A stretch of 33,226 nucleotides of DNA. Origin: an uncultured Planctomycetaceae bacterium. Lineage in GTDB: Bacteria > Planctomycetota > Planctomycetia > Pirellulales > Pirellulaceae. Below, one piece after another: positions 1 to 33,226 of this stretch; position 1 is the first letter of the stretch, and each line of letters opens with the position of its first letter. Position numbers and translations under genes: made by a program. Below the pieces are notes generated by a model, which ran no database searches, was not told where the DNA came from, and saw only the letters and a list, made by a program, of their open reading frames with translations. The stretch is taken from positions 1-33,226 of the forward strand of contig CAIYOB010001564.1 in the NCBI GenBank assembly GCA_903927685.1. The letters run 5' to 3'.

Positions 1-88
1 CGTCCCCGGTCGTCAGGCCAACCTGCTGCTCATCCCCGAAGCAGATGCTCAGAAGAGCGATTGAGAGCAGTGAGCTAAAGGCTGGCAT
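1..88 (-). CDS. Secreted protein, N-terminal fragment (runs off left edge)
   Basis: Only the first 29 codons are inside the window. They read as a short Sec signal peptide: Met-Pro-Ala-Phe, a hydrophobic core of Leu/Ile/Ala/Ser to about residue 16, then Cys-Phe-Gly followed by acidic and polar residues (DEQQ), so cleavage probably falls after Gly18. The cysteine is not in a good lipobox, because Ile precedes it. The ATG at 88 has an excellent Shine-Dalgarno sequence (AGGAG, five bases upstream). There is no stop before the edge. The gene is divergent from the TolB-like gene, with about 290 bases between them. What the mature protein does cannot be told from this fragment. Confidence 0.55.
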   Translation of the reverse strand, partial: MPAFSSLLSIALLSICFGDEQQVGLTTGD

Positions 89-204
89 TGTCTCTCCTCT
101 GATGCCTGAGGATCAGTGCCGTACCGGAGTCCCCAAGATCCGTGATCGGAACCCCGATTCCTGACCATACGCGGGAAGCCCTGGTAAAACAAGGGGAGGG
201 CGAG

Positions 205-233
205 GTCATAGCGCGGGTGTGAGTTCATGCCAA
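205..233 (-). promoter_or_regulatory. Candidate sigma70-type promoter for the left-edge gene
   Basis: On the minus strand TTGGCA (228-233, 5/6 to consensus) is followed after 17 bases by TATGAC (205-210, 4/6). Transcription would start near 198 and leave a leader of about 110 bases before the ATG at 88. The rest of the 89-378 gap shows no clear plus-strand promoter and no RNA gene. An open frame at 49-237 on the minus strand lies here, but its last part is out of frame with, and overlaps, the signal-peptide start. Confidence 0.35.
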
Positions 234-378
234 GCACGAAACCGCCGGACTAACGTTCGCTGCTCGTGCCGCCCCGTCCGTCCTGGATTTCTTCGTCCTG
301 TCCCCGCCGGTCTTGTTGTGGAGACAGGGCGTCCCCTTTACGATGACAGGGTTGTTCCCAAATTCAGGAGCTGAGGGC

Positions 379-1443
379 ATGTCACCAGTCTGGATAAGTG
401 TCTTCCTGCTGACCGCCGGCGCAGCGGATGCCGCCGCCGCGGCTCCGCAGGCCGATCCCGCCGTCCGTGCCTTGGCACGGGAGGTGCAAACCCTGGGGTG
501 GATCGTCTACACCGCGCGGTCCGACCAGGGCGATTGGGACTTGTTCCTCTGCCGGCCGGACGGATCGCAAGTCCGCAACATCACCCGGACGCCGGAGTCC
601 AGCGAGCACTCGCCCCAGTTCTCGCGCGACGGACTCCGGCTGCTGTATCGCCGCATGCCCCGCGGCGAGACGCTCGACAACAATCACCACGGGACGCAGG
701 GCGCCCTGGTGTTGGCCAACAGCGACGGCACCGCTCCGCAGGCGTACGGCGGCGAGGGCGAGTACACGTGGGCCAGTTGGAGTCCCGATGGCAAGCAAAT
801 CGCCTGCCTGTCGATCAAGGGCATCTCTTTCCTTGACGTGGCAACCAGGCAAGTCGTGCGCAAGCTGGAGCGGAAGGGCTTCTTCCAACAACTGACCTGG
901 TCGCCGGACGGCCGCGGACTGTGCGGCGTGGCCAATTCGTTCGGCGCCAGCTGGAGCATCGCCCGCATGAACGCGGACACGGGCGAGGCGACCGCCGTCA
1001 ATCGCATTGACTGCTGCACACCCGATTGGTTTCCGGACTCCCAGCAGGTGATCTTCTCCTGGCGGCCACGCGGCCAGACGGTGAACAACGGCTATGGCTG
1101 GACGCAGTTGTGGAGGGCCGATGCCGACGGGCAATCCCGCCGTCTGGTGTACGCCGAGGACGGGCGGCATGTCTACGGCGGGCACGTGTCCCCGGACGGC
1201 AAGTACGTGCTGTTCACGGGCAACATGCAAGAGGACGGCGACCCGGGCCGGGCGGGCGCACCGATGGGCTTGCTGCGACTGGCCGACGCGCCGATCCTGG
1301 GCGGTGATCCCAGCCGGCTCAAAGCCGAGCACCCGCAGTATCGCACCGGGCCCGTGTTGGCGCTGCCGGTCGGCTGGGAACCGTGCTGGACCCGCCACGA
1401 ATTCCGCTCGGCGTCAGAGCCAGGAAAGGAAGCCACGCGATGA
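379..1443 (+). CDS. Secreted TolB-like beta-propeller protein (PD40/WD40-like repeats)
   Basis: A 354-residue protein. The frame is open from 313 (TTG), but the ATG at 379 is preferred: it has AGGAG eight bases upstream and begins a clean signal peptide (hydrophobic ISVFLLTAGA, then an Ala-rich cleavage region). The body carries repeated blade signatures of the TolB/PD40 type, with Ser-Pro-Asp-Gly or a variant at the end of each blade (about residues 95, 137, 178, 222 and 275: FSRDG, WSPDG, WSPDG, WFPDS, VSPDG). Such propellers bind proteins or glycans in the periplasm. This is the first gene of a four-gene run, and its stop codon overlaps the start of the lipoprotein gene. It is too short and lacks the N-terminal domain expected of true TolB, so it is a TolB-like propeller of unknown partner, possibly concerned with the polysaccharide-modifying genes downstream. 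Confidence 0.8.
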   Translation: MSPVWISVFLLTAGAADAAAAAPQADPAVRALAREVQTLGWIVYTARSDQGDWDLFLCRPDGSQVRNITRTPESSEHSPQFSRDGLRLLYRRMPRGETLDNNHHGTQGALVLANSDGTAPQAYGGEGEYTWASWSPDGKQIACLSIKGISFLDVATRQVVRKLERKGFFQQLTWSPDGRGLCGVANSFGASWSIARMNADTGEATAVNRIDCCTPDWFPDSQQVIFSWRPRGQTVNNGYGWTQLWRADADGQSRRLVYAEDGRHVYGGHVSPDGKYVLFTGNMQEDGDPGRAGAPMGLLRLADAPILGGDPSRLKAEHPQYRTGPVLALPVGWEPCWTRHEFRSASEPGKEATR

Positions 1444-1925
1444 TGAACTCGCCCCCATGCCGCCTGCTGTTGCTGCTGGCGATCCCAGCCGGTCTGATCG
1501 GCTGCCGGCAGCCGGCCGCCCCACCTCCGGCGGCGGCGCCGGCCGACTCGCCCGTCACGAAGCTGGGCGCGATCGAGGTCACCGCGCGACTGGTGGAGGT
1601 CCCGGAGGGAGCCATCTTCCGGCGCGAGTTGTACGACTATGCGACGATCCTGAAGTTCGAGGTGCTCGCGACCCAGCGGGGCGAGACGCACGCGAGCACG
1701 ATCTATGTGGGCCAGTACAATCCGTTCAAGCCCCGCGACCAAGCCGCCGACCGCCACGTGCCGGGAATCGGCGGCAACGCCGGGTCCTTGGCCCCCGGCC
1801 GCGTCTACCGGCTGGCGCTCGAATCGCCCCTGGACGACCACTTCATGGGCGGGATCGTCAACAAGTATTTCGGTCAAGATACCGGCCCGCTGTACTGGGC
1901 TGTCTGGACGGATGCCGCGGATTGA
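1440..1925 (+). CDS. Small lipoprotein of the acetylation cluster
   Basis: A 161-residue protein beginning with two ATG codons (1440, 1443). The start overlaps the preceding stop by four bases and has AAAGGA ten bases upstream, so translation is coupled to the TolB-like gene. The N-terminus is a classic lipoprotein signal: a run of leucines, then lipobox LIGC with Cys at residue 22. An Ala/Pro-rich linker follows (to about residue 40), then a compact domain of roughly 120 residues rich in beta-strand patterns. I do not recognise the domain. Context suggests an envelope-anchored partner of the AlgI/AlgJ-like pair that starts 48 bases downstream. It is not AlgF by any motif I can see. Confidence 0.75.
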   Translation: MMNSPPCRLLLLLAIPAGLIGCRQPAAPPPAAAPADSPVTKLGAIEVTARLVEVPEGAIFRRELYDYATILKFEVLATQRGETHASTIYVGQYNPFKPRDQAADRHVPGIGGNAGSLAPGRVYRLALESPLDDHFMGGIVNKYFGQDTGPLYWAVWTDAAD

Positions 1926-1973
1926 AAGCGTCCCGGCCGGCCCGTGGCATCGAGTGCGGTTCTGGCTTCCGCT

Positions 1974-3434
1974 ATGGTTTTCAGCTCCCACCTGTTTATC
2001 TTCTATTTCCTGACGTTGGTGCTGGTGCTGTACTACGGCATCCCGCTGCGGCGATTCCGCGCCGGCATGCTGGCGGTGGTCAGCTACGCCTTCTACGGCT
2101 GGGCCAATCCGCCGTGGGCGCTGATCATGTTCGCCAGCACGATCATCGACTACTTCTGCGGACTGGCGCTGCTCAGGCTGTCCCGCCTGCGGCGCGAACC
2201 GGACGGCCATTGGCCTTGCATCCCGCCGACCACGCGGCGGACCCGGTTGATGCTGGCGATTGTCGTCGCATCGGTTACCGCCAACCTGGCCCTGCTGGCG
2301 TTCTTCAAGTACTACAACTTCACCGAGGAGAACCTCAATCGCGTGGCCCTGGCCCTGGGCGGAGCGTCCTGGCTGCCCGTGCTGCGCGTGGTGCTGCCGG
2401 TGGGGATCAGCTTCTATACGTTCAAGTCGATGAGCTATTGCATCGACGTCTATCGGGGCGAAGCGCCGCCGATGAGCAACTTCATCGACTTCAACTGCTT
2501 CGAGGCCCTGTTTCCCGACCTGGTGGCGGGCCCGATCATCCGCTACGGAGCGATCGAGCAGCAGATGCGCAGCCGCACGCATACGGCCGACAAGTTCGCC
2601 CGCGGGATCGCCCTGTTCTCGCTGGGGCTGGCCAAGAAGATCCTGCTTGCAAATCCGCTGGGGTTCATGGCCGACGCCGCCTTCGAGGCCGGGGCCCGGC
2701 CTGCGCTCGAGGCCTGGTCAGGGCTGCTCGCGTACTCCCTGCAGATCTACTTCGACTTCTCCGGCTACAGCGACATGGCCGTCGGCTTGGGCTTGCTGTT
2801 CGGGTTTGTCTTGATCCGCAACTTCGACGCCCCGTACCGCGCGCACAGCATCACCGATTTCTGGCGCCGCTGGCACATCAGCCTGTCGACATGGCTGCGG
2901 GACTACCTGTACATCCCGTTGGGCGGCAATCGCCACGGGCCGACGCGGACGTACTTGAATCTGCTGATGGTCATGCTCCTGGGCGGCTTCTGGCATGGGG
3001 CGTCGTGGAACTTCCTGGTGTGGGGCGGAATTCACGGAGGGATGCTGGCCTGGGAACGGGCCACGGGAAAGGACAGTCTCTATCGCCGCCTGAGGCCGGG
3101 ATTGCGCGTGGCGATCACGTTCCTGATCGTGTCGCTGGCCTGGGTCTTTTTCCGGGCCGAGACGCTGAGCGGTGCTGTCGCGTACTTGGGGTCGCTCGCC
3201 GGGTTCGGCCCGCAGTCCGCGGGTCGCGCGCTCCTGGCGGGCGTGATGTACAGCCGGTATCACCTGCTGACGCTGGCGGTCGCCGTGATCGTCGCGTGGG
3301 GCGCACCGCCGGTCTGGAACTACACCCAGCGTCTTACGCCCGTGCGCGCCGGCGTATGCCTGACGCTGCTGCTCGTTTCGATCTTGCTGATGTGGACGCA
3401 GACCGAGAATCCGTTTCTGTATTTCCAGTTCTGA
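1974..3434 (+). CDS. AlgI-type MBOAT membrane O-acyltransferase
   Basis: A 486-residue polytopic membrane protein of the AlgI/DltB branch of the MBOAT family. In alginate systems this protein moves acetyl groups across the inner membrane to a periplasmic SGNH partner. The ATG at 1974 gives the typical AlgI N-terminus (MVFSSHLFIFYF). An upstream in-frame GTG at 1944 is less likely; neither has a strong Shine-Dalgarno. Family landmarks are all present: PVGISFYTFKSMSY (about 143-156), the RRWHISLSTWLRDY block with His301, IPLGGNRHG, and GGFWHGASWNF with the expected catalytic His341. Length matches the family. It sits between the lipoprotein and the AlgJ-like gene and ends ten bases before the latter. 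Substrate unknown: some exported polysaccharide is likely, but no alginate polymerase is nearby. Confidence 0.9.
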   Translation: MVFSSHLFIFYFLTLVLVLYYGIPLRRFRAGMLAVVSYAFYGWANPPWALIMFASTIIDYFCGLALLRLSRLRREPDGHWPCIPPTTRRTRLMLAIVVASVTANLALLAFFKYYNFTEENLNRVALALGGASWLPVLRVVLPVGISFYTFKSMSYCIDVYRGEAPPMSNFIDFNCFEALFPDLVAGPIIRYGAIEQQMRSRTHTADKFARGIALFSLGLAKKILLANPLGFMADAAFEAGARPALEAWSGLLAYSLQIYFDFSGYSDMAVGLGLLFGFVLIRNFDAPYRAHSITDFWRRWHISLSTWLRDYLYIPLGGNRHGPTRTYLNLLMVMLLGGFWHGASWNFLVWGGIHGGMLAWERATGKDSLYRRLRPGLRVAITFLIVSLAWVFFRAETLSGAVAYLGSLAGFGPQSAGRALLAGVMYSRYHLLTLAVAVIVAWGAPPVWNYTQRLTPVRAGVCLTLLLVSILLMWTQTENPFLYFQF

Positions 3435-3444
3435 TGAGTTCGCG

Positions 3445-4755
3445 ATGACGACCGACCGGCCACCCATCGAAAGCCACGCGCCGCTGCCAACTCCCGGCAG
3501 CGAAGCCCAGGACGACTGCCGGCGAGGCTTGATTCACACCGAAGTCACGCCGGCCGTCGCGTGGACCATGATCTTGGTGTTCCTGGGCATGCTCTTTGGC
3601 GTCCCCCTGGCCCAGGTGGCGAGCGAACTTGCCGGCGGCCGGCGTCCGGGCGTGTTCGACTTATGTTCCAGTGGACGATTCCCCACGCGTGCGGATTTGA
3701 AGCAATACGAAGATGCCCTCCAGGACCAGTCGTACGCCGTCCGGTTCTGTCAGCCGCGCGCGCAGCAGTTGCTGACGGCTTGGGGCGGCTGTGGCACCAG
3801 GCAAGTCGTCGTCGGCCGCGGGGGATGGTTGTTCTACCGACCAGGCGTCGACTCCGTCACCGGCCCGGGATTCCTGGACCCGCAGACGCTGCGGCGGCGG
3901 GTGCGCAACTGGCGCGACGCCGCGGCGACCGAAACGGTGTGCCCCGATCCGCGGCCCGCCATCCTGGAATTCCAACAGCAGCTTCGCGCGGCGGGAGCCC
4001 ACCTGATCCTCGTGCCGATTCCCGACAAGGCCAGCGTGCAGGCCGCGCAACTGGAGGGGCGAGGCGAAGCCGCCGCCCCGCCACAGAATCCTTCGTTTGC
4101 CAGGTTGGTACAGGAGCTGCGGGCCGCCGGCGTCGAGGTGTTCGACCCTTCGCCGCCGCTCGTCCGTCCGGACGAAATCCGGTACCTGGCCCAGGATACG
4201 CACTGGACGCCCCAGTGGATGGACCAGGTGGCGTGCGCCTTGGCAGCCGAAATCCGCCCCCTCGTTGCACCGGCCGCGCCGCCCACGTTGCGGATCGCGT
4301 CCCAGACGGTCAGCGGCGTAGGCGACTTGACGGAGATGCTGCGTCTGACCGACGAGCAAGCGGTCTTTCCGCCTCAGACCGCCACGATCGAGCGGGTGTT
4401 GGATGCAACGGGGAACCCCGTACGGGCCGACGCGAGGTCCCCAGTACTCTTATTGGGCGACAGCTTTACGAACATCTACTCGGCGGCGCCCATGGGTTGG
4501 GGCGGGGGCGCCGGCCTGGCCGAGCATGTGAGCTATCATCTGGGTCAGCCGATCGACTGGATCGCCCGTAACGACGCCGGCGCCCACGCCACGCGCGAAA
4601 TGTTCAGCAGTCAGCTGGCGCAAGGCCGCCGTCGCCTGGCCGGCAAACACGTCGTCGTGTGGCAGTTTGCCGCCCGCGAGCTGGCCGTCGGGGATTGGCG
4701 TTCCGTCAAGCTCCCGGAGCCCGCGCCGATCCGCGCCCAGCCGCTCGGCCCCTGA
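3445..4755 (+). CDS. AlgJ/AlgX-like SGNH-fold acetyltransferase
   Basis: A 436-residue protein with one N-terminal membrane anchor (about residues 33-54), leaving the rest in the periplasm. Two parts of an SGNH active site are visible. Asp251-Thr-His253-Trp lies in the sequence AQDTHWTP, the usual Asp/His pair of AlgJ, AlgX and PatB proteins. Gly-Asp-Ser340-Phe follows much later, with the nucleophilic serine. The block around VVGRGGWLFYRPGVD (about 114-128) is also typical of this family, and so is the C-terminal VVWQFAARELAVGDW. It begins ten bases after the AlgI-type gene and so probably receives acetyl groups from it and passes them to a secreted glycan. No separate carbohydrate-binding domain is seen at the C-terminus, which makes it closer to AlgJ than AlgX. 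Confidence 0.85.
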   Translation: MTTDRPPIESHAPLPTPGSEAQDDCRRGLIHTEVTPAVAWTMILVFLGMLFGVPLAQVASELAGGRRPGVFDLCSSGRFPTRADLKQYEDALQDQSYAVRFCQPRAQQLLTAWGGCGTRQVVVGRGGWLFYRPGVDSVTGPGFLDPQTLRRRVRNWRDAAATETVCPDPRPAILEFQQQLRAAGAHLILVPIPDKASVQAAQLEGRGEAAAPPQNPSFARLVQELRAAGVEVFDPSPPLVRPDEIRYLAQDTHWTPQWMDQVACALAAEIRPLVAPAAPPTLRIASQTVSGVGDLTEMLRLTDEQAVFPPQTATIERVLDATGNPVRADARSPVLLLGDSFTNIYSAAPMGWGGGAGLAEHVSYHLGQPIDWIARNDAGAHATREMFSSQLAQGRRRLAGKHVVVWQFAARELAVGDWRSVKLPEPAPIRAQPLGP

Positions 4756-4850
4756 CTCACGGTCTCGCGACGAACGGGTCCAGTTGCTCGCGCGTCTGGT
4801 CCACGTTCCGGCGGGGCCGCCTGGCGATGCACACATGACCCGGCAGCCGT

Positions 4851-5300
4851 TCACCGAACCAAGTCTTCAGGGCGCTGCCACTCGGTCTGCTCAATCTGTT
4901 TGACTTCGGTCTTCACCCAACGATCCCAACCGCGCCGCTGGGCAGCCTTGAGCACGCGTTGCACAGCGGCTCCGGCCAGATTGCGGATCTGAGTCGGTTC
5001 CATTTCATCGGCGACGCGAAGTTCGACCTGGATCGTATCCGGCTTCTCCGGCGCGTGCCGATAGCAGACCGTCGCCGGTCGATGTACCTCCTGCAGTCCG
5101 GCGATGTTTTCCTCCAGATTCAGGACCAGGGAGAGCCATTCGCCCCGTGTCGGAGTGTACGGTGTTCCGCCCCCCGTCTCCTCGCCGCTGCCCAACAACG
5201 GCACGGCCATCGCCGCGACGATCAGCAAGCCGCCGCTCCAGGCCATGTACGGCACGATCTTGTGTTGTAATAACCGTTGCCAACGCGTGACTCTGGACAT
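4851..5300 (-). CDS. Small single-pass membrane protein, unknown function
   Basis: A 149-residue protein with a short basic cytoplasmic start, one transmembrane helix (about residues 17-37) and a soluble domain of about 110 residues outside. The ATG at 5300 has GGAG eight bases upstream. The soluble part mixes charged helices (VELRVADEMEPTQIRNLAGAAVQRVLKAAQRRGWDRW) with no catalytic motif I recognise. It has no signal-peptide cleavage site, so it should stay anchored. It is convergent with the AlgJ-like gene (95 bases apart) and divergent from the DUF1080-like gene. No function can be given. Confidence 0.65.
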   Translation of the reverse strand: MSRVTRWQRLLQHKIVPYMAWSGGLLIVAAMAVPLLGSGEETGGGTPYTPTRGEWLSLVLNLEENIAGLQEVHRPATVCYRHAPEKPDTIQVELRVADEMEPTQIRNLAGAAVQRVLKAAQRRGWDRWVKTEVKQIEQTEWQRPEDLVR

Positions 5301-5351
5301 GAGCGTGTCTCCGTTTGAAAGGGTCCCCGATCAGAACCGACCTGTTTCACC

Positions 5352-5380
5352 AGGATAATCTAGCGGAATCGACATGTCAC
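5352..5380 (-). promoter_or_regulatory. Candidate promoter for the small membrane protein gene
   Basis: On the minus strand GTGACA (5375-5380, 5/6) and TATCCT (5352-5357, 4/6) are 17 bases apart, about 50 bases before the start at 5300. On the plus strand of the same gap a weaker pair, TTGCAC (5429-5434) and TAAAAA (5452-5457), also 17 bases apart, could serve the gene starting at 5532. Confidence 0.3.
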
Positions 5381-5531
5381 GGTCGAGAACGCTCAGCCAA
5401 GCGAGAGTCCACGCCTCGCAGACGACCGTTGCACGAAGAGGCTCGGCCGCGTAAAAATGGCCATTGGCGAAGGTGAGCTTCCGGACGGTCGCTCCGGAAA
5501 TGCTGTTGAACCCGTGGCTGGAAGGGATCCG

Positions 5532-6560
5532 ATGAAAAGTATCGCACTTGCGGTTTCGTTGCTGCTTGGCACGGCGGCGTTGGCGGGCGACGCATCGCCG
5601 TTGATGGTTCAGCGGGGAACGCTCGTGCTGGACGAGTCGTTCTCTGGCGACTTGGACCCGAATCGGTGGACGGTGGCCATCGGCCAATGGCAGGTCGAGG
5701 ACGGCAGGCTCGTGGGCACCGAACGCCCCGCCGACCAGCACGCGGCGGTCATCAAGACTCCCTTCACGAACACGACCGCGGTGGTGCAGTTCTCGTTCAT
5801 GCTCAAGGGCCAGGCGGGCTTCCATTTCAGCATCAACGACGCCGGTGGCCACAATTGCCGGATCGTCGTCCGCGCCGACGCCGTGCTCATGCGCAAGGAC
5901 CTGGACAAGAAAGACCCGCGTTCGTATGCCCCGGTCCTGGACGAAGCCGGCGCCGCGCTGGCCCCGGACACGTGGCACACCATGGTCGTCGAACTGAACG
6001 GCGCCGAAATGCTGGCTCGAATCGACGAGACGCTCGTTCTCTATGGCACGCATCCCGGCATCAACCAGGACAAGAAGGACTTCGGCTTTCCCGTGACCGG
6101 CACGGCCCTGTTTGACAATGTGAAGATCTGGAACGCGACGCCCCAGCCCGCCTGGCCGGCCGAGAAAGCCAAACTGCTCGCAACTCTGGCGGCGCGGCCC
6201 GCGATTGATCGCTCGGGCAACCCGACCGAAGCGTTTCAGGTGGCCGAGGTGAAGGCGCGCGACCGGCTCCTGAAGTCCGACGCCCAGTTCAACTCGCTGA
6301 TCGACGCCCGGGCGGCCGTCCAGCAGGCCATCGCCAAGGCGTTTCCCGTCGTCAATCGGAAAGGCCCGAAAGCGGACGCGGAGAAGAAGCGATTGGCCAG
6401 CGACGACGCTCAATACAAGAAGCTGACGGCCGACCTGCGTCTGGCGCAGCGGCAGGAGCGCGAGTACCTCTTCGCCCAGGCTCCCGAGGTCAAGAAAGCT
6501 TGGGAATCGCTCGCCGCCGCTAACCGGGCAAAGGCCAAAGCTGCGGCGGGACGGAACTAG
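5532..6560 (+). CDS. Secreted DUF1080-like (3-keto-disaccharide hydrolase / LamG-type) protein with a helical tail
   Basis: A 342-residue protein. The frame is open from 5457, but the ATG at 5532 begins a clear signal peptide (Met-Lys-Ser, then a hydrophobic core, cleavage near ALAG-DA) and follows GGAAGG. Residues about 30-215 resemble the concanavalin-like fold of DUF1080 proteins: DESFSGDLDPNRWTV, GQWQVEDGRLVG, then a jelly-roll pattern ending in a GTALFDNVKIW strand. Members of this very large planctomycete family are thought to act on or bind sugars. Residues about 220-342 are different: a long, strongly charged, Ala/Lys/Arg-rich helical segment without glycine-rich turns, probably an extended coiled or helical region. 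The two parts together are unusual for the family. No catalytic residue can be assigned with confidence. Confidence 0.7.
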   Translation: MKSIALAVSLLLGTAALAGDASPLMVQRGTLVLDESFSGDLDPNRWTVAIGQWQVEDGRLVGTERPADQHAAVIKTPFTNTTAVVQFSFMLKGQAGFHFSINDAGGHNCRIVVRADAVLMRKDLDKKDPRSYAPVLDEAGAALAPDTWHTMVVELNGAEMLARIDETLVLYGTHPGINQDKKDFGFPVTGTALFDNVKIWNATPQPAWPAEKAKLLATLAARPAIDRSGNPTEAFQVAEVKARDRLLKSDAQFNSLIDARAAVQQAIAKAFPVVNRKGPKADAEKKRLASDDAQYKKLTADLRLAQRQEREYLFAQAPEVKKAWESLAAANRAKAKAAAGRN

Positions 6561-6625
6561 CACCCAACGGGATCTCGGGGACGACACAATCGACACCGTC
6601 GGAGGCCCGTTGTCCGCTGGGTGCT
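6559..6625. terminator. Possible convergent terminator hairpin
   Basis: Between two converging genes, AGCACCCA (6559-6566) pairs with TGGGTGCT (6618-6625), and inside it CAACGGG (6565-6571) can pair with CCCGTTG (6606-6612) as an alternative. There is no T run on either side, so this is at best a weak or factor-dependent end. Confidence 0.2.
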
Positions 6626-6669
6626 TGGGGGCACGAGCGGCGGGTCCGTGCGGGGAGCGTCTTCCGCAC

Positions 6670-7740
6670 TCAGTTCGCGGCAGCTCCCAGTCGCCAGCCG
6701 GCGGGCTCGACGGTCAGCGTCGCCGCGCCGCGATAGCGATCGTAGACGGCGTGCAGTTCGTCGAGGGAATCGAAATAGCCGACGATGAAGGCGGCGCTGA
6801 ACGAGCCGCCGGCAGCGACCGGTCGGCCGCCGAACTCCTGGATCATGCACACATAGCCGCGCTGGTGGCACCAGGCTTCGTGGACCACGCTCGGATCCAG
6901 GGTCATTCCGGCCAGCCACGGGCCGGTACGGCCGGTCGCCGGATCACGCAGCCGATAGGCGCGGATGAACCGTTCGGGAATCGCTTGCGGATCGCGCGAA
7001 TACAGGAACCGTTCGTCGGGCGCGAAGTCCTGGAAGAACTCGCTGGCCGCCAGCCGGCGGCCCTCGCGGCCGCCCAGGTAGCTGAGGTAGATCTCCGTGA
7101 ACGTGTCGCCGCGCGTGTGCCGGATGTGCCCGGGCATGTCGATCCGCAGGAACATCGCCTCGCTGCTGTTGACGGCGTCGATGCGGTCCATCGAGAGGAA
7201 ATACCGCTGGCCGACGGGAAACACCAGGAGTTGCGTCCAGCGCGAACCGGTCCGCTTGCCCGGCGCGGCCGTCCGATACTGGTAGCTCTGCCGAATCGCA
7301 ACGAAATCCGAGCCGCGGATGATTTCCGGCGCCAGCTGTTTGGCCTGCGTGCAGATCTGCGGGCCTTCGATCGACCGCTTGGCGCGCTGGCCGTGCCACG
7401 GATTGCCGGACTGGTAGACCAGTTCCGGCTCCAGCTGGTCACGATAGGCTTCGTCACTGCCCGGCTCCATGATCCAGTCCACGATATCCAGGCCGAATCC
7501 GGCGTCGCGGAAGCCCGTCTTCTTGTCCAGCAGCGATTGGGCGGCCACGCCGGAGACGTAGCCCTGCTTGCGGATCGCAGCCTCCAACTGCGGCGTGACG
7601 ATGCGGATCTCGGCGTCGCCGTCAGTCACTTCATAGTCGGCAGCCAGGGCCGCGGGCAGCGCGAGCGCCGCCCAGAGCAACAGCGGCAGGAGCGGGACGA
7701 AGCGACGGGGGAACAGCCGCAGGGCAGCGCAACGGGACAT
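6670..7740 (-). CDS. Secreted protein of unknown family
   Basis: A 356-residue protein. The ATG at 7740 is chosen over one at 7776 because it has AGGAG eight bases upstream and starts a signal peptide (basic start, then a long Leu/Pro/Ala core, cleavage near ALAA-DY at about residue 35). The mature part is rich in beta-strand patterns and aromatic residues, with runs such as GFRDAGFGLDIVDWIMEPG, SGNPWHGQRAKRSIEGPQ and EAWCHQRGYVCMIQEFGG. Its general look is that of a beta-sandwich enzyme or lectin acting outside the cell. I cannot place it in a named family. It lies 99 bases downstream of the ceramidase-like gene on the same strand and is probably cotranscribed with it. Two cysteines (in WCHQRGYVC) are close enough to form a disulfide. 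Confidence 0.75.
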   Translation of the reverse strand: MSRCAALRLFPRRFVPLLPLLLWAALALPAALAADYEVTDGDAEIRIVTPQLEAAIRKQGYVSGVAAQSLLDKKTGFRDAGFGLDIVDWIMEPGSDEAYRDQLEPELVYQSGNPWHGQRAKRSIEGPQICTQAKQLAPEIIRGSDFVAIRQSYQYRTAAPGKRTGSRWTQLLVFPVGQRYFLSMDRIDAVNSSEAMFLRIDMPGHIRHTRGDTFTEIYLSYLGGREGRRLAASEFFQDFAPDERFLYSRDPQAIPERFIRAYRLRDPATGRTGPWLAGMTLDPSVVHEAWCHQRGYVCMIQEFGGRPVAAGGSFSAAFIVGYFDSLDELHAVYDRYRGAATLTVEPAGWRLGAAAN

Positions 7741-7839
7741 CTTCGAGTCTCCTTTCGGCAAGTCGGAAACGGCCAAACGCGTGGACTCAATACACCCCGG
7801 AGGTTCCAGGGCACCGATCTGGCGCGAAGCGTGGGTCTC

Positions 7840-9315
7840 TCACGCGTCCTTGTCGAGTTCCGCCAGCATTTCCAGCAGTTGGGTGGTCAGGATCACGGAC
7901 GTGTCTTCCTGGACCCGGTTGGTGCCCAGCCAGGTTTCGTAGCCGCCCAGCCGATGCTGCTCGGGTGTCGGCAGGTAGCCGTACGAGCCGTTGGCGATGC
8001 CGATCACCATGGTCCGGGGAAACGGGCTGCGGCGTTTCAAGTCGAGGCCGATTTCCGCGAACGTCTCGAACGGAATCGCACAGATCGCCAGCTCGCCGAT
8101 CCGCACCGCCTGGAGCGTGACGCCCAAGGTCTCGGTCGCTTCGGCCAGCGACAGCGTGCGTCGCGCGTAGGCATCCGCCAGGTTGGGCAGCTTGGCCCGC
8201 TCGGCTTCGTCCGTCACGGCCAGCACCGCCTGGGCCCGCTCGATCTGCTCGGCCGTCGGCCGGCGCTGCTTCAGGGTGACTTCGCGCTGCCGCATGCCCA
8301 GCCGCGCGTCCGGGCGGTGGGCGCCGATCGTCGCTCGGGCGTGCCACGCGGCGTCGGCGGCTTTGCCTGCCACGATCCGAATCTGCTCGAACGGCTCGCG
8401 CGGCGGCCGGTTGACCAGGAAGGGAATGTTGTTGATATCGCCGGAGGTGCCGTTGGACATCATCGCGACGAACTTGTCGCCCGCCGACAGACGGGAAGGC
8501 ATCAGCCGGGCGAACTCGCCATAGTAATCGGCCGAGACCTGCGCCCGCGGAGTGGCGCCGACGTAGTGCAGGGAATAATTGGCCAACAGCGCCAGCGGCT
8601 GGCGGGATTTCGCCTCCTGGACCGACAGGATGGTCACGTCGGGGTCCGTCGGGCCAGCGGGGCGGTCGAGCACGTCGGGACTGGTGCCGGGGTTCATCTT
8701 GACCTGGTCCAGTTCACCGAACGGATTGGGCGGCATCTTGCCGGGCTTCAGGTACCAGCGGCGGTTGAAGACCTCGTCGGGCAGCGGGTGGGCGGCGTGC
8801 CCGACTGCGGCGGGACGAAGCGCGGCGTGGGCGCGGGCGATCGCTTCGACGCACCCGTCCACCAGGATCTTGCGATACGGCTCGGCGCCCGACGCCGGGG
8901 CGCTGTGCGTATGGGTCGCAGCCAGGAGGATCTTTTCGGCCGCCACACCGCCGCGCTCGGCAGCCAGCTTCTTGATTTCGTCGACCACCTCGCGGCCCAG
9001 GCCCAAGGTGTCCACGACGACGAGTGCCAGCGCGGTGGCCCCATCGTCCAGCACCAAGGCGCGGGCGTGCAACGGGTCGTGAACGCCCTCGGCCAGATTG
9101 GCGCTGAAGCCGCCCGGCATGTTGACCGGGAACTGCTGCGGCGAAATATCGACCGCGGCGGCGCCGGCCCGCAGCACGGGAGCTTGCTGTGCCCAACCGG
9201 GCCAGCTGCCCGCCAGGGCCAACCAGACGCCCAACGCCGGCGCAAGACACCGGGCGAGCGCGAGGCGGTGGAAGGACACGCAAGACGGCAACGCAGCAGC
9301 GGATGGCAGGTTCAT
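7840..9315 (-). CDS. Secreted neutral/alkaline ceramidase-like hydrolase
   Basis: A 491-residue protein. The start at 9315 has GGGAG seven bases upstream and opens a signal peptide ending near GWAQQ (residue 44). The frame stays open further upstream, but that part has no support. The mature protein matches the N-terminal catalytic domain of neutral ceramidases: RAGAAAVDISP (about 49-59), PGGF, HDPLHARALVLDDG (79-92), and LAATHTHSAP with His135 and His137 as likely zinc ligands. A later SNGTSGDINN stretch corresponds to the region of the ceramidase nucleophile. It lacks the C-terminal domain of true ceramidases (about 650 residues or more). In planctomycetes this family is expanded and may hydrolyse other amides or esters, so the substrate is left open. 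The unrecognised secreted protein follows in the same transcription direction. Confidence 0.8.
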   Translation of the reverse strand: MNLPSAAALPSCVSFHRLALARCLAPALGVWLALAGSWPGWAQQAPVLRAGAAAVDISPQQFPVNMPGGFSANLAEGVHDPLHARALVLDDGATALALVVVDTLGLGREVVDEIKKLAAERGGVAAEKILLAATHTHSAPASGAEPYRKILVDGCVEAIARAHAALRPAAVGHAAHPLPDEVFNRRWYLKPGKMPPNPFGELDQVKMNPGTSPDVLDRPAGPTDPDVTILSVQEAKSRQPLALLANYSLHYVGATPRAQVSADYYGEFARLMPSRLSAGDKFVAMMSNGTSGDINNIPFLVNRPPREPFEQIRIVAGKAADAAWHARATIGAHRPDARLGMRQREVTLKQRRPTAEQIERAQAVLAVTDEAERAKLPNLADAYARRTLSLAEATETLGVTLQAVRIGELAICAIPFETFAEIGLDLKRRSPFPRTMVIGIANGSYGYLPTPEQHRLGGYETWLGTNRVQEDTSVILTTQLLEMLAELDKDA

Positions 9316-9478
9316 TTCACAGCTCCCGGGAAGTACCGAACACGCACAGATCAACCGTCGGCACGGGCGAATCGAGGCGAGGGCTGCCGGGGCCCAAATT
9401 CGCGAGAAGTGCCGGATTCCGACCTTTACACCGCTCCGTGAATTGCTAACAATATAGCCAAACTGTTTGGTGCGACGC

Positions 9479-9516
9479 GAGCGGCCTCCCAGATCTCCGG
9501 GAGGTCGCTCTTTTTT
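9479..9516 (+). terminator. Intrinsic terminator in the greA leader (possible attenuator)
   Basis: A 12-pair stem, GAGCGGCCTCCC (9479-9490) with GGGAGGTCGCTC (9499-9510), including one G-U pair, an eight-base loop (9491-9498), and six T directly after (9511-9516). This is a textbook rho-independent terminator. It points toward greA and ends two bases before the purine-rich ribosome binding site (AGGGGAGAGG). No plus-strand gene lies upstream within the window that would need terminating, since the neighbour is divergent, so an attenuator controlling greA, or a short leader RNA, is the better reading. A weak promoter, TTTACA (9425-9430) with an AT-rich stretch after it, could make the leader. 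Confidence 0.75.
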
Positions 9517-9531
9517 CAGGGGAGAGGATGG

Positions 9532-10014
9532 ATGACCGGCTACGTCCCAATGACGCGTGAGGCCTACAACCGTCGCAAGGCGGAAGTCGATCGGTTGGAA
9601 CACGACGAGATCCCCCAGATCGCCGAGAAAATCGCCCAAGCACGCGGCGAGGGCGATCTGAGTGAAAACGCGGAGTACCATGCGCAGCGCGAGGCGATGG
9701 GCCTGTTGCAAGCCCGCATCAACCAGATGAAAAGCGAACTGGCCCGGGCCTCGATTGTCGATCCCGACAAACTGCCCAAGGACGAGGTCGCGTTCGGGGC
9801 GACCGTGACCGTCCGCGACCTGGATTACGACGACGAGGAGGAATTCACGCTCGTCGGCAAGGGCGACGAGGATTACGACAGCGGCAAGTACCTGATCACC
9901 AGCCCGGTCGGCCAAGGCCTGTTGGGCAAGAAGGTCGGCGACCAGGTGGAGATCGACGTCCCGAAGGGCAAGCTGCGCTTCGAGATCCTCGCCATCCGCT
10001 ACGATTCGATGTGA
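9532..10014 (+). CDS. greA: Transcription elongation factor GreA
   Basis: A 160-residue protein of normal GreA length. GreA enters the RNA polymerase secondary channel and stimulates cleavage of backtracked RNA. The N-terminal coiled coil (about 8-80) ends in the tip sequence [11 protein letters not shown], with Asp42 and Glu45 matching the essential acidic pair of E. coli GreA (41 and 44). The C-terminal domain has the usual IDPDKL-like linker, GATVTVRDL, and the [19 protein letters not shown] block. The ATG at 9532 follows a strong AGGGGAGAGG. A terminator hairpin directly upstream suggests that expression depends on read-through. The gene is convergent with the GH2 gene, 23 bases away. Confidence 0.97.
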
Positions 10015-10037
10015 CGGCTCCCGCTTGACCGCTCATT

Positions 10038-12287
10038 TCATTCCACCACCACCCAGCGCCGGCTGAGCGTCGGGGTGATGTCGTTGTTATCCGGCTTGGC
10101 GGTAGCTTTCAGCAGGCCCTTGCCGGCGGCCGTGGGCACATCGAGTGTCAATTCGTAGCTGGCATCGCCGCCCGCGGCCACTTCGAAACGCCGCTCGACC
10201 TTGGCCAGCGTCTGCCCGGATTCGCTTTCCAGGGACAGGCTCAGATCCCCCGCCACCGCGTGCGGATGGTCGTTGACCATCATCACCGTCAAACGGCGGC
10301 GCGTGTTCGCCGGCAGACTTGGCTGGAAGAAGTTCAGGTACACGCCCAGCGGCTGAAAGGCTTGGCCGACGTAGTCCGCAAAGGCCGGATCCAGTTCGAG
10401 CTTCGTGGCGTCGCGAAAGTGGTCCGACGTGTACACGCCCGGATAGCTGCACGTCAGATAGACGAAGTGAATGATCCCGGCGTATTGGCGATGAGCCCGC
10501 CAGAACTCGGTCTTGCCGGCCAGCAAGTAGGCCCACAGATCCAACCGCTGACGGGCGGTCGCCTGGCGGCCCAGCAGGCTCTCGTAGACCCCCTCGGTCA
10601 GCCGCGTGGGCGACCCGTCGCGGTTCAGCCACAGCCAACCGTATTCGTTGATCAGCGGCGGATTCCGGTCGGACGGCAGAGCCCCGGGCTTGGGTTTGCT
10701 GTCCATCGTCTCCAGGTCGCTCATTTTGAACTTCAGCTCGCCGCGGTACCCGCCGATCATCAGGTACGGGTGATGCTCGACCGGGTCGTTCGGACCGGCT
10801 GGCGGATTGTAGCTGTTCTCCCAGGGGCGATCCGACAGGTCCAGCTCGCGGACGGCAGGGATGATCTTGTCGCCGAACATGGGGTCCTTCGTCTCATTGT
10901 TGGCATCCCACACGGCCACGCTCGGATGATTCCAGTTGTCCCGCATCCAGTCGCGGTACTGGCGGATCATCTCGTCCGCGTCGTGCGTCCGGGAATAACC
11001 CTCGTACCAGCCGGGGCCGCCCGTCCAGACGAAGAACTCGTTCTGAATCAGCAGACCGACTTCGTCGCAGATGTCCAGCCAACGGTCCGGCACCGGCCCG
11101 ATGCAAAACCGGAAGTAGTTCCAGTGCATCTGCTTGGGCAATTCGCCCAACAGCTTTCTGACCCAAGCGTCATTCCAGGGCAGATCGCGGCACAGCGGAT
11201 CCTCGAAGAATCGGTGCAGGGTGATGTTCGAGCCGCGCAAGTAGTAGACGTTTCCGTTCAGATAGGCACGTTTCGTAGCGGCGTCGAACCGGAACTCGCG
11301 CATCCCGAAGCGGGTCGTCACGGAATCGCCGCCGGTACCGGATTCCACCACGTACAAGAACGGATCTTCGGGCGACCACAGCCGAGCGTTGGGCACCCGG
11401 ATCGTCTGCGTGACAACCCGTTCCTGGCCCGGGTCAAGCGACAGGGCCTGCGGTTCCGAGGACGCGACCTGCTCGCCACCTTGCCACGTCTTCACCTTAT
11501 GCACAAGCGACGTGGTAGCGACCGCGGCACCGCAATTCCGGACCCGGGTCTGCACCGTGATCTCGCTCGCGCCGATTCGCGGTGCAACCTGGATGGTCTC
11601 GATCAGCGGGTTGTCGCACAGGAGCACCGCAACACTGTCGTAGATCCCGGGCGTCCACTGGATCTTCTCGAAATCCGAGCCGGTGGGATAGGTGTCCGGC
11701 AGCACGGCCGGATGGGCGCCAATCCGCACGACCAGGCTGTTTTCCTCGTTCCAACGGATGGCTTCTTCCAGATGGAAGTAGCTGGCCGTGAAGCACCCGG
11801 CGTATTCACCCAACTTGCGGCCGTTCAGCCAGACGGCCGTCCCGAACTGGGCCTTGCTGATCTTCAACAGGGCGATCGTTCGCGCGGCTGGAGCGCGAAA
11901 CGTCTTGCGATACCACAGATAGTTGCGGTCTTGATCGACCTTACCCTTCCAGTAGTCTTTCAGCCATTCCGCCGGCGACAGCTTGGAGCGGATGCGATTG
12001 GCCAGTTGTTCGCGGCTTAGGAACCGGTCCACGCCCTCCAGGGGCGGCGTCGCCAGGTTGGCCAGCCCGGGGACCGGAACCGTGTGCCCGAATGTCGCGG
12101 GGATTTCGTCGGCCGACTTGCTGTCCGCCAGTTCCCACGTGCCGTCCAGGCTGAGCGTCTGGCGGTCGGCATGCGCAGGCAGGCCGAACAGCAGCCACAT
12201 GGGCAGGGACGCCAGCCAGATTCCGCCCCACCTGGTTAATGAACCTGCACACCGCCGGGAAAACGCCTGGGTCGGATTCACTTTCAT
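10038..12287 (-). CDS. Secreted glycoside hydrolase family 2 protein
   Basis: A 749-residue protein. The ATG at 12287 has AAGG eight bases upstream and gives a signal peptide ending near PAHA-DR (about residue 40); an ATG 17 codons earlier is less likely. Domain order is that of GH2: an N-terminal sugar-binding jelly roll with LSLDGTWELA and WYRKTF, a beta-sandwich with a VRIGAHP strand and LWSPEDPFLYVVE, then the TIM barrel beginning at YLRGSNITLHRF. Glu465 in the sequence DANNETKD fits the acid/base. Glu548 in INEYGW fits the nucleophile. GH2 covers beta-galactosidase, beta-glucuronidase and beta-mannosidase; the substrate cannot be chosen here. It is divergent from tpiA and convergent with greA. 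Confidence 0.88.
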   Translation of the reverse strand: MKVNPTQAFSRRCAGSLTRWGGIWLASLPMWLLFGLPAHADRQTLSLDGTWELADSKSADEIPATFGHTVPVPGLANLATPPLEGVDRFLSREQLANRIRSKLSPAEWLKDYWKGKVDQDRNYLWYRKTFRAPAARTIALLKISKAQFGTAVWLNGRKLGEYAGCFTASYFHLEEAIRWNEENSLVVRIGAHPAVLPDTYPTGSDFEKIQWTPGIYDSVAVLLCDNPLIETIQVAPRIGASEITVQTRVRNCGAAVATTSLVHKVKTWQGGEQVASSEPQALSLDPGQERVVTQTIRVPNARLWSPEDPFLYVVESGTGGDSVTTRFGMREFRFDAATKRAYLNGNVYYLRGSNITLHRFFEDPLCRDLPWNDAWVRKLLGELPKQMHWNYFRFCIGPVPDRWLDICDEVGLLIQNEFFVWTGGPGWYEGYSRTHDADEMIRQYRDWMRDNWNHPSVAVWDANNETKDPMFGDKIIPAVRELDLSDRPWENSYNPPAGPNDPVEHHPYLMIGGYRGELKFKMSDLETMDSKPKPGALPSDRNPPLINEYGWLWLNRDGSPTRLTEGVYESLLGRQATARQRLDLWAYLLAGKTEFWRAHRQYAGIIHFVYLTCSYPGVYTSDHFRDATKLELDPAFADYVGQAFQPLGVYLNFFQPSLPANTRRRLTVMMVNDHPHAVAGDLSLSLESESGQTLAKVERRFEVAAGGDASYELTLDVPTAAGKGLLKATAKPDNNDITPTLSRRWVVVE

Positions 12288-12415
12288 GAGGTCACCTTTA
12301 TCGTAATTTTGGGCATGTTTGGATGCTTGGCCGTCCATTTCCCCTCGACGAGCCTTGGCGTCGTATGGTAGTTTACTAGGTTCTAAGGTTCAGCGAATCT
12401 GAGGTCCTTGGCGAT

Positions 12416-12477
12416 TTTTGCGTCAAGACATGGCTTTTGATGTTAATACGCAAAGTAAACCCGTAAGTCCAATTTAC
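12416..12477. promoter_or_regulatory. Palindromic elements in the tpiA leader
   Basis: TTTGCGT (12416-12422) and ACGCAAA (12447-12453) form an inverted repeat with 24 bases between, and CGTAA (12461-12465) pairs with TTACG (12473-12477) just before the tpiA ribosome binding site. A weak promoter, TTGCGT with GTTAAT 18 bases later, overlaps the first repeat. This could be an operator or leader fold, but chance is possible at these arm lengths. Confidence 0.3.
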
Positions 12478-12491
12478 GAAGGAAGTCAGCT

Positions 12492-13250
12492 GTGAGACGC
12501 CCGTTTATTGCTGGAAACTGGAAGATGAACTTGAACCGCGCGGCTGCCGCTGCGTTGGTTGCGGACTTGAAGGCGAAGGTAAGCGGGATCAGCACCGTCG
12601 ACGTGGCCGTGTGTCCTCCGTTTGTCTACCTGCACGAGGTCGCGGGGGTGATCGCCGGTTCGCCCATTGCGCTGGGCGCCCAAAACATGTATCACGAGAA
12701 GGACGGGGCGTTCACGGGTGAAATCAGTGCGGCGATGCTGGTCGACGTGGGCTGCAAGTACGTCATCTTGGGGCACAGCGAGCGGCGGCGGATTATCGGC
12801 GAGACCAACGAGGCGGTCTGCCGCAAGGTGCACGCGGCGATCGCGGCCGGATTGGCTCCGATCGTGTGCGTTGGCGAGACGCTGCAGGAACGCGAGGCGG
12901 GCAAGACCTTCGACATCGTCCGCGAGCAGGTGTACGGTTCGTTGGCGGGGGTGAAGACCGAACAGGCGCAGAGCCTGGTGATCGCGTACGAGCCCGTGTG
13001 GGCGATCGGTACGGGCGTGAATGCATCGCCGGAGCAGGCGGAGGAAGTGCACGCCGATCTGCGGAATGCGTTGGAGAGCCGATTCGGCGCTGCCTTGGCG
13101 GCCCAGATCCGGCTCCAGTACGGCGGCAGCGTCAAGGCGTCCAATGCCAAGGAACTGCTGGCCAAGGAGAACATCGACGGAGCGTTGGTGGGTGGCGCGT
13201 CGCTGAAAGCGGCCGATTTCGCGCCGATTATCGAAGCGGCTCGCGGCTAG
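12492..13250 (+). CDS. tpiA: Triosephosphate isomerase
   Basis: A 252-residue cytosolic glycolytic enzyme that interconverts dihydroxyacetone phosphate and glyceraldehyde 3-phosphate. The start is GTG at 12492, after GAAGGAAG. All active-site parts are present: Asn9 and Lys11 in AGNWKMN, His95 in ILGHSERR, Glu167 in AYEPVWAIGTG (which also gives the mobile loop 6), and the phosphate-binding QYGGSVK and GALVGGASL segments near the C-terminus. Length is normal. It is followed after 123 bases by secG, an arrangement seen in many bacteria, and is divergent from the GH2 gene. Confidence 0.97.
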   Translation: MRRPFIAGNWKMNLNRAAAAALVADLKAKVSGISTVDVAVCPPFVYLHEVAGVIAGSPIALGAQNMYHEKDGAFTGEISAAMLVDVGCKYVILGHSERRRIIGETNEAVCRKVHAAIAAGLAPIVCVGETLQEREAGKTFDIVREQVYGSLAGVKTEQAQSLVIAYEPVWAIGTGVNASPEQAEEVHADLRNALESRFGAALAAQIRLQYGGSVKASNAKELLAKENIDGALVGGASLKAADFAPIIEAARG

Positions 13251-13373
13251 CGGCGCCGCGTCGGTACGAGAGGGTTCTGCCGCGCCGCCGCGGAAGGCTG
13301 GCGCGCGTGGCGGGGCGGGGAGACTACGGGCCGTGTATCGCGGCGAGAACGGAGAGTTTCAAGGGAGTTGCCT

Positions 13374-13940
13374 GTGTTGTCAGTACTGTTTGCGGCCGGC
13401 ACGTTTTTGCACTACCTGTTCGGGATCCTGATGTTCATCGTCGCGCTGTTCTTGATCCTGCTGGTCTTGGTCCAGCGCGGACGCGGCGGCGGTTTGACCG
13501 GCGCCTTGGGCGGGATGGGCGGTCAGAGCGCGTTCGGCACGAAAGCGGGTGACATGTTCACCCGCGTGACGATGGTCACGGCGGGCGTCTGGATTCTGCT
13601 GTGCATGTGCGCCATCTGGCTGCTGGGCTCGCAAGACGAATGGGGCGGCACAGGCAAGTCGGGGGCTCGCGGAGGCAATCGCGGTTCCACATCGGCCCCC
13701 GCACCGGTGACCCCCGGGGCGCCCAGTTCGACCGCGCCCAGTTCGACCGCGCCCAGTTCGACCGCGCCGGGCGCAGCCACGTCGCCGGCCCCGGCGTCGA
13801 GCGCTGTGCCGGCAGGTGACGCCAAGCCGGCTCCCGCCGCCGCAGTTCCCGCAGCCGCCGAGATGCCTGCCTCCTCGCCGGCCGAGGCGCCGGAGGCACC
13901 GGCCCCGGCGGCGCCCGAGGCTCCGAAGGCCAAGGAGTAG
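13374..13940 (+). CDS. secG: SecG, protein translocase subunit, with long Ala/Pro/Ser tail
   Basis: A 188-residue version of SecG, which helps SecYE move proteins across the inner membrane. GTG at 13374 is chosen because AAGGGAG ends six bases before it; a TTG at 13368 would touch the Shine-Dalgarno. The SecG core is complete: a first membrane helix (about 8-33), the cytoplasmic loop [27 protein letters not shown] with the family's glycine-rich signature, and a second helix (about 66-85). A normal SecG ends shortly after. Here about 100 more residues follow, made almost only of Ala, Pro, Ser, Thr, Glu and Gly, probably disordered. The tail contains three exact 15-base repeats. It follows tpiA and precedes the yicC operon. 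Confidence 0.92.
13721..13765 (+). repeat. Three exact 15-base tandem repeats inside secG
   Basis: The unit GCCCAGTTCGACCGC occurs three times without change (13721-13735, 13736-13750, 13751-13765). It keeps the reading frame and encodes Ala-Pro-Ser-Ser-Thr-like pentads in the disordered SecG tail. Exact identity, including third codon positions, points to recent slippage or duplication and likely length variation among strains. Confidence 0.9.
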
Positions 13941-14010
13941 TTGCTTCCAGCAGTCCCCGCCGGACGGAAAGCCTCCGGCGTAGTTCGCGTTCGACCCAGT
14001 TGGCGGTGCG

Positions 14011-14904
14011 ATGTCTGTCCCTTTGCTGAGCATGACCGGTCACGGCGAGGCCCACCGCCACGAAAACGGCGTTCGGGTGGCGGTCGAGGTCCGGACGGTC
14101 AACAACCGGTTCCTGAAGCTGTCGTTGCGGATCTCGGACGGCTTCGGCTGCCTCGAACCGATGATCGAAGCCGTGATCCGGGATCATCTCCGCCGCGGCT
14201 CGGTCACGGTCTCGATCCGTGTCGAATGCGAATCCTCGCCCGAAGATTTCCGGCTGAACGAGGTCGTCGTGGCCAGCTATTACCGCCAACTGCGCGAGTT
14301 GGCCCAGCGGGAAGGCGGGCTGCAGGAGATCCGCATCGATTCGCTGCTGGCTCTGCCGGGTGTGGTCGTCGAGAGCGAGAATCGGCGCACCGATACGGAC
14401 ACCGTGTGGCCGGTGCTCGAGAGAGCGTTGAACGAGGCCCTGGAGAACTTGTCCCGGATGCGGGCGGACGAGGGCGCGGCGATGGGCCGAGACCTGCACG
14501 CCAATTGCCAAGCCATCGATGCGGACTTGGAGCAGATCAGCCGACGCGCACCGCTGGTCGTGGACGCGTACCGCAAACGGTTGCTCGAACGGCTGAACAA
14601 ACTCCTGGAAGAGTTCGGTCTGGAGATCCAAGCGGCGGATGTCGTCCGCGAAGTCGGCTTGTTCACGGATCGGAGTGATATCTCCGAAGAAATCGTGCGA
14701 CTGCGGAGCCACCTGCAGCAGTTTGACAATATCGCCCGCACGGAACAGAACAGCGGCCGGAAACTCGAATTCCTGATCCAGGAAATGCTCCGCGAAACGA
14801 ACACGATCGGCTCCAAAGCGAACGATGCGGAAATCGCCCGTCATGTGGTCGAGATCAAGACGGCGATCGAACGCCTGCGAGAAATGATTCAGAACGTCGA
14901 ATGA
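14011..14904 (+). CDS. yicC: YicC/YloC family endoribonuclease
   Basis: A 297-residue member of the YicC/YloC family, of the usual length. E. coli YicC is an RNase linked to small-RNA turnover. The N-terminal domain starts with the family signature LLSMTGHGEAHR and continues through EVRTVNNRFLKLSLRIS. The C-terminal domain carries the best conserved stretch, GRKLEFLIQEMLRETNTIGSKAND, followed by the helix ending at the stop. ATG at 14011 gives the correct N-terminus. Its TGA overlaps the gmk ATG by four bases, so the two are translationally coupled. The yicC-gmk-rpoZ-coaBC order is widespread in bacteria. Confidence 0.95.
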   Translation: MSVPLLSMTGHGEAHRHENGVRVAVEVRTVNNRFLKLSLRISDGFGCLEPMIEAVIRDHLRRGSVTVSIRVECESSPEDFRLNEVVVASYYRQLRELAQREGGLQEIRIDSLLALPGVVVESENRRTDTDTVWPVLERALNEALENLSRMRADEGAAMGRDLHANCQAIDADLEQISRRAPLVVDAYRKRLLERLNKLLEEFGLEIQAADVVREVGLFTDRSDISEEIVRLRSHLQQFDNIARTEQNSGRKLEFLIQEMLRETNTIGSKANDAEIARHVVEIKTAIERLREMIQNVE

Positions 14905-15503
14905 CCGGTTTACCCCAGGGCAGACTTGTGATCATCTCGGGGCCCTCGGGCGCCGGGAAATCCACGGTGGTTCGGCAACTGCTGGACACGTGTCCGCTGC
15001 CGTTGCAGTTGAGCGTTTCGGCCACCACGCGCCACCCGCGACTTGGCGAACGCGATGGCGTGGAATACCATTTCGTGTCGCACGACGAGTTCTGCCGCCG
15101 CCGCGAGGCGGGTGATTTTCTGGAATGGAAAGAAGTCTTTGGACGCGGCGACCTGTACGGCACCCTGCGGAGCGAGACCACGGCCGGCTTGGCGGCGGGA
15201 AAATGGGTAATCCTGGAGATCGACGTCGAGGGAGCGATGGTGGTCCTGGACCAGCACCCGGACGCCATCACGATTTTCGTTCACCCCGGCTCGATGGAAG
15301 AGCTCGAACACCGGCTGCGCGGCCGGGGTACCGAGTCGGCCGAGTCGATCCAGCGGCGGCTGGCGGTCGCACGCCGCGAAATGGAATGCAAGAACCGTTA
15401 TCGTTTCGAAGTGCTTAACGATTCCAAGGACCGGGCGGTCCAGGAAATTTGCGACATACTTCTGTCACACGCCGGAGACCTCTACGCATGCTCGACGAAC
15501 TGA
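14901..15503 (+). CDS. gmk: Guanylate kinase
   Basis: A 200-residue kinase that phosphorylates GMP to GDP with ATP. The P-loop GPSGAGKS is at residues 14-21. The GMP-binding region is seen in [22 protein letters not shown] and in [16 protein letters not shown], and the IDVEGAMVV strand is the expected Walker B-like element. The lid region includes [17 protein letters not shown]. The start overlaps the yicC stop by four bases. Its own 3' end overlaps the rpoZ start by 16 bases, so all three are read from one message. Confidence 0.96.
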
Positions 15504-15751
15504 AGGAAGAAGCGATTGTCAACAAAGTCGGCGGCCGGTTCAAGCTGTCCACCCTGATCCAGAAGCGGCTGGTCCAGTTGAATCAGGGCAGCCGCCCGTT
15601 GGTCGCCATGAAGACGGCGGACCGGATGAAGGTCGTCCTGCAAGAGATCGCCCAGGACAAGATCTACCTGGACGCCTCGAACCAGGTGCGCGTCACTGGC
15701 GAGATGCCGGACATCCGCGAAGAGCCTGAACTGAATTTCGGCGATCTATGA
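15488..15751 (+). CDS. rpoZ: RNA polymerase omega subunit
   Basis: An 87-residue omega subunit, which supports assembly of the beta' subunit. The ATG at 15488 lies inside the end of gmk (16-base overlap) and has GGAG ten bases upstream; a start 13 codons earlier has no such support. The core helix [16 protein letters not shown] (about 12-27) and the region [23 protein letters not shown] match omega. The C-terminal part is acidic. Its TGA overlaps the coaC ATG by four bases. Confidence 0.92.
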
Positions 15752-16308
15752 AGGGCCGCGAGCTGATCATCGGCGTCACCGGCGGCATTGCGGCTTACAA
15801 GACCGCAGCCCTGGTCAGCCGTCTGGTGCAAGCCGGGGCGGGCGTGAGCGTGGTGATGACCGCCGCCGCAACCCGCTTCGTCGGGCCGGTGACGTTCAAG
15901 GCGTTGACCGGGCGGCCCGTGGGCACCAGCGTGTTCAGCCAACCGGAATTGCCGTTGGGTGCGCATATTGAACTGGCCCAGAAGGCCGACTTGATGTGCG
16001 TGGCCCCGGCGACGGCCAATTTCCTGGGCAAAGCGGCTCAAGGGATCGCAGACGATCTGCTGAGCACCCTGTACTTATCGTTCGCCGGGCCGATCTACGT
16101 CGCGCCGGCGATGAACACGGTCATGTGGAACAAACCCAGCGTCCAGCGCAACGTCCAGCAACTGCGGGCCGATGGCGTGCTGGTGATCGACCCCGACGAG
16201 GGTTGGCTCAGCTGCCGGGCGCAAGGGGCTGGCCGGATGGCTGATCCCGAGGCGATTTTCGAAACCCTGCGGGCCCGCTTGAGCACCCCCGAGAGCCCGC
16301 GATCCTGA
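15748..16308 (+). CDS. coaC: Phosphopantothenoylcysteine decarboxylase (CoaC), stand-alone
   Basis: A 186-residue flavoprotein that removes CO2 from 4'-phosphopantothenoylcysteine in coenzyme A synthesis. The FMN-binding start is [12 protein letters not shown] (9-20). His73 in GAHIELAQ is the expected catalytic histidine. PAMNTVMW (120-127) is the family signature for substrate binding. Cys156 in [12 protein letters not shown] fits the conserved proton-donating cysteine. In most bacteria this domain is the N-terminal half of a fused CoaBC protein. Here it ends after about 180 residues, and the ligase is a separate gene 26 bases downstream. The ATG overlaps the rpoZ stop by four bases. Confidence 0.93.
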
Positions 16309-16334
16309 CCCACCCGCGCGCGTCCGCCACATAC

Positions 16335-16976
16335 ATGGCTCGCATCCTGATCACCTCCGGACCGACCCGCCAGTACCTGGACCCGGTGCGCTATTTGACC
16401 AACGGCTCCAGCGGACGAATGGGCGCCGCCTTGGCCCGGGCGGCCCTGGACGCCGGCCACGAGGTGACGATCGTCAGCGGGCCCGTGCAGATCGAGTATC
16501 CCGCGGCCGCGAAACAGATCTCCGTCGTTTCCACCGAGGACATGCGCGACGCCTGCTGCGAGCTCTATCCGGATTGCGACGGCGCGATCGGAGCCGCCGC
16601 TCCGAGCGACTATCGGCCCCAGCTGGTGCAGGCGCAGAAGATCGTCAAGACCGGCCAGCCGCTGGTGCTGGAATTGGTCGAGACGCCGGACGTGATCGCC
16701 ACGCTGGGCGCCAAGAAACGCCCGGGCCAATGGCTGGTCGGCTTTGCCCTGGAAACCCACGACCGACACATTCGGGCGTTGCTCAAACTGGAAAAGAAGT
16801 GCTGCGACCTGATGGTCTTGAACGGCCCCGAGGCCATGGACGCGCTGAACAACGCGGTGGAGATCATGGATCGTCGCGGCCAGTTGCTGAGGTCCCTGGC
16901 GGGGTCCAAGGAACAAGTCGCCCGGGGCATCCTGCGAGTCATTCAGCACGAGCTGGTTCATCCCACTCAACCTTGA
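16335..16976 (+). CDS. coaB: Phosphopantothenate-cysteine ligase (CoaB), stand-alone
   Basis: A 213-residue ligase that joins cysteine to 4'-phosphopantothenate using a nucleotide triphosphate. It precedes the CoaC reaction in coenzyme A synthesis. The nucleotide-binding start is ILITSGPTRQYLDPVRYLTNGSSGRMG (4-30), with the family's DPVR and SSG elements. Later landmarks are AAPSDYRPQ (about 88-96), QKIVKTG with the conserved lysine, LVETPDVIATLGAKK, GFALET, and the ALNNAVEIMDR segment matching the NVDNFS-like end of the family. It has its own ATG and no CoaC domain, so the usual fusion is genuinely split here and not broken: both genes are complete. Confidence 0.92.
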   Translation: MARILITSGPTRQYLDPVRYLTNGSSGRMGAALARAALDAGHEVTIVSGPVQIEYPAAAKQISVVSTEDMRDACCELYPDCDGAIGAAAPSDYRPQLVQAQKIVKTGQPLVLELVETPDVIATLGAKKRPGQWLVGFALETHDRHIRALLKLEKKCCDLMVLNGPEAMDALNNAVEIMDRRGQLLRSLAGSKEQVARGILRVIQHELVHPTQP

Positions 16977-17000
16977 CGCAAGCGGACTGGGACGCAGGCC

Positions 17001-18014
17001 ATGGAGCAAGTGCTGGTTACCGGCGGCAGCGGATTCATCGGGCGGAACCTGGTCGACGAACTCACTCGCCGCGCGTGCCGCGTCCGCTGTCTGGTGCGCC
17101 GGACTTCTTCCAGCGAACACCTGCGCGACGCCGACGCCGAACTCTGCTTCGGCGACGTGACTCAGCCGGATAGTCTGCTCCAGGCGACGCGCGGAGTGGA
17201 TACGGTGTTTCACGTGGCCGGCCTGGTCGCCGCCTTGCGAACCAAGCAACTGGAGCAGGTCAACGGCGAAGGCACGTGGAATGTCGCCCGCGCGTGCGCC
17301 GCGCAGGCCAGGCCGCCCGTGCTGGTTGTGGTTTCGTCGTTGGCCGCAGCCGGGCCGTCGGCGGACGGAACACTGCGGCGGGAATCCGATCCGCTGATTC
17401 CTGTTTCGGCTTACGGGCGCAGCAAGCGAGCCGGCGAGGCTGCCGCGGCCGAATGGGCGGATCGCGTCCCGACGACCATTGTCCGGCCCGGCATCGTGTT
17501 CGGGCCGTGGGACCGGCTGATGCTGCCCGTGTTCCGGTCGATCGCCAAGCTGGGGATCCATCCGGTGCCGACGTTTGCCCCGCCGCCGCTGTCGCTGATT
17601 CACGTCCAGGACCTGGCTGACATCCTCGTGCGCGCGGCCGAATCCGGTCGCCGCGTGAATCGGCCGGAGCAAGGGGATTCCGCCGCAGGATACTACTCGG
17701 CCTGCGCCGCCCAGTATCCCAACTACGCCGAACTAGGCCGGATGACAGCCGCTGCCGTGGGGCGGCGGCATCTATTCCTGTTCCACATGGCGGAACCGCT
17801 GCCGTGGCTCGTCGCGGGGGTCACCCAGCTGATCACCCGCCTGGTTCGCCAGCCGAGCGTCGTGACCGTGGACAAGATGCGCGAGAGCATCCAACCATCC
17901 TGGGCGGCGTCCACGCGAGCCATCCGCACAGAACTCGGCTTTACGGAGCCGTACACCCTGCAGCAGCGGCTGAACCAGACCGCCGCCTGGTATCGCGAGC
18001 ACGGCTGGATCTAG
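17001..18014 (+). CDS. NAD-dependent epimerase/dehydratase (extended SDR)
   Basis: A 337-residue extended short-chain dehydrogenase. The NAD-binding motif GGSGFIG is at 8-14, and the catalytic pair Tyr138 and Lys142 is in SAYGRSKRAGE, with the preceding VVSSLAAAGPS strand giving the serine. The later VRPGIVFGPWD and SLIHVQDLADILVRAAE blocks are typical of sugar epimerases and of 3-beta-hydroxysteroid dehydrogenase-like members. Substrate cannot be fixed. It starts 24 bases after coaB and is probably the last gene of that operon, in a place where many bacteria have priA. Its stop shares the bases CTAG with the stop of the opposing Gfo/Idh/MocA gene. Confidence 0.88.
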   Translation: MEQVLVTGGSGFIGRNLVDELTRRACRVRCLVRRTSSSEHLRDADAELCFGDVTQPDSLLQATRGVDTVFHVAGLVAALRTKQLEQVNGEGTWNVARACAAQARPPVLVVVSSLAAAGPSADGTLRRESDPLIPVSAYGRSKRAGEAAAAEWADRVPTTIVRPGIVFGPWDRLMLPVFRSIAKLGIHPVPTFAPPPLSLIHVQDLADILVRAAESGRRVNRPEQGDSAAGYYSACAAQYPNYAELGRMTAAAVGRRHLFLFHMAEPLPWLVAGVTQLITRLVRQPSVVTVDKMRESIQPSWAASTRAIRTELGFTEPYTLQQRLNQTAAWYREHGWI

Positions 18015-19393
18015 ATCTCGTACGGCTTCCGCTGTGGGCGGGACTGCATCGCCCGGGCCTCTTCATCGCCGACGATCTCCTCGCGCTGCGGATCCCAGCG
18101 GATCTTGCGGCCCAGGCGAATCGAGATATTGGTCAGGTGGCAGGACGTCACCGTCCGGGCCTCGACGTCGACCGAGGCCACGGGCTGTTTGCGGCTCCGC
18201 ACGCAGTCGAAGAAGTTGCCCATGTGGTCGCGGCTGGGCCGGGCCCGCCAGGCGTCCGCCGGCAACGGTTTCTCCTTCAACTCTTCGACGGCCGCCCCGT
18301 ACAGTCCGCCTCGATTCACGAACACCCGGCCCTGCTCGCCGACCAGCATGACGCCGTTGCGTTCGCCCTGCTTGACTTCGTCCGGCACCTCGCCGTCGCC
18401 GAACAGCCAGGCGATCTGCTCGGGCGTGACCGGTTCGCACGGTTCGACTTCGCCATAGATCCGCTGCTCGCCCAACGCCGAATAGAACAGGACCTCGACG
18501 CCGTTGGCGAACTTCATCCGGGAGAAGAACCGGTCGGGCGTGTTGTAGCACTCGGCGGCTTGCGGCCGGGCGGCGTTGGGGAACAGGCCCCGCGCCTCGA
18601 CCTCGACCGGCCCGGTGTCCTCGCAGTCCAGCGCCCAGTGCGCGATGTCCACGTGGTGGTTGCCCCAATCGGTGACGATGCCGCCGGCGTACTCGTACCA
18701 CCAGCGGAAGATCCGGTGGCAGCGATAACGCGTGTAGTAGTGTTCCGGCGCCTGCCCCTGGTACAGGTCCCAGTTCAGTTTCGCGGGAAGCGGTTCCTCG
18801 GCAAACGGCCCGCCCTTGGTGCTGAAGTAGGGCAGCGCGACCCAGACCTGTTTCAGCCGGCCGATCCGCCCGTTGCGAACCAACTCGACGGCCGTCTGGA
18901 ATTCCGCCTCGCTGCGCTGCTGGGTGCCGGTCTGGAAGACGCAGCCCGTCTCATGGACCACCCGCCGCAGCAACTTGGCTTCTTCGATCGTCAGCGTCAG
19001 CGGCTTCTCGCCGTACACGTCCTTGCCCGCCCGCAGGGCGTCGACATTGATCTTCGTATGCCAATGATCCGGCGCGCCCTGGATGATCACGTCGATGTCC
19101 TTGCGGTCCAGCACGCGGCGGTAGTCCTGAACCACGTCCGCCCGAGGCGCGACAGCGGCCTGAAACGCTTCGGCGTGCCCCAGGTCCACGTCGCAGACCG
19201 CCACGATGTCGCCGAACCGGGCCGCCTCCCGCGAGACGGCCCCGCCGCGTCCTCCGACGCCGATGCAACCGACGGTCGGCCGGTCGCCGGCCGCCGCTCG
19301 AACTTTGGAGGCGGCGGGATTCACCGTGGTCATTGCCACCAGCGAAGCCGCACCGGTGGTCTGCAGAAAACGCCGTCGGGAAATCGGAGTCAT
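18011..19393 (-). CDS. Tat-exported Gfo/Idh/MocA family oxidoreductase
   Basis: A 460-residue protein. ATG at 19393 follows GAGGTG and opens a twin-arginine signal: SRRRFLQTTGAASLVA (5-20). The frame continues open well upstream but without support. The Rossmann part begins at VGCIGVGGRGG (41-51), and the family motif Glu-Lys-Pro is at 129-131 (YGEKPLTLT). GAPDHWHTKI precedes it. The C-terminal part has GGIVTDWGNHHVDIAHWAL, typical of planctomycete members. Tat export implies that it folds with bound NAD(P) in the cytoplasm before transport. Such proteins are often involved in sugar oxidation or reduction in the periplasm. The exact substrate is unknown. Its stop lies inside the end of the SDR gene. 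Confidence 0.92.
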   Translation of the reverse strand: MTPISRRRFLQTTGAASLVAMTTVNPAASKVRAAAGDRPTVGCIGVGGRGGAVSREAARFGDIVAVCDVDLGHAEAFQAAVAPRADVVQDYRRVLDRKDIDVIIQGAPDHWHTKINVDALRAGKDVYGEKPLTLTIEEAKLLRRVVHETGCVFQTGTQQRSEAEFQTAVELVRNGRIGRLKQVWVALPYFSTKGGPFAEEPLPAKLNWDLYQGQAPEHYYTRYRCHRIFRWWYEYAGGIVTDWGNHHVDIAHWALDCEDTGPVEVEARGLFPNAARPQAAECYNTPDRFFSRMKFANGVEVLFYSALGEQRIYGEVEPCEPVTPEQIAWLFGDGEVPDEVKQGERNGVMLVGEQGRVFVNRGGLYGAAVEELKEKPLPADAWRARPSRDHMGNFFDCVRSRKQPVASVDVEARTVTSCHLTNISIRLGRKIRWDPQREEIVGDEEARAMQSRPQRKPYEI

Positions 19394-19622
19394 CAGAGCA
19401 CCTCGCGTGGGTAAGAAAGCCGCCATTATTCCGCGCCGGCCGAGACGAAACAAGCCAGCCGGGCAAGAGCCGCGAGGGCCACGACTTCCGCTCCGGACCA
19501 GCCCTGCGACGGTCGCCTGTCCGCGTTCACAAGCCGCGAGAATCCCGCAAGTTGATCTTGCCAGCGACGACGTTTTTCGCGACAAGTACCCGCCCTTGTC
19601 CCGCTCGGAGGAAACCGTCTCG

Positions 19623-20225
19623 ATGTGCCAATTCCGCTTCGCCATCCTGCTGCTGGCAACGCTGGCAACCCTCGTCGAAGTTGCCGGGGGCCAGGAACAA
19701 CTCTCGCCGTGTCCCGCGTCCTCAGCCCGGCTGCCGATCCGAGTGGTCGAGCGGTCTGCGCAGGCGGCCGCGACCCTGACCGCTCCCGCGGCGGACGCAG
19801 CGTTGCCGCTGGCGCCGCTGGCAAAGCCTGCCGCCGCAACGGACGGACGGTTCCGCCAGTCCTCGACCGGCGACGCCGTCTCCAAAGTGGCCACCAGTTT
19901 GGCCGTCGTGCTGGGCTTGTTCCTGCTGGGCATGCTGTTGTTACGCCGCGGCCACGCCCGGCGCGGCGGCACGCTGCCGGGCGAGGTCGTGCAGACCTTG
20001 GGCCGAGCCCCGCTGAGCGGCCGCCAAGAAATGCACCTGGTCCGCGTGGGCAACAAGCTGCTACTGCTGTCCGTAACGCCCACCGGCGCGGAGACGCTGA
20101 CCGAGATCACCGAGCCGGACGAGATCGATCGGCTGGCCGGGATCTGCCGGCAGAGCCACCCCGATAGCATTACGGCGTCCTTTCGCGAGATTCTCTGGCA
20201 ATGCGGCCAGACGCAGCGGGCCTGA
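19623..20225 (+). CDS. fliO: Flagellar export-gate protein FliO
   Basis: A 200-residue protein. ATG at 19623 has GGAGGAA nine bases upstream. It begins with a signal peptide (to about residue 23), followed by an Ala/Pro-rich stretch, a membrane helix (about 89-107), a short basic RRGHARRGG, and a cytoplasmic FliO domain (GEVVQTLGRAPLSGRQEMHLVRVGNKLLLLSV). FliO helps FliP assemble into the export gate. The family is weakly conserved, but place settles the call: fliP starts 18 bases downstream. The 229-base gap upstream, shared with the divergent oxidoreductase gene, has no clear sigma28 or sigma54 promoter that I can see. Confidence 0.85.
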   Translation: MCQFRFAILLLATLATLVEVAGGQEQLSPCPASSARLPIRVVERSAQAAATLTAPAADAALPLAPLAKPAAATDGRFRQSSTGDAVSKVATSLAVVLGLFLLGMLLLRRGHARRGGTLPGEVVQTLGRAPLSGRQEMHLVRVGNKLLLLSVTPTGAETLTEITEPDEIDRLAGICRQSHPDSITASFREILWQCGQTQRA

Positions 20226-20243
20226 CCGGAGGCGGAGACCGAC

Positions 20244-21173
20244 ATGACGCACGCAGGCTCGCAGGACACGTCGCCCACAACGGCCGGACCGCGGTTGCCC
20301 GGCGACGCGTTTCGGCCGCCGCGACTGGGCCTCCTGGTCGCCGCCATCCTGGTCGCCGCCGGGCTGACCGTCCCGGCCAGCGCCCAAGCCCCCTCGGCGA
20401 GCGAGTCCGCCGGGACGGGGGCCGCTGGGGTCGAATCCGCTGCGGTCGAACCGGCCGCCGCGCCGCCCCCGTCGCCGCTGACGGCGAATCCCGCGGATTG
20501 GGTCAGCCGCGAGCGGCTCGGCGCCACGCTGCAAATGGTCTTGACGATGAGCGTCCTGAGCTTGGCGCCTGCCTTGCTGATGATGACCACCAGCTTTGTC
20601 CGGATCGCCGTCGTTCTGGGCCTGCTCCGCCAGGCCCTGGGCATCGGCCAATTGCCCTCGAACCAGGTGATCACCTCGATCGCCATGTTCATGTCGCTGC
20701 TGATCATGACGCCCGTCTGGACCGACGTCTACCGGGACGCGGTCCAGCCGTACACGGAACCGCACAGCACCATGACGCTGGAGCAAGCCTGGCAGGCCGG
20801 TGTGCGGCCGATCCGCAAATTCATGAGCCGCCAGATCGAGATCGTGGGCAACAGCGAGGACGTGTGGCTGTTCTACCAGTACCTGCCGGAACCGACCGCG
20901 GCCCCCAGCACGTACGATGACGTACCGCTGCAAGTCCTGCTGCCGGCGTTCGTGCTCAGCGAACTCAAGACCGCCTTCCTGATCGGCTTCCAGATCTACC
21001 TGCCCTTCGTCATCGTCGACCTCGTGGTCTCGAGTGTCACCATGTCGATGGGCATGGTCATGCTGCCGCCGACGATGATCTCGTTGCCGATGAAACTGTT
21101 GCTGTTCGTCCTGGTCGACGGCTGGAACCTGGTTGTCGGCATGCTGATGTCCAGCTTTGCGCCGTACACGTGA
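20244..21173 (+). CDS. fliP: Flagellar export-gate protein FliP
   Basis: A 309-residue membrane protein that forms the core ring of the flagellar type III export gate with FliQ and FliR. Conserved segments are plain: LMMTTSFVRIAVVLGLLRQALG, LPSNQVITSIAMFMSLLIMTPVW, VLLPAFVLSELKTAFLIGFQIYLPF and MVMLPPTMISLPMKLLLFVLVDGW. It is about 60 residues longer than typical FliP. The extra part is at the N-terminus: 27 hydrophilic residues before the signal/membrane helix (about 28-48), then an Ala/Pro/Ser-rich stretch to residue 80. The ATG at 20244 has GGAG upstream. A later start cannot be excluded, but none has better support. Confidence 0.96.
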   Translation: MTHAGSQDTSPTTAGPRLPGDAFRPPRLGLLVAAILVAAGLTVPASAQAPSASESAGTGAAGVESAAVEPAAAPPPSPLTANPADWVSRERLGATLQMVLTMSVLSLAPALLMMTTSFVRIAVVLGLLRQALGIGQLPSNQVITSIAMFMSLLIMTPVWTDVYRDAVQPYTEPHSTMTLEQAWQAGVRPIRKFMSRQIEIVGNSEDVWLFYQYLPEPTAAPSTYDDVPLQVLLPAFVLSELKTAFLIGFQIYLPFVIVDLVVSSVTMSMGMVMLPPTMISLPMKLLLFVLVDGWNLVVGMLMSSFAPYT

Positions 21174-21209
21174 CGCAGCAAGCATGACGGCGGCGCCCAA
21201 CCAATTGCC

Positions 21210-21251
21210 AACTGAGAACGGACAACGGACAACGGAGAACTGACAACGGAA
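21210..21251 (+). repeat. Six tandem 7-base repeats before fliQ
   Basis: Six units fitting AAC(T/G)GA(G/C/A) follow one another without gaps: AACTGAG (21210), AACGGAC (21217), AACGGAC (21224), AACGGAG (21231), AACTGAC (21238), AACGGAA (21245). The last base is the A of the fliQ start codon. The array fills most of the 77-base fliP-fliQ spacer and supplies the only ribosome-binding-like bases (CGGAG, 13 bases from the ATG). Confidence 0.85.
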
Positions 21252-21526
21252 TGGACGCACAGCAAGCGATCGACTTGAGCCGGGAAGCGATCACGACCAC
21301 GTTGTGGCTGGGAGCGCCGTTGCTGCTGGTCGCCCTGGCGGTGGCGGTGCTGGTCGGATTCGTCCAAGCCTTGTTTCAGATGCATGATCCGACGATCAGC
21401 TTTGTTCCCAAGCTGGTCGCAACGCTGGCGGCCGGGGCGCTGTGTTTGCCGTGGCTGCTGGACCGGCTGGTCGAGTACTCGCAGGTCCTGATCACTCACA
21501 TTCCTCAGACCCTTTCCGGCGGGTGA
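21251..21526 (+). CDS. fliQ: Flagellar export-gate protein FliQ
   Basis: A 91-residue protein with two membrane helices (about 16-42 and 52-75), the normal size and form of FliQ. The conserved middle is FVQALFQMHDPTISFVPKL, close to the family's QAATQINEQTLSFIPK pattern. The start ATG is joined to the end of a 7-base repeat array, so its Shine-Dalgarno is made by the array. fliR follows after six bases. Confidence 0.95.
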   Translation: MDAQQAIDLSREAITTTLWLGAPLLLVALAVAVLVGFVQALFQMHDPTISFVPKLVATLAAGALCLPWLLDRLVEYSQVLITHIPQTLSGG

Positions 21527-21532
21527 GCGGCG

Positions 21533-22333
21533 ATGTCCGCATTGGTTGACCTATCACGTCAGCAGGTGCTGGTGTTCGCGTTTGTGCTGGCCCGCGTCGG
21601 CGGCCTGACGTGTTTTGCGCCGGCGTTGGATGCGCGATTTGCGCCCAAGTCGGCACGACTCGTCTTGGCCCTGGCCGTAACGCTGCTGGTGGCTCCGGTC
21701 TATTGGACCCAACCGGCCGCGCCGGCGGGTGCGGGGGCCCAACTGTTGCTGCCCCTGTGCCGCGAGGCCGTGCTGGGGCTGATCCTGGGACTGACGCTAC
21801 TGATTCTGGTCAGCGGGCTGCGCGCGGCGGGACAGATGATCGGCCAGCTGAGCGGCATGTCGATGGCCGAGATCATCGATCCGGACAGCGGCAGCAGTTC
21901 GCCGCTGTTAGGCGAGTTATTTGCGATCCTGGCCACCGCCGTGTTCCTGGTGACCGGCGGCCATCGCCAGTTGCTGGCCGGCTTGTTGGACACGTTCGCC
22001 TGGATGCCGCCGGGACAAGTGGGCTTCTCGACGGGCCTGGTGGCGACGCTGAGCGAAGTGGCCGGGCACAGCCTGGTGCTGGCCGTCCGTGTGGCCGCGC
22101 CGGTCGTCGTCACGCTGGTCTTGACGGCCTTGATCGTGGGCCTGGTCGCGCGACTGGCGCCCCAGTTCAACGCCCTGGCGTCGGGTTTAGGTGTGAACAG
22201 CCTGGTCGCCTGGGCGACCTTGTCACTGTGCCTCGCGTCCGTGGCCTGGGCCTTCCAGGATCAGACGCAGTTCTCGCTGGATACCGTGTGGAATGCGATC
22301 GACACGTTGCGGCCGGGCTCGCCGGCAAAGTGA
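21533..22333 (+). CDS. fliR: Flagellar export-gate protein FliR
   Basis: A 266-residue membrane protein with about six hydrophobic segments. FliR sits with FliP and FliQ in the export gate. Recognisable segments are LARVGGLTCFAPALDARFAPKSARLVLALAVT near the N-terminus, LREAVLG-like CREAVLGLILGL, and GQMIGQLSGMSMAEIIDPDSGSSSPLLGELF, which is the most conserved part. It ends seven bases before flhB. Length is in the usual range. Confidence 0.95.
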   Translation: MSALVDLSRQQVLVFAFVLARVGGLTCFAPALDARFAPKSARLVLALAVTLLVAPVYWTQPAAPAGAGAQLLLPLCREAVLGLILGLTLLILVSGLRAAGQMIGQLSGMSMAEIIDPDSGSSSPLLGELFAILATAVFLVTGGHRQLLAGLLDTFAWMPPGQVGFSTGLVATLSEVAGHSLVLAVRVAAPVVVTLVLTALIVGLVARLAPQFNALASGLGVNSLVAWATLSLCLASVAWAFQDQTQFSLDTVWNAIDTLRPGSPAK

Positions 22334-22340
22334 GTAAGCG

Positions 22341-23378
22341 ATGTCCGACGAATCCGCCGAACGCATCCATCCGGCGACGCCGCATCACCGCCAGCTGGCC
22401 CGGCAGCAGGGGTACGTCGCCAAGAGCTATGACCTGCCCTGGGCGGGCGTCTTTCTGGCCGGTGTGCTGCTGCTCGGGGGTGGCGATCTGTTCGGAGCCT
22501 TGGCCGATTGTGTGCGTCAACCGCTGAGCGGCGCGACGGTGGTGCCGACGGATGCCCGAGTGGCCTTCGAGGCGGGCAACAGCGCTTTCCTGCGGCTCGG
22601 ACGCAGCCTGGCCCTCTGCTGCGGCGGCTGCCTGGCCGTCGCGGTATTCGGTCACCTGCTGCAGACGGGATTCCAGCCGCAGCCGCAGCGACTGGCGCCG
22701 GACCTCTCGCGGTTGGATCCGCTGGCCACTGCCGCACGGATGCTGTCCGGCGACGCGGCGGCGCGGCAGGTGCTGACACTGCTGAAACTGGCGGCGTTGG
22801 GCGGCGTTGCGGCCTGGGCGGTCTGGGGCCAGCGGGAGGAGATCCTGGCCCTGGGCGGCTTGCCCCCCGTCTTGCTCGTCTCCGGCTTGGGCGAATTGCT
22901 CAGCGGGATCTGCCTCAAGCTCGGCGGTGTGCTCGTGGTCGTGTCCGCGGTCGACTACGGTTTCCAACGCTGGCGCTACGAACGTTCGTTGCAGATGACA
23001 CCCGAGGAAGTGCGGGAGGAAACGCGGAACCAGACCGGCGATCCGGGCGTCCAGCGGCGCCGGCGGCAAACGCAACGCGACTTGGCGCTGGGCCACCTGG
23101 AGGCGTCAGTGGCCCAGGCCCAGTTGGTGCTGGTCCAAGGCGACACGCTGGCCGTGGCCATCCAGTACGACGGACAGGCCGCTTCCGCGCCGCTGGTGGT
23201 GGCCAAAGGACGCGGCGATGCAGCCGCCCGGATTCGCCAGATCGCCGAGCGGGCTAAGATCCACATCGCCGACGAGGCGCGTTTGGTCCAGCGGATCGCC
23301 CGCCAGACGACCGTCGGCGCTCCGGTGGCTGCCGAGCACTATCGGGCGCTGGCGAACGTCTGGCACGCGCCCCGTTGA
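22341..23378 (+). CDS. flhB: FlhB-like export switch protein lacking the NPTH cleavage motif
   Basis: A 345-residue protein with the FlhB layout. The N-terminal PATPHHRQLARQQGYVAKS is the usual start. Four hydrophobic segments follow (to about residue 210), then the cytoplasmic linker MTPEEVREETRNQTGDP and the C-terminal domain with SAPLVVAKGRGDAAARIRQIAE. In known FlhB/SctU proteins the chain cuts itself between Asn and Pro of NPTH, just before a YAVAL-like strand. Here the aligned residues are Gln266-Gly-Asp-Thr269 before LAVAIQYD (codons at 23136-23147, read directly). No Asn-Pro exists nearby. The rest of the domain is intact, so this is not a frameshift. It is the last gene of the fliOPQR-flhB run; flhA is not in the window. 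Confidence 0.9.
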   Translation: MSDESAERIHPATPHHRQLARQQGYVAKSYDLPWAGVFLAGVLLLGGGDLFGALADCVRQPLSGATVVPTDARVAFEAGNSAFLRLGRSLALCCGGCLAVAVFGHLLQTGFQPQPQRLAPDLSRLDPLATAARMLSGDAAARQVLTLLKLAALGGVAAWAVWGQREEILALGGLPPVLLVSGLGELLSGICLKLGGVLVVVSAVDYGFQRWRYERSLQMTPEEVREETRNQTGDPGVQRRRRQTQRDLALGHLEASVAQAQLVLVQGDTLAVAIQYDGQAASAPLVVAKGRGDAAARIRQIAERAKIHIADEARLVQRIARQTTVGAPVAAEHYRALANVWHAPR

Positions 23379-23387
23379 AGCCCAGGC

Positions 23388-25154
23388 TCACACCCGCGGC
23401 GTCATCCGCAACTCGGCCGACGGCTTCGGGATTCTGCCCTCTTGCAGACGTTTGCGCGCCAGCCACAGCGCATGGCAGCGCATCAGGTCCTCGACGTCCT
23501 GTTCGGCCGCAGCGTTCCATTGGCCCGTCTGCTCGTACTCCGCGGGGTCATCGCGGTACCGCTCTAAGAAGCTCTTCAGCGGTTCGTCACCCGGCGCCGC
23601 CTGGGTGTACGACTGGCCCAGATCGTCCAGCATCTCTTCCAAGCGGGCGACGGCGACCAGGTACCGCCGCCAGCGATGGGCGTCCCAGTCGAAGTCCGTG
23701 CGGAGCATCTGACCGGCCTGCCGGCCGTAGTCGGACAGCTGGTCAATGATCTCCGGCGGCATATTCAGGTTCAAGCCGCCCTCGTACTCGGCCAAGCGGA
23801 CGTGCACGATCCGTTCCCGATAGCCGGGCAGGACCGTCTGCAGGTTCTCGCGCCATTCCTGCATTGCGTCCAGCATCGCGCCCAGGAACTGGCCCAGCGA
23901 CCCGATATGGCGGAACGGCAGCAACAGGCCGTGGCCCGCCTTCCTCGGCAGGTCGATGCGTTGGTCCCGGTGAACCTGCGGATCAAAGGCCTCCAGCTTG
24001 ACGCCGAACGTCGGCCAGCGCGGCCAGATCGCGTCGAAGAAGTGGATCGGAAAGTTGCTGCTGATCCCGCCGTCGGAAAACCACTGCGGACGCGGGCGCT
24101 GCTGCTCGGCTTCGTCGGGCTGACGGAAATCGCGCGCGTGCAGCGGCACGGCGGCCAGGAGCACCGGAAAGCTCAGGCTCATCCGCACGGCGACGATGAC
24201 CGGCAAGTCGTCCGGCTCGGGCAGATACCGATATCCGGGATCTCGGCTGAATTCGTCCGACTTCTTGACCATCCAGTCGACGATGCGTGGCGGGAACAAA
24301 CGCCGAAACTCGTCCGGCCGGAACAGGAACTTGCGGTCCTCAAAGGGCAGCCGATACGGGCGGCCCTCGGTCAGGTTCGTGGTCATCACCAGCAGGCGGA
24401 TCGCGGGATCCGCCGAATTCCCGCCGTGCAAGTCGCCAAAGGTCAGCGGCTGGTCCGGCGGGCGTCCGGCGAGTCCCTGGACGTCCGCGACCGAGTCCAA
24501 GACGTCGGCCAGCCAATCGGTCAGGGCTGGCTGGTGGCGTTCGGAGCCCGGCTGCGTCGTCCCGGGACAGAGGCCGTAGAACTGCCGCGGCAGATCGTGG
24601 ACCAGCGCGCGGCCGACCCGCCACGCCACGGCCAGCGGCACGCCCAGGGCCGCCGCCCCCAGCGCGGGCCAGACGACCTGGCCCGTGACTAGTCCGCACG
24701 CGGCCAGCGCGACCGCGCCGGCCAACAGGCCGCCCAACAGCGAAGCCAGCCAGTATCCGTAGACCAAGCGGATCAGGATCGTCGCCAGCTTCAGGCACCA
24801 CGGCTTGCCGCCCAACGCCGCCAGCAACGCGTGAAACAACGGCCGCAGGCACGGCGCGGGTTGGAACAGCGTCAGCAGGATCCGATTCGTCCGGCCGGCA
24901 TACTCCAGCATGCGTGCAAAGCCACCGCGGGCCCGGCCGAACTCGGCCGCCGCCGCCAGTCCCGCGGCGATCGCCCCGGCACTGGTTCCCCCCACGTTCT
25001 TGAAGCGGTACTTTTCGGCCAGTTCGGCCACCGCCCGCGGGTACACCACACCGCTGGTGATCCCGCCCTTCATGACAATGTTGCAGTAGGGCTTGTCCGC
25101 TGCCGGTTCGGTTGGGACTGCGCTGGGCGGTGCGAGCTCTGGGGAAGATGACAT
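23388..25154 (-). CDS. Membrane-associated patatin-like phospholipase
   Basis: A 588-residue protein counted from ATG 25154, which has only a weak purine-rich site; an ATG 23 codons earlier is possible. The patatin dyad is visible: Ser58 in GGTSAGA and Asp361 in SDGGISSN, far apart because of an insertion. The oxyanion segment is MKGGITSGVVYP rather than the usual GGGxRG, a variant seen in some bacterial patatins. The insertion holds a strongly hydrophobic stretch (about 120-185) that likely forms two or three membrane helices. The protein should cleave acyl chains from lipids at the inner membrane. Its end is nine bases from the flhB stop (convergent). A TACAAT -10 box lies at 25202-25207 on the minus strand, without a good -35. 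Confidence 0.85.
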   Translation of the reverse strand: MSSSPELAPPSAVPTEPAADKPYCNIVMKGGITSGVVYPRAVAELAEKYRFKNVGGTSAGAIAAGLAAAAEFGRARGGFARMLEYAGRTNRILLTLFQPAPCLRPLFHALLAALGGKPWCLKLATILIRLVYGYWLASLLGGLLAGAVALAACGLVTGQVVWPALGAAALGVPLAVAWRVGRALVHDLPRQFYGLCPGTTQPGSERHQPALTDWLADVLDSVADVQGLAGRPPDQPLTFGDLHGGNSADPAIRLLVMTTNLTEGRPYRLPFEDRKFLFRPDEFRRLFPPRIVDWMVKKSDEFSRDPGYRYLPEPDDLPVIVAVRMSLSFPVLLAAVPLHARDFRQPDEAEQQRPRPQWFSDGGISSNFPIHFFDAIWPRWPTFGVKLEAFDPQVHRDQRIDLPRKAGHGLLLPFRHIGSLGQFLGAMLDAMQEWRENLQTVLPGYRERIVHVRLAEYEGGLNLNMPPEIIDQLSDYGRQAGQMLRTDFDWDAHRWRRYLVAVARLEEMLDDLGQSYTQAAPGDEPLKSFLERYRDDPAEYEQTGQWNAAAEQDVEDLMRCHALWLARKRLQEGRIPKPSAELRMTPRV

Positions 25155-25287
25155 CGGTTGATCTCGTGCGAGGTTGAGTTGACGCGGCCGGCCGACCTTC
25201 GATTGTACACGCTGTCCCGGCACAAAAAACGATTGGCGCGGGGGTCTTCGAAGTTGCGCGTTTTCAAGGCCCCCACCAGCCTCATGC

Positions 25288-25433
25288 CGAATGGTACGAG
25301 GTTAACCGTACTGGCAGCCTTGCCGCGTTTGTAACCCGAAGCGTCAGCGAAGAACGCGGCTGGAAATCGATTCATCCTCGCTCACGCGTCGGGTTACGAA
25401 CGCCGGCTTCGCCGCTTAACCTCGTACCATTCG
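25288..25433. repeat. Nested palindromic intergenic repeat
   Basis: An outer perfect 18-base inverted pair (25288-25305 with 25416-25433; arm CGAATGGTACGAGGTTAA) encloses an inner 20-base pair (25331-25350 with 25378-25397; arm begins GTAACCCGA) matching at 18 of 20 positions. The centre loop is 27 bases. The element lies in a 386-base gap between the patatin gene and the permease terminator. It encodes no transposase and has no credible gene. It looks like a miniature or REP-type dispersed repeat. The remainder of the gap, 25155-25287, holds only the patatin upstream region. Confidence 0.8.
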
Positions 25434-25469
25434 ACGCAAGCTCCGTGGTGGGAGTAGCCTCGCGATCCC

Positions 25470-25505
25470 AACAAAATGGCCCAAGGTGCCGCGGGCACCT
25501 TGGGC
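25470..25505 (-). terminator. Intrinsic terminator of the NCS1 permease gene
   Basis: Read on the minus strand, a perfect 12-pair stem GCCCAAGGTGCC / GGCACCTTGGGC (25479-25490 with 25494-25505) with a three-base loop is followed by CATTTTGTT (25470-25478). It begins 36 bases after the permease stop. Confidence 0.85.
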
Positions 25506-25540
25506 TCGTCAAAGATCGTTCACGAATTGTCAGGTCCGGC

Positions 25541-26932
25541 CTACTGCTGCGCCGCCGGCATTTCCAGCTGCTGGCTGGTCAGACCGATCTTGGCCAGGAT
25601 GGCGTACAGCACAAAGCCGACGATGATCGCCGCCACTGGCGGACAGGGCATCTGGAACGTCATCTCGAACATGGGGCCGAACAGCCCGTTCCAGGCGCCA
25701 ACCAGGAAGCCGACAGCCCAGGACAGCCAGCCGGCCGGGTTGAAGCCCGCGCGCGGCCCCGGCCACTTGCAGCCGGACAACAGGTAGTCGGCTGTCATCG
25801 CACCGCAGATGGGGCCGAACGACGCCCCGATGATGCCGAACATCTTGGCCGCATCACCCGCCTGACCGGACAGGATCAAGGCAATCGAAGCGGCCGTGCC
25901 AATGCCGACGGACACAAACGGATTGACTTTGGGCAAGGTGTTCTTCATGCTGTTGGCCGCGATCAGCGAGCTGAAGCAGGCGGGCGGGAAAGCGGCCAGG
26001 GCCAGCAGCAGCCAGAAGACCTTCGTCACTTGCGGCCCCATGATCGTGTCCATCAGCTTGGTCGGATCAAGGGTCACTTCCTTGCCCGCCATCACGCCAC
26101 TGCCGTACGTTCCGGCAACGATCAGCAGCGCCAGGCAGCCCGTAAAAATCGTGGCCCCGGCGACGCCCACCAAGCCGCCCAACTGGACGTCCTTGCTGTC
26201 GCGATTGCTCGATGCAATGTCGACGCCGGCCGCCCCGGCGGTGGCAAAGAACCCGACAATGTTGGCGATCGCGAACAGCATCACGTCCAGCGAACTCAGG
26301 CCAACGGAACCAGATCCGTCGAGCATCTCCGGCTTGAAGCTGCCCACGCCGGACAAGGTCTTGCCCGCCAGGACCAGCAGAATCACCAGCGGAATAATCG
26401 GCAGGTAAGTGGCGACCTTGGCAACGTACTGAATGCCTTTCAGACCGACAAACGCCGCCACGATGGCCCACACGACGCCAATTCCCAAATGCAGCGTCGA
26501 GTTCTTGGCGGCCTCGCCCAACGCCAGCCCCGCCAACAGTTCCGCCGAGAAATACGAGTTCACCGCCAACCAGCCGAACTGGAGGACACCCATGAAGAAG
26601 CCGGGCATCAGGAATCCGCCTTGCACCCCGTAGGTCGACGTTCCCACCACAGCCAGCGGCAGACCGGTCTTCATCCCCATCAAGCCGGGGGCCAAGTAGC
26701 TGGCGAAGTGGCAAATGAAAGCCGCCACGATGACGCCTAACAACGCCGTGCCCAGCCCGTTGGCGAGGATCCCCGCCGAGCCCGGCGCGCCGCTGGCAGG
26801 CACGCTTTGCCAAAACACGAACCAGAGCATGATCCCGGCATAGGTCTGGGCCGTACTCTTGAACCAGGGCACGCGGTTCGCCTGCGGAACCGGCTGGGCA
26901 GACGCGACATAATGCGGCAGATTCGAAGCCAT
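25541..26932 (-). CDS. NCS1-type nucleobase/cytosine permease
   Basis: A 463-residue inner membrane transporter with about 12 hydrophobic helices, the usual size for the NCS1 (CodB-like) family that imports purines, cytosine, thiamine precursors or similar compounds with Na+ or H+. The N-terminal ANRVPWFKSTAQTYAGIMLWF, the glycine/aromatic-rich second part (LAVVGTSTYGVQGGFLMPG), the helix 6 region ANIVGFFATAGAAGVDIASSNRDSKDV, and ADYLLSGCKWPGPRAGFNPAGWLSWAVGF near the end all fit. Substrate cannot be assigned. ATG at 26932 follows a strong AGGAGGGA. It stands alone, with its own promoter and terminator. No nucleobase-degrading gene is next to it. Confidence 0.8.
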   Translation of the reverse strand: MASNLPHYVASAQPVPQANRVPWFKSTAQTYAGIMLWFVFWQSVPASGAPGSAGILANGLGTALLGVIVAAFICHFASYLAPGLMGMKTGLPLAVVGTSTYGVQGGFLMPGFFMGVLQFGWLAVNSYFSAELLAGLALGEAAKNSTLHLGIGVVWAIVAAFVGLKGIQYVAKVATYLPIIPLVILLVLAGKTLSGVGSFKPEMLDGSGSVGLSSLDVMLFAIANIVGFFATAGAAGVDIASSNRDSKDVQLGGLVGVAGATIFTGCLALLIVAGTYGSGVMAGKEVTLDPTKLMDTIMGPQVTKVFWLLLALAAFPPACFSSLIAANSMKNTLPKVNPFVSVGIGTAASIALILSGQAGDAAKMFGIIGASFGPICGAMTADYLLSGCKWPGPRAGFNPAGWLSWAVGFLVGAWNGLFGPMFEMTFQMPCPPVAAIIVGFVLYAILAKIGLTSQQLEMPAAQQ

Positions 26933-27036
26933 CGATGTCCCTCCTGCGAGTCAACAAAATGGAGACGCCGCCTCCGGGCGTGTGGCCGCTTGCCCGCCGA
27001 TGCGCGCGTCCAAAACGTGGGCGTAACGAGCTATCG

Positions 27037-27064
27037 AGTATAGCGGTTGGCAAAGCGATGTAAA
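27037..27064 (-). promoter_or_regulatory. Sigma70-type promoter of the NCS1 permease gene
   Basis: On the minus strand TTTACA (27059-27064, 5/6) and TATACT (27037-27042, 5/6) are 16 bases apart, the best promoter match in the window. Transcription would start near 27030, giving a leader of about 98 bases before the ATG at 26932. The leader has no riboswitch that I recognise. The rest of the 26933-27267 gap holds the terminator of the next gene and otherwise nothing that I can identify. Confidence 0.6.
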
Positions 27065-27168
27065 CGGTCCGCAGGGCCAGATTTCGCAGCCGGCAGCGCG
27101 ACGCTGCCCGCGCCGACGGAGCAATCCGGAATCTCCAGGCAGCGATCCTGTGGGGCCACCCAGGGAGC

Positions 27169-27213
27169 GGAAAAACAAAGCGGGGGAGCTGCGCCGCACG
27201 CAGACTCCCCCGC
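27169..27213 (-). terminator. Intrinsic terminator after the LTxxQ-repeat gene
   Basis: On the minus strand a 14-pair stem with one bulged base (27199-27213 with 27180-27193; GCGGGGGAG...CTCCCCCGC) and a five-base loop is followed by TTTGTTTTTCC (27169-27179). It starts 54 bases after the stop at 27268. Confidence 0.88.
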
Positions 27214-27267
27214 AGATTGCCATGACAATGGCGTCGCCCGCCAGGATGGCAGGCGTTCGAGCCGGAA

Positions 27268-27804
27268 CTACTGCCCGCGATTGCCGCCACGGCCGCCGCG
27301 CTGCCCCCGCTCCTGCCGAGCCTTCTCGACTTTCTCCTTCTGCTCCGGCGTCAGCACGGACATGATCTTCTCCAGCAGCGAGCCGTTCAGTTCCTCAGCC
27401 GCCTTGCGAGCCGCTTCCATGTCCTTCTTCTGGGCGTCGGTCAGATTCAGGGCCTTCTCGAGGGTCTCCCGCATGTTCTGGAAGCCTTCGCCCGATTCGC
27501 GCGCCTTCTGGAATGCGTCGGCCCGGGCTTTCTTCTGTTCCTCAGTCAGGATGCTGTCCTGCTTCTCCTGAGCGGCCTTCAGTTTCGGGCCGAATTCCTT
27601 CTTGATCTCGTCGACCTTGGCCTTCTGCGCGTCGGTCAGGTCCAGGTCGCGCACCATGTAGTCGATGCGCGCGGTCGGGTCGCCAAACCCGCGGCCGGGG
27701 CCACCCGGGCCGCGAGCGCCGGGCTTCCGCCCTTCGGCAGCCGCCAAGGTACCCACCATCGCCACACACACCGCCAGAGCCAATACAATCCGCACGGTCT
27801 TCAT
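27268..27804 (-). CDS. Small periplasmic LTxxQ-repeat (Spy/CpxP-like) protein
   Basis: A 178-residue protein. ATG at 27804 has GGAGGAAGG upstream and opens a signal peptide (MKTVRIVLALAVCVAMVG, cleavage near LAAA-EG). A Gly/Pro/Arg-rich linker follows, then an almost wholly helical, charged body. Four LTxxQ-type motifs recur: LTDAQKAKVDEIKKEF, LTEEQKKARADAF, LTDAQKKDMEAAR and LTPEQKEKVEKAR, spaced through the body. The end is Arg/Gly-rich (RGQRGGRGGNRGQ). LTxxQ motifs mark Spy and CpxP, envelope stress chaperones, and related metal-sensing proteins; planctomycetes have many such proteins of unknown role. The gene is single, with a strong terminator. Confidence 0.75.
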   Translation of the reverse strand: MKTVRIVLALAVCVAMVGTLAAAEGRKPGARGPGGPGRGFGDPTARIDYMVRDLDLTDAQKAKVDEIKKEFGPKLKAAQEKQDSILTEEQKKARADAFQKARESGEGFQNMRETLEKALNLTDAQKKDMEAARKAAEELNGSLLEKIMSVLTPEQKEKVEKARQERGQRGGRGGNRGQ

Positions 27805-27973
27805 CAGAACCTTCCTCCGGAGAGAGAACTGGGCAGGGCCGCGCCCCGCGCAACACAACAACACCAGTCCCGTTTAACCCCGGCCGGCTCGGTTGGTTCC
27901 GGTCCCGGAGCAGACTTTCTGAGAATGACGAGCGGATGCCTGGGGGGTCGAGCCACGAGGAGTCAAGCTGTCA

Positions 27974-28000
27974 GGCGGTGTGCCCCCCCTCACACCAGCC
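27974..28000 (-). terminator. Weak hairpin after the HEAT-like gene
   Basis: GGC-GGTGTG (27974-27982) pairs with CACACC-A-GCC (27991-28000) around an eight-base loop, six bases after the HEAT-like gene's stop. There is no U tract, so termination is doubtful. Confidence 0.2.
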
Positions 28001-28005
28001 CCGGG

Positions 28006-29550
28006 TCACGGATTGAACGCCCGCAGCAGCTTGCGGCCTTTGTAGATGCAGTAGGCCACGCCGGCGTCGATCGGCCGCGGGCTGCCGCGCCGCGGCCACC
28101 AGGTGCACTGCGACTGGTCGGCGACCGCGATGCCCGAGACGCCCTGGTGCATGACGGTCGCCACCAAGACCTTGTCGCCCAGGAACGAGCCCAACGTTTG
28201 CGGGACAATGGCGTCGTAGCCCGCGTCCCGCAGGCGACGTTCCAGACGCACGACCTCGACCCGCTGGGCGTCGTTCAGCGACTCGACGGCCAGTTCGTAG
28301 ATGTCCTCATGCTCGGCTTGCCAACCGGCGAAAGCCGCGTAGATATCGTCGGGAGGCAGGTCCGCCAGGTCGGCGGCAAAGGCGTGCGTCAGCGGCCCGG
28401 CGATCCCGATATTACTGAACTCGGCCTCCTGGAACGCATACACGAAACGGAACAGGAAGCACTCCACAGCGTCGTCGTAACCGGGCCAAGCCTGCTGGCG
28501 AAAGTCGACCAGCTCGCAGCGGCTCGGCGGCATGCCCATCTGCGCGGGCTGGGCCAGCCACAGAGCCAGATCGGCTTCCGCCTTGGCTTGCTCCGTCCGG
28601 TATTGGCTGTCCACCTGGTCCAAGATGCCCAATTCCTCGGCATAGGCCAGAACGCGAAGTCGAGTCACCGGCTCGGCGGCCAACTCGAGTAAGACCCGCT
28701 CGCCCGTCTTTTCGCCCAGCTTGGCCAAGGCCGCCGCCGCCTCGGCCCGCAAGCGGCGGTGGCTCAACTCCAACGCCTGGTACAACTTGCCAACCGCCGA
28801 CGGGTTGCCGATCAGGGCCAGCGCATCGCACAGCGACACGGCCAGTGAGACGCCCTCCTTGACTTGCCGACTGGTCGCTTCGACGTCCCGCCCGGCAGCC
28901 GGCGGTTCGGCTTCGATCTGGCCCAACCGGCCGACCAGGCCGGCCAGCAAGATCCCAATCTCCTCCGCGCGCCCCGCGCCCGGATGCGCCGCAACCATGC
29001 CTTCGCGAGTCACAAAGTTGGCCAGATCGAGGATTGCGGCCGCCAGGCTGATGTGTTTCAGGCCGTCCAGGAGCGTAGGGAACAGTGCCGCCGGGTCATA
29101 GTCGCGATGCTGGAACAGCGGGCCGAAGATCGCCGCCACCAGGTTCGCATCGGCAGGCGGATCGGCGATCATCAATTCCGTGAACGCGGCCAAGGCTGAC
29201 GGCGTGCGGGCCGCGGTCAACAGGCACGGCAGATAAGCCCTGGCGGCGCTGGCCGTGCCCAGGTGCCGGTACAAGGCCGCCGCCGGCTTCAGGATCGTGT
29301 CATCCAGCGGAGGCGTCCCTGCGACCGCCCCCCGGTGCAGCACTTGCCGAAAGGCCGCGGCCAGGAAGCCATCCTGGACCTTGTCCCAGGCGGGACTCCG
29401 GTCCAGCAGCCCTTGCAGCAAGGCGCCGATCTCGTCCGGTGCGGCCCGGCTGACCCACCGCAAACGTCCCAGCGCCGCCTCGCGCTCCGCCGCGCCGCCC
29501 TCGGCCAACCGCTCCAGATCTCCTAGCAGTTCCCTCACGTCTTCGCTCAA
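28006..29550 (-). CDS. HEAT/ARM-like helical repeat protein
   Basis: About 514 residues if it starts at the TTG at 29550, which has GGAG eight bases upstream and begins LSEDVRELLGDLERL. An ATG at 29619 gives 537 residues but has no Shine-Dalgarno and would lie only about ten bases after a possible TATAAT -10 box (29637-29642), so the TTG is favoured. The first 320 residues are paired helices of the HEAT/ARM kind (for example LYQALELSHRRLRAEAAAALAKLG). The last 180 residues are a different alpha/beta domain that I do not recognise, with aromatic-rich WPGYDDAVECFLFRFVYAF and a Gly-rich end. There is no signal peptide, so it is cytosolic. A scaffolding or regulatory role is typical of such repeats, but no partner is evident. 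Confidence 0.75.
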   Translation of the reverse strand: MSEDVRELLGDLERLAEGGAAEREAALGRLRWVSRAAPDEIGALLQGLLDRSPAWDKVQDGFLAAAFRQVLHRGAVAGTPPLDDTILKPAAALYRHLGTASAARAYLPCLLTAARTPSALAAFTELMIADPPADANLVAAIFGPLFQHRDYDPAALFPTLLDGLKHISLAAAILDLANFVTREGMVAAHPGAGRAEEIGILLAGLVGRLGQIEAEPPAAGRDVEATSRQVKEGVSLAVSLCDALALIGNPSAVGKLYQALELSHRRLRAEAAAALAKLGEKTGERVLLELAAEPVTRLRVLAYAEELGILDQVDSQYRTEQAKAEADLALWLAQPAQMGMPPSRCELVDFRQQAWPGYDDAVECFLFRFVYAFQEAEFSNIGIAGPLTHAFAADLADLPPDDIYAAFAGWQAEHEDIYELAVESLNDAQRVEVVRLERRLRDAGYDAIVPQTLGSFLGDKVLVATVMHQGVSGIAVADQSQCTWWPRRGSPRPIDAGVAYCIYKGRKLLRAFNP

Positions 29551-29683
29551 GCATCCGTCTCCGCGCACGGGGTTTCGATTCGCGTCGTCGGCATATTCTC
29601 CGCCGGCACGCTGGAACATATACTGACGTCACGCTAATTATACACATCGCAACGTGGTCCTGGGTGTGAGGAGTCTTGCGGGA

Positions 29684-29908
29684 ATGCCCGACAAATTTGA
29701 CCGTTACCGGGAAGCGCTGGTGGTCGAAACCGACACGATCTGGCCGGCCGAGTTCCAGACATTGGCACCCGGCGAGAAAGGGCGGATCGAGCAGGCCCTG
29801 CACGCCGATCCCAAACGCTGTGCGCAGCTCGAGTACGTCCGCATCGCCACCGGCTTCTGCCGGCAAATCACCGTCACCGCCACCGACGTCCAGTGGGCCC
29901 GCGGATAG
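29684..29908 (+). CDS. Small protein of unknown function (74 residues)
   Basis: ATG at 29684 has GAGGAG ten bases upstream; an upstream in-frame GTG at 29654 would add ten residues. The protein is rich in Glu, Arg and aromatic residues. A compact pattern, EALVVETDTIWPAEFQTLAPGEKGRIEQALHADP, looks like two helices, followed by LEYVRIATGFCRQITVTATDVQ. It has no membrane helix or metal motif beyond a single cysteine. It is divergent from the HEAT-like gene and convergent with the GH42-like gene. The codon use matches its neighbours and it has a clean start, so I consider it real. Confidence 0.6.
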   Translation: MPDKFDRYREALVVETDTIWPAEFQTLAPGEKGRIEQALHADPKRCAQLEYVRIATGFCRQITVTATDVQWARG

Positions 29909-29969
29909 CCCGCCAGCCGTTTCCAGGGCGGCCACCCGCCCGCGACGGAATCGCGCGCGGTTAAGAGAG

Positions 29970-32900
29970 TCACTGCGGGGTCGCGATTTGCGATTCGCTC
30001 GTCGGAGCGTCCGGGGCGGCGATCCGAATCAAACATGTGGCCCGGTCGGCGTCGATGTCCAGCGCCGGCCGCTGCGCGTCCAGCGGCACGCGCTCGTACG
30101 TGACCCAGCGGCCGGCGCGATATTCACCCACCACGGCGACCCGTTCCCCGCGGCCTGGCGGAAGCTCAATGCGTCCCGGCTCCAAGGGAGCGATCAGCAG
30201 CGACGCCGTTCGCCGTACGTCCTGGCCGTCCAACGCCAGCAGCAGCTTCAAGCCCGTTCCCGCCATCAGCCGCTCGTCGCCGCTTGCCGCGGTGCCTTGA
30301 GCGCCCACGGCCGTGACCTGGCCGTCGTGCGTGACCGCCGCCAACGCAGGCCAGCCGTTGCGGACGGTCAAGTGAATCGGACCGGCAGCCGAGGCGACCT
30401 GGACGGACTGTTCGCCCACGCCGCTGCGGGTGTTCACCACCACGTGCACGGCACCCTCGGCCGTGGGCTGCCGCATCACGTGCAGCCACGGGGCAGCAGG
30501 CTCCACCTCCAGGGGCGACAACCCTGCGGCCCGGAGAAACGCCTCGTACAATGCCCGCCGCACGGCTTGGCCCGCCGCCGTATCATCCAGTTCGACCGGA
30601 TCGCTGAAATAGTAGACTTGCCCGCGGCCGACCACAGCGCGAACCAGGACGGGCTCGCCGTCCGCCGTCCGGCCCAGGACTTCCGCCGACACCGGCCGGA
30701 CCTGGACGCACGGCCGGACCGGTTGCGGCCCCAGGCCCGCCAGCGAGAATTCCGCGCGGACGTCGCGGCCCCGCCAGCGTTCGATGTTCGGATAGCGTTC
30801 GGCGACGAATTCGACCCCCGCCAACTCCTGTAGTCTCGCCGCCGCCGTCCGCCGCCGCTGACCGTCGTACGACAAGTCGCCGGTCACCAGCAGCGTGCCG
30901 CCGCCGCGGACCCAGGTTGACAGCCGCTCGAAGACGTCGTCGGTCAGGGCCAGCGGAGCCGGCAGGATCAGCGTCGTCACGGCCGCCGGCAACGCGTCCA
31001 GGTGGTCGTCGTCGAGCGTGGCGAATTCATAGTGCAACGCCAGCAGGTCCGCAAAGGTGCGCGAGGCCACGGTCGGCCCGACGCCGGCCTGGTTGCCCAG
31101 CCGCAACTGATTCGCCAGGCAGACCGCCAAGGCCGGCGGCCGATCCACGGGCGTCACGTGCCGCCAGACCAGCGACTGGTTGCGATGGAGATACGCGACA
31201 TCCTTAGGGATCAGCTGGTTGGGATAGAACAGCCCCCACGGAAAGACCCAAGCCTGGGCGTCGCGGAGGCACCAGTTCTGCACCTTGCAGGCGCCCAGCC
31301 CCAGGGCGTAATGGGCGACCAGGGCGAACAACTGGCGCTGCTCCTCTTCCGTGCGTTGGATGTGGTAGTGCGAACCGCCGCTGGCGACGGTCCAGGCCGG
31401 ATGCGTCTTGACGCCGTATTCGCCCAGGCTCACGCCCTTGCCGCGCAGCCGCAGGTCGTTCCAGCGGATCTGCAGCGGCAGGTTGTCCAGGTCGGCTCCG
31501 GGCCGGTCAAAGAAGCCGATGTTCGACACGTCCTGCCCGTCGATGGTATCGATCAAATCGATGCCGCCGCCGGGCTGCTGATAGTATTCCGAGGTGATCG
31601 GCCGGTCGCGGTCATGCTCCCGCACCGCGGCCACGTGCGTCTCGTTCCACCGCCGCATCAGCCAACGCTCGAAACGCGACGCATCGAGCGCCGCGGCGTC
31701 GTCCCAGCGGCCCGAGTTCGGCGGCGGAAAGGCCAGCTTCCCCCACTCGCCCCGCACGGCGTCACCGCCCCAGGCCGCGCGCAACCGGTCAGCCGTCCCG
31801 TAGCGTTCGGCCAGCCAGCGGTTCCACAGCGGCAGCACGTCTTGCGGATGCTCCGCCGTGTTCAACTGGTAATCGCCGTTGATGTAGTAGAGCAGTCCCG
31901 GGACGTCGCGGAAGCGTTCCGCGTACTGACGGCACAACGCCCGCTGCTCGGCCAACGCCTCGTCGCCCACCGCCACATTGTGGCCGATCAGCATCCCCGG
32001 CATGAAGACCAGCCCCAACTGCTGCGTCAGTTGCGCCAACGCCCGGAAGCCGCGCCAATCCTCCTCGCCGAAGACATGCCCCGGCTTGGTGTACTGCAGG
32101 TTCTCGTACAAGTCCAAGCCGAAATCGCGGGCGGCCGACAACTCGGCGGCCCAGGTCAACGGACTTTCGCTGTCCGAATCGTAGATCGAATGATACGTGT
32201 CGCTGCCGAACAGGAACTGGGGGCGGCCGTCGAGCGTGAAGTAGTTGTTTTGAAAACGCAACTCCGGTCCGGAACGCATCGCCGCGGGTTGCTCGCACAC
32301 CAGGCCCACGTCGAGTTGATCGACCGCTTGCCCGTCCAGTCGCAGCTCCGCCGTGACTTGCCACAGGCCGCCGGCCGGGGCCTTGTCCGCCGCTGGCCAC
32401 AGCACCTCGCTCGGCACCGCGAATTCCAGGACCCTGGCGCCCGGAGTCACCGTCAGCGACTGGCGCAGCTGCAACCGGGACGGTCGCGAATTGGCCCAGT
32501 CGGAGGCCGCCGCCGGTTCGATCGGCCGCACCGATAGCACGACTTCGCCGGCGTGCGTTGACCCTCCCCGGTTGTCGACGGTCAGCGAAACCGCGGCCGA
32601 TTCGCCAGGCCGGTACAGCCGGCGATCCGTCGTCAGGTTTCGCAACCAGACCCTCCGCACCAGGAAGCGGGCGACGTCCTGCAGCGACAGCGCGGCCGCC
32701 GCTGCCGGATCGCGGAACAAGTCGACGTTCTCGACGCCGAAATAGGCCCAGCACGAGCCGCTGTAGAACCCGCCGTAGTTCACGACCAGCGCTCCGGCTG
32801 CGCCGCGCGGCCGCCCGTAGCGATCACAGGCGGTCCACAGGGGAATCCAGCGGGCGCGGTCGTGGCCGATGACGCCGGACGCCGCCCAGCCGCGAAACTC

Positions 32901-33226
32901 GCCGTTCAACTCCACCGCCCGCGAGGTCACGTGCTGGCCCGCCGCGGTCCGGATCGATTGCACGCGTTGCAGCGGAAACGAAGCATCGAACACGCCGATC
33001 TGAGCCGGCGCCACCTCCAGCCCGTCCGCCGGCTTGCCCGTGGCCGTGTTCAGCGGCCGGAAGCCGACCCCCGTGAGATCCCCCAGACGAACGTCGTCGA
33101 ACCAGGCGGTGCCGTTGGCTTGGTACAGGCCGAGCGGGATCCGCAGTCGAACCGTTCGTGGCGGCGGCGTGAAATCGTAGGTGAACGCCTGCCAGTCGGT
33201 CGTGCCGCGGGCGACCGCAAAGTCGC
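29970..33226 (-). CDS. Large GH42-like multidomain glycosidase (5' end beyond right edge)
   Basis: At least 1085 codons; the frame stays open to the window edge, so the N-terminus is missing. The first visible part reads as the end of a carbohydrate-binding jelly roll (TAWFDDVRLGDLTGVGF). A second beta-rich region follows, then a clan-A TIM barrel starting at PQFLFGSDTYHS. LWNRWLAERYGTADRLRAAWGG is the signature of GH42 beta-galactosidases. The expected acid/base spot reads INGDYQL (codon 31872-31874 is Asp) in place of the usual Asn-Glu. Glu in LGEYGVKTH (31419-31421) could be the nucleophile. A GH42-type alpha/beta domain follows (LILPAPLALTDD, TWVRGGGTLLVTGD), then more beta domains. Secretion is likely, but the signal lies outside the window. 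A GTG at 33014 is an internal codon, not the start. Confidence 0.75.
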   Translation of the reverse strand, partial: DFAVARGTTDWQAFTYDFTPPPRTVRLRIPLGLYQANGTAWFDDVRLGDLTGVGFRPLNTATGKPADGLEVAPAQIGVFDASFPLQRVQSIRTAAGQHVTSRAVELNGEFRGWAASGVIGHDRARWIPLWTACDRYGRPRGAAGALVVNYGGFYSGSCWAYFGVENVDLFRDPAAAAALSLQDVARFLVRRVWLRNLTTDRRLYRPGESAAVSLTVDNRGGSTHAGEVVLSVRPIEPAAASDWANSRPSRLQLRQSLTVTPGARVLEFAVPSEVLWPAADKAPAGGLWQVTAELRLDGQAVDQLDVGLVCEQPAAMRSGPELRFQNNYFTLDGRPQFLFGSDTYHSIYDSDSESPLTWAAELSAARDFGLDLYENLQYTKPGHVFGEEDWRGFRALAQLTQQLGLVFMPGMLIGHNVAVGDEALAEQRALCRQYAERFRDVPGLLYYINGDYQLNTAEHPQDVLPLWNRWLAERYGTADRLRAAWGGDAVRGEWGKLAFPPPNSGRWDDAAALDASRFERWLMRRWNETHVAAVREHDRDRPITSEYYQQPGGGIDLIDTIDGQDVSNIGFFDRPGADLDNLPLQIRWNDLRLRGKGVSLGEYGVKTHPAWTVASGGSHYHIQRTEEEQRQLFALVAHYALGLGACKVQNWCLRDAQAWVFPWGLFYPNQLIPKDVAYLHRNQSLVWRHVTPVDRPPALAVCLANQLRLGNQAGVGPTVASRTFADLLALHYEFATLDDDHLDALPAAVTTLILPAPLALTDDVFERLSTWVRGGGTLLVTGDLSYDGQRRRTAAARLQELAGVEFVAERYPNIERWRGRDVRAEFSLAGLGPQPVRPCVQVRPVSAEVLGRTADGEPVLVRAVVGRGQVYYFSDPVELDDTAAGQAVRRALYEAFLRAAGLSPLEVEPAAPWLHVMRQPTAEGAVHVVVNTRSGVGEQSVQVASAAGPIHLTVRNGWPALAAVTHDGQVTAVGAQGTAASGDERLMAGTGLKLLLALDGQDVRRTASLLIAPLEPGRIELPPGRGERVAVVGEYRAGRWVTYERVPLDAQRPALDIDADRATCLIRIAAPDAPTSESQIATPQ

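What the first reader, a model, noticed from the sequence alone, without database searches (positions are those of the whole stretch)
23136..23147. FlhB without its self-cleavage site: QGDT in place of NPTH
The fliOPQR-flhB run is otherwise complete and the FlhB cytoplasmic domain is intact on both sides, with MTPEEVREET before and LAVAIQYD plus SAPLVVAKGRG after. But the four residues at the cleavage loop are Gln-Gly-Asp-Thr. Established work on FlhB and its injectisome relatives shows that the Asn-Pro bond is cut by asparagine cyclisation and that this is needed for the switch from rod/hook to filament substrates. With no Asn-Pro, this protein cannot switch that way. Either the lineage uses a non-cleaving FlhB with another switch, or the apparatus exports only one substrate class, or a second canonical FlhB exists elsewhere.
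Basis: partly seen in the sequence, partly recalled or inferred. Interest (0 to 1): 0.7.

Follow-up and report, generated by a model that had tools for sequence, protein, structure and literature searches.

The report
Switch-less FlhB in hook-less export gate
A planctomycete protein that normally cuts itself so that a flagellum can switch from building its hook to building its filament has lost the cut site, and its closest sequenced relative keeps the export gate but shows no rod, hook, length-ruler or filament genes, so the switch seems to have gone together with the thing it built.

Summary
Confirmed: FlhB (22341..23378 +, 345 aa) has Gln-Gly-Asp-Thr at residues 266-269 (23136-23147), where relatives carry Asn-Pro-Thr-Glu/His. 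It is not a base error: all 24 readable loops among its 26 closest proteins, itself included, lack Asn-Pro (mostly QGTS/QGAS). In 149 genomes of the family of the nearest relative (Candidatus Anammoximicrobium), 39 have only FlhBs without Asn-Pro among those read (22 full-length, 17 with the switch domain gone); 37 of these lack detectable flagellin, against 5 of 101 genomes with an Asn-Pro FlhB. Rod/hook proteins and FliK are undetected in 37 of the 38 tested. The nearest relative keeps FliOPQR, FlhA, one FlhB, divergent FliF and FliG, FlhF, FlhG and a sigma factor, but gave no FliI, rod/hook, FliK or flagellin hit. Best reading: a flagellum-derived export gate kept without axial structure, hence without a substrate switch; an intact C-domain predicts permanent 'early' mode, relatives without it permanent 'late' mode. 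Activity and substrates are unknown, and the window's own genome was not available. Ten searches of an open-access library found no description of this.

The parts
19206..20225 (+). FliO-like gene (start codon uncertain; Pfam FliO domain in its last third)
   Evidence: PF04347, 43.2 bits, on window:19512-20225; 62% identical over 179 aa to the gene at the same place in Candidatus Anammoximicrobium
20244..21173 (+). fliP
   Evidence: PF00813, 239 bits; 77.7% identical to G001's FliP, codon differences at positions 1/2/3 0.18/0.10/0.35
21251..21526 (+). fliQ
   Evidence: PF01313, 82 bits
21533..22333 (+). fliR
   Evidence: PF01311, 174.5 bits
22341..23378 (+). flhB, 345 aa, without the Asn-Pro self-cleavage site
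   Evidence: PF01312, 250.6 bits; AlphaFold2 model mean pLDDT 85.3
22341..22985 (+). transmembrane part of FlhB, residues 1-215
23121..23375 (+). C-terminal cytoplasmic (switch) domain, residues 261-345, without its cut site
23136..23147 (+). the loop: Gln266-Gly267-Asp268-Thr269 in place of Asn-Pro-Thr-His/Glu
   Evidence: it joins strands 262-266 and 270-275 of the model

Best explanation
The protein is the FlhB of a flagellum-derived export gate that survives in an Anammoximicrobium-like planctomycete lineage without rod, hook, ruler or filament. With no hook to measure and no filament to switch to, selection for Asn-Pro self-cleavage ended; the loop became Q-G-(T/A)-S in the clade and FlhB stays one covalent chain. 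Because the C-terminal domain is intact and three of four early-substrate pocket residues are kept, the gate should sit permanently in the 'early' mode and pass one class of substrate across the inner membrane. Shown: loss of the site, its fixation in the clade, an intact predicted fold, retained FliOPQR/FlhA/FliF/FliG/FlhF/FlhG/sigma factor and no detectable axial genes, FliK or FliI in the nearest genome, and the same association across the family. Inferred: that the window's own genome is like that, that the gate is active, the 'early lock', and a non-flagellar substrate.
For: Loss is clade-wide: 24 rows, SH-aLRT 100. G001 (Candidatus Anammoximicrobium sp., same clade): one FlhB, FlhA 797.6 bits, divergent FliF and FliG, FlhF and FlhG/ParA, and a gene in one cluster with G136's sigma-70-family protein; no hit for flagellin (23), Flg_bbr_C (34), FliK (35), T3SS_ATPase_C (45). 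Family of 149, corrected: 39 genomes with no Asn-Pro in any FlhB read, 37 without flagellin; 101 with an Asn-Pro FlhB, 96 with flagellin; 9 unread. Rod/hook and FliK each undetected in 37 of the 38 of those 39 that were searched. Asn-Pro versus not needs 12 changes on the FlhB tree built without loop and C-domain. New genomes of a phylum sample: 74 of 75 readable FlhB loops keep Asn-Pro while sites 3-4 vary. Pocket A285/P286/A340/L343 (E. coli numbering): A-P-A kept in 21 of 23 readable clade rows, fourth site mostly Trp. Third codon positions differ most in FliP, FliQ, FliR and FlhB. Published, passages read: N269A locks Salmonella in rod/hook mode (PMC3708937); loss of the cleaved C-domain, with Fluke, gives constitutive late mode, and that loss blocks export of the early substrate tested (PMC13344023).
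Against: The window's own genome is not held. G001 is a MAG and absence rests on Pfam profiles; G043 and G100 have flagellin but no FlhB hit and G063 has rod and FliK hits but no flagellin hit, so assemblies do miss genes. Five genomes keep Asn-Pro without detectable flagellin (G009, G028, G033, G122 with NPSG, G137). G056 (STIE, weak flagellin hit 1.6e-6) and G086 (HESG) lost Asn-Pro yet have a flagellin hit. G017 (NSTH) has FliK and one rod/hook hit. G002 (APDG) also holds a second, strong FlhA and a strong FliG. Weak second PF01312 hits in G017, G037 and G095 were not read. The pocket's fourth residue is Trp here, not Leu. The comparison is not independent by descent: 5 starred pairs, 4 agreeing and none opposing in 164 of 200 pairings, median p 0.125. 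FlhB is less conserved than FliP, FliQ and FliR between window and G001 (59% against 71-78%), compatible with relaxed constraint.
Confidence: 0.62

Rival explanations
1. The retained FliF/FliG/FlhF/FlhG/gate assembly is no longer a protein exporter but a membrane scaffold (polar landmark, cell-envelope or nanotube 'CORE' platform), so the FlhB switch domain is merely structural.
For: flhF and flhG stay next to flhA in G001 and in six divergent loci; FliI is undetected in G001 and in 25 of 68 genomes searched. A nanotube role and a hat-shaped fT3SS-related structure are reported (PMC9380563, passages), and FlhA, FlhB, FliI and FliR are needed for twitching in a non-flagellate Lysobacter (PMC7277350, passages).
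Against: The substrate-facing C-domain and most of its docking pocket are kept in this clade; FlhA covers nearly the whole profile in G001.
Confidence: 0.2
2. Evolutionary relic: the whole set is decaying after loss of flagella and the motif loss means nothing beyond relaxed selection.
For: FlhB changes faster than FliP, FliQ and FliR; replacements differ between lineages; FliI and the C-domain are missing in places; FliF and FliG score weakly; in the phylum sample G237 has an flhB broken by many stops.
Against: Open reading frames in the 39 genomes; FlhA hits in 67 of 68 genomes searched, the miss being G120 and a fragment only in G095; FliP 78% and FliR 71% identical between window and G001 with third-position bias; an old-type FlhB beside a separate flagellar one in 22 genomes, 14 of the copies read; conserved fliP-fliQ-fliR-flhB-flhA-flhF order in seven divergent loci with truncated FlhB.
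Confidence: 0.12
3. A normal flagellum in the window's organism with another switch, for example proteolytic release of the uncut domain.
For: The window shows only part of the gene set; G086 and G056 lost Asn-Pro yet have a flagellin hit.
Against: The nearest genome has no rod/hook, FliK or flagellin hit; Asn-Pro is kept in 74 of 75 new loops of the phylum sample; G086 has no rod/hook or FliK hit.
Confidence: 0.08
4. Alternative self-cleavage at Gln-Gly (cyclisation of Gln) or at the Asp of QGDT.
For: Gly at site 2 is kept in 22 of 23 readable clade rows.
Against: Gln cyclisation is much slower than that of Asn (recalled); E, D and R occur at site 1 in sister proteins and Asp at site 3 only in the window protein; the Gly may simply suit the turn.
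Confidence: 0.04

Closest known systems
FlhB / SctU (YscU, SpaS, EscU) export-switch family, Pfam PF01312
   Same: Membrane part and alpha-beta cytoplasmic domain; gene follows fliR; three of four docking-pocket residues
   Different: No Asn-Pro at the cleavage loop, so the known self-cut is impossible
Laboratory non-cleaving mutants (Salmonella FlhB N269A; EscU N262A/P263A; YscU N263A)
   Same: One uncut chain; EscU mutants are the top fold matches, partly because native crystal chains are cut and shorter
   Different: Natural, fixed in a clade, in a lineage apparently without hook or filament
Salmonella flhB without the cleaved C-domain (PMC13344023, passages)
   Same: The 29 truncated planctomycete FlhBs stop before the cleavage site, comparable to the selected stop at codon 258
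   Different: Natural; whether the same 'late lock' results is untested
Flagellar export remnants in non-flagellated Lysobacter enzymogenes (PMC7277350, passages) and FliI, FlhA, FliF of Chlamydia pneumoniae (PMC2830194, search listing only)
   Same: Export genes retained without a flagellum
   Different: Other phyla; nothing on loss of the FlhB cut site in the passages seen
Non-flagellar T3SS (injectisomes)
   Same: Homologous gate
   Different: Here the neighbours are of flagellar type (FliO, FlhF, FlhG, FliG); Abby and Rocha list NF-T3SS only in Chlamydiae, Proteobacteria and Verrucomicrobia (PMC3459982, passage)

Membership tests
FlhB/SctU family (PF01312) | Profile match over membrane and cytoplasmic parts | tested here: met
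   250.6 bits, residues 7-340
FlhB/SctU family (PF01312) | Cytoplasmic domain fold | tested here: met
FlhB/SctU family (PF01312) | Asn-Pro autocleavage site | tested here: not met
   QGDT, no Asn-Pro anywhere; so not a self-cleaving switch, though homologous over its whole length
FlhB/SctU family (PF01312) | Early-substrate docking pocket A-P-A-L | tested here: inconclusive
   A-P-A-W in the window: three of four kept
Bacterial flagellum (closest genome G001) | Rod/hook proteins (Flg_bbr_C) | tested here: not met
   0 hits in G001; the controls ring in 4 of 14 genomes, E. coli among them
Bacterial flagellum (closest genome G001) | Flagellin and FliK | tested here: not met
   0 hits each in G001; controls ring in the same 4 of 14
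Bacterial flagellum (the window's own genome) | Rod, hook, FliK, flagellin | not testable with these tools
   own genome not held
Injectisome (NF-T3SS) | Secretin, needle and translocon proteins | not tested
Nanotube CORE complex / hat-like structure | Observed membrane structure dependent on the gate | not testable with these tools
   needs microscopy

The most novel reading that the evidence does not exclude
Planctomycetota contain a widespread non-flagellar export machine descended from the flagellum: FliF/FliG(/FliN)-FliOPQR-FlhB*-FlhA with FlhF, FlhG and its own sigma factor, but without rod, hook, ruler or filament. Nature has fixed both terminal switch states in it, an uncuttable FlhB (early-locked, as in the window) and an FlhB without its switch domain (late-locked), repeatedly, and also beside a true flagellum in the same cell. 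It exports an unknown single class of substrate.
Probability: 0.4. Interest if true: 0.85.

Novelty: new variant of a known kind. Interest (0 to 1): 0.7.

Why it matters
It is a natural test of what FlhB self-cleavage is for: where rod, hook, ruler and filament genes disappear, the cut site decays or the whole domain is dropped while the gate stays. It also points to a possible non-flagellar export system in planctomycetes whose substrates might be found through the retained sigma factor, and it supplies naturally 'locked' gates for structural and secretion work.

Tried and rejected
Base error or misframe: rejected by 23 relatives with a readable loop and the same loss. Cut site elsewhere in the protein: no Asn-Pro in it. 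Second FlhB in the closest genome: one hit only. Detached switch domain downstream of truncated FlhBs: none above noise within 1.5 kb, three forward frames, 31 rows. Two 'truncations' (G133, G011) proved to be contig ends; the raw table and pair test and the tree counts still hold them, and recounts without them. Genus search of G001 gave only G001. Paired comparative test: underpowered, median p 0.125 (0.25 before the correction). First structure model, from 21 close rows, was poor (mean pLDDT 61.0) and was replaced by one from 78 rows. Neighbour clustering gave no clear substrate; recurrent neighbours were a sulfotransferase, a HATPase protein and the sigma factor. In one search the pocket was first read one residue off (E. 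coli numbering is one below Salmonella's); corrected. Papers: ten searches listed nothing that describes NP-less or truncated FlhB in planctomycetes; PMC12199754 and PMC13063649 were searched for passages and do not contain the word planctomycet.

Full report
What is there. The window carries fliO-fliP-fliQ-fliR-flhB on the + strand, 19206-23378. FlhB is 345 aa, and residues 266-269, encoded at 23136-23147, are Gln-Gly-Asp-Thr where other FlhBs have Asn-Pro-Thr-His/Glu. The gene after it, on the other strand, is patatin-like; no other flagellar gene turned up among the 20 further window ORFs scanned with Pfam.

It is a clade property. A protein search (238 hits, 120 listed) gave 25 relatives at 57-75% identity, then a drop to 38%, apart from two fragments lower in the list, P0047 and P0091. 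Of the 26 including the window protein, 24 have a readable loop and none has Asn-Pro. In the 24 rows (one of them a gap) site 1 is Q in 20, site 2 G in 22, site 4 S in 19. So there is a new consensus, Q-G-(T/A)-S, and the window's D-T is a local variant. The clade is firm: 24 rows, SH-aLRT 100, in a tree made from the membrane part only. One member is Candidatus Anammoximicrobium sp. (L001 = G001), whose FliP is 78% and FliR 71% identical to the window's.

The nearest genome. G001 (about 9.7 Mb) has one FlhB, FlhA over nearly the whole profile, homologues of the window's FliO, FliP, FliQ and FliR, a divergent FliF and FliG beside a HATPase protein, FlhF and a FlhG-like ParA protein after flhA, and a gene in one cluster with the sigma-70-family protein of G136. 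I call it sigma-28-like from its place beside flhG, from recall, not from a test. G001 has no hit for flagellin, the rod/hook C-terminal domain, FliK or the T3SS ATPase C-terminal domain. Each of these searches rang in 4 of 14 control genomes, E. coli, Bacillus subtilis, Caulobacter and Thermotoga.

The family. In 149 genomes of G001's family FlhB was found in 146 and flagellin in 103. Loops were read. Corrected table (raw): Asn-Pro only, 79 genomes, 74 with flagellin; Asn-Pro plus a second NP-less or truncated FlhB, 22, all with flagellin (eight second copies known only from search rows, some of them fragments); NP-less full-length only, 22, 2 with flagellin; truncated only, 17, none with flagellin; unread or none, 9. 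So 37 of 39 genomes without Asn-Pro in any FlhB read lack a flagellin hit, against 5 of 101 with one. Weak second hits in G017, G037 and G095 were not read. Rod/hook and FliK were searched in 68 genomes, 38 of them among the 39 (G056 was not given): each is undetected in 37 of 38. The exception is G017 (NSTH), which lies in the clade of the second, NPTH-type flagellum. FliI remains in 16 of the 38, 12 of 21 NP-less and 4 of 17 truncated. G002 also holds a second, strong FlhA and FliG, so a partly assembled flagellum is possible there. Replacements are diverse: AGTS, AGSS, GRSG, DPND, TPHE, SPTE, SGTE, DPDG, HESG, HQAG, APDG, VPDG and others.

How often. On the tree of FlhB rows, without the two contig-end rows, Asn-Pro versus the rest needs 12 changes, full-length NP-less 16, truncated 7, all three states 19. 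In one search, which still held those two rows, starred branches forced at least 8, 8 and 4. Nested cases are G047+G092 inside NPTE flagellates and G114+G040 beside G129. Several rows are long branches and the tree is of the quick kind, so the counts are approximate. The paired test is too small: 5 starred pairs, 4 agreeing and none opposing in 164 of 200 pairings, median p 0.125.

Truncated FlhBs. 29 of 31 rows end in a genuine stop after the linker, before the cleavage site, with no switch domain in the next 1.5 kb. In a phylum sample of 149 genomes, 85 had FlhB. Among the loci fetched there, 74 of 75 readable FlhB loops keep Asn-Pro while the third and fourth positions vary (NPTT, NPTS, NPIY, NPVR, NPHE, NPHR, NPPH); the exception is APNG in G230. 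G216, a protein of two C-domains only (GSDN), four stand-alone C-domains, a contig-cut gene (G167) and a broken gene (G237) are left out of that count. G001 and G020, seen before, were in this sample too. Nine further truncated FlhBs appear there, L224-L232. Seven of these loci show fliP-fliQ-fliR-flhB(truncated)-flhA-flhF, six with flhG and the sigma gene as well (L227 ends at a contig edge); in L231 and L232, second copies in genomes with a full FlhB, none of these genes was found in the 19 kb fetched. Whether these genomes have flagella was not tested.

Mechanism. In Salmonella, Asn269 to Ala prevents cutting and locks export in rod/hook mode (PMC3708937, passages). A 2026 study reports that loss of the cleaved C-domain together with Fluke gives a constitutive late state, that loss of the domain blocks export of the early substrate FlgE, and proposes that cutting allows the domain to be removed (PMC13344023, passages). 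Transferred by inference, the window's FlhB predicts an early-locked gate and the truncated relatives a late-locked one. A machine with one substrate class tolerates either. That is why I favour a switch-less gate over a flagellum with another switch. What it exports, or whether it exports at all, is not known; a scaffold or nanotube role and plain decay are the main rivals.

Known or new. FlhB, its self-cut and its laboratory mutants are well known, and flagellar export genes in a non-flagellate are known (Lysobacter, PMC7277350, passages). Abby and Rocha name Planctomycetes among phyla with flagella and not among those with non-flagellar systems (PMC3459982, passage). Ten searches of an open-access library listed no account of natural Asn-Pro-less or truncated FlhB tied to loss of axial genes in planctomycetes; most subscription papers are not in it, so this does not prove novelty.

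Limits. The window's genome is not held. Absence rests on Pfam profiles in genomes of unstated completeness; G043, G063 and G100 show that assemblies miss flagellar genes.

Noticed in passing
L052-L056, L064, L066, L068, L069, L071, L072, L175, L179: A sulfotransferase-family gene (PF13469, identified by Pfam in L052 and L054 only) recurs near flhB or flhA in 13 loci, between the two in L054.
   Followed up: partly
22 genomes of G001's family, e.g. G038, G057, G074, G148: Two flagellar-type export systems in one genome: an NPTH FlhB of a separate clade in genomes with flagellin (and with FliK and rod/hook hits in the 13 searched), and an old-type FlhB that lost Asn-Pro or its C-domain.
   Followed up: partly
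L268, L269, L270, L272 and about 20 further search rows: Stand-alone FlhB C-terminal domains starting near the cleavage site (FlhX-like, name recalled) are common in other planctomycetes; four were read.
   Followed up: no
L271 (G216): A 275-aa protein with two FlhB C-domain matches, GSDN at the loop that was read, and no membrane part found.
   Followed up: no
L165:8474-8980 (G001) and L054:2386-2994 (G136): A small HATPase-domain protein lies directly upstream of the divergent fliF; its cluster spans 16 genomes.
   Followed up: partly
L083 (G017): NSTH, Pro to Ser at the cut site, in a genome with FliK; a natural test of whether Asn-Ser still cuts.
   Followed up: no
L267 (G237): flhB broken by many stop codons and frame changes, a true decaying copy elsewhere in the phylum.
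   Followed up: no
G121:C376:3958-4299 and G121:C644:2990-3211: FlhB C-domain-like matches inside open frames of over 970 aa.
   Followed up: no
window 23388-25223 -: Patatin-like phospholipase (PF01734) convergent with flhB.
   Followed up: no
window 9532-18014: Housekeeping genes upstream of the export operon: GreA/GreB, YicC, guanylate kinase, two separate flavoprotein genes (PF02441, PF04127), an epimerase.
   Followed up: no
L066:13070-13771 (G006): A 233-aa FliG with only a remnant of its C-terminal domain beside a truncated FlhB, so this complex probably does not rotate (inference).
   Followed up: no
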